Assembly (NCBI GenBank): GCA_013140985.1
Contig: JABFRU010000039.1
Coordinates: forward strand, 1 to 61,059
Origin: Chitinophagaceae bacterium
GTDB lineage: Bacteria; Bacteroidota; Bacteroidia; Chitinophagales; Chitinophagaceae
Length of the DNA: 61,059 nt
Reading direction: 5' to 3'
Below the pieces are notes generated by a model. That model was not told the origin of the DNA and searched no databases. It saw only the letters and a list, made by a program, of their open reading frames with translations. Below are positions 1 to 61,059 of this stretch, piece after piece. A program made the position numbers and the translations under genes. Within the stretch, counting starts at the first letter, position 1; every line of letters begins with the position of its first letter.

Positions 1-1
1 C

Positions 2-2704
2 ATTAAAGAAGTATCGCTGAAAAATAAATTATTCAAGACCTATATCGGGCAGGGTTATTATGATACCATCGTTCCTTCTGTTATTCTACGAAATGTTTTT
101 GAGAATCCGGGATGGTACACACAATACACTCCTTACCAGGCCGAGATATCACAGGGACGTCTGGAAAGTTTGCTGAACTATCAAACAATGATAAGCGACC
201 TCACTGCTTTACCGATCGCTAATGCATCATTGCTGGATGAAGCTACCGCTGCTGCCGAAGCCATGACGATGTTCTTTAATACACTGAACAAACAGGATCA
301 TATCGAAAGGCCGAAATTCTTTGTTGACGCAGAAATTTTTCCGCAAACAAAAGATGTATTGAGAACAAGAGCCATACCTGTCGGCATTGAAATAATTGAA
401 GGTGACTACGCAAAAGCAAATATCGATGCATCCTATTTCGGCGCCATTGTACAATATCCCAACAACAAAGGATCGATAGAAGACTATAGAAGCTTTATCA
501 ATAACGTTCATGCAGCCGGTGCTTATGTAGTAATGGCAACCGATCTGCTGGCATTGACCTTATTAACTCCTCCGGGAGAATTAGGCGCTGATGTAGCGGT
601 TGGTTCTGCACAGCGTTTTGGTGTGCCGCTGGGTTACGGCGGACCTCATGCTGCATTCATGTCAACCAAGGATGATTTTAAAAGAAATATTCCGGGCCGC
701 ATCATCGGTATTAGTATAGATGCACAGGGAAACAGGGCATTGCGGATGGCTTTGCAGACAAGAGAACAACATATCAAAAGAGAAAAAGCAACTTCCAATA
801 TTTGTACGGCACAGGCATTGCTGGCTAATATGGCTGCGATGTATGCAGTTTATCACGGTCCGGATGGATTGAAGAATATTGCAAAGAGAGTGGCTCTGTT
901 AACTCAGACTGTTGCTGAAGCTATTGAAGAAAGAGGTTTTGAACTGGTGTCTGATAATTTCTTTGATACGATCGTTGTTAAAGTAAAAAATAGTGCGGCT
1001 ATCAAAGAGAAAGCTGTAAGACAAGAGATCAATCTCCGTTATATCGGTAATGATCTTATTGGCATCTCATTGGATGAAACAACAGATGTGGGTGATCTTT
1101 ATGACCTGATCAATTGTTTTGAAAATGATAAAGACCCTGTTGCATTCGATATTCACCAGGATGCTGAACTGAATCATATTCCTTCTGCATTGACAAGAAC
1201 ATCTGCTTTCCTGTCTCACCCCGTTTTCAATACGCATAAAAGTGAAAGCCAGATGATGCGTTATATCAAACAACTGGAGAATAAAGATCTTTCATTGAAT
1301 ACCTCGATGATCTCTCTCGGAAGTTGTACGATGAAACTGAATGCAGCTTCTGAAATGATGCCGCTTAGCTGGAGGCAATGGAGCAATATTCATCCTTTTG
1401 CACCGGCGGATCAAACAGAAGGATATAAATATGTGTTGGATGAACTGAGTGAATATCTCTGCGAGATCACTGCATTCGATGCATGCAGTTTACAACCCAA
1501 CAGCGGAGCACAGGGAGAATATGCAGGTCTTTTAACGATCAAAACTTATCATGAAGCCAATGGCGATCATCACCGTAATGTGATGCTGATACCTATCTCT
1601 GCACATGGAACTAACCCTGCATCGGCTGTAATGGCAGGAATGAAAGTGGTGGTAGTAAAAGCATTGGAGAATGGTTATATAGATGTGGAAGACCTGAAGG
1701 CAAAAGCTGCACAATACAGCAAAGATCTTTCCGGTATCATGATCACTTACCCGAGCACCTACGGTGTGTATGAAGAAACAGTGAAAGAAATTACTGATAT
1801 CATTCACCAGCATGGCGGGCAAGTATATATGGATGGCGCCAATATGAATGCACAGGTTGGATTGACCGCCCCGGGTTTGATCGGCGCTGATGTCTGTCAT
1901 TTGAATTTGCATAAGACATTTGCTATCCCGCATGGCGGTGGTGGCCCCGGCATGGGACCTATATGTGTGAAATCGCACTTAACACAATTTTTACCAGGTC
2001 ACACGTCAATGGTGAATGGTGAATCGTCAATTCACGATTTGCCATTCACGATTCACGGGGCGGTAAGCGCCGCTCCCTATGGAAGCGCAAGTATTCTCCT
2101 TATCAGTTATGCCTATATAAGGATGCTGGGCAATGAAGGTGTGAAAGCTTCTACCGAATATGCTATTCTCAATGCCAACTACATGAGAGCAAGACTGGCG
2201 AGTTCATTTGATATTCTTTATACCAATAATAATGGCCAGTGTGCACATGAATTCATTGTTGATCTGCGGCCATTTAAAAAATTGGCAGAAATAGAAGCAG
2301 AAGATGTGGCAAAAAGATTGATTGATTATGGATTCCATGCGCCAACCATGAGTTTTCCTGTTCCGGGAACCATCATGATCGAACCGACAGAAAGCGAGGA
2401 TAAGGCTGAACTCGATCGTTTCTGTGATGCATTACTTTCTATCCGTGAAGAGATAAAGGCCATTGAAGAAGGCAAAGCAGATAAAAAGGATAATCCACTG
2501 AAGAATGCACCGCATACACAATATGTGGTAACGGCCAATGAATGGAATCATGCTTATTCAAGACAGGAAGCAGCTTTCCCTTTGTATTATGTTACACTCA
2601 ATAAATTCTGGCCTTCTGTGGCGAGAGTGAATAACACACATGGTGACAGGAATTTGATCTGCACATGTGAACCGATTGAGAGTTATATGGAAGCGGAAGC
2701 TTAA
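2..2704 (+). CDS. gcvP: Glycine dehydrogenase (decarboxylating), P-protein, 5'-truncated by window edge
   Basis: P-protein of the glycine cleavage system. It decarboxylates glycine with pyridoxal phosphate and passes the aminomethyl group to the lipoyl H-protein in the cytoplasm. The frame is open from base 2 and the first residues ([20 protein letters not shown]) are typical internal P-protein sequence. The real start therefore lies outside the window, and the TTG at 170 is not a start. The PLP-lysine motif (NLHKTF, followed by the Gly-rich [12 protein letters not shown]) is encoded near 1895-1955. About 900 residues are visible, and family members are about 950. Oddity: the loop between PGH and GAVSAAP is encoded by a 54-bp palindrome (2004-2057). 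The gene is followed by a bidirectional-looking terminator. Confidence 0.97.
2004..2057. repeat. In-frame heptamer-built palindrome inside gcvP
   Basis: Two adjacent 27-nt arms (2004-2030 and 2031-2057) are reverse complements at 22 of 27 positions with no loop. Each arm is built from 7-nt units of the type GTSAATN. The length, 54 nt, keeps the reading frame and encodes the loop residues between PGH and GAVSAAP of the P-protein. The codons here do not match the family pattern, whereas the flanking motifs do. Confidence 0.8.
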
Positions 2705-2705
2705 A

Positions 2706-2734
2706 AGTGAATGGTCAATGGTGAATAGTGAATG
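2706..2734. repeat. Single-arm heptamer repeat after gcvP stop
   Basis: Four consecutive 7-nt units (GTGAATG, GTCAATG and variants) start two bases after the gcvP stop codon. They are the same unit family as the palindrome inside gcvP, but no opposite arm is present here. Confidence 0.75.
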
Positions 2735-2754
2735 CCCCCTAATGAAATAGAATT

Positions 2755-2786
2755 TTAAAAACAAAACCCCGCAAATGCGGGGTTTC
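2755..2786 (-). terminator. Rho-independent terminator for the DUF6600 gene
   Basis: The stem CCCCGC/GCGGGG, extended by AAA/TTT, has the loop AAAT (core 2764-2785). On the minus strand it is followed by a T-rich tract, which suits termination of the gene ending at 2812. On the plus strand only TTT follows, so it may also stop gcvP, but more weakly. Confidence 0.85.
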
Positions 2787-2811
2787 CTGATTTATTAGTA
2801 AGACCCGGTTT

Positions 2812-4254
2812 TCAAAATCTTCTCCTGCCATTTCCGTTTCCATTGCCGTTATTAGTACTGCTTTGTTGTCTATTACCATTATCCCTCCGCTCAATTTGTC
2901 TTTGCTGCTGCGGCTGAGGTTGCTGCTGCCTTCTCTCCACTTGTTGTTGTTGCTGTGGACGAGGTTCAACTCTTCTTTCCGTTGACTGCGGCTGCTGTCT
3001 TCTTTCTACTTGTTGCTGCTGTGGCCGTTCAAATCTTCTTTCCGTTGATTGCGGCTGCTGTCTTCTTTCTATTTGTTGCGGTTGACGCTGAGGTTGATCT
3101 GTACTTCTGTCGAAACGACGGCGCTCAGTTGAACCATTGCCATTATTATTTTGTGGCTGTTCTCTTGGCTCAACTCTTCTTTCTATTGGCTGCCGTTCCC
3201 GGTTTCCATTAGTAGTATTATCATTCCTGTCGAAACGACGGCGATCAGTTGAATTATTATTGCCGTTGTTATTATCCTGCTGATTTACATCAGCATTTCT
3301 TCTGTCGGAGCGGCGGTTATTATCGACAGTACCATTGTTATTTTGCTGTTGATCATCTCTCCTGTCGAAACGACGGTTATCAGTAGTGCCATTATTATTG
3401 TTCTGGCCCTGGTTATTATCCCTGTTCCTGAAACCAGTGTTGCTGTTCCTGTCGTAGCGTTCAAAACTTCTTGGAGAATACTGCCTGTCATTATCCTGTC
3501 TTACTCTTGGACGATAAACACTCACCTCATTATTCCTGAATATTGTACGGCCGGGGTTATAAGAATCCCTGAAACGAACAGGATTGATACGTCCGCAATA
3601 TCTTTCTGCATCATAACGTCGTGGACCTGACCGGAAACCATAGCTGCCTCCATAGTTATAATTATTAATGATGATCGTCGTTTGATTAATGATCGTCACA
3701 TTATTGTGACGGGGAACATAATAATCATAAATGCGGGGAGAGTTGATATAACGTCTTGGGGTGAAACACCAGAAATCATTCGGCGGCGAATAACCGCCAA
3801 TGTTGAAATTAATATTGATGCTGATGCCCGGCCTGATAGGAGCCCAGCCATAATAATCTCCACCATCTCTCCAGGCTACCCAGGCCGATGACCATTCATA
3901 ACCCGGCACCCAATACCAGCCATAGTGTGAATCATAATCCCATCGGCCATAATGGAAGGGTGCCCATCCCCAGTCGTAATCGGATACCCACATCCACTCA
4001 TAGTTGTCTGTCCATACCCAATGCCCATTTGTACTGTAAGGGCGAAAATCAGGACCGGCATCCGGTATCCATACATAACCATGATTGGGATAATCGACCC
4101 ATTGTCCATGCGGACTTAGTTCATCGTAAAATGTCTGGTAAGAAACCTCCCTGTCTTCATTGTAATAATCTGATTGGGCTGTTGCTGTGTTTTGGAGTAA
4201 GGTGCCTGACACCAGCAACAATGAAAAGGCAACTGTTTTCAAGATTCGTTTCAT
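2812..4254 (-). CDS. DUF6600-type secreted protein with Arg/Gln/Asn-rich tail
   Basis: 480 residues with a signal peptide ending near TATAQ (about residue 27). The N-terminal half (about 30-170) is rich in Trp, Tyr and Gly with repeated W-x-P/W-x-F elements such as GYVWIPD, WGWAPFHYGRW and YYGWAPIRPG, the hallmark of DUF6600 proteins. Residues from about 230 on are low-complexity: repeats of NNNGTxDNRRFDRR type, then PQSTERR and QQQVERRQQ blocks, ending RRRF. The tail is strongly basic and probably disordered; binding to a polyanion or surface is only a guess. Function of the family is unknown. Upstream lies an inverted repeat at 4337-4354. Confidence 0.85.
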   Translation of the reverse strand: MKRILKTVAFSLLLVSGTLLQNTATAQSDYYNEDREVSYQTFYDELSPHGQWVDYPNHGYVWIPDAGPDFRPYSTNGHWVWTDNYEWMWVSDYDWGWAPFHYGRWDYDSHYGWYWVPGYEWSSAWVAWRDGGDYYGWAPIRPGISININFNIGGYSPPNDFWCFTPRRYINSPRIYDYYVPRHNNVTIINQTTIIINNYNYGGSYGFRSGPRRYDAERYCGRINPVRFRDSYNPGRTIFRNNEVSVYRPRVRQDNDRQYSPRSFERYDRNSNTGFRNRDNNQGQNNNNGTTDNRRFDRRDDQQQNNNGTVDNNRRSDRRNADVNQQDNNNGNNNSTDRRRFDRNDNTTNGNRERQPIERRVEPREQPQNNNGNGSTERRRFDRSTDQPQRQPQQIERRQQPQSTERRFERPQQQQVERRQQPQSTERRVEPRPQQQQQVERRQQQPQPQQQRQIERRDNGNRQQSSTNNGNGNGNGRRRF

Positions 4255-4336
4255 GGAATACTTTTTAAAACGTTTTTCAAAAGGTTAACGGCTTTCTTCT
4301 TTTTACGCTACAAAGACGACACAAATTATGCCATTG

Positions 4337-4354
4337 TACGCATACGTTTGCGTA
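4337..4354. promoter_or_regulatory. Operator-like inverted repeat TACGCA-N6-TGCGTA
   Basis: A perfect 6-bp inverted repeat with a 6-bp spacer sits about 85 bp upstream of the DUF6600 start in its promoter region. It is short, so it could be chance. A regulator-binding site is an inference from symmetry and position only. Confidence 0.35.
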
Positions 4355-4395
4355 AAGAGAGATTTTTTAGCAAATAATTTGCCTGGTGTTAATAA

Positions 4396-4421
4396 AAAAG
4401 CTGGTCGTATGACCAGCTTTT
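4396..4421 (-). terminator. Terminator of the 606-residue lipoprotein gene
   Basis: Perfect stem AAAAGCTGGTC/GACCAGCTTTT with loop GTAT, 24 bp beyond the stop codon of the minus-strand lipoprotein gene. On the minus strand it is followed by a short T-rich run. Confidence 0.85.
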
Positions 4422-4444
4422 CAAAATTTATATGACATGAAATT

Positions 4445-6265
4445 TTAATTTCTCCGGACACGGAAAGTACAGATCACATTTTTTGGTGTTCCGGAAAAAT
4501 TCATCATGATATTAAAATTGCCTTCAATAAAACCTGTAAGAGGTGGGCCAAAGGCCGTAACATCCACTGTTGGATTCGAAGTAAGGATCTGCTGAGCGAC
4601 CTGGTTGGAGCCTGCGTTTATAAAAGCAGAATTGAGCGGTAACCCGGTTGCGGGAGCTGTATTATTACTGAAGTTAAAACCAGAATAGGATGTTGTAGGA
4701 GGAACTCCTCCACTTTGCCTGAATGCATACACATTGGTCTTGTTAGAATAAGTACCTGTTGATGATGAATCAGCCGCAACAATATTATCGGGTGGTTGTG
4801 TATAATTAACCGGGCTTCCATCAATGAGAAACTCAACAAACTGCAGTGATGAAGTGCCACAGGCCTGGATCGTTCCGACATTCACAGTGCCGGTAGTACC
4901 GGTTCCACCCACTACGCCACTTTGCTGGTTCGTAGCATAATCTATCCCGATCACTGAAAAACTGAGGGCGGCATTTGTGCAGCGTATGATCGTATGCGTG
5001 AAAGTGCCATTGGTAACAGGAACAGAATAACTATACGTACCGCCGGTATAAATAACAGCAACGCCATTGGTAACATTGGCATTAGAACAATTAACTACAG
5101 TGCCGGTAATAACAAGCTGGTTTGTTGGCGGAATAGTGACGGAGATGGTTCCCAAACTTGTATTGGCGCTGAACGGCCCGATATTCTGAGAATAAACAAT
5201 ATTATTACACTGGCCCATTATTTCTAAAACCAATGGTTCATTCTTTGGCACTTTGCCACAAAGATTTCCGAGAGAATCGGTATAACCATATCCATACGAA
5301 CCATTGGTTCTTTTTATTCTTACCTGCACATTTACTAATGGTAAATTATTTGTTGCATTTACAACGGTCATGCAAAGATCTATCAATGGAAAAGGTGCAT
5401 CACAGTTCCAGAAGGAGAAATGAGAAACCTGTGCGACATAATTGCTACCATTCTTTGTTGCTGTTCCTTCCTGTATCCATCTTCCTTTTGCCTCATCAAA
5501 ATGCCAGAGGTCTATTATCGCAGGAGCAGCAGCACCTAATGCAGCAGGAATAGGAAATGTTAGCTCAGCTTTTTTTCCTGCAGCAACTTTTAAAGGTTGC
5601 CCGCCCATGGTTGTGAGTTCGACACCCAACATTCCATAAGTTTCTAATCCTCTCTCCTCTCCGCCTGTAGTGATACCTCTCAAATCACCCGGTACGATCT
5701 CTGGAAGATTAGGCGCTGTGGGATCGATCCATGTCATTGCCACATTTACCATTCCTGAATAAGCAGTGCCCCCGGCATCTGTAACAGCCGAAGCAGGCAT
5801 TACTAATTTTCCGCCGGATGTTAATGTAACAGTACCACCTGTTGCCGCATCAAATGATCCTGTATTTGTTTTTGGTATTAATTGTATCCGGACATTATGA
5901 ATTCGTCCGGCGGTGGTAACAAAAGTTTTGGCGCCGGTAAAATATCCTGCCTTCACCACTTTTATATAACCATTGGCTTTGGAAAGACTGATATTACTGA
6001 AACCAAAAACTCCATACCTGTCGGTAGTTGTTGTATAAGCACCGCTGGTTACGGTAGCACCTTGTACGGGCAGATTATTTTCATCGATCACAATTCCTCT
6101 TGCACCGGCTGTGACCATAATATTATCATCTACACCTACGCCGGGTGTGGGTGTTCCCCCACCGCCGGTCTCATTGCTGATCTCCCGCTGGCAGGCAGTA
6201 ATTAATATTAAAAAAGAAAAAAGGAAAAAAACGATCGAGTTGAAAGAAAGGAGTTTTTTTCTCAT
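4445..6265 (-). CDS. Large lipoprotein with carboxypeptidase-regulatory-like domain
   Basis: 606 residues. The signal peptide ends in a lipobox (LITAC, Cys about residue 25), so this is a lipoprotein probably exported to the outer membrane. Residues about 50-130 form a carboxypeptidase-regulatory-like beta-sandwich (ARGIVIDENNLPVQGATV, then a DRYGVFGFSNI turn). Residues about 135-290 (GGTVTLTSGGKLVMPASAV, LWHFDEAKGRWIQEGTA, VSHFSFWNCDAP) look like an adhesion or ZU5-like beta module. The remainder is further beta-rich repeats. No catalytic motif is seen. It is probably a surface-exposed structural or binding protein. A TAnnTTTG element lies 30 bp upstream and a strong terminator follows. Confidence 0.8.
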   Translation of the reverse strand: MRKKLLSFNSIVFFLFSFLILITACQREISNETGGGGTPTPGVGVDDNIMVTAGARGIVIDENNLPVQGATVTSGAYTTTTDRYGVFGFSNISLSKANGYIKVVKAGYFTGAKTFVTTAGRIHNVRIQLIPKTNTGSFDAATGGTVTLTSGGKLVMPASAVTDAGGTAYSGMVNVAMTWIDPTAPNLPEIVPGDLRGITTGGEERGLETYGMLGVELTTMGGQPLKVAAGKKAELTFPIPAALGAAAPAIIDLWHFDEAKGRWIQEGTATKNGSNYVAQVSHFSFWNCDAPFPLIDLCMTVVNATNNLPLVNVQVRIKRTNGSYGYGYTDSLGNLCGKVPKNEPLVLEIMGQCNNIVYSQNIGPFSANTSLGTISVTIPPTNQLVITGTVVNCSNANVTNGVAVIYTGGTYSYSVPVTNGTFTHTIIRCTNAALSFSVIGIDYATNQQSGVVGGTGTTGTVNVGTIQACGTSSLQFVEFLIDGSPVNYTQPPDNIVAADSSSTGTYSNKTNVYAFRQSGGVPPTTSYSGFNFSNNTAPATGLPLNSAFINAGSNQVAQQILTSNPTVDVTAFGPPLTGFIEGNFNIMMNFSGTPKNVICTFRVRRN

Positions 6266-6294
6266 AAAGTTGGTTTTGTTGGGTTTTAGCCGTT

Positions 6295-6302
6295 CAAAGA
6301 TA
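6295..6302 (-). promoter_or_regulatory. TATCTTTG -7 promoter element of the lipoprotein gene
   Basis: Exact match, on the minus strand, to the Bacteroidetes -7 consensus TAnnTTTG. It ends 29 bp before the ATG at 6265. Confidence 0.6.
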
Positions 6303-6372
6303 CACCTCTCCCATCAGGAAATTCCGGCTAAGACAGGACTTAACTAAACAGGTTTACAGGATAAAACATCTT

Positions 6373-7134
6373 TTATTTCGCCTTATCAAATCTCTTTTCA
6401 ACCACCGCCCAATTCACTAGGTTCCACCAGGCTGTAATATAATCAGGACGTTTATTTTGATATTTGAGATAATAAGCATGCTCCCAAACATCGAGCCCTA
6501 ATAAAGGTATCCCTTTCAGTTCACTGACGTCCATAAGAGGATTGTCCTGATTAGGAGTAGAACCGACGATCAGCTTATTATCTTTTATCATAACCAACCA
6601 TGCCCAGCCACTGCCGAACCTGTTTTTTCCTGCATCCCCGAATTGGGTTTTAAATGCGTCAAATGAGCCAAAATCTTTAACTATCGCATCCCTCAATGAA
6701 CCTGATAACATATTATCTTCCTTTGGACTCTTCATACTTTTCCAAAAGAATTCATGATTATAATGTCCGCCGCCGTTGTTACGCATCTTTGCAGAGTAGT
6801 TAGATATCTTTCCAAGCAATGAGGAAAGTTTCTCTTTACCTGTATCCACATTTTCAGCTTTTACTGCGTCTGCAAGGTTTTTTGCATACGCCGAAGCATG
6901 CTTTGAATAATGAATTTCCATAGTCATCGCATCAATTGCGGGCTCTAATGCAGTATAGCCATACGGTAAAGCTTGCTGATCGTAAGGAATTTCCTCCACT
7001 CCTCCATAAAAATCATCATTTGAATGCCCCTTTGCTAATGCAGGCAAAACTGTCATCGAAAGGCCTGCTGCAAGCCCGGCCATACTGGTTGTTTTCAAAA
7101 ATTCACGGCGGTTACTATTAAATGCCTTACTCAT
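6373..7134 (-). CDS. sodA: Tat-exported Mn-type superoxide dismutase
   Basis: 253 residues. It dismutates superoxide to peroxide and oxygen. The N-terminus (NRREFLK, then a hydrophobic stretch ending LPALA) is a twin-arginine signal, so the enzyme should act outside the cytoplasm. Metal ligands are visible as His75, His127 (NHEFFW), Asp215 and His219 (DVWEHAYY). The residues GGHYNHEFFW and NQDNPLM (Gln196) resemble manganese enzymes rather than iron enzymes; a cambialistic enzyme is possible. The usual KHH motif reads KHA (residues 78-80), so the second His is lost while the gateway His and Tyr remain. It is divergent from another exported enzyme at 7360. Confidence 0.93.
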   Translation of the reverse strand: MSKAFNSNRREFLKTTSMAGLAAGLSMTVLPALAKGHSNDDFYGGVEEIPYDQQALPYGYTALEPAIDAMTMEIHYSKHASAYAKNLADAVKAENVDTGKEKLSSLLGKISNYSAKMRNNGGGHYNHEFFWKSMKSPKEDNMLSGSLRDAIVKDFGSFDAFKTQFGDAGKNRFGSGWAWLVMIKDNKLIVGSTPNQDNPLMDVSELKGIPLLGLDVWEHAYYLKYQNKRPDYITAWWNLVNWAVVEKRFDKAK

Positions 7135-7359
7135 ATATTACGTTTTAAATGTGAAGTCCCCTGCTTTAAAAGTAAAGTTATTTGCAAAAACAAGACCGAT
7201 TTTATTATGAAGTAGTTGTACTGCATGACAAAAGGTGTTTTAGGTTTATTGTTCGGGATTCTTGATTTTATGATCAACTTCTTAAAAAATAAACATCTCT
7301 GTATGCTGAAACCAAAGACCAGAAACTAACTATCTTTATTCTCTTCAAATTTTTTATAT

Positions 7360-8211
7360 ATGGATCAGCAGATCATCAACCTGTACGATGAGTACACACA
7401 CAAACCTCTTAGCAGAACTGAATTTTTGAAAAGACTGGCTATACTGGCCGGCGGCACTGCAGCAGCAATGGCTTTATTGCCAATGCTCGAAGTAAATTAT
7501 GCCAATGCTGCTGTTACCACGCAGGAAGATCTTTTTACTGAACGCATTACTTACCCTGGCATCAATGGTGATATGCAGGCTTATGTGGCAAGACCCAAAG
7601 AAGAAAAACCATATGCGGCCGTTGTAGTGATACATGAGAACCGTGGCCTTAATGCACATATTGAAGATGTGACCCGCCGTGCAGCTAAGGCCGGTTATCT
7701 TGCTATTGCTCCCAATGCATTATCCTCATTGGGCGGAACTCCGGAAAATGAAGATGAAGCCCGGACAAAATTTCAACAATTAAAAGCAGAAGATAACCTG
7801 CAAAACTTTATTAAAGTGTTTGACTATTTACCAACTAGAAAAGATTGTGATGGGAAATTTGGCTGCGTTGGTTTTTGCTGGGGCGGCGCTATGTCAAACA
7901 GCCTGGCAGTAAATGTTCCCTCTTTAAAAGCGGCTGTTCCTTTTTATGGCCGTCAGCCGGCGGCAGAAGATGTACCGAAAATAAAAGCAGCACTTCAATT
8001 GCATTATGGCGCACTGGATGAAAGAGTAAATGCCGGCATTCCTGCTTTTGAAGAAGCATTGAAGAAAAATAATATTACTTACGAATTATATATCTACGAA
8101 GGCGCACAACATGCTTTTCATAATGATACCGCCCCGACAAGATATAATGAAGAAGCAGCTAAACTCGCCTGGCAAAGAACATTGGATTTTTTTGGCAAAC
8201 ACCTGAAGTAG
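7360..8211 (+). CDS. Exported dienelactone hydrolase family protein
   Basis: 283-residue alpha/beta hydrolase of the dienelactone hydrolase family, close in layout to YghX-type proteins. The catalytic triad is visible: Cys173 in GFCWGG, Asp220 in YGALDERVN and His251 in GAQHAFHND. The N-terminal region (LSRTEFLKRLAILAGGTAAA) resembles a Tat signal but has RT in place of RR, so the export route is uncertain. The substrate is unknown. A TATCTTTA promoter-like element lies at 7331-7338. The J-protein gene follows after 7 bp, probably in the same transcript. Confidence 0.88.
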   Translation: MDQQIINLYDEYTHKPLSRTEFLKRLAILAGGTAAAMALLPMLEVNYANAAVTTQEDLFTERITYPGINGDMQAYVARPKEEKPYAAVVVIHENRGLNAHIEDVTRRAAKAGYLAIAPNALSSLGGTPENEDEARTKFQQLKAEDNLQNFIKVFDYLPTRKDCDGKFGCVGFCWGGAMSNSLAVNVPSLKAAVPFYGRQPAAEDVPKIKAALQLHYGALDERVNAGIPAFEEALKKNNITYELYIYEGAQHAFHNDTAPTRYNEEAAKLAWQRTLDFFGKHLK

Positions 8212-8218
8212 TTTCTGC

Positions 8219-8863
8219 ATGTCCATCAAAGACTATTATGGCATTCTTGAAATAGAAAGTTCGGCCAGTTTGCAGGATATCAAAAAAGCTTATCGCAGGT
8301 TGGCACAACAATATCATCCTGATAAAAATCATAATGACCCTTATGCTGCTGCTCAATTTGCCGAAATAAAAGAAGCATATGAAGTGCTGACACACCCGTC
8401 AAAAAAAGAACTATATCTCCAGAAAAGATGGTATGAACAAAGTATCGGCGCTAAAAAGAATAAACTTCCTGTTACACCTGTCAATATATTAAAACAGGTA
8501 TTGGAGCTTGAAAGATATGTTTCCAGGCTTGATGTATTCAGAATGGACAAACATGGTTTGCATGATCATATTCTCACTCTTCTCAATGATGAAGCTATTG
8601 AACAATTAAATTCATTTAATGAAAAGCAGGCAAATGACGAGATCATTGCAAATCTTGTCAAATGCCTTACTGTATTACCGCTAAACCTGATCTTGTCTTT
8701 ACATACACAGCTTAAAAAAATAAAGACAAATGACGCTGCACAGGAAAAGTTTAATCAATTCATTATTGCAAAACAAAAAACTTATAAAAGGGATAAGTAT
8801 AAGATATGGTTGATCATCATAACGGTGATTGTTCTTTGCATGATCATTTTATTTGCTGCCTGA
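8219..8863 (+). CDS. J-domain protein with C-terminal membrane anchor
   Basis: 214 residues. The J-domain occupies residues about 3-70 with the essential HPD motif at 33-35 (YHPDKN), so it should stimulate an Hsp70 ATPase. There is no Gly/Phe region and no zinc-finger domain, so it is not a canonical DnaJ. Residues about 195-214 (IWLIIITVIVLCMIILFAA) form a tail anchor that would keep the J-domain in the cytoplasm at the inner membrane. It starts 7 bp after the hydrolase stop. An Hsp70-like ATPase is encoded at 40795-43173, but no link can be shown. Confidence 0.88.
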   Translation: MSIKDYYGILEIESSASLQDIKKAYRRLAQQYHPDKNHNDPYAAAQFAEIKEAYEVLTHPSKKELYLQKRWYEQSIGAKKNKLPVTPVNILKQVLELERYVSRLDVFRMDKHGLHDHILTLLNDEAIEQLNSFNEKQANDEIIANLVKCLTVLPLNLILSLHTQLKKIKTNDAAQEKFNQFIIAKQKTYKRDKYKIWLIIITVIVLCMIILFAA

Positions 8864-8898
8864 TCAATGACGCCGGCTAAGGACTACCGGTTAATGAC

Positions 8899-8906
8899 TA
8901 TTTTTG
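8899..8906 (+). promoter_or_regulatory. TATTTTTG -7 element, 4 nt from the uup ATG
   Basis: Exact TAnnTTTG consensus followed by CACC and then the ATG at 8911. The spacing puts the transcription start at or next to the start codon and so predicts a leaderless mRNA. No clear -33 box is visible. Confidence 0.7.
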
Positions 8907-8910
8907 CACC

Positions 8911-10791
8911 ATGCATTATGTTTCGGCGGAGGCGATCTCAAAAAGTTACGGAATTCAACCCCTGTTCAGCAATATTTCCTTTCATATAGAAGAAGGCGAT
9001 AAAATAGCACTGGTAGCAAGAAATGGTACCGGTAAATCCACACTTTTAAAAATACTGGCAGGAAAAGAAACAGCCGATGAAGGAAAAGTATGGGTTAATA
9101 AAGAAGCAGATGTGGTTCTTTTTGAACAGGAACCATCATTCATAGAAGAAAGGTCGGTCCTTGATAATATTTTCTTTCATGATCATCCCATCATCAATGC
9201 TATTAAAGAATATGAGGCCATCAGCGAAGAAGGTGATGCTGAAAAACTAAATACAGCTATCATTAAAATGGATGATCTCGGTGCCTGGGATTTTGATGCC
9301 AAAGTAAAACAAGTGCTGGGCAAATTAAATATTCATCATCTCCATCAACCGGTGAAAACGCTGAGCGGAGGACAACGGAAAAGAGTGGCGCTGGCAAAAA
9401 CATTAATTGATATCGGGTTTGAGCACAAACATGTTTTGCTGGTAATGGATGAACCTACCAACCATTTGGACGTGGAAATGGTAGAATGGCTGGAGCATTA
9501 TCTTGATAAAGAAAATGTGACACTGCTGATGGTAACGCATGACCGCTATTTTCTTGATGCTGTTTGTGAAGAGATCTGGGAACTGGATGGAAGTAATATG
9601 TATGTGTATAAAGGAGATTATGAAAATTACCTGGAGAAAAAATCAGCAAGGATAGAAAACGATGCTGCCAGTATTGACAAAGCAAGGAATCTTTATCGCA
9701 AGGAACTGGAATGGATGCGCAAACAACCCAAAGCAAGAACAACTAAAAGTAAAAGCCGCCAGGATAATTTTTATGAAGTGGAGAAAAAAGCAAAACAAAA
9801 AATAACGGACGAACAAGTGCAATTGCAAATGAAAATGAACCGGCTCGGCGGAAAAGTAATTGAACTTAAGAAAGTTTATAAAAATTATGGTGACAAAGTG
9901 ATCCTGAAAGGTTTTGATTACACATTCAAAAAAGGAGAAAGAGTCGGTGTGATAGGAAAGAATGGTGTTGGTAAATCTACTTTCATAAATATTCTCCAGG
10001 GAATTGAAAAAGCAGACAGCGGAAAAATAAATATCGGCGACACGGTGATCTTTGGAAACTATTCACAACAGGGATTGCTGGTGAAGGAAGATATGAGGGT
10101 GATCGACTTTGTGAAATCAATGGCCGAAAATTTCCCGTTGGCAAGCGGCGGCTCATTAAGTGCGGCACAGTTCCTGGAATTATTCCTGTTTGATCCCGAC
10201 AAACAATACACTTATATCAGTATGCTGAGCGGCGGTGAAAAAAGGAGATTGCATCTTCTCTCCATATTATTCCGGAATCCTAATTTTTTGATACTCGATG
10301 AACCTACCAACGACCTGGATCTTCCGACACTAAGTGTATTGGAAAATTTTTTAAATGAATTCCCCGGTTGCATCATCATTGTATCGCATGATCGCTATTT
10401 TATGAACCGGTTGGTAGATCATTTGTTTGTCTTTGAAGGCGATGGAGTGATCAGGGATTTTCCGGGCAATTATTCGCAATACAGGATGCAAGAAATGAAG
10501 TCAGACGTCAGAAGTCTGAAGCCGGAAATACAAGCAGAACGTTCTGACATCGGACATCAGACTTCCGATATCCGCAAAAAACAACTTTCTTATAAAGAGA
10601 AAAGGGAATTCGAATCTCTCGAAAAAGAAATAGCAGCACTAACAAAAGAAAAAGAGATCATCACCGAAAAACTCACTAATGGCAACACTCCTTTTGAAGA
10701 ATTGCAGAAAATATCTAATCGTATCGGTGAAGTGACCCGCCTGCTGGATGAAAAAGAACTTCGCTGGCTCGAATTGAGTGAAGTGCAATAA
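8911..10791 (+). CDS. uup: ABC-F family ATPase Uup
   Basis: 626 residues, a soluble ABC-F protein with two nucleotide-binding domains and no membrane part. Domain 1 has Walker A RNGTGKST (37-44), signature LSGGQ and Walker B VMDEPTNHLD. Domain 2 has GKNGVGKST, LSGGE and LILDEPTNDLD. The C-terminal coiled coil starts with LSYKEKREFESLEKEI, matching the Uup C-terminal domain, known for binding branched DNA and for ribosome-linked roles. The linker before it (about residues 531-555) is encoded by a heptamer-built repeat and is not family-like. The ATG lies 4 nt after a promoter element. Confidence 0.93.
   Translation: MHYVSAEAISKSYGIQPLFSNISFHIEEGDKIALVARNGTGKSTLLKILAGKETADEGKVWVNKEADVVLFEQEPSFIEERSVLDNIFFHDHPIINAIKEYEAISEEGDAEKLNTAIIKMDDLGAWDFDAKVKQVLGKLNIHHLHQPVKTLSGGQRKRVALAKTLIDIGFEHKHVLLVMDEPTNHLDVEMVEWLEHYLDKENVTLLMVTHDRYFLDAVCEEIWELDGSNMYVYKGDYENYLEKKSARIENDAASIDKARNLYRKELEWMRKQPKARTTKSKSRQDNFYEVEKKAKQKITDEQVQLQMKMNRLGGKVIELKKVYKNYGDKVILKGFDYTFKKGERVGVIGKNGVGKSTFINILQGIEKADSGKINIGDTVIFGNYSQQGLLVKEDMRVIDFVKSMAENFPLASGGSLSAAQFLELFLFDPDKQYTYISMLSGGEKRRLHLLSILFRNPNFLILDEPTNDLDLPTLSVLENFLNEFPGCIIIVSHDRYFMNRLVDHLFVFEGDGVIRDFPGNYSQYRMQEMKSDVRSLKPEIQAERSDIGHQTSDIRKKQLSYKEKREFESLEKEIAALTKEKEIITEKLTNGNTPFEELQKISNRIGEVTRLLDEKELRWLELSEVQ
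10500..10575. repeat. In-frame heptamer repeat with opposing arms inside uup
   Basis: The left arm (10500-10527) has units GTCAGAC, GTCAGAA, GTCTGAA and GCCGGAA. The right arm (10542-10575) has units such as ATCGGAC and ATCAGAC in the opposite sense, separated by a 14-nt spacer. The arms pair imperfectly. The element encodes the linker between the second ABC domain and the coiled coil of Uup. Confidence 0.75.
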
Positions 10792-10856
10792 AAGAGTTGG
10801 AAATTTATTTCGCTTGCTTAACTTTAAGCATAAGTCATCACCAAAACTTCAGCATC

Positions 10857-11627
10857 ATGAGATCAATTACACTATTCATCTTTTTATGGGCATTTTGCTG
10901 CTTCCCTTTTTTTAGTAAAGCACAAATTGTGAATGTTGAAGCTTCCCGCATGCAATCCGATACTGTCGGCTGGTCTGGCAGTGTGGGTGCGGATTTTGGG
11001 ATCAGTAAGAATGTTGACAAGATATTTGCACTTGGTCTAAGAAATCAGCTGCAATACAAGACCAGTAATGATCTTGGTATTTGGCTCCTGTTGGGGAACC
11101 TGAATCTTTTAAAGATCGGCAGTGATCGTTTTGTTTCTGATGGCCTTGCTCATATTCGTTACAACCGCAAAGTAAATGAATGGCTGCGCTGGGAATTCTT
11201 TGGCCAATACCAGAATAATATCATTACACAAATTGATTCAAGGATGTTATTGGGAACCGGCCCCCGTTTCAAGCTTATTAAAATTGACAAATTCAGGATG
11301 TATGCTGCCACACTTTTCATGTACGAAAAAGAAACCGAACGCACTACGCCAAAAATAAAACACAGCGATGTGCGCAACAGCAGTTATATTTCTTTTTCAT
11401 GGTTTCCCCGTGAGAATATGGACCTTGTAAGCACTACTTATTTTCAACCTTTGTTAAAACAATTCAGCGACTATCGTATCCTGAATCAGATAAGTTTTAC
11501 CATTGAAGCTACACCCCATTTGGGGTTAACAGTAAGCTGGAATTACCTGCATGACCGTTTCCCGGCAGGAACAGCGCCAAAGACCACTTATAATTTTGGG
11601 ACAGGTCTTACTTACAAGATCAAATAA
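10857..11627 (+). CDS. DUF481 outer-membrane barrel protein
   Basis: I place the start at 10857, not the upstream in-frame ATG at 10797, because MRSITLFIFLWAFCCFPFFSKAQ is a clear signal peptide and a TAACTTTA promoter-like motif lies upstream. The mature part (about 235 residues) consists of alternating amphipathic strands with aromatic ends and matches the DUF481 pattern (YKTSNDLGIWLLLGNLNLL, HIRYNRKVNEWLRWEFFGQYQNN, LGTGPRFKLIK). It is probably a small beta-barrel in the outer membrane; the function is not known. It ends directly against the convergent gene at 11628 with no gap. Confidence 0.8.
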   Translation: MRSITLFIFLWAFCCFPFFSKAQIVNVEASRMQSDTVGWSGSVGADFGISKNVDKIFALGLRNQLQYKTSNDLGIWLLLGNLNLLKIGSDRFVSDGLAHIRYNRKVNEWLRWEFFGQYQNNIITQIDSRMLLGTGPRFKLIKIDKFRMYAATLFMYEKETERTTPKIKHSDVRNSSYISFSWFPRENMDLVSTTYFQPLLKQFSDYRILNQISFTIEATPHLGLTVSWNYLHDRFPAGTAPKTTYNFGTGLTYKIK

Positions 11628-12566
11628 TTATTCAATAAGATCGCTGTAAGCCCTTGCTGAATAGTAGCTGTATTTTTTTGAATCTTTTTTAGTGCCGCAC
11701 AAAACCGAGTGAATAAATCCATTCAGCTCCACTTGTTGTGTATGATAAATTCCCCTGTTGAGATTAAGTTTGAAATAAAACTGCATTTGTTTGTCTTCGC
11801 TTTTGTATATAATAAGACTATCTGTTGAAGACCGGTTGAAAGAAATATCTTTTTGCAAGTGTGATAATAATAAACGACTCCGGTACCATGTGCCTCCCGT
11901 TGCTGACACCACCGGTTTACCATTGTATAAAGCAACACTGTCGTTATAAGCAAATACATTAAGCGCAGTACCCTTTACATTTTGCAGCCAGTTTTTGAAT
12001 TTAGGATAATAACTACTGTCGTATCCATAATCGCTGTCTAAAAAACTGATACGCTTAACGGAAGACGGTATCTGCTCCACCCCTGCCAGGTAGCCAAAAA
12101 TAAAACTGCCGCCGCCGCTATGACCATTCAAATAAATCTCATTTTGTTTTGACTTAAAAAGACCGGCCAAAGAATCTACAAAATGCGGTATCTCTTTTCT
12201 AAAATCAGGATGTTTTTGTTTCCAGGAAGGCCAGCTTTTGTAATTATTCTCCAGGTATATGACCACAAAGTTTTTATTGGGCAACTGTTGACGAATGAAT
12301 TTTGTCTGTGCTTTGATATGCTGGATATCAAAATGCCAGTCGTCGCCCGGCTGCATTTTCTTTCCCATCGTTTGTTCAGTGGAATTGCCGTTGGGCAATG
12401 CAAAAAAAGTAATGACCGTCTTTTGACTTTGTAAATAATGAGTTGGTTTATCAATAGTGATCTTTATATCCCCGTGAATACGAAACGAATCAATTGAACT
12501 CAAGCCCTGGCAAAAAGAAATGAATGTGTGCAAAACAAAAAAACAACTGAGTGTGGCGATTCGCAT
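11628..12566 (-). CDS. Exported alpha/beta hydrolase-like protein
   Basis: 312 residues from the start at 12566, chosen because MRIATLSCFFVLHTFISFCQG is a signal peptide; an upstream in-frame ATG at 12608 would overlap the divergent lipoprotein gene. The nucleophile elbow is GHSGGGS (NGHSGGGSFIFGYLAG), preceded by a strand, and a later LDSDYGYD may supply the acid. A C-terminal HSVLCG may supply the His. This fits a serine hydrolase of unknown substrate in the periplasm or outside the cell. The stop abuts the stop of the DUF481 gene. Confidence 0.7.
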   Translation of the reverse strand: MRIATLSCFFVLHTFISFCQGLSSIDSFRIHGDIKITIDKPTHYLQSQKTVITFFALPNGNSTEQTMGKKMQPGDDWHFDIQHIKAQTKFIRQQLPNKNFVVIYLENNYKSWPSWKQKHPDFRKEIPHFVDSLAGLFKSKQNEIYLNGHSGGGSFIFGYLAGVEQIPSSVKRISFLDSDYGYDSSYYPKFKNWLQNVKGTALNVFAYNDSVALYNGKPVVSATGGTWYRSRLLLSHLQKDISFNRSSTDSLIIYKSEDKQMQFYFKLNLNRGIYHTQQVELNGFIHSVLCGTKKDSKKYSYYSARAYSDLIE

Positions 12567-12606
12567 GACAGGTTTATTAACTTCACCAAAATATAAAAAA
12601 TTGCTC

Positions 12607-13707
12607 ATGAAATCATTTTCCTCTTTTAAGGCTCTTTTGACCTCGGTACTTATACTTTGTGTATGCCTGTCATGCAGCCAGGAAAAAGTAGAACCCGTAA
12701 CGGCACAGGAAGCAAAAGATTTTGCCCGTCAATTGCAAAGCTCCATTGAAAAACGTAATAGTGATTTTTTTAATGAGGCCATTGACGAAGAAAAATTTCT
12801 TAAAAAAGCCGGGCTTGATGATGAAAAAGATGCCCGTTCATTCGGAGCCGGCCTTTCTGATAAAATGAATATAGGTACGCAACTTGTCCGCTCACTGTCA
12901 AAAAAAGGGACCTATGAATTAGTGAAGCAATACGAAAAAGATAAAAAGCAGCATTTATTATTCCGTTTATATTATGATGGCAGTTTGAATTATCATGATA
13001 TTGAGTTGACAAAATCTGGTAAGGAAATAAAAATTGTTGATATGTTCATTTATATCAGCGGTGAATTGTTTTCAGAGACGATCAACAATTTATACAGGCA
13101 GATGAAGACCATGATGTCTAAAGGAGAAACCAGTTTTGAAGACAGGTGGCTGCTGGAAATGCCCAAACTAAAACAAAAAATGAACGCCGGTGAATACGAA
13201 GAGGCCATGGAGATCTTTGAACGCCTGCCTGAAAAAGTTCAAAAAATGAAAGCCGTACAATTGACCCATATTATGATCGCCTCCGGCCTGGATGATATGG
13301 AAAGATATGAAGATGCTATTGATGAATATACCCGGCTTTATCCTGATGAACCTAACATGCATCTCGTACTGCTTGATAGTTATATCCTGAAAAAAGAATA
13401 TGATAAGGCCCTGCATTCTGTGAACGAATTGGACAGGATGATAGATAAAGATCCTTTTTTGGATTATTACAGGTACCTTATTTACAATATTAAGGAAGAC
13501 AGCATCAATGCAAGAGCAAGCATTATAAAAGTGATGAAAAATATGCCCGACTTTGAAGACGGGATGTTGGAACTTATCGTTCTTTACATAGATGAAAAAA
13601 ATAATACAGAGGCAGACAAATGGATAAAAGAATTTCGCAATCACGGATCATTTGACCATGAACAACTTGAAAGCCTGCTTATAATAAAGGGCTATAAAAC
13701 TGAATAG
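12607..13707 (+). CDS. Lipoprotein with TPR-like helical repeats
   Basis: 366 residues from the ATG at 12607 (MKSFSSFKALLTSVLILCVCLSCSQ), chosen because it gives a lipoprotein signal with lipobox CLSC. Residues about 25-190 form a mixed domain without a recognisable motif. The C-terminal part (about 195-360) has helical repeats of TPR type (YEDAIDEYTRLYPDEPNMHLVLLDSYILKKEYDKAL). It probably scaffolds protein contacts at the envelope. It is followed after 11 bp by the DUF3089 gene on the same strand, probably one transcript. The divergent hydrolase gene starts only 40 bp away. Confidence 0.75.
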   Translation: MKSFSSFKALLTSVLILCVCLSCSQEKVEPVTAQEAKDFARQLQSSIEKRNSDFFNEAIDEEKFLKKAGLDDEKDARSFGAGLSDKMNIGTQLVRSLSKKGTYELVKQYEKDKKQHLLFRLYYDGSLNYHDIELTKSGKEIKIVDMFIYISGELFSETINNLYRQMKTMMSKGETSFEDRWLLEMPKLKQKMNAGEYEEAMEIFERLPEKVQKMKAVQLTHIMIASGLDDMERYEDAIDEYTRLYPDEPNMHLVLLDSYILKKEYDKALHSVNELDRMIDKDPFLDYYRYLIYNIKEDSINARASIIKVMKNMPDFEDGMLELIVLYIDEKNNTEADKWIKEFRNHGSFDHEQLESLLIIKGYKTE

Positions 13708-13718
13708 AAATTTTAGTG

Positions 13719-14777
13719 ATGAAAAAAAAGATCGTATCCTTTTCGCTGGTCAGTCTTTTTATTACTGTTGCCGTTTCAGCACAAACCATCCATGACAGGA
13801 TAAAAGAACGGAGGGCAGAAAAAACAGCCGGTGAAGATTCTCTCAGCACAGCGCCTGATTATGCCGATCTCTATTATTGGGCTGCACATCCTGCTAAAAA
13901 AGATATGAGTGATACGATCCCTTCTTTTCTCAGCAATGAAAAAAGGGATACGCTGGCCGATGTTTTTTTCCTGCATCCTACTACCTACACCAAAAACATG
14001 GCAGGTCCTGCGAATGCGCCAATCAATGATGAAGTACTTAACAATGCGACAGATGAAAAAACGATCCTTTATCAATCATCTGTATTCAATAACAGTTGCC
14101 GCATATTTGCTCCACGCTACAGGCAGGCGCATTTAAAAAATTATTACATGCCCGGCAGTAAAATTGCTAAAGACGCATTCGAACTTGCTTATGAAGATCT
14201 GAAAACTGCTTTTCAATATTATTTAGATCACCATAATAATGGCCGGCCCATTGTTATCGCATCACATAGCCAGGGAGCTATGCATGCGGTAAGATTAGTG
14301 AAGGAATTTTTTGACGGAAAGACATTACAAAAACAATTGGTATGCGCCTACATCGTTGGCTGGCAGATAAAGTCGGATGATTTTACAAACATTCCTGTTG
14401 GCTCAACACCAGATGCCATTGGTTGTTATGTTGGCTGGCGCAGTTATAAAAAAGGGGAGCTTGATTTTATTGTCAAAAATGAAAAAGGCGGTTCTGTTTG
14501 TGTGAACCCGGTCAGTTGGACAATATCAGAAGAAGAAACAAAACCTAAGCAACATAAAGGAGCCATTACAAAAGATATGGATAAGCCTGTAAAAAATGTG
14601 ATCGCCGCTTCCATCGAACCAGAACATAAAGTATTATGGGTGGATGCGCCGGACAAAGTGCAGGAAAAGATCGGCGCAAATATGAAAAATTATCATGTGG
14701 CCGATTACAATCTCTTTTGGCTGGATATCCGGGAAAATGTTTTACTGAGAGTGAACACATTCCTGGGCAAAAAATAA
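13719..14777 (+). CDS. Exported DUF3089 alpha/beta hydrolase
   Basis: 352 residues from the ATG at 13719 (the preceding GTG is less likely). A signal peptide (MKKKIVSFSLVSLFITVAVSAQ) directs export. The family shows ADVFFLHPTTY near residue 75 and the nucleophile motif IASHSQGAMH, as in DUF3089 proteins, which have a lipase/esterase-like alpha/beta hydrolase fold. The substrate is unknown. It lies downstream of the lipoprotein gene and ends one base before the stop of the convergent GT9 gene. Confidence 0.85.
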   Translation: MKKKIVSFSLVSLFITVAVSAQTIHDRIKERRAEKTAGEDSLSTAPDYADLYYWAAHPAKKDMSDTIPSFLSNEKRDTLADVFFLHPTTYTKNMAGPANAPINDEVLNNATDEKTILYQSSVFNNSCRIFAPRYRQAHLKNYYMPGSKIAKDAFELAYEDLKTAFQYYLDHHNNGRPIVIASHSQGAMHAVRLVKEFFDGKTLQKQLVCAYIVGWQIKSDDFTNIPVGSTPDAIGCYVGWRSYKKGELDFIVKNEKGGSVCVNPVSWTISEEETKPKQHKGAITKDMDKPVKNVIAASIEPEHKVLWVDAPDKVQEKIGANMKNYHVADYNLFWLDIRENVLLRVNTFLGKK

Positions 14778-14778
14778 A

Positions 14779-15762
14779 TTATAGCTGTGCTTTTACTTTT
14801 ACTATCACCCCATCCGCTTCAATTTTTTCCATGCATTTAAAATGTCCGAGCGGACATTTTTTGTAACCGATCTTGGAACAAGGCCTGCACCAAAGTTTAT
14901 TGACCTGGAACCGGAAGTTGGGTATCAGACTATCACCATAATAAGGATACATGCCAAAAGCCGGCACTGTATTTCCCCAAAGAGATAAGATAGGTTTTTT
15001 AAATGCAGCGGCAATATGCATCAGGCCCGTATCATTACTGATCACCAATTTTGCTCTTTTGACGATATCTGCGCTTTCATTGATGTTGAATTTGCCGCAG
15101 GCATTATAAATTTTAACTGTATCAATAGCAGCGATCTCATTCCCATTCGCTGCATCCTCTTTACCACCGAGTAAAATGATCGGGTGATTCATCTTTTCAC
15201 AAAACTCTTTCCATTTACGAACCGGCCATCGCTTGGTCCCATGTGCAGCGCCAATGACACAGGCAATATATCCCGCCGAATGTGAAGCAGGGATATCTTC
15301 CTTTTTTATTTCATGCGGCCCGATAAAATAATCGAGTCCTTCCCCATCATTTTTTACTCCAAACGATTCAACTGTTTTCATGTAGCGATCAACAATATGA
15401 ATTTTGGGAAGCAGGTTTATTTTGAATGCCGTAAGAAAATATTTTTGGATATTAAGTTTATAAAATGAGAACGATTTTTTCCTTAATGCTCTTTTTATCC
15501 GAACTGTTTTTACATTATGATGCAGGTCGATGATGTAATCGTATTCTTCCGTTTTTAATTCTTCGATCATCAGTTCCCAGCTATGGGCCAGTACATGTAT
15601 CTTATCTATATATGGATTATGCTCAACAACAGAAAGGAATTTATCCTTTACCAAAAAATGGATCTCTGCATCCGGCATTTGCTTCTTTAAACAACGGATC
15701 ACTGGCGTGGTGAGAACAATATCACCGATAGAGGAAAAACGTATGATGAGAAATTTGGGCAC
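14779..15762 (-). CDS. Glycosyltransferase family 9 (heptosyltransferase-like)
   Basis: 327 residues. GT9 enzymes transfer heptose or similar sugars from nucleotide sugars to lipopolysaccharide core in the cytoplasm. The N-terminal Rossmann domain begins FLIIRFSSIGDIVLTTPVIRCLK, the ADP-heptose:LPS heptosyltransferase signature. The C-terminal domain carries GAAHGTKRWPVRKWKEFC and SNDTGLMHIAAAFKKPILSLWG, the nucleotide-sugar site. It is last in a minus-strand row with the MFS gene (2-bp gap). The exact acceptor cannot be told from sequence. Confidence 0.9.
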   Translation of the reverse strand: MPKFLIIRFSSIGDIVLTTPVIRCLKKQMPDAEIHFLVKDKFLSVVEHNPYIDKIHVLAHSWELMIEELKTEEYDYIIDLHHNVKTVRIKRALRKKSFSFYKLNIQKYFLTAFKINLLPKIHIVDRYMKTVESFGVKNDGEGLDYFIGPHEIKKEDIPASHSAGYIACVIGAAHGTKRWPVRKWKEFCEKMNHPIILLGGKEDAANGNEIAAIDTVKIYNACGKFNINESADIVKRAKLVISNDTGLMHIAAAFKKPILSLWGNTVPAFGMYPYYGDSLIPNFRFQVNKLWCRPCSKIGYKKCPLGHFKCMEKIEADGVIVKVKAQL

Positions 15763-15764
15763 TG

Positions 15765-16994
15765 TTACTTTTCTACAAAGTTCAGGTCTTTATTAAAAGT
15801 TTCCTTTGTCATCAGCGCTGCAACAATGGTGATAACCATGATAATGATCGCTGCGTAGATACCGCCATTCACATATCCTACGCCATCTATATCTCTCAGC
15901 CATTTGAAAAGCGGCAGGATAAATATTGCCAGCATACCTCTCACCATATTGGGGATAGTGGTGGCAGCAGTTGCCCGCAGGTTGGTCCCAAACTGTTCTG
16001 CGCCCATCGTTACAAAAATGGCCCAAAAGCCGGTGCCAAAACCAAGGCCGGCGCATATCCAGTACATTTTTTCAGCAGAACCGTTCCATTGTGCCGTAAA
16101 AAACAATACCATAAAGACAGCCGTAATGAGATAAAAAAGATACAGTGCTTTCTTCCTGCTCTTCAACCATTGGCTTATAAAACCGATCAGTATGTCGCCG
16201 ATGGAAATAGCAGCATATGCATACATGATTGCTTTACCCGAATCTATTTTTTCAGTGATGCCGAATTTTTCACCAAATTCTTTTGAAAAAGTAACCAGGA
16301 CACCGATCACAAACCATGTAGGCAATCCTATCAAAATGCTTAACAAATATGTTTTGAACCGTCGCCGATTCGTAAATAACATAAAAAAATTTCCTCTTTG
16401 CACATCCATCTTTTTCACTTCATGAAACATACCCGATTCAAAAACAGTAACACGCAATATTAATAATGCCAAACCCAATCCTCCACCGATAAAATAACAG
16501 GTGCGCCAATCAAAATTTTCTTTCATGATAAAAGCAACGACGGCTCCTGTTAATCCAAGTCCTGCTACCAGCGAAGTGGCAATGCCTCTTTTTTCCTTTG
16601 AAATTAATTCTGATACCAGGGTGATGCCCGCACCCAATTCACCGGCTAATCCAAGTCCTGCAATAAAACGAATGGCTTTAAACTGGCCTGGTGTTTCTAC
16701 AAAGCCATTAGCAATATTTGCCAGGGAATACAAAATAATTGATCCGAACAATACGCTTAATCTTCCTTTCTTGTCGCCCATTATTCCCCAGATAATTCCC
16801 CCGATCAATAACCCGAACATCTGCCACATAATAATGGACTCTCCCTCTGTAAGCGCTTCGGGGCCTGTTATTCCCAATGATGCCAATGCCGGGATCCTGG
16901 TGATACTGAAAAGTAACAGATCATAGATATCTACAAAATAGCCCAACGCTGCAACGATAACGGGAATAGAGAGTATGCCATATTGTTTTTTCAT
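15765..16994 (-). CDS. MFS transporter
   Basis: 409 residues with about 12 membrane segments. MFS motifs are visible: WGIMGDKKGRLSVLFGS in loop 2-3 (the GxxxDRxGRR-like motif) and RFIAGLGLAGELGAGITLVSELISKEKRGIATSL, which resembles the metabolite:proton symporter/sugar-porter class. The substrate is unknown; a carboxylate or sugar would fit. It is embedded between the DedA and GT9 genes with gaps of 2-3 bp, so all three are probably co-transcribed. Confidence 0.85.
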   Translation of the reverse strand: MKKQYGILSIPVIVAALGYFVDIYDLLLFSITRIPALASLGITGPEALTEGESIIMWQMFGLLIGGIIWGIMGDKKGRLSVLFGSIILYSLANIANGFVETPGQFKAIRFIAGLGLAGELGAGITLVSELISKEKRGIATSLVAGLGLTGAVVAFIMKENFDWRTCYFIGGGLGLALLILRVTVFESGMFHEVKKMDVQRGNFFMLFTNRRRFKTYLLSILIGLPTWFVIGVLVTFSKEFGEKFGITEKIDSGKAIMYAYAAISIGDILIGFISQWLKSRKKALYLFYLITAVFMVLFFTAQWNGSAEKMYWICAGLGFGTGFWAIFVTMGAEQFGTNLRATAATTIPNMVRGMLAIFILPLFKWLRDIDGVGYVNGGIYAAIIIMVITIVAALMTKETFNKDLNFVEK

Positions 16995-16997
16995 AGA

Positions 16998-17753
16998 TCA
17001 GGGAAGTGTATTGTCTGCCGGGGGCGGTGTTCCTTTTTTTCTTGATGCAATTAATTTGATGATGACCGGCGCTGTGGTCACCACAACTATTCCGAGTACG
17101 ATCAATTCCAAATGATCCTTCAGGTCAAATCCGAACTGGTTCAATATCCATTTTTGTAAAAAGAATCCGGCGAGTATCATTGTACTTACCCATGCAATAC
17201 AACCAACGATATTAAAGAAGTGAAATTTTTTACGATCCATTTTTACAATACCCGCCACGATGGGTGCAAATGTTCTGATGAATGGAAGAAATCTTGCTAC
17301 TACTATTGCACCACCCCCATGTTTATCATAAAACTCCCTGGCCTGGTGCAAATATCTTTTTTTAAACAAAAAACGATCTTTCCAATTGTACATGGCCGGC
17401 CCTACTTTTCGACCGGTCCAATATCCAACCGCATTACCAAGTATCCCCACCAGCGATATCAGCCCGATCAGTATTACAAGATCGAGCCAGTAAGTATAAG
17501 GATAATGAACGCCAAACAGATCAAGGAACTGGTAACCCAAACCGGGCTTTATCTCACCTGATTTGGTAGTGATCTCATGCGCAAAAATTCCACTGACAAA
17601 TAATAAAGAATCTCCGGGAAGAAAAAAACCGACAAATAATCCGGTTTCTGCAAATACCACGAACAAGAGCAACCAAAGACCACCATTCTCAATATAGAAT
17701 TGCGGTTGTAATAACTGGCTCCAGTGAAAACTATCTAACAAAAAAAAATCCAT
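16998..17753 (-). CDS. DedA family membrane protein
   Basis: 251 residues with about five membrane segments. The family marks are visible: ETGLFVGFFLPGDSLLF early on and ARFLPFIRTFAPIVAGIVKMDRKKF with the conserved Arg and Pro residues. DedA proteins are linked to lipid-carrier flipping (undecaprenyl phosphate recycling) and membrane homeostasis. It sits between a dicarboxylate symporter gene and an MFS gene in a tight minus-strand cluster. Confidence 0.92.
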   Translation of the reverse strand: MDFFLLDSFHWSQLLQPQFYIENGGLWLLLFVVFAETGLFVGFFLPGDSLLFVSGIFAHEITTKSGEIKPGLGYQFLDLFGVHYPYTYWLDLVILIGLISLVGILGNAVGYWTGRKVGPAMYNWKDRFLFKKRYLHQAREFYDKHGGGAIVVARFLPFIRTFAPIVAGIVKMDRKKFHFFNIVGCIAWVSTMILAGFFLQKWILNQFGFDLKDHLELIVLGIVVVTTAPVIIKLIASRKKGTPPPADNTLP

Positions 17754-17776
17754 GGCTGATCTGTTTTATAAAAGGT

Positions 17777-19288
17777 CTATGGTTCTATTATAGCGTCTGC
17801 TTGTTTTTCATTAAAGGCGAGAGCCTTTTCATCATCAAACTCTCCTTCCCATCTTGCGATAACGCAACTGGCCAGTGTATTGCCAATAACATTCACTGAT
17901 GTTCTTGCCATATCCATCAGTTCATCTATTCCATAGATCGCCATGATGGGCCACAATGGAAATTTGAATGTAGCAGCAGTAGCAATTAATATTACTAATG
18001 ATGCCCTCGGCACAGCAGCCACTCCCTTACTCGTCAGCATCAGCGTAAGACCGATCATCAGTTGCTCTCCGAATGATAAATGTATGCCTGCGGCCTGTGC
18101 AACAAACACTGATGCCAGGGAAAGATATAAAGTCGTTCCGTCAAGATTGAATGTGTAGCCTGTTGGAATAACAAAGGATACGATCTTTCTCGGCACACCA
18201 AATTTTTCCATATTCTCCAATGCTTTTGGCAAAGCAGAATCCGAACTGGTGGTGGCAAATGCGATAGATACCGGTTCCCGGATAGCCTTGATAAATTGCC
18301 GTATAGGAATTTTGGCTACCCACAATGCCACCGGCAATAATACCAATAGCAGGAAGACGATCAATGCTGCGTATAAAGTAACCAGTAGCAGCAATAAGTT
18401 TTTCAGAATATCAATACCCAGGTGACCGACAGTAACAGCGATGGCAGCCCCTACACCAAAAGGAGCAAAATACATGATGATATTAGTGAACTTGAACATC
18501 GTTTCCGAAAGGCTCTCTGCAAAATCAAGCATCGGTTTTTTCTTCCGTTCATTGAGCAATGCAAGAGCAATTCCAAAAATGACACTGAAAAAAACGATGG
18601 GCAATACGTTGCCTTCATAAACAGATTTGATGATATTTTCGGGGAAAATATCAATGATATGATCCTGCCAGCCTTTAGGTTTTGTATCAGGCAAAGTATT
18701 GATAAGCCCCTGCGGTACATCCACACCTGCACTGTCCATATAAGAGATCACTTTTGCCTGTAGTTGTTTTTCAGCTGACGGGGGCAGTTCTTTCAATAAT
18801 TCCGTGGGAATTTTGATACCTTTTCCTGCACCGGTAATATTAATAGCAGCCAAACCAATAACAAGAGCAATGGTTGTAACTACTTCAAAATAGACGAGCG
18901 ACTTCCATCCCATTCTTCCCACTTGCTTTAAATTAGCATGGCTGGCAATACCTACAACAAGTGTTGCGAACAATAAAGGAGCAACTATAGTTTTTACCAA
19001 TCGAAGAAAGATAGTACTGAGAAATTTAAGATCTTCCGATTGAAATCCTTTTGTTCCCTTGGGAAAATCTACGCCGATCTCCACACCTATTGCCATGGCG
19101 ATAAGTATCCATGCAGTCAATGATCTTTTATAAATACCATACAAAACAAGACTGGCAACAACCACCCAGCGCAATATCATCAGCAGGTTGGGTGAAAATT
19201 CAGCCCAGCCTTGTCCATGAATGACATGGATAATGGCGGCAAAGGTGAACAGCACAAGTGCAAGAAACCCGGCTTTCCGTTTATTCAT
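17777..19288 (-). CDS. Dicarboxylate/amino acid:cation symporter (DAACS family)
   Basis: 503 residues. Sodium- or proton-coupled uptake of glutamate, aspartate or C4-dicarboxylates across the inner membrane. The hairpin motif ATTSSDSALPKAL and the transport-site motif YTFNLDGTTLYLSLASVFVAQAAG (NMDGT-like, here NLDGT) are clear. The protein is longer than usual because of an N-terminal pair of membrane segments and a loop (about residues 150-220) rich in Lys and Pro. It is first gene of the minus-strand DAACS-DedA-MFS-GT9 cluster, with a TAGTTTTG promoter element upstream. Confidence 0.92.
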   Translation of the reverse strand: MNKRKAGFLALVLFTFAAIIHVIHGQGWAEFSPNLLMILRWVVVASLVLYGIYKRSLTAWILIAMAIGVEIGVDFPKGTKGFQSEDLKFLSTIFLRLVKTIVAPLLFATLVVGIASHANLKQVGRMGWKSLVYFEVVTTIALVIGLAAINITGAGKGIKIPTELLKELPPSAEKQLQAKVISYMDSAGVDVPQGLINTLPDTKPKGWQDHIIDIFPENIIKSVYEGNVLPIVFFSVIFGIALALLNERKKKPMLDFAESLSETMFKFTNIIMYFAPFGVGAAIAVTVGHLGIDILKNLLLLLVTLYAALIVFLLLVLLPVALWVAKIPIRQFIKAIREPVSIAFATTSSDSALPKALENMEKFGVPRKIVSFVIPTGYTFNLDGTTLYLSLASVFVAQAAGIHLSFGEQLMIGLTLMLTSKGVAAVPRASLVILIATAATFKFPLWPIMAIYGIDELMDMARTSVNVIGNTLASCVIARWEGEFDDEKALAFNEKQADAIIEP

Positions 19289-19307
19289 TTTTAAAACAGT
19301 AAGGCTT

Positions 19308-19315
19308 CAAAACTA
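19308..19315 (-). promoter_or_regulatory. TAGTTTTG -7 element of the DAACS cluster
   Basis: Exact TAnnTTTG match on the minus strand, ending 19 bp before the ATG at 19288. The divergent region to 19440 also contains the small inverted repeat GCGAT-AA-ATCGC (about 19383-19394). Confidence 0.5.
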
Positions 19316-19440
19316 AAGGTTTATTTCTGAAAACAATACTGTCCCCGCACCCGAACCGTTGATAAATCTTTTTATTGGCTTTTGCGATAAATCGCTATTT
19401 TTCCTGTTCATTACTTATTGTAAACCAACAAAACTGACAC

Positions 19441-21138
19441 ATGAGTTTATTTGTAAGGAAACCAATGGCCGCTTTGATGAACGAAGCAGCCGAAACAGGA
19501 ACACATACACTGAAAAAAACATTGGGAGCTAAAGGTTTGATTGCTCTCGGTATCGGCGCTATCATTGGTGCAGGTTTGTTTTCTATAACCGGTATGGCTG
19601 CCGCCAATCATGCCGGTCCTGCCATTACCCTTTCTTTTGTTGTTGCAGGTTTAGGTTGTTTGTTTGCAGGCTTATGCTATGCAGAGTTTGCATCCATGAT
19701 CCCTGTTGCTGGAAGCGCTTATACATATTCTTATGCAACGATGGGTGAATTCATGGCCTGGATCATTGGATGGGATCTTGTTCTTGAATATGCCGTCGGC
19801 GCCGCTACTGTTGGTATAAGCTGGAGCCGTTATCTTGGAAGGTTTTTGGAAGGCTTTGGCGTTACTCTCCCCACCGAAATAATGGCCGGTCCATGGGACG
19901 GTGGTATCATTAATCTTCCTGCTGTATTTATTATTGTATTAATGAGTTTGCTTTTGATCAGGGGCACAAAAGAAAGTGCTTTTGTAAACAGTATTATTGT
20001 TGTTATAAAGATCGCCGTTGTTTTAACTTTCATCATTCTTGGTTGGTCTTATATCAATAATTCAAATTATGATCCCTACATTCCGGATAATACTGGTAAA
20101 TTCGGAGACTTTGGATTTAGTGGAATAATTCGAGCTGCCGCCATTGTCTTCTTTGCTTATATAGGCTTCGATGCTGTAAGTACCGCAGCACAGGAAGCCA
20201 AAAATCCCAAGCGGGATATGCCGATAGGTATTCTCGGTTCATTGCTTATTTGTACTATACTATATATACTCTTTGCGCATGTGATGACAGGTGTAGCCAA
20301 CTATAAAACCTTTACAGGAATGGATAGCATTGCACCTGTCTCTGTAGCGATCGATCACATGGGCACCGGCGTCAATGAACTTGGCAAACCCGTAGGAGAT
20401 TATCCCTGGCTGAACAGGGCCATTGTAGTAGCCATTCTATTTGGATATGCATCGGTGATATTGGTAATGCTCATGGGGCAAAGCCGTGTATTCTTTAGTA
20501 TGAGTAAAGATGGTTTAATCCCTAAAATATTCTCTGCAGTAAATCCAAAAACTCAAACTCCTGCCAAGAACAATTTCCTGTTCATGCTTTTCGTCAGCGC
20601 CTTTGCTGCATTTGTACCGGCAAGAGTTGTTGGTGAGATGACCAGTATCGGAACATTGTTTGCATTCATATTAGTTTGTATTGGCGTATGGGTAATGCGT
20701 AAAAAAATGCCGGGTCTTCCCAGAGCGTTTAAAACACCAATGGTTCCACTGGTACCTATACTTGGTATCGCTACTTGTTTATTCATGATGGTGTTTCTGC
20801 CAATGGATACATGGGTTCGTTTGTTAGTGTGGATGTTGATCGGCCTTGACATCTACTTGTTGTATGGTGCGAAAAACAGTCATCTTGGAAATGGAACTAC
20901 CGGCAGAAAAGGAATGAGATTAGCCCGCTATACAGGAATGGCACTTGCTGGTCTTTTAGCCATCGTCGGTTTCTTGTATCAAAATTCTGTTGGTTGGACA
21001 CATGAAGTGTTGAAACCGGATGGCAGCAAGGTTATAGAAAACACAGACCGGACCTTATTCTATATCTCCATCATTTTTGCTGCTATACATGTAGCCTTGT
21101 ATGGAAGTAAGCTGGGGAGAAAAGAAGATAAGAACTAA
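19441..21138 (+). CDS. APC family amino acid permease (cationic amino acid transporter type)
   Basis: 565 residues with about 12-14 membrane segments. The first segment carries GIGAIIGAGLFSITG, the APC substrate-site motif (GxGIGxGIF-like), followed by CYAEFASMIPVAGSAYTYSYATMGE. This layout matches the YfnA/CAT group of bacterial permeases. The substrate is probably an amino acid but cannot be specified. It is monocistronic, with a strong terminator after the stop and divergent from the DAACS cluster. Confidence 0.92.
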   Translation: MSLFVRKPMAALMNEAAETGTHTLKKTLGAKGLIALGIGAIIGAGLFSITGMAAANHAGPAITLSFVVAGLGCLFAGLCYAEFASMIPVAGSAYTYSYATMGEFMAWIIGWDLVLEYAVGAATVGISWSRYLGRFLEGFGVTLPTEIMAGPWDGGIINLPAVFIIVLMSLLLIRGTKESAFVNSIIVVIKIAVVLTFIILGWSYINNSNYDPYIPDNTGKFGDFGFSGIIRAAAIVFFAYIGFDAVSTAAQEAKNPKRDMPIGILGSLLICTILYILFAHVMTGVANYKTFTGMDSIAPVSVAIDHMGTGVNELGKPVGDYPWLNRAIVVAILFGYASVILVMLMGQSRVFFSMSKDGLIPKIFSAVNPKTQTPAKNNFLFMLFVSAFAAFVPARVVGEMTSIGTLFAFILVCIGVWVMRKKMPGLPRAFKTPMVPLVPILGIATCLFMMVFLPMDTWVRLLVWMLIGLDIYLLYGAKNSHLGNGTTGRKGMRLARYTGMALAGLLAIVGFLYQNSVGWTHEVLKPDGSKVIENTDRTLFYISIIFAAIHVALYGSKLGRKEDKN

Positions 21139-21156
21139 GTTATTACCTGATTAAAT

Positions 21157-21188
21157 AAAACCGTCTCGCCTAAAACGAGGCGGTTTTT
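21157..21188 (+). terminator. Terminator of the amino acid permease gene
   Basis: Stem AAAACCGTCTCG/CGAGGCGGTTTT with one G-T wobble and a 7-nt loop, followed by a T run. It lies 18 bp past the stop codon. Confidence 0.9.
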
Positions 21189-21206
21189 CATTTTAGCCTA
21201 TTGCCT

Positions 21207-21214
21207 TACTTTTG
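21207..21214 (+). promoter_or_regulatory. TACTTTTG -7 element of yebC
   Basis: Exact TAnnTTTG consensus between the permease terminator and the yebC start, giving a leader of about 50 nt. Confidence 0.65.
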
Positions 21215-21264
21215 CACTCCGCAAAATGAACTATTTGACACATTTGACTTAATGACTGAATACT

Positions 21265-21987
21265 ATGGGAAGAATATTTGAAGTACGTAAATCAACAATG
21301 TTTGCCCGCTGGGACAGGATGGCCAAACAATTTACCCGTATCGGTAAAGAAATTATCATTGCAGTAAAAGCCGGAGGACCCGATCCCGGTACCAATGCTG
21401 CTCTTCGCCGCTGTTTTCAAAATGCCCGCAGTGTGGGTATGCCGAAAGACAGGGTGGAAGCCGCTATTAAAAGAGCACAGGGTAAAGAACTTGTGAATTA
21501 TGATGAGATCCTCTATGAAGGTTATGGCCCGCATGGGGTAGCCATATTAGTTGAAACAGCTACGGACAATCATGTAAGAACAGTGGCCAATGTAAAATCA
21601 CATTTTACAAAAAATGGGGGCACCCTTGGCAATAGCGGCAGTGTAAGTTTCCAGTTCAAGAAAATGGGTTCATTCAAATTAAAACCCGAAGGGTTGAATG
21701 CAGAAGACATGGAACTGGAGCTGATCGATTTTGGCTTGGAAGAATTAGGTGAAAGCACCGGTGAGAACGGCGAACCTGTTTTAGTGATCCGTTGCGGCTT
21801 CACCGATTTTGGTAACATGCAAAAAGCATTGGAAGATAAAGGCATCACTCCTATCAGTGCTGAACTGGAATGGATACCTTCTACAACTGTTCCTGTAAAT
21901 GATGAACAAGCTGCCGATGTAAGCAAACTCATCGAAAAGTTAGAACAGGATGAGGATGTACAGAAAGTGTTTCATAATATGGGATGA
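21265..21987 (+). CDS. yebC: YebC/PmpR family regulatory protein
   Basis: 240 residues, the usual family length. The N-terminal helical domain has the family pattern ([28 protein letters not shown], then [21 protein letters not shown]) and domain 2 has [19 protein letters not shown]. Members act as DNA-binding transcription regulators or help ribosomes on difficult sequences. The start [17 protein letters not shown] is that of the Bacteroidetes form, distinct from the MAGHSKW start of proteobacterial YebC. It is monocistronic and ends 3 bp before a convergent gene. Confidence 0.93.
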
Positions 21988-21990
21988 ACA

Positions 21991-23730
21991 TTATTCACTT
22001 ATCGCTCTCACCACATGTCTTTGTTTTCGTTCATCTCCTGAAAACCTGAAAATATAAGGCTGCCCGGCTGCCGGCTCAGACCAGGCATACCATGTACCGC
22101 CAAGTCCGCTTGATACATAAAAATTTTTAAGGTTCCAGTCGTCGCTGAAAATATCGCTGCCAAAACTGGTAGTAAGCATAAAGCTTCTGATATCTGCCCG
22201 GCGAACGGAACGGTTCAATTCAAGATGTACTGTCTGCGAACTTTCATCTATCCATCTCGCCCCGTTATTTACATTAGAGAAAACCTGTGAAGTTCCGTCT
22301 GTATATTGTACAGTGATCGTAACATTATCATTTTCGCCCCGCAGGTCATCATTTCCTGTAATAAACTGTGCATACAAATGCCTTACACTTCCTTCAGCTT
22401 CTCCTTCAGGAAAGTTGGGAATATCCCGTGGAGGCACATGACTGCCATCGTAACGGTTGTTTACAAAATAAGTGCGCCATGCATTTCCTGATTCCACTTC
22501 AAAATAACATTGCTTGATCCTGTCGGGCACTAAAGTGGTCATAATATTGCTGCGGTTAGGGTTATATACAAGTATTTTTATTTCTTCGGACCTTACATTC
22601 GGATCACCTGTATATCTTCCCATGGCATATCCCACTATCAGCACCACATGCCTGCTTCCATCATGATCATCCTTTCCCCGCACACCACCGGCAAACAGAC
22701 CTAAGGGTTTAGGTGTGCCTGCATCCACAGCATCTTTTACTTCTTTAAACCGGCCACTGCCGGTTCCTTCTATCCCCCAGCGAAAGAGTTCTCCTCCACG
22801 GGTATTATAAGAAACTTCCAGGTCGGTCCAACTGCTGTTTACATCCCACATAGAGTGGTTTTGTCTTTCATAAATGTAAGACTGCAGCGCTGTACGATTG
22901 GCGGGCATATACGACTGTCTTGGTATGGGAATACGCTGCCTGAAATAATCCAATGCTGTATATACCATTCCACCGCACAATCCACCCCAGCGTATGATGT
23001 CTTCCCCATTGAAATCATTTATAAAACGGAACCCATGTGTGGCTGGGATAAATGCAGTGGTTCGCCTGTTATCATTCGTCCATTTTATCAGGTGCCATTT
23101 CTGTTCTGAAGTATTGGCAGATGTATTGGAAAAACTAACAACACCCCCATCCTTGTTTCTTCGTTCTATCAGGTTCAGGTATTTATTTGTTTTTGATTTG
23201 ATGGTATAATATCCATCCGGCGTTTCAATCAGTTGCCACAATTGGCTGTCGTCTGTTGATTCAGGCTCTGTCGTGGGGGCCAGCAATCTTTTTTGCGAAA
23301 GAAATAAACCTGATTCGGATTGTATTTTATAAAAACCACCTGCGCCTGGAATAAATTTCCACAATTGTTGTTGCGGACGGTCGATATAGGAGAATATATA
23401 CACTAATGATTGTTCGCGGGGTACATCATCTTTTACGGTGAGATAGCGATAATCTCTTGCTGTGCGTATAAGAAATGAACCGTTGCCCAGGTAAAGTTCA
23501 TCCGCAGTAGCGATCCTGCCGCTTACAGTTGCTCTTACAGGAGTGGCTGCATACTCTGTTTTTTTGGTGGTGTCACTTGCAACTACAGGTTTAATTTTGG
23601 TATTTGCAGGAAGACCAGACTGTGTTGCGGTTTTAGGTACTGTAGTTATTTGTGCATTTACGCTAAAGATCAATACACTGATCATCATTGCCGTAAATAA
23701 AGAACGATAAAAGATGATTGTGATTTTCAT
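21991..23730 (-). CDS. Exported ricin-type lectin, papain-like and PLAT-like multidomain protein
   Basis: 579 residues. The signal peptide ends near VNAQ (residue 27). Residues about 70-217 form a beta-trefoil of ricin type, with repeated QLWKFIP/QLWQLIE/QKWHLIK elements. Residues about 230-410 carry GGLCGGMVYTALDYF (Cys252), GSRHVVLIVGYAMG (His361) and VYNPN (Asn390), in the order and spacing of a papain-fold cysteine peptidase. Residues about 455-565 resemble a PLAT/LH2 or similar beta-sandwich (DDLRGENDNVTITVQY, ending DDWNLKNFYV). I infer an exported carbohydrate-binding peptidase or transferase. Activity is not proven and the family name is unknown to me. Confidence 0.7.
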   Translation of the reverse strand: MKITIIFYRSLFTAMMISVLIFSVNAQITTVPKTATQSGLPANTKIKPVVASDTTKKTEYAATPVRATVSGRIATADELYLGNGSFLIRTARDYRYLTVKDDVPREQSLVYIFSYIDRPQQQLWKFIPGAGGFYKIQSESGLFLSQKRLLAPTTEPESTDDSQLWQLIETPDGYYTIKSKTNKYLNLIERRNKDGGVVSFSNTSANTSEQKWHLIKWTNDNRRTTAFIPATHGFRFINDFNGEDIIRWGGLCGGMVYTALDYFRQRIPIPRQSYMPANRTALQSYIYERQNHSMWDVNSSWTDLEVSYNTRGGELFRWGIEGTGSGRFKEVKDAVDAGTPKPLGLFAGGVRGKDDHDGSRHVVLIVGYAMGRYTGDPNVRSEEIKILVYNPNRSNIMTTLVPDRIKQCYFEVESGNAWRTYFVNNRYDGSHVPPRDIPNFPEGEAEGSVRHLYAQFITGNDDLRGENDNVTITVQYTDGTSQVFSNVNNGARWIDESSQTVHLELNRSVRRADIRSFMLTTSFGSDIFSDDWNLKNFYVSSGLGGTWYAWSEPAAGQPYIFRFSGDERKQRHVVRAISE

Positions 23731-24114
23731 ATGTCAAATAAATTTATTGAAAGATCAATTATGTCTTGCCTGACGAAGACAAGAAAGATAAGGCTGCAAA
23801 CAGCCGGTACTTACTAAATATTACTGCTACGAAACTACTCTTTATTGCTATAAAATGCGGGTTCTTATGGTTGTCGGGCAAATAACTATTCAACCTAATT
23901 TTTTCTTTTTTGAAAATTTTACTACATTCATGAGTCGAAGACGGTTTGACTGCATTTCACATTCTTCAAAGTATAGCCTCCACAAGTATAGCCATGGGCA
24001 TTGATATGCTATTCTAAGAATAAGACGGATTCCTTATCTCCTGAAAAACAAGGTTAACGGCTATAGTTTTCCCTGAACTGTTTATATATTTTTTCATAAC
24101 CAAAACAACATGAC
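23731..24114. other. 384-bp intergenic region, divergent promoters
   Basis: No ORF or RNA gene recognised. It separates the divergent lectin/peptidase gene and the susC-like gene, so it must hold both promoters. An AAGTATAGCC direct repeat occurs twice near 23967-23997. No clear terminator or riboswitch is seen. Confidence 0.5.
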
Positions 24115-27100
24115 ATGAGAAAACAATTACTACTGTTGTCCGGTTTTTTGCTGTGCAGCCTGCTTATGCTCGCCCAGCGAACTATTACCGGAAAAGTGAC
24201 TGACGACAAAGGCAATCCTGTTGCTAATGCATCAGTACTAGTAAAAGGTACTACGAAAGGTACCACCACTAAAACAGACGGAACTTATTCCATTGATGTT
24301 CCGGCTTCTGCAAAAGCACTCATCTTTTCTTCGGTTGACATGCTTACTATTGAAAAACCGATCGGAAGTGAAACTTCCATCAGTGTAAGTATGGTAGCAG
24401 AAGAGAAAACGATGGCTGAAGTGGTGGTAACCGGGTATGGTACCCAACGAAGAAAAGATGTGACCTCCAGCATCTCTACTGTAAAAGGTGCAACCATTGC
24501 CAACAAACCTATTCAAAGTTTTGAACAGGCTCTGGCAGGAAGAGCAACAGGTGTTCAGATCACTGTACCTAACGGCGTGTTGAATACTCCTCCTGTATTC
24601 CGCATCAGGGGTACAAATTCTATTTCATTGAGTTCATATCCCTTGATCATTGTGGATGGGGTGCCTACTCCTACCGGTGATTTCAGTTCTACTGCGGCTG
24701 CCGGTAATGCACTTGCAAGTATCAATCCAAACGATATTGAGAGTATTGACATCGCAAAAGACGCTGCCGCAACAGCTATTTATGGAAGCCGTGCAGCCAA
24801 TGGTGTTGTTTTTATAACCACTAAGAAAGGAAAAACAGGAAAAGCAAGGATATCTTATAATGCATCAGTTGGCTGGACAAAAGCATATGGTCTGCCTGAA
24901 GTATTGAATGCACAGGAATACACTAATTATAAAAATATGGCTGCTGCTAACAATCCCGGTGTGAACAGCACCAATCCTGCCGGTGCTGGTTATACTCATT
25001 TTGCAACAGCTACTGATGCCAGTGGTAAAGTGATCGACACTGACTGGTTTGGTGAAGTTTATCGCCAGGGCTTTTCACAGGATCATAATCTGAATGTTTC
25101 CGGTGGCAGTGAGAATACCACTTATTATTTTTCTGTGGGATACAGCGATCAGGAAGGTATTTTAAAAAGAAATGATTTTAAACGCCGGAATATTTTATTC
25201 AATATTGATTCCCGGGTAAATAATATTTTGACTGTTGGTGGAAAGATCTCTTATTCCAATGAACTGAACCTTGCTGCCAATACTTCAGGTTCATTGAACG
25301 GCGAAGCATTCAATACCGGTGGTTTTGGAAGAATCGCAATGGTAAATGCGCCGAATGTATCCCCTTATAATAACAATGGCACCTATAATATTGCCAATCC
25401 TGCGGCCAATGCAGTAGGTTCTATGAACAATTCAGTAGTAGTTGGATTTTATAACCCTAATGTATTATTGGATCTGAACCGTCAAAATGCTGAGACCAAT
25501 CATATCCAGTCCAATGCTTATATACAGATCAAACCATTTAAGTGGCTTACTTTAAAAACGCTGTATGGAATTGACTATTTATTTGTAGATAATGAAACTT
25601 TCCTGACACCTCTTCATGGAGATGGCTTTACTCCAGTCGGCAGCGCTTCCAGCACCCTTGGAAAATTCAAGAGATGGACCTGGACAAATACAGCCCAATT
25701 TGACTATGTCTTCAATTCCATTCATACGGTAAGAGCTCTTATTGGAAACGAACAGGACAGGAGAACCAGCATCGGTTTCGGACTCAATCGTCAAACGATC
25801 TCAGACCCTGTATATACAGTTATTCAGGCTGGTTTTAGTACGCCGAATACCGCCGGTCTCGCATACGGTGAGAATTATCTTTTATCAACTTTTGGAAGTC
25901 TTAGCTATGACTATAAAAAGAAATATTTTATCAGTGCAAATATGCGGAATGATGAATACTCTGCTTTTGCCAGCAAAAGCCAGGTTTTCTATGGTGTATC
26001 CGGTGGATGGGAAGTTGGAAAAGAAAAATTCTGGGAAACATCTGGTTTAAGCAATGTATTAAACAACTTCAGGTTGCGTGCCAGTTATGGTAAAGTAGGA
26101 AATACAGCCGGCATTGGCGACTACTCGATCTATTCTTCATATGGTTCCGGATTGTATGGAGGATTACCTACATTGATATACAACTCCGCAGGAAATCCTA
26201 ATCTCCAGTGGGAAACCAGTGAGAAGTTTGATATCGGCCTTAATTTTGGTATCCTGAAAGACAGGATAACATTTGAGTTTACCTATTATAAAAATGACAT
26301 CACCGACCTGATATTGAATGTGCCACAAGCGCCATCGGCTGGTGTTCCAAGCTCAATACCTACCAACGTTGGTACCATGTATAATAAAGGTTTTGAATTA
26401 GGAATAACAGCTACTCCATTCCGTGGGAAAGATTTTAACTGGTCATCAACTCTTAACATAACTACCAATAAAAATGAGGTTACTTCACTAGCCCCAGGTC
26501 TTACTGAAATATTAACTTCTACCTCAGGGCTTGAAACAGTAAGCCGCAGTGCTGTTGGCTATTCTTTAGGTTATTTATGGCTGGTACGTAATGGTGGTGT
26601 AGATCCGCAAACAGGCAGAAGGATCTTGTTGAATGCAGCAGGTCAGCAGGTGTTATATTCTTTCTACCAGAATGTTGGCGCCGGTATTTATAATTGGATC
26701 AATCCCGACGGCACCCGTTACTCTGAACCAGGCCAACCAGTGGGTGTAGGTGTCACACAAGCAAAAGACGGCGTGATGTTTGGAAATACTATTCCTAAAG
26801 TGTATGGAGGCTGGGACAATACTTTCCGTTATAAGAATTTTGATCTGAATGTACTGCTCACTTACCAGCTTGGATTTTGGGTTTATTATGGAAGTAATGC
26901 CGGTCTGCATGATCAGCGTTTTTGGAATAATCACCGGGATGTACTGACAGCATGGAGCAAACCCGGAGATGTTACAACTGTTCCAAAACCAATATATGGT
27001 GACAATGTTTCCAATGGATCAGGCTTGCCTATGTCATACAATGCTTTCAAAGGCGATTTTGTGAAAGTAAAAAATGTGACATTGTCATATAATTTGCCTG

Positions 27101-27300
27101 CCAGCCTTATCAGTAAGGTTAAATTGTCATCAGCAAGAGTATATATCAGCGGACAGAACCTTGCCATTATTACAGATTATCCCGGACCTGATCCTGAAGT
27201 TTCATCCAATGGAAATTCTAATTCCGGCCAGGGTATTGACAGGAATACTATTGGTAATGCCAGAACTTTTGTGATCGGTTTGAATATCAGTTTTAATTAA
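24115..27300 (+). CDS. SusC/RagA family TonB-linked outer membrane protein
   Basis: 1061 residues. It forms the TonB-dependent channel of a SusCD nutrient pump. The signal peptide ends at LMLAQ. A carboxypeptidase-like domain follows (RTITGKVTDDKGNPVANASVLVKGTTKGT). The plug domain carries the SusC signatures EVVVTGYGTQRRKDVTSSIS and IVDGVP, with DIESIDIAKDAAATAIYGSRAANGVVFITTKKG. The rest is the 22-strand barrel, ending GLNISFN. The SusD partner follows after 17 bp. No glycoside hydrolase, peptidase or anti-sigma gene adjoins, so the substrate cannot be guessed. Confidence 0.96.
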   Translation: MRKQLLLLSGFLLCSLLMLAQRTITGKVTDDKGNPVANASVLVKGTTKGTTTKTDGTYSIDVPASAKALIFSSVDMLTIEKPIGSETSISVSMVAEEKTMAEVVVTGYGTQRRKDVTSSISTVKGATIANKPIQSFEQALAGRATGVQITVPNGVLNTPPVFRIRGTNSISLSSYPLIIVDGVPTPTGDFSSTAAAGNALASINPNDIESIDIAKDAAATAIYGSRAANGVVFITTKKGKTGKARISYNASVGWTKAYGLPEVLNAQEYTNYKNMAAANNPGVNSTNPAGAGYTHFATATDASGKVIDTDWFGEVYRQGFSQDHNLNVSGGSENTTYYFSVGYSDQEGILKRNDFKRRNILFNIDSRVNNILTVGGKISYSNELNLAANTSGSLNGEAFNTGGFGRIAMVNAPNVSPYNNNGTYNIANPAANAVGSMNNSVVVGFYNPNVLLDLNRQNAETNHIQSNAYIQIKPFKWLTLKTLYGIDYLFVDNETFLTPLHGDGFTPVGSASSTLGKFKRWTWTNTAQFDYVFNSIHTVRALIGNEQDRRTSIGFGLNRQTISDPVYTVIQAGFSTPNTAGLAYGENYLLSTFGSLSYDYKKKYFISANMRNDEYSAFASKSQVFYGVSGGWEVGKEKFWETSGLSNVLNNFRLRASYGKVGNTAGIGDYSIYSSYGSGLYGGLPTLIYNSAGNPNLQWETSEKFDIGLNFGILKDRITFEFTYYKNDITDLILNVPQAPSAGVPSSIPTNVGTMYNKGFELGITATPFRGKDFNWSSTLNITTNKNEVTSLAPGLTEILTSTSGLETVSRSAVGYSLGYLWLVRNGGVDPQTGRRILLNAAGQQVLYSFYQNVGAGIYNWINPDGTRYSEPGQPVGVGVTQAKDGVMFGNTIPKVYGGWDNTFRYKNFDLNVLLTYQLGFWVYYGSNAGLHDQRFWNNHRDVLTAWSKPGDVTTVPKPIYGDNVSNGSGLPMSYNAFKGDFVKVKNVTLSYNLPASLISKVKLSSARVYISGQNLAIITDYPGPDPEVSSNGNSNSGQGIDRNTIGNARTFVIGLNISFN

Positions 27301-27317
27301 ACCAAAATATTAAAAAG

Positions 27318-28772
27318 ATGAAAAAGAAAAATATATTGATCATTACCCTCTCGTTTGGGATGGTAATATTCAGTTCCTGCGACAAGGATAAGCTTTCGCC
27401 GATACCACAAACTTTTGTCGCAGACGCCACTGCATTTGATACTCCCGGACGGATCGCCAATCAGGTCAACTCACTTTATGCTGCATTAAAAAGCGGTGCC
27501 TTTTTTGGTGGCCGGGCACAGATCGCCGGCGACATCCGTGGTGAAGACTTTATCAATGAAACTACAAATCTCGTAACAGGGGCTGATGTATGGCAATTGA
27601 ATTGCACCGGTACATCTGCCAATTTTGTAAAGAACATGTGGGCACAAGCTTATTATGTGATCAACCTATGCAATGTGTTTATTGATGGCATGGCTGCAAA
27701 AGGAGCTTCCGTTGTAGGGGCTGCATTAGCTGCCAATTATGTTGGCGAAGCACGGATGATCAGGGCCCTTTGTTATATGAAATTACTGGAACACTATGCC
27801 CGACCATTTGCAGATGGCAACGGTAATAAACCCGGCTTGCCTTTGCGTTTAGTTGGTATCAAAGAATCAGGATTCTCCGCATTGGCAAGAAGCACAGTTG
27901 CACAAGTGTATGCCCAGATAATTGCCGATCTTGATTTTGCAGAAACAAATCTGCCTGTTAATTATGCAACTGCAATTTTGAATACAACAAGAGGGCATCG
28001 TAATACTGCTATTGCTCTTAAAACAAGAGTTTATCTTGTTATGCAGGATTATCCAAAAGTGATAACAGAAGGTAATAAGCTAGCGCCGCAAGCTCTTCCT
28101 CCTTATAGTGCTACTTCTGGCGTTGCCAATGCTTTACAGGCAAACATTGTAAATGTATTCAGGTCTCCTTACACAACTACTGAATCCATTTTATCAATGC
28201 CTATGAGTTCTACTGCAGGTGATAACCCGGGTACGCAAAACCAATTGGGTTTTTATTTTGCAAAATCAACAGGTAACGGAGAATTTTCTTTAAACCCCAG
28301 TGGAATTATTGCTGATGCCGGATGGATTGCTGCTGATAGCAGAAGAACTTTTGTAGCTACAGTTTCAGGTAAACCATACCTGAACCTGAAATACAATGGC
28401 CCATCACCATATATTGATTTTGCCCCGATCATCCGGTATGCTGAAGTATTACTGAATTTGGCAGAAGCACTTGCAAGAACAAATGCTGGTGTGGATGTAA
28501 AGGCACTTGCAATAGTAAATGCTGTTCGCAAAAGATCAGATCCCAGCACCACATTGGCACCTGCATCACAGGCAGCACTTATTGCCGCTATCTTGCAGGA
28601 ACGCAGAATTGAATTTATGGGAGAAGGTTTGCGCAATATTGATCATATGCGTTTATTGCAAACCATACCTGCCAAAGGTTCTATCAGTGCAAAAGCAGCT
28701 TCTGAGTCTGGTTATATATGGCCTATATCAGCAGATGAAATGTCGTTGAATCCATTGATGACGGATAACTAG
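27318..28772 (+). CDS. SusD/RagB family nutrient-binding lipoprotein
   Basis: 484 residues. It is the lipoprotein lid of the SusCD complex at the cell surface. The signal peptide ends in lipobox FSSC (FSSCDKDK). The SusD pattern is seen in the helical part (VGEARMIRALCYMKLLEHYARPF) and the C-terminal region (PIIRYAEVLLNLAEALARTNAG, ILQERRIEFMGEGLRNIDHMRL). It belongs to the same operon as the SusC-like gene and is closed by a strong terminator at 28792-28824. Confidence 0.95.
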   Translation: MKKKNILIITLSFGMVIFSSCDKDKLSPIPQTFVADATAFDTPGRIANQVNSLYAALKSGAFFGGRAQIAGDIRGEDFINETTNLVTGADVWQLNCTGTSANFVKNMWAQAYYVINLCNVFIDGMAAKGASVVGAALAANYVGEARMIRALCYMKLLEHYARPFADGNGNKPGLPLRLVGIKESGFSALARSTVAQVYAQIIADLDFAETNLPVNYATAILNTTRGHRNTAIALKTRVYLVMQDYPKVITEGNKLAPQALPPYSATSGVANALQANIVNVFRSPYTTTESILSMPMSSTAGDNPGTQNQLGFYFAKSTGNGEFSLNPSGIIADAGWIAADSRRTFVATVSGKPYLNLKYNGPSPYIDFAPIIRYAEVLLNLAEALARTNAGVDVKALAIVNAVRKRSDPSTTLAPASQAALIAAILQERRIEFMGEGLRNIDHMRLLQTIPAKGSISAKAASESGYIWPISADEMSLNPLMTDN

Positions 28773-28791
28773 AATTTTTTATTCTAAATAT

Positions 28792-28824
28792 AAAAAGAGG
28801 CTGTTATTGTAATAGCCTCTTTTT
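28792..28824 (+). terminator. Terminator of the susC/susD operon
   Basis: Stem AAAAAGAGGCTGTT/AATAGCCTCTTTTT with one G-T wobble and loop ATTGT, ending in a T run, 20 bp past the susD stop. Confidence 0.9.
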
Positions 28825-28845
28825 ATTTCAAAGACAATCTAAGTT

Positions 28846-28853
28846 TATCTTTG
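28846..28853 (+). promoter_or_regulatory. TATCTTTG -7 element, 4 nt from the DCC1 gene ATG
   Basis: Exact TAnnTTTG match followed by GTAA and then ATG at 28858. It predicts a leaderless mRNA. It lies directly after the susD terminator. Confidence 0.7.
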
Positions 28854-28857
28854 GTAA

Positions 28858-29259
28858 ATGGAGGATAACAGCATTGTACTCTTCGACGGCGTCTGCAATT
28901 TTTGTAATTACTGGGTGAATTTTGCTATTAAAAGAGATAAGAAAAGAAAACTGAGATTTGCTCCATTGCAGGGAGAAACAGCAAAGAAATTGCTCCTGCA
29001 GTTTAACATCCAACCTACATCACTCAGCTCTGTCATTTTTATTGATAAAGGGAAAATATACACACAATCTTCGGCAGCTATTCGTATCTGTAAATATTTA
29101 GATGGCGGATGGAAACTTTGCTATGGTCTCATCATCATCCCAAAATTGATCCGGGATTTTTTTTATAATATCATTGCCCGCAACCGGTATAAATGGTATG
29201 GAAAGAAAGATGAGTGTATGATACCGGCACCCGGAGTAAAAGAAAGATTTCTTCCTTAG
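28858..29259 (+). CDS. DCC1-like (DUF393) thiol-disulfide family protein
   Basis: 133 residues. The motif LFDGVCNFCN has the CxxC pair Cys13 and Cys16 that defines this family, and FAPLQGETAKKLL and SSAAIRICKYLDG match the remaining pattern. Members are thioredoxin-fold proteins thought to act in thiol-disulfide exchange; partners are unknown. It is soluble, without a signal peptide. It is preceded by its own promoter 4 nt from the ATG. Its stop is 3 bp from the stop of the convergent 105-residue gene. Confidence 0.88.
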   Translation: MEDNSIVLFDGVCNFCNYWVNFAIKRDKKRKLRFAPLQGETAKKLLLQFNIQPTSLSSVIFIDKGKIYTQSSAAIRICKYLDGGWKLCYGLIIIPKLIRDFFYNIIARNRYKWYGKKDECMIPAPGVKERFLP

Positions 29260-29262
29260 CGT

Positions 29263-29580
29263 TTATTGAGCTGGTTTTGAGCTTTCCTTATAACGGATCT
29301 TCCTGTACTTACCTTCATTCCTGTCCCACTGAAAAAAAGAAATGACGCAACCTACTGCCAGGGAAAATACAATTAGTATCCAAATAGGGACAATGGAAAG
29401 ACCAAGCAGCACATATAAGTGGACACTTGCATACATATAACTCATGTATGAAATGATCATCGGTACAAAGAATATTAAAAAACCCCAGCCAATGGTATAT
29501 ACCAGTATATATGACCATTTGCCACCGGTCTTTTGATCGTCCCAATATTTCAGGAATCTTTTTTCTTTTGCAGACAACAT
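29263..29580 (-). CDS. Small two-TM protein, third gene of the E1 operon
   Basis: 105 residues, not recognised as a named family. Two membrane segments are visible (about 23-43 and 52-78), with a cytoplasmic-type charged N-terminus (MLSAKEKRFLKYW) and basic C-terminus. The beginning ML(S/T)xKE and the element Y-x-L-V-Y-T-I/F-I-L-I-Y-G resemble the adjacent 96-residue protein, so the two may be paralogues. It starts 1 bp after the stop of that gene. Confidence 0.65.
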   Translation of the reverse strand: MLSAKEKRFLKYWDDQKTGGKWSYILVYTIGWGFLIFFVPMIISYMSYMYASVHLYVLLGLSIVPIWILIVFSLAVGCVISFFQWDRNEGKYRKIRYKESSKPAQ

Positions 29581-29581
29581 A

Positions 29582-29872
29582 TTATGGAAGATGTTCTTTT
29601 TCTTTCAGTTTTTGATATTGTTTGGTCTGCATCCAGCGAAGGATATAGCCAAAGAAAACTCCGGCAACAGGAGCCATTGCTAAATTGATCCACAGTCTTT
29701 TCCTGAATAGTTCAGAAACAGGAACACCGCCTGCCAACACATCTATTACAGAAGTGATGATCGCCAATAGTACCCCAAAGATCAAACCGTAAATGAGTAT
29801 GAATTTCCATGCCGGCATTCGCATAGTTTCTTCAAGCCGGGCCAGTGTCTTTTGTTCTTTTGGAGTCAGCAT
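29582..29872 (-). CDS. Small two-TM protein, second gene of the E1 operon
   Basis: 96 residues, family not recognised. It has a charged amphipathic N-terminus (MLTPKEQKTLARLEETMRMP), two membrane segments (about 23-45 and 65-82) and a basic tail (KQYQKLKEKEHLP). The start is one base after the stop of the E1 gene, so translation is probably coupled. It is likely to be a paralogue of the next gene. A role with the dehydrogenase is only suggested by position. Confidence 0.65.
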   Translation of the reverse strand: MLTPKEQKTLARLEETMRMPAWKFILIYGLIFGVLLAIITSVIDVLAGGVPVSELFRKRLWINLAMAPVAGVFFGYILRWMQTKQYQKLKEKEHLP

Positions 29873-29873
29873 A

Positions 29874-32264
29874 CTATTCCTGCATCATTTTTTTGATAAC
29901 TGTTTCAATTTCCTCTGCATTCGGCTTACTGAAATAATCACCATCACTTCCATAAGCAGGACGATGGGCTTGGGCGGTAATAGTTCTTGGCGCTACATCC
30001 AGATAACGATAACCACCTTGTTCTTCCATCACTTTGTTGAACATATAAGCGGCTGCACCACCGGGCACATCTTCATCAACAAAAACGATACGATTGGTTT
30101 TTTTGAGTGATTCAAGGATCTTGTGATGAATATCAAAAGGCAATAATGTTTGCACATCTACGATCTCGCAGCTGATACCACCAGCTTCCAGTAAATTCAC
30201 AGCATCCTGCACAATTCTCAACGTAGAGCCATAAGAAACGATCGTTACATCCGTTCCTTCTTTGATCACTTCAGGTACACCAAACGGAACTGTGAATTCC
30301 AAAATATTAGAAGGCAATTTTTCTTTTAAACGATAACCATTCAAACATTCGATGATAAGGCCCGGATCATTGCTGCGTAATAATGTATTATACATGCCTA
30401 CTGCCTGCACCATATTTCTTGGCACACATACATACATTCCACGAAGCGCATTGATCACCATTCCCATGGGAGAACCGCTGTGCCAGATGCCTTCCAGGCG
30501 ATGGCCTCTTGTGCGAACGATCAGCGGACAACTTTGTGTACCGGCAGTACGGTAATGCAATGTTGATACATCATCACTCAACGGCTGCAACCCGTATAAT
30601 AAATAATCAAGATATTGAATCTCTGCAATAGGTCTTAATCCCCGCAATGCCAAACCTATTCCCTGCCCCATGATGGTTAATTCCCTTATGCCAGTATCAA
30701 AGATCCGTTGATGACCATGCTTTTGCTGCAAGCCACTGAAACCCTGGTTCACATCGCCGATATAACCAAGGTCTTCACCAAATGCAACGACTTTGGGATT
30801 GGAATGAAACAGTTCATCAAAAAATTTATTCAATACTTCAAAGCCATTCAATACAGGGGAATCATCACTGATCACCGCTTTTATTTCCGGTACTTTCAAT
30901 GCGCTTTTTACTCCTTCATTATAAAGATGTGTATTGTATAGCTTTTTATTTTCCCGGGACAGGTCGTTATAATAATCTTTTGTCCAGTAAGCTGCATCTG
31001 CATTGCCTGCAAGATCAAGTGCAGCATAAAGTGTTTTTAAAACATCCCGGCGAAGCGGCTCCCTGTTGGCTGACAGGTCTGTTACTAATTTTTTAAGATC
31101 ATCAGCCTGTTGCGGCAGGCTTCCAGCCATTGTGCTGATAAGATCATTTGTTCTTGCAACCTGTTCTTTGATCGGCGTTAAAAATTTTTCCCAGGCAGAA
31201 ACCTTGCTTTCTCTTACAAATTGTTTGGCATCATCTGCAATGGTATTCAATTCATCTTCCGAAGCCAATGCATTGGCAATGATCCACTCCTTCATTTTCT
31301 TTATACCATCCCAATCTCTTTCCCAATCCAGGCGTTCAGTTGATTTATATCTTTCGTGACTTCCGGAAGTGGAATGCCCCTGCGGTTGAGTTATTTCTTC
31401 AACATGAAATAAAACCGGTGTATGTGTTTCTCTTGCCAGCCTTATCCCCTCTTCAAAAGCTTCGCACATACCAGCGTAATCCCAGCCTTTTATCTTATAT
31501 ATATTGATACCATTGGTGTCTTCATCTTTTTTTAATCCGCTTACTGCGTCGGATACAGATGCTTTGGTAGTTTGAAATTTTTTAGGAACCGAAATACCAT
31601 AGCCATCATCCCAAACAAAAATGGCCAGCGGCACCTGCAGCACACCTGCTGCATTGACGGTTTCCCAAAAATGCCCTTCACTGGTAGAAGCATCACCAAT
31701 AGTTACAAAACAAACTTCGTTTCCGTTATTAGAAAGGTTTGTAAACCTGTGCAGTTGTTCAATATCCCTGAAAGATTTAGAAGCAAATGCTAAACCAAGT
31801 GCCCGGGGCATTTGCCCGCCGGTGGGAGCAATATCGCTGGACACATTCTTTAGTTGAGAAAGATCAAGCCAGTCACCATTATCATTTACAAAACGGGTGG
31901 CAAAATGGCAATTCATTTGCCGCCCGGCGCTGAAAGGTTCTCTTTCAATATCCGGGTCAGCATATAACTGTGCAAAAATTTGTTCAACAGTTGCCAATCC
32001 GGCTGCCAGCATAAAGGTCTGGTCACGGTAATAGCCGCTTCGAAAATCCCCTGCTTGAAAAAATTTAGCCATTGCTATCTGCGCCACTTCTTTACCATCT
32101 CCAAAAATGCCAAATTTGGCTTTGCCTCCCAATACCTCTTTTCTTCCTAACAGGCTGGCTTCCCGGCTGATGCAGGCAACACGAAAATCATTTAGCACCT
32201 CCTGTCTGAAGCTCTTGAATGAAAGTTTTGAAGCATCTGTTATGCTATCCGGGTTGTTTTCCAT
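29874..32264 (-). CDS. Fused E1 alpha/beta 2-oxoacid dehydrogenase (branched-chain type)
   Basis: 796 residues. The N-terminal half is the E1 alpha subunit: FGDGKEVAQIAMAKFF, then the thiamine-diphosphate site GDASTSEGHFWETVNAAG with the distal DDGYGIS (about 190-225). The C-terminal half from about 480 is E1 beta: VVAFGEDLGYIGDVNQGF, DTGIRELTIMGQGIGLALRG and RTRGHRLEGIWHSG. It should decarboxylate a branched-chain or related 2-oxoacid and pass the acyl group to E2. Fusion of the two subunits is usual in Bacteroidetes. The E2 and E3 genes are not in the window. A promoter element sits 4 nt from the ATG. Confidence 0.92.
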   Translation of the reverse strand: MENNPDSITDASKLSFKSFRQEVLNDFRVACISREASLLGRKEVLGGKAKFGIFGDGKEVAQIAMAKFFQAGDFRSGYYRDQTFMLAAGLATVEQIFAQLYADPDIEREPFSAGRQMNCHFATRFVNDNGDWLDLSQLKNVSSDIAPTGGQMPRALGLAFASKSFRDIEQLHRFTNLSNNGNEVCFVTIGDASTSEGHFWETVNAAGVLQVPLAIFVWDDGYGISVPKKFQTTKASVSDAVSGLKKDEDTNGINIYKIKGWDYAGMCEAFEEGIRLARETHTPVLFHVEEITQPQGHSTSGSHERYKSTERLDWERDWDGIKKMKEWIIANALASEDELNTIADDAKQFVRESKVSAWEKFLTPIKEQVARTNDLISTMAGSLPQQADDLKKLVTDLSANREPLRRDVLKTLYAALDLAGNADAAYWTKDYYNDLSRENKKLYNTHLYNEGVKSALKVPEIKAVISDDSPVLNGFEVLNKFFDELFHSNPKVVAFGEDLGYIGDVNQGFSGLQQKHGHQRIFDTGIRELTIMGQGIGLALRGLRPIAEIQYLDYLLYGLQPLSDDVSTLHYRTAGTQSCPLIVRTRGHRLEGIWHSGSPMGMVINALRGMYVCVPRNMVQAVGMYNTLLRSNDPGLIIECLNGYRLKEKLPSNILEFTVPFGVPEVIKEGTDVTIVSYGSTLRIVQDAVNLLEAGGISCEIVDVQTLLPFDIHHKILESLKKTNRIVFVDEDVPGGAAAYMFNKVMEEQGGYRYLDVAPRTITAQAHRPAYGSDGDYFSKPNAEEIETVIKKMMQE

Positions 32265-32268
32265 GCAG

Positions 32269-32276
32269 CAAAAATA
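32269..32276 (-). promoter_or_regulatory. TATTTTTG -7 element, 4 nt from the E1 gene ATG
   Basis: Exact TAnnTTTG match on the minus strand followed by CTGC and then the ATG at 32264. It predicts a leaderless mRNA. A TTTTC box lies about 17 bp upstream as a possible -33 element. Confidence 0.7.
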
Positions 32277-32359
32277 GGAAGATTGCCTGCCCTGAAAATA
32301 CTAGCTTAAAAATACTCCGCAGGGCTGCAACCCTTCTATGAAATATGCCATCTTTGGCT

Positions 32360-32367
32360 TACTTTTG
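32360..32367 (+). promoter_or_regulatory. TACTTTTG -7 element of the DUF1573 pair
   Basis: Exact TAnnTTTG consensus, giving a leader of about 15-22 nt to the ATG at 32390. Confidence 0.65.
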
Positions 32368-32389
32368 ATACCTCCAAACCGGTTTAAAA

Positions 32390-32830
32390 ATGAAGAAGAT
32401 CATAGCCCTTTTATCACTAACCGCCTGTGTTCTTTTTGCCGGGGCGCAAACCCTGGTGACACAGGAAGATCCGCTTGTTTTAAAACAAACCGAGTATAAT
32501 TTTAGCCAGATACCGCAAGGTAAACCCGTTTTTTACACTTTTGAGATCGTAAACACTGGCAAAACTCCTTTGAAACTTGATGATGTACATGCCGCATGCG
32601 GATGTACCACTCCTGAATGGAGCCGTGACCCGATAGCACCCGGCGCAACTGCCAAAATAAGAGTGGGATATAATGCTGCTACCGAAGGTCCATTTGAAAA
32701 GCCTATCACTATTACTTATAACACTAATCAATCAAAACAAATAAAGATCAAAGGTACTGTATGGAAGGCTCCGGAGGGTTCTGCCCCCGCTAATGCTTCA
32801 ATTGATCTATTAAAAAAACAAACCTTTTAA
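32390..32830 (+). CDS. DUF1573 exported protein, first copy
   Basis: 146 residues with a signal peptide (MKKIIALLSLTACVLFAGAQ). The single Ig-like domain shows the DUF1573 marks: a FSQIPQGKPVFYTFEIVNTG opening, AACGCTTPEWSRDPIAPGATAKIRV and a closing IKIKGTVW. Members are envelope beta-sandwich proteins of unknown function, common in Bacteroidetes. It is followed after 12 bp by a second copy on the same transcript. Confidence 0.9.
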   Translation: MKKIIALLSLTACVLFAGAQTLVTQEDPLVLKQTEYNFSQIPQGKPVFYTFEIVNTGKTPLKLDDVHAACGCTTPEWSRDPIAPGATAKIRVGYNAATEGPFEKPITITYNTNQSKQIKIKGTVWKAPEGSAPANASIDLLKKQTF

Positions 32831-32842
32831 AATTTGTAAACC

Positions 32843-33298
32843 ATGAAGAAGATCCTTTTACTGGCCGCTGCTTTTGTATTTACTCTTACTGTTTCTGCTC
32901 AAACTAAAGCGGAAGAGATTGCAAAATTCAATACCGAGTCATATGACTTTGGAAAAATAAAGCAAGGTGTTCCTGTTACGTATTATTTTGAAATCAAAAA
33001 TATAAGTAATAAGCCTATTATCGTCGAAAGTGCATCAGCCAGCTGTGGTTGCACAGTTCCTGAAAAACCAGAAGAACCAATTGAACCTGGCAAAACTGGT
33101 AAAATAAAGGTTCAATACAGCGCAGCTTCGGTGGCGCCTTTTACAAAAGATGTATTCATAAAACTTTCCGGTGTTAGCGAAACAAAAACATTACATATCA
33201 CAGGTGAGGTACTGACCGTTGAAGCCTATGATGCATATATGAAAGAAAAAGCCAATACCCCTCCGGCTAAAAACGACAAGGAGAAGCCAAAGAATTAA
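32843..33298 (+). CDS. DUF1573 exported protein, second copy
   Basis: 151 residues with a signal peptide ending VSAQ. It is clearly a paralogue of the gene before it: FGKIKQGVPVTYYFEIKNISN, SASCGCTVPEKPEEPIEPGKTGKIKV and TLHITGEV align along the whole domain, but the Trp after CGCTxPE is replaced. A charged Lys/Pro-rich tail of about 15 residues is extra. The pair probably arose by tandem duplication. A strong terminator follows at 33322-33349. Confidence 0.9.
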   Translation: MKKILLLAAAFVFTLTVSAQTKAEEIAKFNTESYDFGKIKQGVPVTYYFEIKNISNKPIIVESASASCGCTVPEKPEEPIEPGKTGKIKVQYSAASVAPFTKDVFIKLSGVSETKTLHITGEVLTVEAYDAYMKEKANTPPAKNDKEKPKN

Positions 33299-33321
33299 AG
33301 ATAGCTTTTAACCAAATACAG

Positions 33322-33349
33322 ATCCTCCCGCAAAACGGGAGGATTTTTT
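33322..33349 (+). terminator. Terminator of the DUF1573 pair
   Basis: Perfect 9-bp stem ATCCTCCCG/CGGGAGGAT with loop CAAAA and a T run, 23 bp past the stop codon. Confidence 0.92.
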
Positions 33350-33351
33350 AT

Positions 33352-33430
33352 AGCCCGCCCCAAACCCCTCCGAAAGAGGGGCTTTAGACTCCGCTATTTG
33401 GAGACTCTGATACTATACGAGGATACTAGT
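33352..33430. repeat. Hairpin-rich intergenic segment
   Basis: Two consecutive hairpins occur after the terminator: CCCCTC/GAGGGG, and CTCC/GGAG with flanking AGA/TCT. A GATACTA direct repeat also occurs twice. It lies between two plus-strand genes and may be a dispersed repeat. This is not provable from one copy. Confidence 0.35.
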
Positions 33431-33458
33431 TTAATCTTACTACCCTCAAACCAACTGC

Positions 33459-33923
33459 ATGAAAGAACAATTACCCGAAGCATGGCAGATCCATAATAAA
33501 ATGAACCTGCTGCTGATAGACAATATTACCGATGCCGGTATGCAAAAAACGTTGAGTGCAAGAGGTGGCCGTACCATTTACCAGCAACTCATACATATCC
33601 ATAATGTGCGGATACAATGGCTGGAGATCTGCGCTAAAGACATTTTTAAAAAATATAAAGTGCTGGATAAGGAAGCGGTTGTCAACAAGAAAGAATTGTG
33701 CAACGCCCTTGAAGGTTCTGCAAAAGGTATTGAAGAATTATTGAGCCGCAGCTGGGATGACGCTGGTAGAGTAAAAGGTTTTAAAAAAGGAGTAATCTCC
33801 TTTTTCGGTTATTTTATTTCACATGAGTCACATCACCGTGGTAATATTCTGGTAACCCTGAAACAATGCGGTGAAAAAATTCCCGATGCCGTTAAGCAGG
33901 GACTCTGGGAATGGGGAAAATGA
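33459..33923 (+). CDS. DinB-like four-helix metal-binding protein
   Basis: 154 residues, all helical. The likely metal ligands are in LIHIHNVRIQW near residue 47 and in SHESHHRGNI near residue 125, which is the HxxxH-type pattern of DinB/YfiT proteins. Members include thiol-dependent S-transferases and proteins of unknown function. No partner is suggested by context. It follows the hairpin-rich segment at 33352-33430. Confidence 0.8.
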   Translation: MKEQLPEAWQIHNKMNLLLIDNITDAGMQKTLSARGGRTIYQQLIHIHNVRIQWLEICAKDIFKKYKVLDKEAVVNKKELCNALEGSAKGIEELLSRSWDDAGRVKGFKKGVISFFGYFISHESHHRGNILVTLKQCGEKIPDAVKQGLWEWGK

Positions 33924-34097
33924 TTCATACCTATTACTCCCCTATTTCAGGTGAGACGTACTGTCATATTAAAGCAATATTATCTTCTTTTCTTTTTTCC
34001 ACAATCCTGTCGAAACAATTTGATTTTCACTGGGCCCTGTGCAAAAAAAAATCTTTGGCACAATTCTTTTAGCAAAAAGGATACAAAATCACTTTTT

Positions 34098-34427
34098 ATG
34101 ACCAATCAAGTAAGTGTAGTAAAGCCAGATGTGCTGAAAGAAAATATGTTGTCTATAAGTTCTTTCCTCAAAGAATCGTATTCCAGCGCAAGAAAGAATA
34201 TATATGAGGGGGTTAATTTTTTCAAAGACGAGTTTTCAGCTTTCTATAATAAAACAGGCAGCTATATTAATCAAATGATGTTGCCTGTCAACAATTTCCT
34301 GAAAGATATTGCACAAATAAATACAGAGTTGCAGCAGGAAGGATCAAAAAATTACCCTGTCCCGGGCCAGGCTCCTCTTGTACCTATAGATGAAGCATTA
34401 CAATCGCCAATGGAAGAAAATTATTAA
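34098..34427 (+). CDS. Small helical protein of unknown function
   Basis: 109 residues from the ATG at 34098, chosen because the upstream extension (from 33951) is Cys/Phe-rich and has no coding look. The protein is probably helical over residues 10-75 (ENMLSISSFLKESYSSARKNIYEGVNFFKDEF) and ends in a Pro-rich tail. It has no signal peptide, membrane segment or known motif. Its stop is immediately followed by the palindrome that fills the gap to the convergent SEDS-PBP gene. Confidence 0.6.
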   Translation: MTNQVSVVKPDVLKENMLSISSFLKESYSSARKNIYEGVNFFKDEFSAFYNKTGSYINQMMLPVNNFLKDIAQINTELQQEGSKNYPVPGQAPLVPIDEALQSPMEENY

Positions 34428-34517
34428 GAAGACGGGAAGCCGGGAAGACTGTAAGTCCGAAAGAGTAATCGTTCTGGCTTACGTTCTTTCCGTCTTCCGG
34501 ACTTTCTGACTTTTAGA
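34428..34517. repeat. Heptamer-built palindrome filling the gap between convergent genes
   Basis: 90 bp spanning exactly from one stop codon to the other. The left half is purine-rich (GAAGACGG, GGAAGCC, GGAAGAC type units), the right half is its imperfect complement (CTTTCCG, TCTTCCG, GACTTTC). It can fold into one long hairpin and may terminate transcription from both sides. Confidence 0.7.
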
Positions 34518-37500
34518 CTATTCTCCCATATATTTTTTGAATGCTGAAGATTGTTGCACATACTTTATCACTTCGGCCTGGAATTCTTCATTCTGTTTGG
34601 CAGGCCCGTTTTGTGAAGTAAAGTAAATAGTAATGAATTTATTCTTCCTGAAATTGAAATCCGGGTCTGTCAGTTTTTTTGAAGAGATGATGATGACAAA
34701 GAGTTTTGATTTTGCCTTTTCATCATTATCTCCTGTAGTCCCGGTCTTTGCATAATAATAATACGGTGCTCCGTCTTTCAGCATACGGCCCAGCCTTGCA
34801 GCAGTACCACTGAACAATGATTGTTTCATTCCTTCAAATACTTTTTCCCTTACAATAGAAAGATAGTTGCTGTATATAACTCCATTGTCTGTATAAAAAG
34901 GAGTGAACTCTTTTTCTTTTGCATACGGATTTAATGTCAATGAATAATTCCTGCTTTGGCTGACCAGTTTACCAAATGCATCCAGCATTTTTACAGGCGG
35001 CATCATGACCTGGCTGCTGCCTTTCACATGTCCACGAAAAGAAGACAAAAACATTTCATTAGGCCTGGCATGGTTCATCCCCGTTCCTTTTTGGTCGAAT
35101 AAAGCATACTCGGGTAAAATGAACCCTGATTTTTTATATGCATTCCTGAGTAAGGATGAATCATAGCCGGATGAAAATTTATCATAACTTCTTGACGCAG
35201 GATAGGTGGAGATACTATAGTTATTAAATAATCCGACCGATATAAATGAACTATCTGAACCAAAATTCACTTTACCATTAATATATCCCGGCCAGTTCTC
35301 AAATCCATTCAACCAATATTGTTTTCCATGATAATTAAAATAAGGCCAGTGAAAACCATTCGCCGGGTTTTGTGTAGCAAAATGACGGCTTAGAAGATCA
35401 GCCAGGCTTTGCTTTGAATACGAACCCAGCAGTAATAAGTTTGAATGATAATAATTATCCGAGTACCGCAGGTAATCAACCACATTATTTATCCTTCCAT
35501 TATTTTTTTCAAAATCATACTCCCCTACTTTTTCCCCGCCAAAGAATTCTTGCTTCTCAGAAAATCCTTCTGCTGCAAAAGCATCCCAGTCCATATTCAT
35601 TTGCGAAGCGATAGCTGAGAAGACAATGGGCTTTAATGTAGAACCCGGACCGGGATTCAATCTTAGCAGATTAATATTGCCGATCTGTTTTCTCAATAAG
35701 GATTGCGATACAAATCCGCCCTCTCCCTGTATCACCCTGTTAAATCCAATTTTATCATTCGGATCAGGACGAGCCATCTCTTTGATATGATCATTCATCG
35801 CTATCAGTCTGCCATTACCATCAGCTATGCAAATACCATACTCTGCCCCTCTTTTATAAGAAGTGTCTTTACCCAGCATTGCTTTGATCTTTACAGATAA
35901 GCTGTCTGTAATTTCTGCATCCACAGAAATAAAAGCATTCTGCCTTATTTCTCCCCTTGCCGTGTATTCAGAGGAGATACTTTCTGCAAAATTTCTTGCC
36001 CAGATAAAATCATTGGACATTGGGTACACATAGAACCGGCTACCATTGACAAAATAATTCTTCATGAAGGCGTCCGGTTGTATCACCAGTAGTTTTTCAT
36101 TGCCTGCATCATCGTTGATGCGTATCCTGTCAGGATTATTCAATAACAAAGTATCCTTCGGGCTCAAACTTGTCATCCTTCCCGCAGAATTCAATTGGAA
36201 TATCCTGTCTGATATATTGATCAAACAAAGTTGCTCATATAAATTCTCCGCATATTTCCTTTTAAAACCCAACTGCAAACCATCACTCAATAAAGTCGTT
36301 GGCTGATCCGTATAAGAGCTCATTCTTTTTTCCAATACACTATTGTTTGTCTTACTCCAAAAAGTGATATTGTAGTTACTTGTATCACTGAAAACATTGC
36401 CTGCCCAGTATTGCTGTAAATGCGGCGGCGGTTCCACCCTGAAATAATTATCATTGACGGCTAATTGCGGACGACCTGAATAAATATCGAGGTATAACAT
36501 CCTGCGCTGATCAAGATGTGCAGTAAAGCCATTTCTCAGATAAGATTCAATTTGTTTAAAGAAAAATTTTCCTGCATCATTGATATACCCGGAATTCAGT
36601 AAATGATGCACTGAATCCGTAAAGAGCTTATCTTTTTTCGCCAATGAAAGTTTGCGTGTTGCTTTTGATGTATCGAAATGATCCATGACAGGTTGTAACC
36701 GCAATTGGATATAAGAATCCATATTCTTTGCCAGGTCAGCCACCCGGAATTCTTTCTCTTTATTGTAAGCCGGCTTCGCCAGGAATAATAATAAACCCAA
36801 CCCTGTAAATACAATAGCACCCGGGATCATTTTTTTCCTGTTCGGGTATTGTTCCAGTGGTATCCTTTTAAATAAGAGGATGATTATTATGATCAGTACA
36901 GATGGGAAAAGAATGGATTGCTTGCTGAGAATACTTCCAAATGGAAGATCCTGCCCGAAGAAAATATACCGTCCCGTTGCGGCCAATATCACCAGCAATG
37001 CCGTGATGAGAAGATAATTCAGCAATGAAAATCCAGCGGTGATAGTCGGGTAATTATTATTGACCCTGTTGGTAAAATCGGGATAAAGTTTATAAAATGA
37101 GGCGAGTAAGGTTGTCGGGATTAATAACAACAACACATACAATAATACTGACCACTTACCATGTTCTGCAATAAAAAAACGACTGGCGACAAGATCAGTA
37201 GCCTGTGCATTATACCGGGCACCTTTATTCTGTGGCGCATGTGGCAATAAATTAAAACCGGCTTTTGTTACCGATGGATTATTTTTTTCATAGATAAAAG
37301 CATTGATGAACCACTGGTTTTGCGCCGCCCGGATAACCGGTTCGTATGTTTTTCCTTCTTCGTATGCCTGCTCAATAGCTTTATCAACCGGCATTGCCAT
37401 TACATCAATACGGTATTTTGTCATCGTTGCTTTGTCAAGTATTCTTTCCTTGGGGAAAAAAAGAAAGGCTGCCCCAAATAAGAATAAAGCTGATGCAACA

Positions 37501-39782
37501 CCGCTCAATGCTCTTCTTTTCGCTGATTGATAGAACAACAAGCGAACAATGACATAGGAAATAGCAATCGCAAAAAGTAAGTAACCAGTGATGTACAATG
37601 TCCCGGGTAATTCCAGTAAATAACGGAAGATATAAGGACCATACATGAGATTAACAGCGAATAACAACAGGTAAATAAACCCAAACAATCCAAACAGCGA
37701 GGCATTTCTTTTACTGCCTGCCGATAAACCCGCAATAGCATAATTGATGCACAGAAAAGCTTCGTTGAATAATAAAAAATTCAGAAAGATGATGGCAAAA
37801 CCAATATCAACAAAAGCAAATAACGCCAGCAGGTTTACGGATAATAGAACTTTTACCGGGTTATTGATAATAATATCAAGTGATTTACCAGTGCTGATAT
37901 CCCACCATTTCTTTTCAGCGGACGCAACCAGCGGTGAAAATTTATAAGAGATATAAATGAAAACAAAATAAATGAGCACCAATGCCAGTGCAAGGTGACG
38001 GCAAACAGCAGGATCAAAATGAGTGATGACAGCCAAAGCACCTGCTCCTATCAAAACCAATATCCAGGCCAGGAAGAAAACCATCCTTACGCCTCTTTTC
38101 CTGGTGATCCTTAAACGATCAATAACTCCACTTATCTTTTCTTCCTTCACAATATCATCGTCATCATAAGAAGGAGAATAGTGCTTATTGAATAGTGAAG
38201 CAATTCTTTTTCGGAAACTTGTATATAAATATTTCAGGAAACTGAACCCAATGATGATCCCGAGCAGTGATCCTGTAATAATAATGATGCCGAAATTCCA
38301 AAAACTATTCAATTGTTGCATGGAAGGAAGATCCATTCCTTCATAAGGAGGAAAACTTTTATATCGCCAGTATAAAAATAAACGGGTGGTTAATAATACA
38401 ATGGTGATGCATGATAAGAGTTGCCATACCCAGCTTAATTTATCTGCCCGCCTGAGCCATGAGGAAGCAAAAACAAGCAGGAAAAAGAAACCCAATACCC
38501 CAAAGACAAACAATTGCCATGTGCCTGCAGCCAATGTTCGGCTACCTAATTTCCAATTGAAAGAATTTTGTATAGAAAACAGCCAATGGATGCCGGGTGT
38601 TCTTGCCGGTAACAGCAACATATTATTGGAAACTGTTGCAATTGCTGATTGACCATTCAAATATTTTGCCTGCATTGCCAGGGCCGCATTTGACTTGTTC
38701 TTACCGTAACTTAATAAAACAGGTGAAAAACCAATAGCACTGTCTTCCCCCATTGCAGGAAAAAGAAATCCTTCACCGAAAACAGCTGGCATATTGACCA
38801 TATCCTTCTGATCAGCGACTAAAAATTTATTTACGCTATGCTTTGTCCAGTCGCTGCGATCCTCTTCTGCCAAAGGATATGAAACAGGATAGCGGTTGAG
38901 TAAAGCAAAACTATCCGCTCCGAGATAGTTTACACGAAAATGGTTCTTATTATTTTCTGCAATGCTGATACCCCAGGTGATACTTGTTTTATCCGGGATG
39001 ATGGCGCTAAAAGCGATTTGTTGTGGTTGAATTTCTTTTCCATCATACTGAACTATACCGGCATACCGAAACAAGCGGCCGGATAAAAAATATTTTAACT
39101 CCCTCTTCTCATTCGCTTTGTCCTGTAATAGTAAAACCTGCTTTAAAGCATTCATTAATTTTTCAGCAGTGTACCAGGGAGAATTAATGAAGGAAGTTTC
39201 ATCTTTAAATATATTCCAGGCGGATATGCCTTTCTTAATTGTTTTGCCTGTATTAAAAACAAGGCTGTTATTGATGCTTAATTCAAAGCTGCTATCTGCG
39301 GTGGTTTTCAGGTTTACTTTGAATGAATCCAATTGAAAAGAAACAGAATGACCAGCAGCTGCATAATTTGCCGATAGTAATTTATTTGTATTGCCTGATT
39401 GAATAAAGAACGGCTCCTCTGAATAAGATGAAGTAATACTTAATTGATTATTTTTTTTGCCTAGTTTAAAACTGTTATACAAACTATTTTTATAATTACT
39501 AGTATCAGTTCTCCCCAGTTCAATATTATTGGCCACCCGGAACCCATCGTGGCGGATAAAATGATGATCGAGGTTGCTGAATGTTTTTAACGACAGCGGC
39601 GCATGGATATTAAAATAAAGGAAGGCAAAACAAGCCGCACTGATCAGCAGGAATACATAAGGGAACCTTCTTTTTTGATAACGGTTCTTTGCAAAGCTTT
39701 TATAATACACCCACCCGTACAGCAGGAGCAAAACAATAGTGAATGAATAGAGAAATGTGAGGCTTGTCAAAAATTTCAACAT
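34518..39782 (-). CDS. Putative SEDS-type polymerase fused to penicillin-binding transpeptidase
   Basis: 1754 residues. TM1-2 (about 5-62) are followed by a periplasmic domain of about 330 residues. About 13 further membrane segments lie between residues 425 and 1015. Near 860 the sequence ATDLVASRFFIAEHGKW parallels the TDFIFSVLAEELG stretch of FtsW/RodA, and near 945 FFGQDLPFGSILSKQSIL parallels GLPLPFxSYGGSS. The C-terminal part (about 1270-1745) has YGICIADGNGRLIAM, then the active-site motif STLK (Ser1381, Lys1384, in PGSTLKP), SDN (1441-1443) and KTG (1679-1681), the three PBP motifs in order. I infer glycan polymerase and crosslinking activity in one chain; the SEDS assignment is weaker than the PBP one. 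Last gene of a four-gene operon. Confidence 0.72.
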   Translation of the reverse strand: MLKFLTSLTFLYSFTIVLLLLYGWVYYKSFAKNRYQKRRFPYVFLLISAACFAFLYFNIHAPLSLKTFSNLDHHFIRHDGFRVANNIELGRTDTSNYKNSLYNSFKLGKKNNQLSITSSYSEEPFFIQSGNTNKLLSANYAAAGHSVSFQLDSFKVNLKTTADSSFELSINNSLVFNTGKTIKKGISAWNIFKDETSFINSPWYTAEKLMNALKQVLLLQDKANEKRELKYFLSGRLFRYAGIVQYDGKEIQPQQIAFSAIIPDKTSITWGISIAENNKNHFRVNYLGADSFALLNRYPVSYPLAEEDRSDWTKHSVNKFLVADQKDMVNMPAVFGEGFLFPAMGEDSAIGFSPVLLSYGKNKSNAALAMQAKYLNGQSAIATVSNNMLLLPARTPGIHWLFSIQNSFNWKLGSRTLAAGTWQLFVFGVLGFFFLLVFASSWLRRADKLSWVWQLLSCITIVLLTTRLFLYWRYKSFPPYEGMDLPSMQQLNSFWNFGIIIITGSLLGIIIGFSFLKYLYTSFRKRIASLFNKHYSPSYDDDDIVKEEKISGVIDRLRITRKRGVRMVFFLAWILVLIGAGALAVITHFDPAVCRHLALALVLIYFVFIYISYKFSPLVASAEKKWWDISTGKSLDIIINNPVKVLLSVNLLALFAFVDIGFAIIFLNFLLFNEAFLCINYAIAGLSAGSKRNASLFGLFGFIYLLLFAVNLMYGPYIFRYLLELPGTLYITGYLLFAIAISYVIVRLLFYQSAKRRALSGVASALFLFGAAFLFFPKERILDKATMTKYRIDVMAMPVDKAIEQAYEEGKTYEPVIRAAQNQWFINAFIYEKNNPSVTKAGFNLLPHAPQNKGARYNAQATDLVASRFFIAEHGKWSVLLYVLLLLIPTTLLASFYKLYPDFTNRVNNNYPTITAGFSLLNYLLITALLVILAATGRYIFFGQDLPFGSILSKQSILFPSVLIIIIILLFKRIPLEQYPNRKKMIPGAIVFTGLGLLLFLAKPAYNKEKEFRVADLAKNMDSYIQLRLQPVMDHFDTSKATRKLSLAKKDKLFTDSVHHLLNSGYINDAGKFFFKQIESYLRNGFTAHLDQRRMLYLDIYSGRPQLAVNDNYFRVEPPPHLQQYWAGNVFSDTSNYNITFWSKTNNSVLEKRMSSYTDQPTTLLSDGLQLGFKRKYAENLYEQLCLINISDRIFQLNSAGRMTSLSPKDTLLLNNPDRIRINDDAGNEKLLVIQPDAFMKNYFVNGSRFYVYPMSNDFIWARNFAESISSEYTARGEIRQNAFISVDAEITDSLSVKIKAMLGKDTSYKRGAEYGICIADGNGRLIAMNDHIKEMARPDPNDKIGFNRVIQGEGGFVSQSLLRKQIGNINLLRLNPGPGSTLKPIVFSAIASQMNMDWDAFAAEGFSEKQEFFGGEKVGEYDFEKNNGRINNVVDYLRYSDNYYHSNLLLLGSYSKQSLADLLSRHFATQNPANGFHWPYFNYHGKQYWLNGFENWPGYINGKVNFGSDSSFISVGLFNNYSISTYPASRSYDKFSSGYDSSLLRNAYKKSGFILPEYALFDQKGTGMNHARPNEMFLSSFRGHVKGSSQVMMPPVKMLDAFGKLVSQSRNYSLTLNPYAKEKEFTPFYTDNGVIYSNYLSIVREKVFEGMKQSLFSGTAARLGRMLKDGAPYYYYAKTGTTGDNDEKAKSKLFVIIISSKKLTDPDFNFRKNKFITIYFTSQNGPAKQNEEFQAEVIKYVQQSSAFKKYMGE

Positions 39783-39789
39783 GCTTTGA

Positions 39790-40785
39790 TTATTGGTTAT
39801 TCAGGTTGGTTTCGTCAAATACAGGATAGGAAAGCTTTGTTACCCCTGTTTTCTCCAAAGCCATTTTTATCACAAGAGCTCTGCTGCCAAACTCAGTATT
39901 CAGTTTTTTCAATAAAACAGTATCAACACCATTTCCATTGGAAAAACCCTTTATCCGTTCCACCATTTTTCCGCCAATAGAGAGGTCATTGATGCGGAGA
40001 TAGAGGTATTCAATATATAATAATGAGAGTGAAACCAACAGATCCATTAATCGTTCCCTGTCATTTGCGCTGAGGCGGGCGGGACTGTTCTTATTGGCAT
40101 CTGTTATTCCCAATATTGGTTTTAAAAATTTCTCATAGGCATAACTGGCTACCATATTCTCTGTTTCCAATACTCCCTGTATAGCCAATGCCTCATCCTT
40201 TGATTTATCATAGCCCGGATAATTCTTCACTTTATATGCTTTTTGCATTCCATGCTTCAGCGAATCATATTCATGCTGGATACCGTTGTACTCTTTTATC
40301 ACACGACTCAATCCTTCATTCTCTTTTGACAGCTTATGCAACTCAGCATTCAGGTCCCCGATCTTTGTTTCCAGTAATTGTGGAGAAAGTTTTCCTTTTG
40401 TCACTCTTTCTTTTCCTGCTCTGGATGGCTGTGTTTCTTTATTCAATCCTTCAATTGTTTTATTGATCTTTTGCTGGTGATTCCAGATCATAAAAACAAC
40501 CAATCCAATCAAGCCTGTCAGAACGATCAAACCAATCAGCATATATTGAGAGTTATCGTCCTTTGTTACCACCGACGGTTCTTTCATTACCTGCGGCTCT
40601 TGCGAAGCACTATAAACTTTGATCAGGGAGTCAAGTTCCGCCCGGAGAATAATGGGGTTGCGGTTGCTTTTCTCCTGCACTGTCAATGTATCAGCGATGC
40701 GGATATGTTTTACTCCCGGCTGCTGTGCATCAAGACCTGCTGAAAAAATTATCGCCATTAAAAGAATCAATATCCTGTTACGCAT
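39790..40785 (-). CDS. Membrane-spanning coiled-coil protein of the SEDS-PBP operon
   Basis: 331 residues, family not recognised. A signal peptide (MRNRILILLMAIIFSAGLDA) precedes a short exported segment (about 21-80), one membrane segment (81-101) and a cytoplasmic part. Residues about 135-180 (LLETKIGDLNAELHKLSKENEG) form a coiled coil. The rest is helical. The topology links periplasm and cytoplasm, as MreC- or DivIC-like connectors do, but no homology is seen. It lies 9 bp after the ATPase gene and 7 bp before the SEDS-PBP gene. Confidence 0.8.
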   Translation of the reverse strand: MRNRILILLMAIIFSAGLDAQQPGVKHIRIADTLTVQEKSNRNPIILRAELDSLIKVYSASQEPQVMKEPSVVTKDDNSQYMLIGLIVLTGLIGLVVFMIWNHQQKINKTIEGLNKETQPSRAGKERVTKGKLSPQLLETKIGDLNAELHKLSKENEGLSRVIKEYNGIQHEYDSLKHGMQKAYKVKNYPGYDKSKDEALAIQGVLETENMVASYAYEKFLKPILGITDANKNSPARLSANDRERLMDLLVSLSLLYIEYLYLRINDLSIGGKMVERIKGFSNGNGVDTVLLKKLNTEFGSRALVIKMALEKTGVTKLSYPVFDETNLNNQ

Positions 40786-40794
40786 AACTTTTTT

Positions 40795-43173
40795 TTAGAA
40801 ATGAAAGAATTGAAGTATGCCTTGTCTTTTTCTGACCGGCTTCCTGGCAACTGTTTTCTTTTCTTTAGCTATATCTTCATAAACTGTATTCACTGAAGCC
40901 AGTTCACCGGAACAACCGGGAAACATTGAAATAGTTTTCATATCCTGTATCGCCGATTGATTTTCCGCTACGGATGTCAACAGGCTGTATAATGATCGCA
41001 CATCTTTCACCCGTTGATTTTCCATTAACCGGATATAAATATTATCACGGGTAAAATAAACATCGGCTGTTTTGTTCTTGAACGGTTTTAGTTCATGATG
41101 GTTTCGCCGCACAACAGAAGTGTTGTACAGAATATCATTGCCCGGTTCGATCTTGATGCCACGATAGAGATAAATATTATTATTCAACACATCATTGTTC
41201 CTCGACAACCCCTCCTTTTTATCAATAGGAATACCGGTAAAATCAGTGATCTTGTATGCCCCGCTGAATGCCCCATGAATTGCAATATTCTTATTGTTCA
41301 AAGCCCGGCCGGGTTGTACCATATGTACTGCAATGGCAGAGCCAAGCAATTCTTGCAATTCATTTTCCAATTTATTTTTCAGTTCATCAAAATAAAAAGC
41401 CCGCCCACTGAGCATCACCATTTTTATTCTCCGTTTAATATCCTTTGTCATCACATCTTTGATGCTTGACATGATACAATGAACGATACAATCGGTCGCT
41501 TTATGAATGATACCGGTGATCTCATCATCCCAGCGGATGTTACGTCCATTCAATATTGTTTCAGCATATTGCAACAAGGTAGAAGGATCTTTATAGAGAT
41601 TGCCGATCGTTCTTTCTGTACTCATTGAATTTTCCGCAATAGCTGTGAATTCAGTAAGGCCCACCGGTTGGTGATTCCTGAATCTCCTTTTCTGCAATTC
41701 CATCAACTGGATAAAATTCAGCACATCCGCAGTAAGGTCCTGGTTGAGGATATGCTGCTGAATAAAATCTTTTACAGAAATAGCATTGCTGCCGGGAATT
41801 GTTTTTAAGCTAAGAGTCAAAAAATCTTCGGTGAATCCATACAGCAATACATTTCCAGCTCCGGCAAAACCTGTTCTGAAAAAACTTGAATAGTTCTCGT
41901 TGTCATCTGCCAGCACCATGGAAATATCAGTCGTTCCTTTACCACAATCAATGACCAGGGCAATTTCTCCATTGGAAAGATCAACTTCATCGGCATGTGT
42001 TTGTTGATAGCCCATGAAAGCTGCATCGCTTTCGGAAATAGTTTCGTATTCGATAAATAACTTATTGGATGTAATGCCGAGAGAGTTCAACAAACGATCT
42101 GTTTGTCTTCTTAATTCATTCAGCAATTCAAAAACATCATGCTGGGTGTAAATATTCGGCACTAATAATGTTACAATAATGCCACCCTGCTGGAAGGACG
42201 GTTTAGTACTGATCATCAGTCTCAGCAATCTCAATAACACAGCGCTTATCAGTTCTTTTTTATGCGAACGGATACTGTAATCTTCTGTACGATCATCAAT
42301 AGAAAGCTGCAGGCTTTTTTCAATTCCGAGTTTTAGATTGGGAATGATCTCATAATCATTCTTGAAGCTGATCTCAGTCGCCGACACTTCTTTACGGGTA
42401 ATGAACATTCTTATTTCATCATCAGCAATATCACTGGTGAAATTGAAGGGAAAATTTTTTCGTTCATCCCTGCTCAATTTCCTTTTTACGGCGTAAAAAG
42501 AACGATAGAGCATCGGCTGACCATCTTCGTGGTTTAAAAAATCTCCCCGCTGCCTGTTCTTATATCCATCCTGCAGGTTGAGCCGGCTGATCACATTCTC
42601 CAATATATCATAAGGCACAACGGCTGATTGCGGCCCGCAATTCTTATAACCCACCTGGCTGGCCTCACTGCCAAAATCGATCACCACCCTGTTACATTCC
42701 CCTGATCGGACAATAGTGAATTGGAAAAGTCCGGAATACTTTTCTTCTTCAGAATGTTGCAATGTTATTTTGAGATTGAAAGGGAACTGTTCTGTTTTGT
42801 ATCTATAGCATCCAACCGATACTCTTTTCTGATCGGCTGAATAATCTAAACGGATACCTGTTTCTTCATCATAAAATGCTTCAACAGCAAATACAGAATT
42901 CTTTTTAATGATCAGTTCAAAATCATTTCCTTCTCTTTTTATCGAAATATGACATTCCCGGAGCGGAATATCCTGTCTCTCCGAAGGAGCCATCTGGTTA
43001 AGAACGATCTTCCCGGGATCTTCAATAGTAAGTAAAGGGGTCAACACTCTGTCTTCTGCATGAACAACGAAATTGAAATCAGTCTCAGCTTTTGTTTGTC
43101 CATGTTCATTTTCGAGTCTCGCTACAAAATAACGGTCGCTCCGGATCAGAACTGGTAAATAGTATAAAGCCAT
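40795..43173 (-). CDS. Hsp70/actin-fold ATPase with N-terminal beta domain
   Basis: 792 residues, soluble. Residues 1-160 are a beta-rich domain unlike Hsp70. The ATPase fold follows: phosphate-1 loop VVIDFGSEASQVGYK (163-177), an Hsp70-like stretch TLLVPNIYTQHDVFELLNELRR then EYETISESDAAFMGY (335-389), phosphate-2 loop ALVIDCGKGTTDISMV (405-420), a GFAGAGN turn (435-441), and an adenosine motif VMLSGRAFYFDEL (586-598). No Hsp70 substrate domain is visible, and the C-terminal tail is basic (ARKPVRKRQG). By context it may polymerise or switch in control of cell-wall synthesis; this is inference. It is 60 bp after the 274-residue gene. Confidence 0.8.
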   Translation of the reverse strand: MALYYLPVLIRSDRYFVARLENEHGQTKAETDFNFVVHAEDRVLTPLLTIEDPGKIVLNQMAPSERQDIPLRECHISIKREGNDFELIIKKNSVFAVEAFYDEETGIRLDYSADQKRVSVGCYRYKTEQFPFNLKITLQHSEEEKYSGLFQFTIVRSGECNRVVIDFGSEASQVGYKNCGPQSAVVPYDILENVISRLNLQDGYKNRQRGDFLNHEDGQPMLYRSFYAVKRKLSRDERKNFPFNFTSDIADDEIRMFITRKEVSATEISFKNDYEIIPNLKLGIEKSLQLSIDDRTEDYSIRSHKKELISAVLLRLLRLMISTKPSFQQGGIIVTLLVPNIYTQHDVFELLNELRRQTDRLLNSLGITSNKLFIEYETISESDAAFMGYQQTHADEVDLSNGEIALVIDCGKGTTDISMVLADDNENYSSFFRTGFAGAGNVLLYGFTEDFLTLSLKTIPGSNAISVKDFIQQHILNQDLTADVLNFIQLMELQKRRFRNHQPVGLTEFTAIAENSMSTERTIGNLYKDPSTLLQYAETILNGRNIRWDDEITGIIHKATDCIVHCIMSSIKDVMTKDIKRRIKMVMLSGRAFYFDELKNKLENELQELLGSAIAVHMVQPGRALNNKNIAIHGAFSGAYKITDFTGIPIDKKEGLSRNNDVLNNNIYLYRGIKIEPGNDILYNTSVVRRNHHELKPFKNKTADVYFTRDNIYIRLMENQRVKDVRSLYSLLTSVAENQSAIQDMKTISMFPGCSGELASVNTVYEDIAKEKKTVARKPVRKRQGILQFFHF

Positions 43174-43182
43174 TTGTATTTT

Positions 43183-43231
43183 GGGTTTTAGATTTTTGAT
43201 TTAGATCCCTGACTCCTGTTTCCCGACTCTC
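43183..43231. repeat. Heptamer-built element between operon genes 1 and 2
   Basis: Consecutive 7-nt units (TTTAGAT, TTTTGAT, then CCTGACT, CCCGACT types) fill most of the 60-bp gap between the 274- and 792-residue genes. No full palindrome is formed here. Confidence 0.6.
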
Positions 43232-43233
43232 CC

Positions 43234-44058
43234 TCACTCTCTGCAGAACCACCGGTCATTATAATTGCCTGAATTATTTTTTACTGCTGCTGAATAACAA
43301 AAATTAAATGCCTTTGCCCGGATGGATTCAAATGAAACCGAGATACTGTCTCCGCGATAAACGGCATCCCATGCTCTTGATGATTGTTTATCGTACCTGA
43401 TATTGCCAAAACGAAGCGTATCTGATACACTCACTTCTTTATTCCTCCATACCAATAATTTTACAACAGCATTATCAAGATTAAATCCTGTTGTATTATC
43501 AATTGATAGATTGATATTGAAAAAACGGGAACCTGCGCTGCTTGTTTCCTTTTCAGAATGCAGCTTCAGTTCTATTCGTTCCGGCCAAGTATTGCGCAGG
43601 CGAAGATTTGTTTTTGTACTCCTGTCAAGTGATGTGCCCCTGTTGGCCTCAATATCGCTGATCAGCGAATCAATATCCATCAACGGAACATTGTTGGGCC
43701 TTGTGGCAACAGTATTTACCGGGTCAGCTTTCTTCCATTTGATCTTTGTGAAATTGAACACAAGAAAAGCTCCTCCTACCAATGCAGCCAGGAATAAAAA
43801 TTTTTTCAGCCAGCTCTTTTTGCCATTTACTCTTACTGGAACAGTTTCGTGGATTGAAGCAGCGATCGCCACGTCTTTTTTCTTAATGGCGGGATACATT
43901 TTCCGGTAAGCGGCATAGCCTATCCATTCATTGCTGTTGAACAGCCATACCCGGCTTTTATCAGGTTGAGCAGTTGATCCGATGAGTTCTTCCAATTCCT
44001 CCTGCGACTGTACTTCTTTTACTCCACCCGATCCGTCGGTAAAAAGAAATTTTTCCAT
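43234..44058 (-). CDS. GYF_2-like/TM protein, first gene of the SEDS-PBP operon
   Basis: 274 residues. Residues 1-60 (MEKFLFTDGSGGVKEVQSQEELEELI, then RVWLFNSNEWIGYAAYRKMYP) resemble a GYF_2-type adapter fold; this is a weak assignment. One membrane segment lies at about 86-104, preceded by basic residues. The C-terminal part (about 130-274) is beta-rich and exported, with two Cys near the end (FCYSA and WFCRE) that could pair. It probably senses or connects across the inner membrane. The promoter region upstream (44059-44269) holds inverted repeats. Confidence 0.7.
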   Translation of the reverse strand: MEKFLFTDGSGGVKEVQSQEELEELIGSTAQPDKSRVWLFNSNEWIGYAAYRKMYPAIKKKDVAIAASIHETVPVRVNGKKSWLKKFLFLAALVGGAFLVFNFTKIKWKKADPVNTVATRPNNVPLMDIDSLISDIEANRGTSLDRSTKTNLRLRNTWPERIELKLHSEKETSSAGSRFFNINLSIDNTTGFNLDNAVVKLLVWRNKEVSVSDTLRFGNIRYDKQSSRAWDAVYRGDSISVSFESIRAKAFNFCYSAAVKNNSGNYNDRWFCRE

Positions 44059-44116
44059 GGCAGACGGTATAAACTTTGTTTAGATGTGATTAAGAGTAAA
44101 GAAGGTTCAAATAGGC

Positions 44117-44170
44117 ATTGCTGAATTGAAATGAAAAATTACAATGCTGTAAGTATTCAGCAATTGCTGA
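44117..44170 (-). promoter_or_regulatory. Operator-like repeats ATTGCTGAAT / ATTCAGCAAT / TCAGCAATTGCTGA
   Basis: A 10-bp inverted repeat (44117-44126 and 44155-44164) is joined to a perfect 14-bp palindrome (44157-44170), all built on the half-site CAGCAAT. It lies 60-110 bp upstream of the first gene of the SEDS-PBP operon. A dimeric regulator site is the simplest reading. Confidence 0.5.
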
Positions 44171-44269
44171 GAAAGGGTTACAACAATAATTTATGAATAT
44201 GGGGAGAGAAAAAATTCTTCTTATGATTTCCTAAACAAAAAATTGTGGAAGCATTTATACTAAAAGCAA

Positions 44270-45475
44270 TTATTCATCCACTGTCCAGTGAAATTCTTTC
44301 TGCAGGGCTGGCAATTTTCTCCAATCGAGAGCTTTGCCGGTTAGTTGATTAAGTCTGAAGGAGACTTGTAAGGTACTATCTGCTGCATTGTACTTCAGCC
44401 AAATTGGTTCATTTTTCATGTTGTAATCAACCAGGACATATTGTTGCTTACCGGTATCATACACCAATTTATAATCCACCATTTCATCATTGTCACCCTG
44501 GAAGATCATGTAATTGTCTTTATGAATAAAAAACCGTTTGACCGGGAATTTGTTTGGTTGTAATGTATCGGCGCCTGCAATAAATTGTTGTACCTCATAT
44601 GCTCCATGCATATAAGGACGTTTGGCTTTATCACCGTTAAAATTCCCTGAACGCATGAATGGATAAAAAGCTTCCAGCAAAATAATACCGGTAGCAAACC
44701 ATTTTAAAAACGTTGACAATAACCTGTTTTTAACCAACCGCTCTTTATTTACAAATTGTGTTACTGTTGCCGGTGTTTTAGAAAAAAAGAACTGAGATAA
44801 GCTTTTTACATAAGGCTCAAGAAGGTAAATGATATAAAAGATCAAAAGCAGGGAAAAGAGTTTGACTGAAATATCAAAACCAAAATTTACTGCCAGCACA
44901 TTGAGCATGATGAATAAACTCACTAATAAACCAATCAGCCGGGTTCGTTTAATCAATAAGAATAAAGCTGCAATGACTTCAATTGCTCCCAGGAAAACAT
45001 TGTAGAAATGAGAAGTCCCCATTGAGCTCCAGTACAAAAGATCCCGGGGCACTTTACCCGTTGGTGTGTAAAGCGTATTCGGTTCAGGTAAATAAAATTG
45101 GTTTTTAAAAATTTTATCCGCCCCATATTTCAGTAATTGCAAGGCGAGGTAATAACAAACAAGCAGGTAAATAAATTTTAAAACTCTATCCTTGTGTTTG
45201 CGCCAGGCTTTCAGTGTTGACAGGATCGCAGTAACCAGTATTGATAAAATAAAAAGGATCAATACCAGCACATACATAGCTCTTGTGTCGGAATAAACAT
45301 GTGTATCGCTAAGCTGTGTTCTGAAAACATTTTTTGAGACAAACCCGATAAGGTCGCCAAACAAAAAATCAGTGATGCTTAGCTGTTTCTTAAACAGGTT
45401 AAAAGGGACTGGAATGAATACAATACCTAAAAAAGCAAAAAAAGAAGCGGTGGAATAAACAAAACTTCTCCTCAT
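44270..45475 (-). CDS. DoxX-like polytopic membrane protein
   Basis: 401 residues with about seven membrane segments in the first 280 residues. The pattern TSHFYNVFLGAIEVIAALFLLIKRTRLIGLL resembles the DoxX/DoxD membrane family. The last about 110 residues (from KRPYMHGAYEVQQF) are soluble and beta-rich, probably periplasmic. Function is unknown. It follows the 203-residue gene by 5 bp and is on the same strand as the SEDS-PBP operon but separated from it by a promoter region. Confidence 0.65.
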   Translation of the reverse strand: MRRSFVYSTASFFAFLGIVFIPVPFNLFKKQLSITDFLFGDLIGFVSKNVFRTQLSDTHVYSDTRAMYVLVLILFILSILVTAILSTLKAWRKHKDRVLKFIYLLVCYYLALQLLKYGADKIFKNQFYLPEPNTLYTPTGKVPRDLLYWSSMGTSHFYNVFLGAIEVIAALFLLIKRTRLIGLLVSLFIMLNVLAVNFGFDISVKLFSLLLIFYIIYLLEPYVKSLSQFFFSKTPATVTQFVNKERLVKNRLLSTFLKWFATGIILLEAFYPFMRSGNFNGDKAKRPYMHGAYEVQQFIAGADTLQPNKFPVKRFFIHKDNYMIFQGDNDEMVDYKLVYDTGKQQYVLVDYNMKNEPIWLKYNAADSTLQVSFRLNQLTGKALDWRKLPALQKEFHWTVDE

Positions 45476-45480
45476 GTTTA

Positions 45481-46092
45481 TTACGCTTGCTGAAGGCGGG
45501 GCTTATGTAATTTCCAGGAAATGAATCCTCCGAGACCAGATAAAAATAATATCCCCCCTGCTATCATTGGCACAGATGAGCCTGCTTGCTTACTCTTATC
45601 ATCTCCTGTTACCAATGTTACCGGAATACTCACTTTAACCGGAAATGAATCGCAGCTTCTGTCATTGTCATATCCGACGAAGATCACTTTATCGATATTG
45701 TTTTTGAAATAATATTGCTGCTTGATTATCTTCCTGATACTGTCCAATGAATGTTTTTTTGAAAACAAAGGATGATGGTAGGCAATTTCTCTTCCCGCCC
45801 TCCATAAGCGGGGTTCGCTTTTTGGCTGGCGTTTATAAGTGCAATACTGACTCGTAACTAAATAGGCCAAACTATCTGAAACAAATATTACGCTGTCCAA
45901 CTGTGCATTCTTTATTTCCGGGGTCGGTGCCATACCGAAATTTGATCCGTTGTCAAATAGTTCGTTTGCCAATGCAATACTGAAATTTTCAACATTGCCG
46001 CTATGGCTTTTAAAAGCGATCTTTTTAGTTTGGGAATATCCGGCTGCATGTAGCAGGAAGATCGCAGATGCTGCAAGAAAAAGGGTTTTCAT
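45481..46092 (-). CDS. Exported protein with C-terminal membrane anchor, unknown function
   Basis: 203 residues. The signal peptide ends at GYSQ. The exported domain (about 20-165) has no known motif but contains paired Cys residues (CTYKR and DRSCDSF). The C-terminus (PMIAGGILFLSGLGGFISW, then KLHKPR) is a membrane anchor with a basic tail, similar in shape to sorted-protein tails. It precedes the DoxX-like gene by 5 bp, so they are probably partners. Confidence 0.65.
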   Translation of the reverse strand: MKTLFLAASAIFLLHAAGYSQTKKIAFKSHSGNVENFSIALANELFDNGSNFGMAPTPEIKNAQLDSVIFVSDSLAYLVTSQYCTYKRQPKSEPRLWRAGREIAYHHPLFSKKHSLDSIRKIIKQQYYFKNNIDKVIFVGYDNDRSCDSFPVKVSIPVTLVTGDDKSKQAGSSVPMIAGGILFLSGLGGFISWKLHKPRLQQA

Positions 46093-46231
46093 GCTGTTGG
46101 TTTTTGATGGCTATTTAAAGTTGGAAAATCAGGTCCGGCCTATTGACGCAGTGGGTTTGCCGGAGGTTGTATGAACCTTGCAACAATATTTTTTATATCA
46201 TTCCGTTGGTAGAAAAATAAAGCCACCATTG

Positions 46232-46927
46232 ATGTTCCGGGTTACACTGCACCTCTTATTTATAAGCCTTACTACAGCAAATGCTCAACAACCGGTTACT
46301 GATTCTTTTCCCCGGATAGCCACAGTAAATGTGACGGTCACCAATATGCAGCTAAAACCTCAGAAAGGCGAGGAAGTTATCTTCAAAGGTGAAAGGACCG
46401 ATACATTGATAAGAGGATTTTCCAATGCTGCGGGGAAAATTAAGATCATGCTCCCACCCGATGATAAATACACTGTCAGCCTTAAAGCCATATCCGATTC
46501 TACTAAATATGCTGTAGTATCCATTCCTGCCCTGGCAGAAGATGAATATTTTACCGATCCTTATACAGTTACCATAAAATTTGAACTGGCCCGTAAATAC
46601 CGTCTCGATAATGTACACTTCGATGTTGACAAAGCCACGCTGAGGCCAGATTCTTATGAACAACTGACCGACCTGTTTGAATACCTGCAGCGCCATCCTG
46701 AAATAAAAGTGGAGATCGCAGGACATACCGACAATACCGGCACCGATGCACATAATCTTAAATTGTCGCAGGACCGGGCCAATACTATCCGCAATTATTT
46801 ATTGAAAAAAGGAATAAAGCCAACACAGGTTACTGCCAAAGGTTATGGCGCCGGCGATCCTGTTGCTGATAATGGTACAGAAGAAGGAAGACAGTTGAAC
46901 AGGAGGACGGAAGTGAGGGTATTGTAA
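46232..46927 (+). CDS. OmpA-C peptidoglycan-binding protein
   Basis: 231 residues from the ATG at 46232, chosen because MFRVTLHLLFISLTTANAQ is a signal peptide; a TTG start at 46178 would precede it with unlikely sequence. Residues about 25-115 form a beta-sandwich. The OmpA C-terminal domain follows: VHFDVDKATLRPDSYEQL, EIAGHTDNTG, LSQDRANTIRNYLLKKGI and GRQLNRRTEVRVL. It should bind peptidoglycan diaminopimelate in the periplasm. The TPR gene follows after 52 bp. Confidence 0.9.
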   Translation: MFRVTLHLLFISLTTANAQQPVTDSFPRIATVNVTVTNMQLKPQKGEEVIFKGERTDTLIRGFSNAAGKIKIMLPPDDKYTVSLKAISDSTKYAVVSIPALAEDEYFTDPYTVTIKFELARKYRLDNVHFDVDKATLRPDSYEQLTDLFEYLQRHPEIKVEIAGHTDNTGTDAHNLKLSQDRANTIRNYLLKKGIKPTQVTAKGYGAGDPVADNGTEEGRQLNRRTEVRVL

Positions 46928-46979
46928 CAATGCATCTTTTTACCGGTAAAGATTATCTTTAGAAATATTACCGGTCAAC

Positions 46980-48779
46980 ATGAAAAAGATTATACTGCTT
47001 GCGGCGTATACTTTAGCGTCCTGCTTTTACATCTATGCTCAAACAGAGGATAAAGAATTTGCGGTCGCAGATTCTTTGGTGAACGCCGGGGAATATCAAA
47101 AAGCAATATCTCTTTTTAATACGCTTATCAGTAACTATGGTGAAAAGGAAAGATTCCTTACCGGCCGTGGCTTTGCGTATGTACAGACCAACGATATTGT
47201 AAGATCAAGAAAAGATTATAACCAGGCGCTTGTTATTAATCCTTCCTGCTCCAAATGCATTCTTAACCTGGCCATGCTGGATGTATTAGAACGTAATGTT
47301 TCCAGTGCATTTTCATTGATCGAAAAATATATCAAACTGGAACCGGCCGAAGGGCTCGGCTATGCCAAGCGGGGTGAGCTAAAATTTCAAACTGGTCAAT
47401 TCGATGGAGCTATCACCGATCTCAACAAGTCGCTGGAATTAGGTAACAAGTCCTTCTATGTTTATTTCTACCTGGCCATGGCACAGATGTATAAAGGAAA
47501 TAACAGCGAGGCTTTGAAAGCGATCAATGAAGCATTTAAACTGGAACCCGATGCAGAACTCGCTTATTTTATACGGGGAAGAATTTATGTGCAGATGGGT
47601 GATCCCCAATCTGCATTGAAGGATCTTTTTGCATGTCTTCAAAAGAATCCCAAGGCCAGTGAATACCATACGTATGCCGGTATAGCTTTATATAATTTAA
47701 ATGACTATGGTAAAGCGATGCAGGCTTTCAATGAATCATTGCGGCTCGACAGCACTGATCATGTTCCATATCAATACCGTTCTTACCTGCTTTATTCGCA
47801 GGCTTCTTTTACGAGGGCCTGCAAGGATAAAGAAAAAGCTTATTCATTGGCTTATGCCAGGGGTGATGAAAATGCCCTAAAACAAATACAGCAGGAGTTC
47901 ATTGAATACTGTGACCTTTCCAAAGCTTCGGGCCACTATCATAGTGGTGCTATTTTATTTGGCCAGGGAGATTTTGATAAAGCGAAGCAGGCATATAATA
48001 ATGGTCTTCGTCTTTTCCCGGATGATCCTCTATTGCTGGAAGGAAGAGGAAATACGGGGATCGCCACCGGGCAGTTCAGTGAAGCAATGGGCTTTTATCA
48101 TCAAAGTCTGCTGCATATAAAAAATATCAATCCCGATCTATTGACTAAAGAAACGTCAGCGGAAAAGAAAAAAGCCGCAGCCGATTTCTTTGTAGTACAG
48201 CTTTACGATAACATATCCTTTGCAAGTATGAACCTGCTCAAAATTGATTCCGCATTATTTTACGAGGGAAAAGCCATTGATATTTTAAAGAATAATGCTG
48301 CCATATCCCGGCGAGACAATATCTTGTCCCAGGCCCTTGTAAAACGAGCTACTATTTACATTGTACAAGACAACCGTGCCTCTGCCGCAGCTGATATCAG
48401 CGAAGCGTTAAAGTACGACCCAACAAACTCGTCGGCCTATATGGAAAGAGCCCGGGGTCTTATTCTGAAAAACACTATCGAAGGAAATATAAAAGATGAG
48501 AAGATCGCTTCTGTATTTCAACCCAACGATACAAAAAAGCCAGCCAGTTTTGAATACGCCACTACACCTATTAAAAACTGGGATCAAAAAGAAGTAGAAG
48601 CCGCATTGGAAGATCTTAATAAAGCGATCGGCTATGCTCCCCAAAACAGGGACGCTTATATGCTCCGGGCCCAGGCAAAAATACTTTTGAAGAAAAATGA
48701 CCCTTGCCCAGATATCCTGCAGGCAAAAAAATTAGGGATTGCCGATGCTGCACAGCAACTGAACACAGCTTGTAATTAA
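46980..48779 (+). CDS. Exported TPR-repeat protein
   Basis: 599 residues with a signal peptide (ending FYIYAQ). At least eight TPR-like helix pairs are visible (ALVINPSCSKCILNLAMLD, YAKRGELKFQTGQFDGAITDLNKSLELG, AMQAFNESLRLDS, AKQAYNNGLRLFPDDPLLLEGRGN). The last unit (ALEDLNKAIGYAPQNRDAYMLRAQAKILL) ends with a Cys-containing helix. It is a scaffold protein of the periplasm or outer membrane; partners are unknown. It is on the same strand as and close to the OmpA-type gene. Confidence 0.85.
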   Translation: MKKIILLAAYTLASCFYIYAQTEDKEFAVADSLVNAGEYQKAISLFNTLISNYGEKERFLTGRGFAYVQTNDIVRSRKDYNQALVINPSCSKCILNLAMLDVLERNVSSAFSLIEKYIKLEPAEGLGYAKRGELKFQTGQFDGAITDLNKSLELGNKSFYVYFYLAMAQMYKGNNSEALKAINEAFKLEPDAELAYFIRGRIYVQMGDPQSALKDLFACLQKNPKASEYHTYAGIALYNLNDYGKAMQAFNESLRLDSTDHVPYQYRSYLLYSQASFTRACKDKEKAYSLAYARGDENALKQIQQEFIEYCDLSKASGHYHSGAILFGQGDFDKAKQAYNNGLRLFPDDPLLLEGRGNTGIATGQFSEAMGFYHQSLLHIKNINPDLLTKETSAEKKKAAADFFVVQLYDNISFASMNLLKIDSALFYEGKAIDILKNNAAISRRDNILSQALVKRATIYIVQDNRASAAADISEALKYDPTNSSAYMERARGLILKNTIEGNIKDEKIASVFQPNDTKKPASFEYATTPIKNWDQKEVEAALEDLNKAIGYAPQNRDAYMLRAQAKILLKKNDPCPDILQAKKLGIADAAQQLNTACN

Positions 48780-48912
48780 GATGAAGCCATGAAAACGGGA
48801 CGTACCACCGGTATACATCGGGGTGCTGCGAATTTTTGCTGAATAGAATTCCTGCAGCACAAGAGTGCGACGCAAGGAACGATGCCATGAAATACCGAAG
48901 CTGGTTTCATAA
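48780..48912. repeat. Hairpin with flanking direct repeats after the TPR gene
   Basis: Stem GTGCTGC-GAATT (48823-48834) pairs with AATTC-GCAGCAC (48847-48860, with a CT bulge). It is flanked by direct repeats GAAGCCATGAAA (48783) and GATGCCATGAAA (48881). The structure is MITE-like or REP-like; only one copy is in the window. Confidence 0.4.
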
Positions 48913-48923
48913 TCATTGCCCCT

Positions 48924-48931
48924 TACCTTTG
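48924..48931 (+). promoter_or_regulatory. TACCTTTG -7 element, 4 nt from the aminotransferase ATG
   Basis: Exact TAnnTTTG match followed by CTTC and then ATG at 48936. It predicts a leaderless mRNA. Confidence 0.7.
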
Positions 48932-48935
48932 CTTC

Positions 48936-50165
48936 ATGCTTTCAATCTCCAACCGTGGCCAGCAAATGCCGCCTTCGCCCATACGTAAACTGGTGCCTTA
49001 TGCAGAGGCCGCCAAGAAAAAAGGTATCAAAGTTTATCATCTTAACATCGGTCAGCCGGATATTGAAACTCCTCCTGCCATTTTGGATGCAGTCCGCCAT
49101 GCAGATATAAAAGTATTGGAGTACAGTCATAGCGCCGGCAATGAAAGTTATCGCCGTAAACTGGTACAGTATTATAAAAAAGTGGGCATTGATGTGAGCC
49201 ATGAGCAGATCATTATAACCACCGGTGGCAGCGAAGCGATCATGTTTGGTTTTTTTACTTGTCTCAATCCCGGTGATGAAGTGATCATCCCTGAACCTTT
49301 TTATGCTAACTATAATGGCTTTGCCTGTACAGCCGGGGTGAATGTGGTTCCCATCACGGCACATATTGAAAATGGTTTTGCCTTACCTCCTATCGAAGAT
49401 TTTAAAAAAGTAATTACTTCAAAAACAAAAGCCATCATCATTTGCAGTCCTAATAATCCAACCGGCTATTTATACAGCCGTGAAGAAATGGAAGCTCTGA
49501 AAGATATCTGTATCAAACATAATTTATACCTCTTCAGTGATGAGGCTTACCGGGAGTTTTGCTATGACGGCGATTATGTAAGTGCATTGCATTTGCAGGG
49601 AATGGATGAACATGTGGTGCTGATGGATACTATTTCAAAAAGATACAGTGCCTGTGGCGCAAGACTTGGTGCATTTGTAACAAAGAATAAAGCTGTATAT
49701 GATGCAGCGATGAAATTTGCGCAGGCAAGATTAAGTCCGCCGGGCCTGGCACAAATAATGGGTGAAGCGGCTATTGATCTGCCCGATTCTTATTTTGATG
49801 AACCCAAATCAGAATACCTGCGCCGGAGAGACCTGCTGGTGCAACGATTGAATGCAATGCCGGGAGTGTTCTGTCCTAATCCCGGTGGCGCTTTTTATGC
49901 TATTGCAAAATTACCGATAGATGATTCCGATAAGTTCTGCCAATGGCTGCTGGAAGATTTTTCTTATAACGATCAAACAGTGATGCTGGCGCCGGCTACC
50001 GGTTTTTATGGCACTGCTGGTCTTGGTAAAAATGAAGTGCGGCTGGCTTATGTATTGAATCTTCAATCCCTCAATGCTGCAATGGATTGTTTGGAAAAAG
50101 CATTGGAGCAATACCCCGGGAAGGTCAAGTCTGCAATGAAAGCTGAAGCCATCAACAGTCGCTAG
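48936..50165 (+). CDS. Class I PLP-dependent aminotransferase (aspartate aminotransferase type)
   Basis: 409 residues. Transfers the amino group between an amino acid and 2-oxoglutarate or a similar acceptor, in the cytoplasm. Visible motifs: GQPDIETPP, ITTGGSEAIMFGF, ICSPNNPTGYLYSREEM, FSDEAYREF, and the PLP-lysine stretch DTISKRYSACGARLG. This layout fits the AspC/AspB I-gamma group; the substrate is probably aspartate, but a related amino acid is possible. The stop codon TAG is the first TAG of the heptamer repeat that follows. The ATG lies 4 nt after a promoter element. Confidence 0.92.
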   Translation: MLSISNRGQQMPPSPIRKLVPYAEAAKKKGIKVYHLNIGQPDIETPPAILDAVRHADIKVLEYSHSAGNESYRRKLVQYYKKVGIDVSHEQIIITTGGSEAIMFGFFTCLNPGDEVIIPEPFYANYNGFACTAGVNVVPITAHIENGFALPPIEDFKKVITSKTKAIIICSPNNPTGYLYSREEMEALKDICIKHNLYLFSDEAYREFCYDGDYVSALHLQGMDEHVVLMDTISKRYSACGARLGAFVTKNKAVYDAAMKFAQARLSPPGLAQIMGEAAIDLPDSYFDEPKSEYLRRRDLLVQRLNAMPGVFCPNPGGAFYAIAKLPIDDSDKFCQWLLEDFSYNDQTVMLAPATGFYGTAGLGKNEVRLAYVLNLQSLNAAMDCLEKALEQYPGKVKSAMKAEAINSR

Positions 50166-50254
50166 CTTTTAGCTGTTAGCTACTAGCCTTTTTTCGCTTA
50201 AAAAGAATGAATAGTTGATCTATTTTAATCAGCTAACAGCTATAAGCTCGCAGC
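50163..50254. repeat. Heptamer-built palindrome after the aminotransferase gene
   Basis: The left arm (50163-50190) is four 7-nt units of TAGCNNN type. The right arm (50227-50254) is four 7-nt units with AGC/CAGC in the opposite sense (TAACAGC, TATAAGC). The loop is 36 nt. The first unit supplies the stop codon of the upstream gene. Confidence 0.8.
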
Positions 50255-50381
50255 TTTTTCTCCACCACTTCCGCACAGGTAATAATCCTGCGCCATACTA
50301 TCATTTGCTTCATTACATTTTTCTTTTATATTTAGCCATCTTTTAACCTGACTGTCCACCCGACAGCCCAAAACACATATT

Positions 50382-53147
50382 ATGAGAAAGACATTCTTTC
50401 TTCTTGTTTCTTTTTTGCTTTTTAGTACCTCCATTTTTGCACAACGAACGGTTACAGGAAAAGTGACCGATAGCAATGGTCTGCCATTGGCTGGTGTTAC
50501 TATCAAATCTAAAAAAACCGGTAAAGGCACTATTACTGCAAATGATGGAACATTCCGCCTGCAGGCTGCCGCTGATGATGAACTGGAAATAACAATTGTC
50601 GGTTACCTGACACAAACAGTAAGTGCAGGAAGCAATGATATTTCTGTTTCATTGGCGCAGGATACGGTGGGTATGACAGAAGTAGTGATGGTGGGCACCC
50701 GCCGCACAGGCCGGGTAAAAACAGAAACCACTGCACCCGTTGATGTGATAAACGTCGGACAAGTAACCGGGCCCACAGGAAGAATGGATCTTACTTCCAT
50801 GCTTAACTATGCGGCTCCCTCCCTTAATTATAATAAACAAAGTGGTAGTGATGGTGCCGACCATATTGACCTTGCTACACTCCGTGGATTAGGACCTGAT
50901 CAAACATTGGTCTTAGTGAATGGAAAGCGGCGCCACCAAACTGCATTTGTTGCGGTGTTTGGAACAAGAGGTCGTGGTAATTCCGGTACGGATCTGAATG
51001 CGCTTCCTTCTTCTGCCATTGACAGGGTGGAGATATTAAGAGATGGCGCTTCTGCACAATATGGTTCCGATGCTATTGCCGGTGTAATGAATCTTATCCT
51101 GAAAAGATCAGTGAACCAGGTCACCGGTTCAATCGGCTGGTCAGGATACAGCGATCCCAAATTCAATACGGCTTATAAAAGATCATTGCATTCACAATAT
51201 GAACATGGAGAAGATATAGATGGGCAATCCATCGCCGCCAATATAAACTTCGGTGTGCCGGTTGGCAACAAAGGTGGTTTCATCAATCTTACCATCGAGG
51301 GATTAAGTACTGCAAAAACTTTCCGCCAGGCATTGGATACATCCAATTATTATTTTAATGATGATGCGATGTATATAGATATTTATCGCCGTGGTCATGG
51401 AGATGCGGGGTTGAATGCGGTTGGATTGATGTATAATGCAGAGATACCTGGTAAAGGCAACACTTCTTTCTATTCATTCGGCGGCTATAATCATAAATCA
51501 TCAGACGCCTATGCATTCACCCGTAATTTTTCAGCAAGACCTGATCGTTTTCCATTGGATAATTTCGGCAACCTCATTTATGTAAAAGAGATCATGCGCA
51601 AAAGCAATGATGGTGAAGTTTGGTACAGTCCCCATATCCAAACCAAGATCGCTGACCTTTCATTTACTGGTGGCTTAAAAGGAAAAGCAAAATGCGGCTG
51701 GGATTGGGACATCAGCAACACGATCGGCAGAAATGATTTTCATTTTTATGGCGATAAAACATTCAATGCATCATTCGGACCTTCTCAAACACATTTTGAC
51801 GATGGCGGATTTTCTTTTCTTCAGAACACGGCTAATTTGAACATGTCAAAAGAGATCTCCAAAAAATTCAATCTCGCTGTCGGCGCTGAATTCCGCTATG
51901 AGAATTATCAAATATATGCAGGTGAGCCGGGCTCTTATACCAATTATGATCCGTCAGGAAACCAGGCAACAGGCTCACAAGGTTTTCCTGGCTATCAACC
52001 CAAAGATGAAGTAGATGCAAAAAGAACTGTATGGGGTGCTTATGCCGATGCGGAGTTTGACGTATCGGATCAGTTCCTTCTCAACCTTGCTGTGCGGGGA
52101 GAACACTACAGTGATTTTGGATTCACCCATAATTATAAACTGGCTGCCCGCTACAAAGCGACAGATAAATTCAATATCAGGGGATCAGTAAGCACAGGTT
52201 TCAGGGCGCCTTCATTGCAGCAAATTAATTTTAGTTCCAGCTTTACCACTGTACAGGCAGGCAATATCGCTGAAGTAGTGATCGCACCGAACTATAGTGC
52301 TTTGGCACAAGCTGCAGGTATTCCTGAATTGAACCAGGAAAAAAGTCTGAGTGCAAGTCTTGGTTTTACCAGCAGGGCCACTCCTAATTTGAATATTACT
52401 GTTGATGGCTATTATACAAAGATCAAAGACAGGGTGGTGTTGAGCGGACAGTTTGATGGCAGCGATCCGAATCTTGATCCAAGTCTTAGCAACCAGATGG
52501 CTGTTTTAAATGTAAGTCTTGCCCAATTTTTTGCCAATGCAGTTAATACAAGCAATACAGGTGTTGATATTGTGCTTGATTACAACAAGAGGCTTTCAAA
52601 GAACCGTCGTTTCAAATGTGTGTTTGCTGGTAACCTGCAAAGCATGAAGATCGATGAGATCAATGTGCCTGCTAAACTCAGTGGTTCTGAATTTCTGAAA
52701 CAAACTTTCCTGAGTGACAGGGAGCAAAAATTCATTCTGGCTTCTGCGCCTAAAATGAAGTTCGCTTTGAATGTTGAATACGGTATCAGGAAAGTAACAT
52801 TTGGAGCAAGGGTCACTTATTTTGGAAAAATTACTTTGCTTGGTTATGGACAGGATGGTTTGGGTATCAATCCTACTGTGCCATTGGATAATGGTACGGG
52901 AGATGTGCCTGACCAGTATGATTATGCAGGTAAGTTTGTTCCTGATATCTATACAAGTTTTCCGTTGGCAAAACATTTCACCGCTTACATGGGAATAGAC
53001 AACCTGTTGAATACACATCCTGATTTTGGAGTAGTAAAAGGAGCAAAGGACTGGGCTTATAATACAGAAACAGGTGGCGCATGGGATGCAGTGCAAATGG
53101 GGAGCAACGGAAGGAAGTTCTTCTTGAAACTTGGCTTTAGTTTTTAA
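50382..53147 (+). CDS. TonB-dependent receptor with carboxypeptidase-regulatory domain
   Basis: 921 residues. The signal peptide ends STSIFAQ. It begins with a carboxypeptidase-regulatory-like domain (RTVTGKVTDSNGLPLAGVTIKSK), then a plug (TEVVMVGTRRTGR, TLRGLGPDQTLVLVNGKRRH, AIDRVEILRDGASAQYGSDAIAGVMNLILKR) and a barrel ending FFLKLGFSF. There is no SusD partner, so it belongs to the solo receptors. The NGKRRH plug motif and length resemble receptors for peptides, siderophores or aromatic compounds; I cannot choose. Confidence 0.93.
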   Translation: MRKTFFLLVSFLLFSTSIFAQRTVTGKVTDSNGLPLAGVTIKSKKTGKGTITANDGTFRLQAAADDELEITIVGYLTQTVSAGSNDISVSLAQDTVGMTEVVMVGTRRTGRVKTETTAPVDVINVGQVTGPTGRMDLTSMLNYAAPSLNYNKQSGSDGADHIDLATLRGLGPDQTLVLVNGKRRHQTAFVAVFGTRGRGNSGTDLNALPSSAIDRVEILRDGASAQYGSDAIAGVMNLILKRSVNQVTGSIGWSGYSDPKFNTAYKRSLHSQYEHGEDIDGQSIAANINFGVPVGNKGGFINLTIEGLSTAKTFRQALDTSNYYFNDDAMYIDIYRRGHGDAGLNAVGLMYNAEIPGKGNTSFYSFGGYNHKSSDAYAFTRNFSARPDRFPLDNFGNLIYVKEIMRKSNDGEVWYSPHIQTKIADLSFTGGLKGKAKCGWDWDISNTIGRNDFHFYGDKTFNASFGPSQTHFDDGGFSFLQNTANLNMSKEISKKFNLAVGAEFRYENYQIYAGEPGSYTNYDPSGNQATGSQGFPGYQPKDEVDAKRTVWGAYADAEFDVSDQFLLNLAVRGEHYSDFGFTHNYKLAARYKATDKFNIRGSVSTGFRAPSLQQINFSSSFTTVQAGNIAEVVIAPNYSALAQAAGIPELNQEKSLSASLGFTSRATPNLNITVDGYYTKIKDRVVLSGQFDGSDPNLDPSLSNQMAVLNVSLAQFFANAVNTSNTGVDIVLDYNKRLSKNRRFKCVFAGNLQSMKIDEINVPAKLSGSEFLKQTFLSDREQKFILASAPKMKFALNVEYGIRKVTFGARVTYFGKITLLGYGQDGLGINPTVPLDNGTGDVPDQYDYAGKFVPDIYTSFPLAKHFTAYMGIDNLLNTHPDFGVVKGAKDWAYNTETGGAWDAVQMGSNGRKFFLKLGFSF

Positions 53148-53164
53148 TTGATAAGAATATCGAA

Positions 53165-53260
53165 TCCCGCATGTGCGGGAAACAAGGAACAGAAGAATGT
53201 TGAAGTACTGTCTCAACCTTCATCTGTTCCTTGTTCTATTATTCTACTGTTCTAATGTTC
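53165..53260. repeat. Hairpin plus 7-8-nt periodic palindrome after the TonB receptor gene
   Basis: A perfect hairpin TCCCGC-ATGT-GCGGGA (53165-53180) is followed by a left arm with GAA spaced 7-8 nt (53181-53207) and a right arm with TTC spaced 7-8 nt (53218-53260). The arms pair around AACAAGGAACAG/CTGTTCCTTGTT. Confidence 0.7.
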
Positions 53261-53270
53261 ATTTGTATCT

Positions 53271-53780
53271 ATGCAGATCATCAACAGCACATTGGCCGAT
53301 AAAGATTTTATTTTAGACATGTATAATATAGCCATCGAATACCAGAAGGCAAGATCGCTGCGATCCTGGTTGCCTTTTGATCCGGCGATGGTGGAAGAAG
53401 AGATCGGTCAAAAAAAACAATGGAAGATCGTTGATGGTGATACCATTGTTTGCATTTTTCTCACAGCCTATGAGGATCCGTTCATCTGGGGAGAAAAAAA
53501 TAAAGACCCTTCTGTCTATATACATCGCATCGTTACGCACCCGGATTTTCATGGGAATAATTATACTATGAAAATAATAGAATGGGCAAAACAACATGCA
53601 AAAGAAAACGGCAAACAATTTTTGAGAATGGATACCTGGGGAGATAATCCCAGGCTGATAGACTATTATATCAACTGCGGTTTCAATTATATTGAAACGC
53701 TTACCCCTGAAAACACCAAACATTTACCCAAACATTACAGTTGTATCTCGCTGAGTTTATTTGAGATTGAAGTTGGTTAA
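53271..53780 (+). CDS. GNAT family N-acetyltransferase
   Basis: 169 residues. The GNAT core is visible: an acidic N-terminal start (STLADKDFILDMYNIAIEYQ), the acetyl-CoA region IHRIVTHPDFHGNNYTMKIIEWAKQHAKE and the C-terminal LRMDTWGDNPRLIDYYINCGF. The substrate is unknown. The gene lies between two 7-8-nt periodic palindromes, one upstream of the ATG and one directly at its stop. No operon partner. Confidence 0.85.
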   Translation: MQIINSTLADKDFILDMYNIAIEYQKARSLRSWLPFDPAMVEEEIGQKKQWKIVDGDTIVCIFLTAYEDPFIWGEKNKDPSVYIHRIVTHPDFHGNNYTMKIIEWAKQHAKENGKQFLRMDTWGDNPRLIDYYINCGFNYIETLTPENTKHLPKHYSCISLSLFEIEVG

Positions 53781-53857
53781 TGTGGAAATATGGAAATGTG
53801 AAAGTGTGGAAATGGACGCAATCCTGAACTAATTTTCCCATTATCACATTCTCCCAT
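53781..53857. repeat. 8-nt periodic palindrome between convergent acetyltransferase genes
   Basis: The left arm (53781-53812) has four 8-nt units (TGTGGAAA, TATGGAAA, TGTGAAAG, TGTGGAAA) starting directly after a stop codon. The right arm (53834-53857) has TTTCCCAT, TATCACAT and TCTCCCAT and ends 2 bp before the opposing stop. Confidence 0.75.
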
Positions 53858-53859
53858 TT

Positions 53860-54447
53860 TTATTTGACGAATTTCGTTTTTTCACCCAACACTTTCTTTA
53901 TAAAACTTTCATCCAGTTCCGAAAGTTTTAATGGTGCGGCAGGTTCATCACCAAATTCATTTATGATCAATCGCCACCAACCAACATTTTTCCAGTGACC
54001 GAGTTTATATCCCACCTGCTCATACGTTGTAAAATATTTGAATCCGCAACTTTCATGAAAGGCCACACTATTATCATTCGGCAAATTGATAACCGCATAC
54101 ACATTATTGAATCCCTGCTTTTTCAATATCTCAAAAAGAGCTGCATACAATGCATATGCAATTCCTCTTCGATGAAAATCATTATGGATATACACAGAAC
54201 TTTCAACACTCCACTGGTAAGCTGTTCTTTCCCGGTGCCGGGTGGCATAAGTATAGCCAGCAATAACGCCATCGACCTCACAAACCAACCAGGGCCAATT
54301 TTCTAAATAAGTATCTATTCTTTTTGCAAATGCCTCTGTAGTGGGTACTTCGGTTTCAAAAGTCAGGGAAGTGTTCCTGATATAAGGCGCATAGATGTCA
54401 AGGATTCCCTTTGCATCACCAGAAGTAGCAAGACGAATAGTTACCAT
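53860..54447 (-). CDS. PAT-type GNAT acetyltransferase
   Basis: 195 residues. It matches the phosphinothricin/methionine-sulfoximine acetyltransferase group of GNAT enzymes: IRLATSGDAKGILDIYAPYIRNTSLTFE, WSVESSVYIHNDFHRRGIAYALYAALFEILK, INLPNDNSVAFHESCGFKYF and GHWKNVGWW. A natural housekeeping substrate is more likely than a resistance role. The start codon touches the T run of the tRNA terminator upstream, so its own promoter is not obvious. Confidence 0.88.
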   Translation of the reverse strand: MVTIRLATSGDAKGILDIYAPYIRNTSLTFETEVPTTEAFAKRIDTYLENWPWLVCEVDGVIAGYTYATRHRERTAYQWSVESSVYIHNDFHRRGIAYALYAALFEILKKQGFNNVYAVINLPNDNSVAFHESCGFKYFTTYEQVGYKLGHWKNVGWWRLIINEFGDEPAAPLKLSELDESFIKKVLGEKTKFVK

Positions 54448-54472
54448 AAAAAAAAGCCCACTTATTGCGGGC
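54448..54472 (-). terminator. Terminator of tRNA-Met touching the acetyltransferase start
   Basis: Stem GCCCGC/GTGGGC with a G-T wobble and loop AATAA, followed on the minus strand by eight T. The T run ends directly at the ATG of the next gene. Confidence 0.85.
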
Positions 54473-54479
54473 CGTATTG

Positions 54480-54553
54480 TACCGGGGAGCAGACTTGAAC
54501 TGCCGACCTCAGGGTTATGAATCCTGTGCTCTAACCAGCTGAGCTACCCCGGC
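54480..54553 (-). tRNA. tRNA-Met (anticodon CAT)
   Basis: 74 nt with full cloverleaf: acceptor GCCGGGG/CCCCGGT, D-stem GCTC/GAGC, anticodon loop TTCATAA, T-stem GGCAG/CTGCT with TTCAAGT. It is an elongator type; the first acceptor pair is G-T and the closing anticodon-stem position shows an A-C mismatch. CCA is not encoded (discriminator A, then CAA). Ile-CAU (lysidine) is possible but less likely. Confidence 0.93.
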
Positions 54554-54564
54554 AAAAGGGGCAG

Positions 54565-54572
54565 CAAAAATA
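54565..54572 (-). promoter_or_regulatory. TATTTTTG -7 element of tRNA-Met
   Basis: Exact TAnnTTTG match on the minus strand, 11 nt before the tRNA 5' end. Confidence 0.6.
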
Positions 54573-54616
54573 GCCATTTCAGCCTAAAGAGTGAAATCAT
54601 TTTCCTTATTACCCTA

Positions 54617-55258
54617 TCAAAATCCCGGGTCTTCTTCCTTTACAAAATTGATCAATGCTGCTGTATTTTTCAGGTTCAGCTTTTTCAGAATGTTATAGCG
54701 ATGCACTTCAATTGTCTTAGTGGAAATGTTCAACTTTTCTCCTATCTCCCTGGAAGAAAGCCCGTTCTTGATAAGATTCACCACTTCAAGTTCCCGCATA
54801 GACAGATCTTTTATACCCCTCTGTTCAGATTCGCCACTCAACGTTTTTTCAGAAAGGATCTGTTTTATTTCTGAACAGATATAAGTATTACCCTTCATTG
54901 CCTCATCTATCGCTTTGAAGATCTCTTCATGCGGCGAGTTTTTTGTTACGTATGCCTTAGCTCCCAATTTGATCATTTTTTTTGCCAACGCCGGCTGGTT
55001 ATGCATTGACACCCCGATGATATGAGTACCCGGTGAGTTTTGCCTGATCAATGGAACGGCATCAAGGCCTGAAGCATTGGGCAGATTAATATCAAGCAAA
55101 ACAACGTCAGGTTGCTTTTCAGTGATAAGATCAATGGCTTCATCAAATTTTCCGCTTTCGCCGATTACCCCGATCGAAGGATGACCCGCAAATAATCGCA
55201 CCCACATTTCACGAATCATCTTGTGATCATCGACAACTATAATGCTGATCGTTTTCAT
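54617..55258 (-). CDS. NarL/LuxR-type response regulator
   Basis: 213 residues. The receiver domain has the acidic pair DD (10-11), the phospho-acceptor Asp56 (LLDINLP), and the conserved Lys in YVTKNS. The output domain (about 145-210) is a LuxR-type HTH: LSMRELEVVNLIKNGLSSREIGEKLNISTKTIEVHRYNILKKLN. It is a DNA-binding transcription regulator. No histidine kinase gene adjoins, so it is an orphan. The stop is 64 bp from the tRNA gene on the same strand. Confidence 0.95.
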   Translation of the reverse strand: MKTISIIVVDDHKMIREMWVRLFAGHPSIGVIGESGKFDEAIDLITEKQPDVVLLDINLPNASGLDAVPLIRQNSPGTHIIGVSMHNQPALAKKMIKLGAKAYVTKNSPHEEIFKAIDEAMKGNTYICSEIKQILSEKTLSGESEQRGIKDLSMRELEVVNLIKNGLSSREIGEKLNISTKTIEVHRYNILKKLNLKNTAALINFVKEEDPGF

Positions 55259-55671
55259 AAACGGATTAATTGTTTACTTTTATATTGAGTGCCGGAACGG
55301 GTACCATCATTCCGGTTACATTATAATACAGAAATTCTATTTGTACAATTTCCTGAAAAAATACCTGAAGATTATTTTCAATAAACGAAGCGGGGGAAGT
55401 GCAGATGTTGGCTGATTTTCTCATACAGTTTGACTTGCAGATGATACATCTATTGCCAATTAATCAGTCCCTAACCAATAATGTTCTCAACACAATTTAA
55501 TATAATTTAATATATAAAACTCATGTTTCTGTAAAATAGGTGGATATAGATAATTTTAGCCAGGAAACTGTAATAACAGACAATACTATCACTTTATTTG
55601 CCAGGGCTTTGAAATGGTTTTGAAAAACCCCCGCTTTTGCAGGGGTTGTATCCCGAACCGTCCTGAGTTAA
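55259..55671. other. 413-bp intergenic region with minus-strand terminator
   Basis: No ORF recognised. It contains the terminator of the DUF4136 gene at 55622-55648 and an AT-rich tandem of AATTTAATATA at about 55494-55516. It presumably holds the response-regulator promoter. No RNA gene is seen. Confidence 0.5.
55622..55648 (-). terminator. Terminator of the DUF4136 gene
   Basis: Stem CCCCTGC/GCGGGGG with one bulge and loop AAAA, followed on the minus strand by a T run, about 25 bp past the stop codon. Confidence 0.85.
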
Positions 55672-56262
55672 TCAGTTCTTAGCCACATCAAATTTTTTGA
55701 AGATCGAACGAACAGCATTTTGAATCTCACGGGTTGTGAGATTTTTGCTATTCACCTCATCAGTTGTCCATCCCTGCCATACTGTTTTATCTGTTCTTGC
55801 ATCGACCATAGAAATAGTAACGGTACCTTCCCTGATGGATCGTTCATCCCTCTCATATCCTATAAACCGTGAAGGATAATAAATAGTGCTGTATCGGCGG
55901 GTATAGGGATTATAAAATACCCTGCTGTAGGGTCTCGAATACACAGGACTATTGCTTTCCTTTATTCCTTTTTCAACCAATACATCATAGCTGAGCAATA
56001 CATCGGGCCTGTTCCTCACTTCTTTCCAGCCGGCTGATTTTTCCAGTTCTTTCGTCACCGCATCTTTGATCTTTAGCTCTGTTATATCATTACTCCTGTT
56101 TTTATCATGTCTCCCCTCACCATCTTTATCAACCCAGGCAAATGTTTTGTAACGGCTAAAATCTGCATTATCGTCTTTTTCAATATGAGCTGTGGAGGCA
56201 CAACTTGCAAGCAAGAAGACGACGCCTGAACATCCGCTCCACAACTTCAGATTCTTCATCAT
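55672..56262 (-). CDS. DUF4136 lipoprotein
   Basis: 196 residues. Signal peptide with lipobox LLASC (Cys near 21). The domain shows the DUF4136 pattern: DFSRYKTFAWVDKDG near the start, LKIKDAVTKELEKSAGWKEV, RPDVLLSYDV, then GTVTISMVDARTDKTVWQGW and a final helix AVRSIFKKF. Members are outer-membrane lipoproteins of unknown function. The middle has an inserted Tyr/Arg-rich stretch (YSRPYSRVFYNPYTRRYST). It is monocistronic with its own terminator. Confidence 0.9.
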   Translation of the reverse strand: MMKNLKLWSGCSGVVFLLASCASTAHIEKDDNADFSRYKTFAWVDKDGEGRHDKNRSNDITELKIKDAVTKELEKSAGWKEVRNRPDVLLSYDVLVEKGIKESNSPVYSRPYSRVFYNPYTRRYSTIYYPSRFIGYERDERSIREGTVTISMVDARTDKTVWQGWTTDEVNSKNLTTREIQNAVRSIFKKFDVAKN

Positions 56263-56379
56263 GATTCTATGCTCCTTTTTTATTAGATGATTAAAAAAAT
56301 CACTTATATAAACGGCAAAAATGATGCGGCGATTACTAAAGAGTTGTGAAAGAATGGATAAAGATTGGGGGGAAGTGAA

Positions 56380-56506
56380 AAACTAAAAGATAATGACTAA
56401 AAGTTCTCCTGATCGATATTCTACCCGGGATTGTATGCGCTCCATAACGACAAAAGCTATTAGCATTAAAAGACTTTTATCTGTTAGTTATTAGTTTTTA
56501 TCTAAA
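56380..56506. repeat. Heptamer-built palindrome with wide loop near the beta-CASP stop
   Basis: The left arm (56380-56407) has units AAACTAA, AAGATAA and TGACTAA. The right arm (56472-56506) has ATCTGTT, AGTTATT and AGTTTTT in the opposite sense and overlaps the stop codon of the minus-strand gene. The spacer is about 64 nt. Confidence 0.7.
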
Positions 56507-57905
56507 CAAGACCTATCTCATAATGCCTATCCGGGATCTCTACATCACTAAATCCTTTTTTGATAAGACGCTGTTTGAATTCCTGCTGAACAGGATATTC
56601 TCCATGAACAAGGAATATTTTTTTAACCTGTTTATTATCCTGGCAAGCTAACCACTGGCAAAGATCTTCATAATCGCCATGAGCACTCATGCTGCGGATT
56701 GCTCCGATCTCTGCATGCACTTCATGATCCACACCAAATATTTTTACTTCTTTTTCACCAGCCATCAAACGGCCACCTAATGAACGGGGCTCACAATACC
56801 CTGTCATTAAAATGGTATTACGGCTGCTTTCAATATTATTACTGATATGATGTTTTACCCTGCCAGCATCGGCCATACCGCTGGCAGAAATAATGACCAT
56901 CGGCCCATTTTGAAAATTCAGCAGTTTGGATTGCTCAACAGTTTGTACATACCGCAATCCCCTGAACATAAATGGATCTTTATCCGTTTGCATGATCCTT
57001 TGAATAGTTTTATTGAAGTATTGCGGATATCTTTTTACTACTTCTGTAGATTTTACACTCAACGGGCTGTCAACATAATAATTAAGATCGGGCAAACGAT
57101 TTTCAATTTCCAGTTGATTGAGTGAATACAATAACTCCTGTGTGCGTCCCACACTAAAAGCCGGCATGATCAGTTTTCCTTTTTTCTGCAAGCAGGCTTT
57201 TTCAATCCAGCGTAATAACATATCGGGAGTAGTGGTGTTGTTATCATGCAAACTATTTCCGTAAGTTGATTCCAAAATAATATAATCAGCTTGTGGAAAT
57301 GTATCAGGCGATTTCAGGATCGCATCACGGTAACGACCCACATCACCGCTGAAAGTGAGCCGAATCTCTTTGCCATCTTCTTTTACTTTCAAATGCACAC
57401 AGGTGCTCCCGATAATATGACCGGCATCCGTGTACATGGCCTGCACACCTTCTATTACATTGAACCATTCATTATATCCCGCCTCCCTGAAATGGTTGGC
57501 TGCTTTTTTTGCATCTTCCATTTTATACAAAGGCTCCAGATAAGGCAATCCCTCAGCGGCTCTTCTCTTATTAATATATTTTACTTCGTCTTCCTGTATT
57601 TCAGCAGAGTCTTCCAGTAAAATAGTAGTAAGATCTTTGGTAGCCGGTGTACAATAGATCACACCAGTAAAACCCTCCTTTACCAATTTTGGAATTAATC
57701 CTGAATGATCAATATGTGCATGTGAAAGGATCATCACATCCACTTCCTGTGCAATAAAACCAAGATCCCTGTTCATTATATCAGTTTCTTTTCCCAAACC
57801 CTGGAACATGCCGCAGTCCAGCAATATTTTTTTCCCGTTCTTTAATGTGATCAAATGTTTAGAACCAGTAACCGTTTGGGCTGCGCCGTGGAATGCAATT
57901 TTCAT
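56502..57905 (-). CDS. Beta-CASP metallo-beta-lactamase fold RNase-like protein
   Basis: 467 residues. The metallo-beta-lactamase site is visible as SHAHIDHSG (His62, His64, Asp66, His67), with further ligands in DAGHIIGST and FSGDVGR. The beta-CASP part carries ESTYG, GRTQELLYSL, SASGMADAGRVKHH and the C-terminal SAHGDYEDL and VHGEY. This is the CPSF-73-like group found in bacteria, which process or degrade RNA. It is last of a three-gene minus-strand operon and overlaps the DUF4442 gene by 4 bp. Confidence 0.93.
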   Translation of the reverse strand: MKIAFHGAAQTVTGSKHLITLKNGKKILLDCGMFQGLGKETDIMNRDLGFIAQEVDVMILSHAHIDHSGLIPKLVKEGFTGVIYCTPATKDLTTILLEDSAEIQEDEVKYINKRRAAEGLPYLEPLYKMEDAKKAANHFREAGYNEWFNVIEGVQAMYTDAGHIIGSTCVHLKVKEDGKEIRLTFSGDVGRYRDAILKSPDTFPQADYIILESTYGNSLHDNNTTTPDMLLRWIEKACLQKKGKLIMPAFSVGRTQELLYSLNQLEIENRLPDLNYYVDSPLSVKSTEVVKRYPQYFNKTIQRIMQTDKDPFMFRGLRYVQTVEQSKLLNFQNGPMVIISASGMADAGRVKHHISNNIESSRNTILMTGYCEPRSLGGRLMAGEKEVKIFGVDHEVHAEIGAIRSMSAHGDYEDLCQWLACQDNKQVKKIFLVHGEYPVQQEFKQRLIKKGFSDVEIPDRHYEIGLV

Positions 57906-58393
57906 TTCTTTGATTTTACTTTAAACGACCATGTAATATAAAATTCCGCTACTACCTCTCCTTCTTTATTCCTGCCAATTGACTTTGCTTTTACAATTCT
58001 TGCGTCACCGGTGGCAATGGTTTCTGCAATAGCCTCTTCAAAAAATTTGCCGTCTTCACATACAAAATTTGTCCTGGCTGTTGCTTTTTTAAAATATTCT
58101 GATTCAACTTTTACCACTAACATTGATACCGGTGGATTGATCTTATACAAGTGTGCCATAGCCAGTGAACCCGTACTCATTTCTGCCGCCATACTCAGGC
58201 AGGCAAAATAAGTGGATCGAAAAGGATTTTGTGAAAGCCATTTATACGGAACTGTAACGACACATCTTTTTTCATCGATCTCTCTTACTCTTACGCCGGC
58301 AAAATAAGCAGCAGGTAACTTAAATAATAAAAACAGCCGGAACTTGACCGGGTTTCTCATCCGTTTTATAAACGCAGCAGTATTAGAATTCAT
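57902..58393 (-). CDS. DUF4442 hotdog-fold thioesterase-like protein
   Basis: 163 residues. It has the hotdog-fold pattern of DUF4442 and PaaI-like proteins (VTVPYKWLSQNPFRSTYFACLSMAAEMSTGSLAMAHL, then SMLVVKVESEYFKKATARTNFVCEDG). A thioesterase role is possible, but catalytic residues are not clear. Its stop overlaps the start of the beta-CASP gene by 4 bp (ATGA), so translation is coupled. It begins one base after the stop of the papain-like gene. Confidence 0.88.
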   Translation of the reverse strand: MNSNTAAFIKRMRNPVKFRLFLLFKLPAAYFAGVRVREIDEKRCVVTVPYKWLSQNPFRSTYFACLSMAAEMSTGSLAMAHLYKINPPVSMLVVKVESEYFKKATARTNFVCEDGKFFEEAIAETIATGDARIVKAKSIGRNKEGEVVAEFYITWSFKVKSKK

Positions 58394-58394
58394 T

Positions 58395-60002
58395 TTAGTT
58401 TTTATCTATTTCTACAATACAAACTACAGGAACATCATTAGTAATAGAAGCACTAAACTGAATAGTCCCTTTTCCTGTAGATTGGAATCGCACAGGGTTT
58501 CTTTCGATCCTGGGAGCGCCTAAAGCTACAATGACCCTGTAACCATAATCCATTTGTGGATTTTGGCTGATCTGCTGGTTGATAGCATTCCAATCTAATT
58601 CCTCTTTACTAATAACAACAGCCATCACATCTCTTGTACCAATACTGTCCGGCGTCATGCTTTTATCTTTTGGGAATAAACGATATCCTGTAATGCCACA
58701 GAATGCCGAGTATCTTGTTTTGGTTGGATCTTCCCTGGTTGGGTAAGGAAACAAGGTGTAACTGCTGCCGTCTGTTTCTTTTCCGAAAACATAGATATAA
58801 CATTCAGTATTGTTCTTCACTTCCATTTTGAATTTACTTCCCATGGCAACCGGCGAGATCGTTTCAAATTTATTATTGCCAGCTGATCGCAATGAAATAT
58901 AATCACCCGTCACTGTTTTATTTCCCTGGTATTCCACCTGCACCAAACCAATTTCACAGGAAAGTGGTGTGGATGCCGATTTTGAATGCATTGGATCGAC
59001 ACCGTATGCTTCCCGCACATACGTATTAAAATCATTGTAATTGACCCAGGCAAATCCATTGTTTCCCCATTCAGGTCCCCAGCTGTTCATCAATAAAAAG
59101 GCACCGCTATATTTAGTATCGTCATATCCTACCACACACATGGCATGTCCGCCAAAACCCATCATGTTCTCGTCGCCGGATTCCGGCTGCCATACATCCT
59201 GTCCTTTCATTGACTGCATAAAACTTTGCCCAACCATCATACCAATTACCACCGGGGCACCCTGTGCCAAATTTTCTTTGATAGCATGTAAGTCAATAGC
59301 ATCATTTCTGTCGCCCAATGAAAGACGATTGAACCCATGCATTTTGAATTGCGTTGCGTTACTCAACAGTTGTTGCCCCGGCTGCCGGGTACAATCCTGT
59401 TCATCATACGCAAAATCATTATAAGGTACTGAACCCCGTTGTGTCATAAATTCCATTGCCCTTATTATATAAGAACCCTGGCAACCATCCAACCCGATCT
59501 GGTTATATAAAAATGAAGGGCTGAACCTTACATTATCAGGATCATTTCCTGAACGGGCCGATTCTAAAATTGTTCTGGCAGCATAAGCACTGCTCCATGC
59601 CACACAACTACCCTGTGCACCCTGGTTACCCACTGAAGGAGCAAATTGCTGCAGGTTGGCGCTTTCAGGAAGTGCCGGTCTGTTGGGATCATCAGCCAGT
59701 GGTTCATAAATTTTTGCCTTTTCAAATTGAGCCGGATCCAGCATACCTCCTGTTGCCAGTTTGGCAATATCGCCTACGTTACAACCCTTTCCTTTAAAAA
59801 GAAAAAAAGCACCGGCTGCAAGAACGAGCAAAATAATAATTCCTCCTTTGCCTCCTTTACCACCAAACAAACCAAGTATCATTGGCAATAAAGCGCCAAG
59901 TCCGCCACCACCGCCCGGAAGATTGGGTCCTCTTCGTCCGCCACCGCCGCTATCATCCCGTTGGTTAGGATCAACAGGATCATCTGTCATTCTAATCGGC
60001 AT
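58395..60002 (-). CDS. Membrane-anchored papain-family (C1) peptidase with DUF4384-like domain
   Basis: 535 residues. A Gly/Pro-rich N-terminus (about 18-53) precedes one membrane segment (54-70). The papain domain has the oxyanion Gln127, Cys133 (GSCVAWSS), His286 (GGHAMCVVGYDD) and Asn306 (LMNSWGPEWGNNGFAWV), so it looks active. From about 345 a DUF4384-like beta domain follows (GDYISLRSAGNNKFETISPV, CYIYVFGKETDGSSYTLFPY), a type often joined to caspase-like proteases. The N-terminal side lacks a signal peptide. I infer an inner-membrane peptidase with the catalytic part in the periplasm. First gene of the operon with DUF4442 and beta-CASP genes. Confidence 0.87.
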   Translation of the reverse strand: MPIRMTDDPVDPNQRDDSGGGGRRGPNLPGGGGGLGALLPMILGLFGGKGGKGGIIILLVLAAGAFFLFKGKGCNVGDIAKLATGGMLDPAQFEKAKIYEPLADDPNRPALPESANLQQFAPSVGNQGAQGSCVAWSSAYAARTILESARSGNDPDNVRFSPSFLYNQIGLDGCQGSYIIRAMEFMTQRGSVPYNDFAYDEQDCTRQPGQQLLSNATQFKMHGFNRLSLGDRNDAIDLHAIKENLAQGAPVVIGMMVGQSFMQSMKGQDVWQPESGDENMMGFGGHAMCVVGYDDTKYSGAFLLMNSWGPEWGNNGFAWVNYNDFNTYVREAYGVDPMHSKSASTPLSCEIGLVQVEYQGNKTVTGDYISLRSAGNNKFETISPVAMGSKFKMEVKNNTECYIYVFGKETDGSSYTLFPYPTREDPTKTRYSAFCGITGYRLFPKDKSMTPDSIGTRDVMAVVISKEELDWNAINQQISQNPQMDYGYRVIVALGAPRIERNPVRFQSTGKGTIQFSASITNDVPVVCIVEIDKN

Positions 60003-60144
60003 AATAATGAGTTTAAATGTTAATTAAAAGTAGGAAGTTAAGGTGAAATAAACCCGTTGCCGGTCTTATTATCAACAATTATTTTCACTGCCTGCAACGA
60101 TTGTAATGAAGATTCGTCAACTTTGGTGAATACAATTTTTCCGC

Positions 60145-61020
60145 ATGAGAATAATTATCACCGTTGGCTTTTTTTTCCTGCCAGGCTTTGTTTCTTTTTC
60201 ACAGAAAGTAAATGGCAAACTAAAATTAGAACAGGGGCAGACAGTAAATATTTCCATGCAGATGAAAAGCTTCATCACCCAGCAGGCAGGTGGCCAGGCT
60301 ATTGATTTTTCTGTTGAGGCCACCGGCGATCATGCTTATAAAGTAACCAATGCAACAGCCGATAACAATACGCTTCATCACAAGTTCCAGGCTATGAATT
60401 TCAAATTTGATGGTTGGGGCCGTAAAATAAATTTTGACTCTAAAAATGAATCCGATCTGAATGGGATGTTTGGCAAGCCTATAAAAGAAGTGCTGGAAAA
60501 GACCTATGATATGATCATTGATAGCAACGGGAAAGTACTGATGGTCTTACCTGAAAAGATACAATTGAGTGAATCGGACAGTCGTATGGCAATTGTCAAC
60601 AACCTGCTGAAAGATATATTTGATCTTGTGCAACCGCCACAAAAAGGCAAAGCAAGTTTTTTTAAAGTGCTTCCTGATAATGAAGCGGGGAAAGGCGATG
60701 CATGGACGACTTCGCAGGAAATAAATGGCGGCAAAGAAGATGCGGCCTTTGCTATTTCTGATATTAACGACTCTACTATCGTTGTTGAGTTTGCAAAAAA
60801 TTCAACCACTGTTGTCAAAGCGGAAATGATGGGTGCCGAGACCATTACCACTATGAATCATAAATCAACAGGAAAAATAATTCTTGACAGGATAACAGGT
60901 ATCATCAAGGAAAAAAATGAGACCATTGAATCCAGCGGTAATAATGTATCATCTTTTGGAACGCTGCCGGTTACGTCTAAGACAACGGTAACAATTACAG
61001 TCAGGCCGGCGCTACAATAA
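60145..61020 (+). CDS. DUF6263 exported protein
   Basis: 291 residues. The signal peptide ends FVSFSQ. The body is beta-rich with the family features: KLEQGQTVNISMQMKSFITQQAGGQAIDFSVEATGDHAYKV, a central MIIDSNGKVLMVLPE and a C-terminal TGKIILDRITGIIKEKNETIE. It is probably a periplasmic or surface protein of unknown function. The gene is divergent from the papain-like gene, 142 bp away. It ends 39 bp before the window edge. Confidence 0.8.
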   Translation: MRIIITVGFFFLPGFVSFSQKVNGKLKLEQGQTVNISMQMKSFITQQAGGQAIDFSVEATGDHAYKVTNATADNNTLHHKFQAMNFKFDGWGRKINFDSKNESDLNGMFGKPIKEVLEKTYDMIIDSNGKVLMVLPEKIQLSESDSRMAIVNNLLKDIFDLVQPPQKGKASFFKVLPDNEAGKGDAWTTSQEINGGKEDAAFAISDINDSTIVVEFAKNSTTVVKAEMMGAETITTMNHKSTGKIILDRITGIIKEKNETIESSGNNVSSFGTLPVTSKTTVTITVRPALQ

Positions 61021-61059
61021 TTTCATATTGAAAACCCGGTTAAAATTTTACCTTAGTAC

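Follow-up and report, generated by a model that had tools for sequence, protein, structure and literature searches.

To our knowledge, the machines in which a SEDS protein works together with a class B penicillin-binding protein (bPBP) are positioned by MreB, by FtsZ/FtsA or by sporulation factors. Ter stress systems, whose components recur near some copies of the locus described below, are reportedly treated by Anantharaman in 2012. Both enzymes can also be placed in one chain, since engineered E. coli RodA-PBP2 fusions have been reported (PMC6207328, PMC10449877) and a natural SEDS-PBP fusion in a Rhodococcus genome is cited in the accessible text of PMC10449877. In this study, we have analyzed a stretch of 61,059 nucleotides (the window) from contig JABFRU010000039.1 of a Chitinophagaceae bacterium, in which four minus-strand ORFs lie within positions 34518 to 44058. 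A first-pass annotation had presented them as a candidate undescribed cell-wall machine; the literature searched yielded no published description of a module joining such an ATPase to a SEDS-PBP protein, although the natural fusion as such was already known. We propose, as the probable though by no means certain reading, that this operon encodes an accessory peptidoglycan synthase with a single-chain SEDS-bPBP and an Hsp70-fold ATP switch, used conditionally.

The four-gene locus is real. The genes all start with ATG, their coordinates match those first annotated, with gaps of exactly 60, 9 and 7 bp, and they encode, in order, a GYF-like/TM protein (43234-44058, 274 aa), an ATPase (40795-43173, 792 aa), a coiled-coil connector (39790-40785, 331 aa) and a fusion of an N-terminal module with a SEDS and a class B PBP part (34518-39782, 1754 aa). 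By hydropathy, the 274-aa and 331-aa proteins have one TM segment each (82-106 and 78-104, respectively), the ATPase has none and the fusion has many. The gene order is the same in 12 of 12 window-type (type A) loci, the window included, a count that omits a thirteenth carrier split over two contig fragments (G246), and its retention in all twelve indicates an arrangement beyond chance. None of the four proteins could be usefully assigned by direct searches of Pfam, NCBIfam and PADLOC. Sequence comparison with the PDB, whether by single protein or by profile, did not return a convincing match either, the best being PBP1B with the transpeptidase profile (E 0.0066). ORFs were called with a simple longest-ORF script, which misses some small genes, such as the connector of L135.

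By profile homology to FtsW/RodA, the 1754-aa protein is predicted to hold a SEDS glycosyltransferase domain. In hhalign, the SEDS profile matches FtsW/RodA with a probability of 91-95% (best 95.3%) and a score of 69.1, whereas 60 shuffled controls score at most 23.7 and reversed ones 17.3-17.6. The catalytic Asp of the SEDS TM7-TM8 extracellular loop aligns with D863, kept in 66/66 proteins; R791, G854, Q860, E873 and the GQDxPxxS stretch (943-950) are also conserved. The domain had been placed at residues 430-1015: the homology stands, but its extent is rather ~560-975 (36858..38105, minus strand). A ‘PDLG’ turn considered at D659-I-G661 was dropped, as hhalign puts TM6-TM7 at ~732-775, which sets the whole SEDS domain at ~560-975, consistent with the natural gene split described below. 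The structural model, with 10 TM-length helices within 565-971, has a topology fitting SEDS; a fold search gives less than the profile comparison, as Foldseek with residues 1-1110 returns nothing at E<=0.001 and its match to FtsW (8p1u; E 0.35, prob 0.66, TM 0.33 by target) is below significance.

The remainder of the chain (residues 976-1754; 34518..36857, minus strand) is predicted to be a class B penicillin-binding transpeptidase, on the basis of Pfam matches in relatives, hhalign and motif conservation. It comprises a membrane anchor (982-1001), a region that is pedestal-like by position and a transpeptidase domain (~1290-1754), in which the PBP motifs STLK (1381-1384), SDN (1441-1443) and KTG (1679-1681) are present: S1381, K1384, S1441, N1443 and K1679 occur in 66/66 sequences, and T1680 and G1681 in 65/66. 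Pfam Transpeptidase (PF00905) gives 12.6 bits for the window protein, against a cut-off of 22.1, and is matched at E<=0.1 by 11 of 24 relatives (best 2.3e-7); the probability of the transpeptidase profile against the four PBPs of the same genome is only 52-57%.

It has to be considered whether the lipid-linked glycan polymerized by the SEDS-like domain might not be lipid II but one for a capsule-like or appendage polymer, which the PBP would attach or crosslink, so that the product would not be ordinary peptidoglycan. The distance from FtsW/RodA speaks for this alternative: PF01098 is unmatched at E<=0.1 in 24 fusion members, a PF01098 search of the window's own genome misses the fusion, and hhalign aligns only the region from ~TM6 to TM10, leaving the N-terminal helices TM1-4 unaligned. 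When the SEDS family profile was run over 395 phylum-sample genomes, five weak outside matches appeared (E 6e-5 to 8e-4), of which one (L184), without a match to any Pfam family, looks by eye like a Wzy-like membrane protein, but the other four are PF01098 proteins, that is, genuine FtsW/RodA. Moreover, serine D,D-transpeptidase motifs, retained here in 65-66 of 66 sequences, imply D-Ala-D-Ala peptide stems, hence peptidoglycan precursors, and we regard a different glycan as unlikely.

Returning to the accessory peptidoglycan synthase, the fusion starts with a module (residues 1-530; 38193..39782, minus strand) delimited from the model, the loop charge pattern and split genes, and consisting of a TM hairpin (8-31, 40-59), a beta-rich periplasmic domain of ~350 residues and three TM helices (419-530). 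In Terrimonas ginsenosidimutans and Sphingobacteriales 44-61 (L163 and L164, the two type C loci) this module is a separate gene, the big protein being cut in two at the domain border.

The three Hsp70/actin motifs annotated in the 792-aa ATPase were found and are conserved (DFGSEAS 166-172, DCGKGTTD 409-416, GR 590-591). An N-terminal beta domain (~1-160) is followed by an Hsp70-NBD/actin-superfamily fold with phosphate-1 (DFGSE 166-170), phosphate-2 (DxGKGTTD 409-416) and adenosine (GR 590-591) motifs, as well as K281 and E381, which by eye we take to be equivalents of the catalytic Lys and Glu of Hsp70/DnaK. D166, K281, E381, D409 and T414 are invariant in 60/60 sequences, invariance having also been examined in a 23-sequence set. 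With the AlphaFold2 model (pLDDT 82.8, pTM 0.86), Foldseek ranks Hsp70/BiP nucleotide-binding domains on top (E ~1e-11, prob 1.00, TM by target <=0.62), and the best 50 rows are Hsp70 family without exception. The modeled fold is thus closest to the Hsp70 nucleotide-binding domain, not to MreB or FtsA, and the actin-like steering suggested earlier is not a natural inference. Pfam Hsp70 is unmatched by the window ATPase (E<=1) and by 23 members (E<=0.1), of which 4/23 and 6/23 show weak matches to Pfam MreB and Actin, respectively, and no C-terminal substrate-binding domain of the Hsp70 type was recognized. Some carriers also encode proteins of ~860 aa matching PF06723, which we rejected as second copies of the ATPase: the three inspected are DnaK-type by eye, each adjoins a GrpE-like gene of 100-120 aa (also by eye) and no synthase lies beside them, so they are unrelated to the module ATPase.

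In the case of the 274-aa protein, the single TM holds, but the GYF-like assignment was made by eye, with no Pfam family at E<=1: an N-terminal cytoplasmic GYF_2-like domain appears to precede the TM, and a periplasmic beta-type domain to follow it. Its gene is present in 12/12 type A loci, 10 of its sequences were aligned, and profile matches to it fall only in L091-L110. The annotated TM coiled-coil protein between ATPase and synthase was borne out; by eye, it has a signal peptide and a short periplasmic part before the TM, and a cytoplasmic coiled coil and a helical domain after it. Connectors of other types align with those of type A at 12-17% identity, and in three loci (L141, L144, L147) the interval separating the ATPase gene from the synthase gene contains no ORF of >=70 aa. 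Other operon types carry small single-pass partners, F7 and F3.

Co-conservation of all four genes, which had been anticipated, is found in part: the ATPase and the SEDS-PBP protein are the only universal components, while the GYF-like gene was matched only in window-type loci and the connector is absent from three loci. The pair of ATPase and synthase is carried by scattered members of the Bacteroidota; within the family, 294 genomes included 28 carriers, and all 28 have both. A scan of 84,980 species with two short ATPase peptide patterns, blind to more distant copies or ATPase-less synthases, gave 74 ATPase loci with the synthase accounted for in all 74; synthase-first searches covered family, order and phylum samples. 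Five of these loci (L113, L133, L136, L151, L159) have no synthase in the fetched flank but have it elsewhere in the genome, as found in 7/7 locus genomes searched; L110 is a fragment of the MAG that yields L109, which has both genes, and in L152 the synthase adjoins the ATPase on the opposite strand. A mirror-tree comparison gives r 0.95 over 52 paired loci, and 0.85 for the 1208 pairs below 40% identity. In G309, both proteins are in two pieces each, possibly an assembly error, which we left as is. As the synthase is always found here with an Hsp70-type ATPase, the two may constitute a machine for wall building that is under its own control.

We infer that the proteins form a complex, that peptidoglycan is what it makes, that ATP gates it and that it has a role in stress, as follows. 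A SEDS glycan polymerase (~560-975) would be tethered, as in RodA-PBP2, to a class B transpeptidase (~976-1754) in one chain, whose N-terminal periplasmic module may serve in sensing or docking. The cytoplasmic ATPase would be an ATP-dependent switch acting, in most types, through the single-pass coiled-coil connector, with the small single-pass periplasmic partners (GYF-like here; F7 and F3 elsewhere) contributing to sensing. The synthase would be turned on under special conditions (envelope stress, wall damage, differentiation) beside the ordinary elongasome and divisome. The first-pass interpretation as a whole is partly supported.

Neighboring genes, of which 64 of the 133 in the same run in L111-L164 were scanned, bear on such use. 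Sigma-70 region-4 proteins lie upstream in 3/3 Spirosomataceae loci tested (above the Pfam cut-off in two, weak in L123), a histidine kinase/LytTR lies upstream in type C L164, TerD is downstream in at least three loci and among 6/64 neighbors, and a vWA-like family is upstream in 8/74 loci, Pfam vWA being absent from three copies scanned singly. A stress-linked use is suggested by the sigma factors, the TerD genes and the vWA-like genes, few as they are. They might also indicate a conflict or defense system, in which the ATPase and vWA/TerD/caspase partners would sense attack and the synthase would alter the envelope to block or limit the invader; the patchy distribution, a caspase/FGE-sulfatase protein adjoining the module in L119, single pAgo, type III RM and PDC-S02 matches among the PADLOC matches listed, and the recurrence of such partners in the conflict systems of PMC7159879, as far as the available text goes, fit this idea. 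However, PADLOC matches 0/6 window proteins, each of the 25 families listed (of 107) matches just 1/64 neighbors, the main text of PMC7159879 available here does not mention FtsW, RodA or transpeptidase, and in most loci of the window's clade the module adjoins the same chromosomal genes. On the PADLOC results and this constant context, we rejected defense as the main reading and consider it improbable.

The accessory peptidoglycan synthase would work in cells that already possess standard wall genes, and the module is, as the first-pass annotation proposed, distinct from the elongasome and divisome. The window's genome holds distinct genes for both: a canonical MreB, separate on C48 and not the ATPase partner of the module, and RodA/PBP2/FtsW/FtsI/FtsA-like genes. 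Since ordinary MreB is also present in 27/27 other carriers tested, the module is an additional SEDS-bPBP system, and replacement of the elongasome was rejected. That the module simply duplicates the rod or septal machine, as a diverged elongasome paralogue in routine growth, is very improbable, for although the catalytic pair is identical in kind and multiple SEDS-bPBP sets per genome are frequent, canonical MreB persists, the ATPase fold is not that of MreB/FtsA, and the module was not found in 266/294 family genomes or 393/395 phylum-sample genomes, with an empty site in two genus-mates, so that it cannot be required for routine growth in the group.

Building on the accessory synthase, we tentatively offer a bolder proposal, which may well prove wrong: a third, so far undescribed SEDS-bPBP class, consisting of an ATP-gated single-chain synthase driven by an Hsp70-fold ATPase rather than a cytoskeletal filament, horizontally mobile across Bacteroidota/Fibrobacterota and induced, via sigma-factor, TerD or vWA modules, when the envelope is stressed or the cell attacked. 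If true, a switch of the chaperone type could gate wall synthesis, structural work would gain a compact SEDS-PBP unit of natural origin, and a wall pathway in gut and soil Bacteroidota would have been missed by the Pfam SEDS model.

Comparison with known systems places the module as follows. With the ternary conflict systems (PMC7159879, in its available text) and Ter stress systems, it has in common TerD, vWA-like and caspase partners near some copies; no MoxR or GTPase core was seen (MoxR is not among the 25 families listed of the 65 matched in the 64 neighbors, which include one AAA protein), and a SEDS-PBP synthase is not described there. With Hsp70/DnaK, the ATPase shares the NBD fold and the phosphate-1, phosphate-2 and adenosine motifs, but it has a wall synthase as companion, is not matched by Pfam Hsp70 and bears an additional beta domain at its N terminus. 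MreB and FtsA belong to the same ATPase superfamily, but exist in the window's genome as separate canonical MreB and FtsA-like genes. As in the natural and engineered SEDS-PBP fusions, both domains are in one chain, with SEDS first in the engineered ones; the accessible text of PMC6207328 and PMC10449877 describes no Hsp70-like ATPase partner, N-terminal module or Bacteroidota family for those. With RodA-PBP2 and FtsW-FtsI, the homology is distant, at profile level: the fusion shares the SEDS catalytic Asp, followed by the bPBP anchor, the pedestal-like region and the SxxK/SxN/KTG transpeptidase, but differs in being a single, strongly diverged polypeptide with an added N-terminal 5-TM periplasmic module, accompanied by a Hsp70-fold ATPase and found as a rare accessory.

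The operon at 34518-44058 comprises four tightly packed minus-strand ORFs spaced 60, 9 and 7 bp, as the first-pass annotation had described, and all have an ATG start. In Pfam and NCBIfam all four proteins stayed below the curated cut-offs, and a PADLOC search of them returned zero matches; the best fitting weak Pfam matches, both below cut-off, were Actin (0.0043) for the 792-aa ATPase and Transpeptidase (0.076) for the 1754-aa synthase. The ATPase and the synthase form a real, co-conserved, accessory module. Of 294 genomes of the family, 28 have the ATPase and 26 the 1754-aa synthase, every one of the 26 also being an ATPase carrier; in the remaining two ATPase carriers (genomes G194 and G269) the synthase is two adjacent genes of 590-595 and 1187-1188 aa. 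An even sample across the order gave clear presence in 2 of 119 genomes, the third match being a 108-residue stretch (2e-5) in G059, where the operon is absent. The phylum sample contained the module in 2 of 395 genomes; the other listed matches were weak: the SEDS profile drew five (four proteins of PF01098 and a Wzy-like one), and the ATPase profile hit seven genomes, in proteins that by eye resemble DnaK or FtsA.

Two peptide patterns taken from the ATPase, run against 84,980 species genomes, yielded 74 ATPase loci, hosted by Chitinophagales, Cytophagales (Emticicia, Persicitalea, Dyadobacter), Flavobacteriales, Saprospiraceae, Bacteroidales (many Prevotellaceae and other gut/rumen MAGs) and one Fibrobacter. 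A fused synthase of >1500 aa lies within the locus on the same strand in 65 of the 74, a split one in two (L163 and L164), and in L152 it adjoins the ATPase on the opposite strand; for five of the remaining six it is elsewhere in the genome, and the sixth, L110, is a fragmentary contig from a MAG holding both. With all 74 loci accounted for, no ATPase carrier was found here without the synthase. Across 52 paired loci, ATPase distances and synthase distances are correlated (r 0.95; 0.85 for the 1208 pairs below 40% identity), as would be expected if both were inherited as a unit. The co-conservation presumed for all four genes holds for the ATPase and the synthase (26 carriers plus two with a split synthase, out of 28, and all 74 loci), whereas the genes around them vary by type.

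All 12 loci of the window's type (type A) share the order GYF-like TM protein, ATPase, coiled-coil TM connector and synthase. In type B (13 loci, L074-L086), ATPase, connector and synthase are followed by F7, a TM protein of ~150 aa (12/13 loci), and by one or more copies of the TM protein F3 (13/13), the connector being clustered in 11 of the 13; the periplasmic parts of F3 look SH3-like by eye, and two copies scanned with Pfam gave no family over cut-off. Type C, found in two genomes, runs from a histidine kinase and a LytTR regulator through ATPase, connector, N-terminal module gene and SEDS-PBP gene to two small genes, and its gene break coincides with the border between N-terminal module and SEDS domain. 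In the other loci ATPase and synthase are constant, with one or two intervening ORFs of about 175-1265 aa, or zero in L141, L144 and L147.

The synthase had been read as a SEDS-like/PBP fusion, and profile comparison and conserved catalytic residues argue for this. A profile of residues 421-1015 (41 sequences) and one of FtsW/RodA (6 sequences) gave hhalign values of 93.7%, 95.3% (score 69.1) and 91.0% (score 58.2) with differing column choices, against scores of at most 23.7 for 60 column shuffles, 17.3-17.6 for reversed alignments and 12.8-14.5 for unrelated pairs. In this alignment D863 falls on the SEDS catalytic Asp and GQDxPxxS on the TGxxLPxxS loop; we take RodA D262 and FtsW D297 to be equivalent. 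RodA D262A is stated to abolish polymerase activity (PMC6207328), and FtsW D297A to be toxic/dominant-negative (PMC8765783). Each of R791, G854, Q860, D863, E873 and G943-Q-D is invariant in 66 sequences, as are the transpeptidase residues S1381, K1384, S1441, N1443 and K1679, with T1680 and G1681 in 65 of 66; the transpeptidase profile scored 44.6 (probability 57%) against four PBPs of the same genome, with 60 shuffles at most 27.2. Residues 1-1110, modelled with AlphaFold2 on a 60-row alignment (pLDDT 83.7, pTM 0.84), begin with a TM hairpin, followed by a beta-rich domain, then three TM helices and ten TM-length helices at 565-971; a further helix at 982-1001 is compatible with a PBP anchor, and the charges of the loops agree with a periplasmic location of both the N-terminal domain and the transpeptidase. 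However, this multi-domain model gave zero Foldseek matches at E<=0.001, and FtsW (8p1u), with the highest probability among the 50 matches listed (0.66), reached E 0.35 and a target TM of 0.33. The structural search lent the SEDS reading no significant match, and we weigh the sequence evidence higher in making this predicted assignment.

The Hsp70/actin motifs proposed for the ATPase were borne out. Its structure model (pLDDT 82.8, pTM 0.86) gave 568 PDB matches at E<=0.001, the best 50 of which all come from the Hsp70 family, in many cases as NBDs (E 1e-11 to 3e-10), with a target TM of up to 0.62 among those listed. D166, G168, K281, E381, D409, G411, K412, G413, T414, D416 and G590, which presumably correspond to the Hsp70 residues onto which we mapped them by eye, are invariant in 60/60 sequences, which fits a functional nucleotide site. 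Some carriers (L200, L201, L202) encode separate DnaK-like proteins of 830-860 aa with no synthase linkage, each gene adjoining a 100-120-aa gene that is GrpE-like by eye.

Flanking genes are present and the operon is absent in two genus-mates: G397 skips from the window gene at 33951, and G362 from that at 32843, directly to the gene at 48936. In a third, G081, a close match to the flanking gene used is absent, which makes it uninformative on the site. G397 and G362 are wholly missing the part of 34518-48936 that runs from the operon to the TPR gene at 46980, so that the neighbouring OmpA-family and TPR genes may have been gained or lost together with the operon. The flanking families F9 and F10 each occur in 10 of 12 type A loci, two of these loci running into contig ends. 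Acquisition ahead of the type A clade followed by losses would fit, as would repeated gain at a single site. An ATPase tree, made by a quick method and having many long branches, joins Fibrobacter to a Prevotellaceae MAG (support 100) and groups Emticicia with type B copies from Chitinophagaceae, a pattern suggestive of horizontal transfer. The Fibrobacter copy (L130), from a horse faeces MAG, is, going by record titles, the sole one outside Bacteroidota among the loci found, and its grouping with the Prevotellaceae copy suggests transfer within the gut. Within Terrimonas, L107 is of type A and L164 of type C. Loci L092 and L125, of differing types, share the WGS prefix LNFJ01 in one assembly; this MAG appears to carry two modules, type A and a vWA-associated type.

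That vWA-like gene belongs to a family of 600-860-aa secreted/TM proteins (by eye) encoded upstream of the ATPase in eight loci (L125, L146, L149, L154, L157, L159, L160, L162); a pattern search found a vWA-like MIDAS stretch in five copies, imperfect in L154, and three copies scanned singly with Pfam gave no vWA and no family over cut-off. Sigma-70 region-4 proteins are encoded two genes before the ATPase in 3/3 Spirosomataceae loci tested (L139 and L120 exceed the Pfam cut-off, L123 matches weakly), a histidine kinase/LytTR pair precedes the ATPase in the type C locus L164, and TerD genes follow the module in at least three loci. Those of L121, L124 and L137, in Prevotellaceae/Phocaeicola MAGs, lie in the gene run of the synthase. 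In a Cytophagales MAG, a protein that combines a caspase-like peptidase with an FGE-sulfatase domain is encoded close downstream of the module (L119:12245-13828). These neighbours, few in number, would suit an induced, stress-linked use of the module.

The module had been set apart from the elongasome and the divisome, and the window's genome has separate, ordinary genes for both. The standard set is on contig C48, with MreB and PBP2-type and RodA-type genes side by side, and FtsI-, FtsW- and FtsA-type genes are on C1, individual names coming from family match, length and gene order; the genome also has two further large PBPs, on C18 and C56, and on C7 an ORF of 276 aa with a transpeptidase domain. 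Canonical MreB (>400 bits) was found in 27/27 other carriers. Single-ORF SEDS-PBP fusions exist according to a statement in PMC10449877, which cites the Rhodococcus RHA1 genome paper, so that such a fusion alone is not new; the main text of PMC7159879 mentions neither FtsW nor RodA nor transpeptidase. Searches of open-access full texts turned up no account of a SEDS-PBP family linked to an ATPase, in agreement with the first-pass annotation, and the module is undescribed as far as these searches go. Compared with known SEDS-bPBP systems, it encodes a predicted wall synthase of the same kind, but with an unusual ATPase partner.
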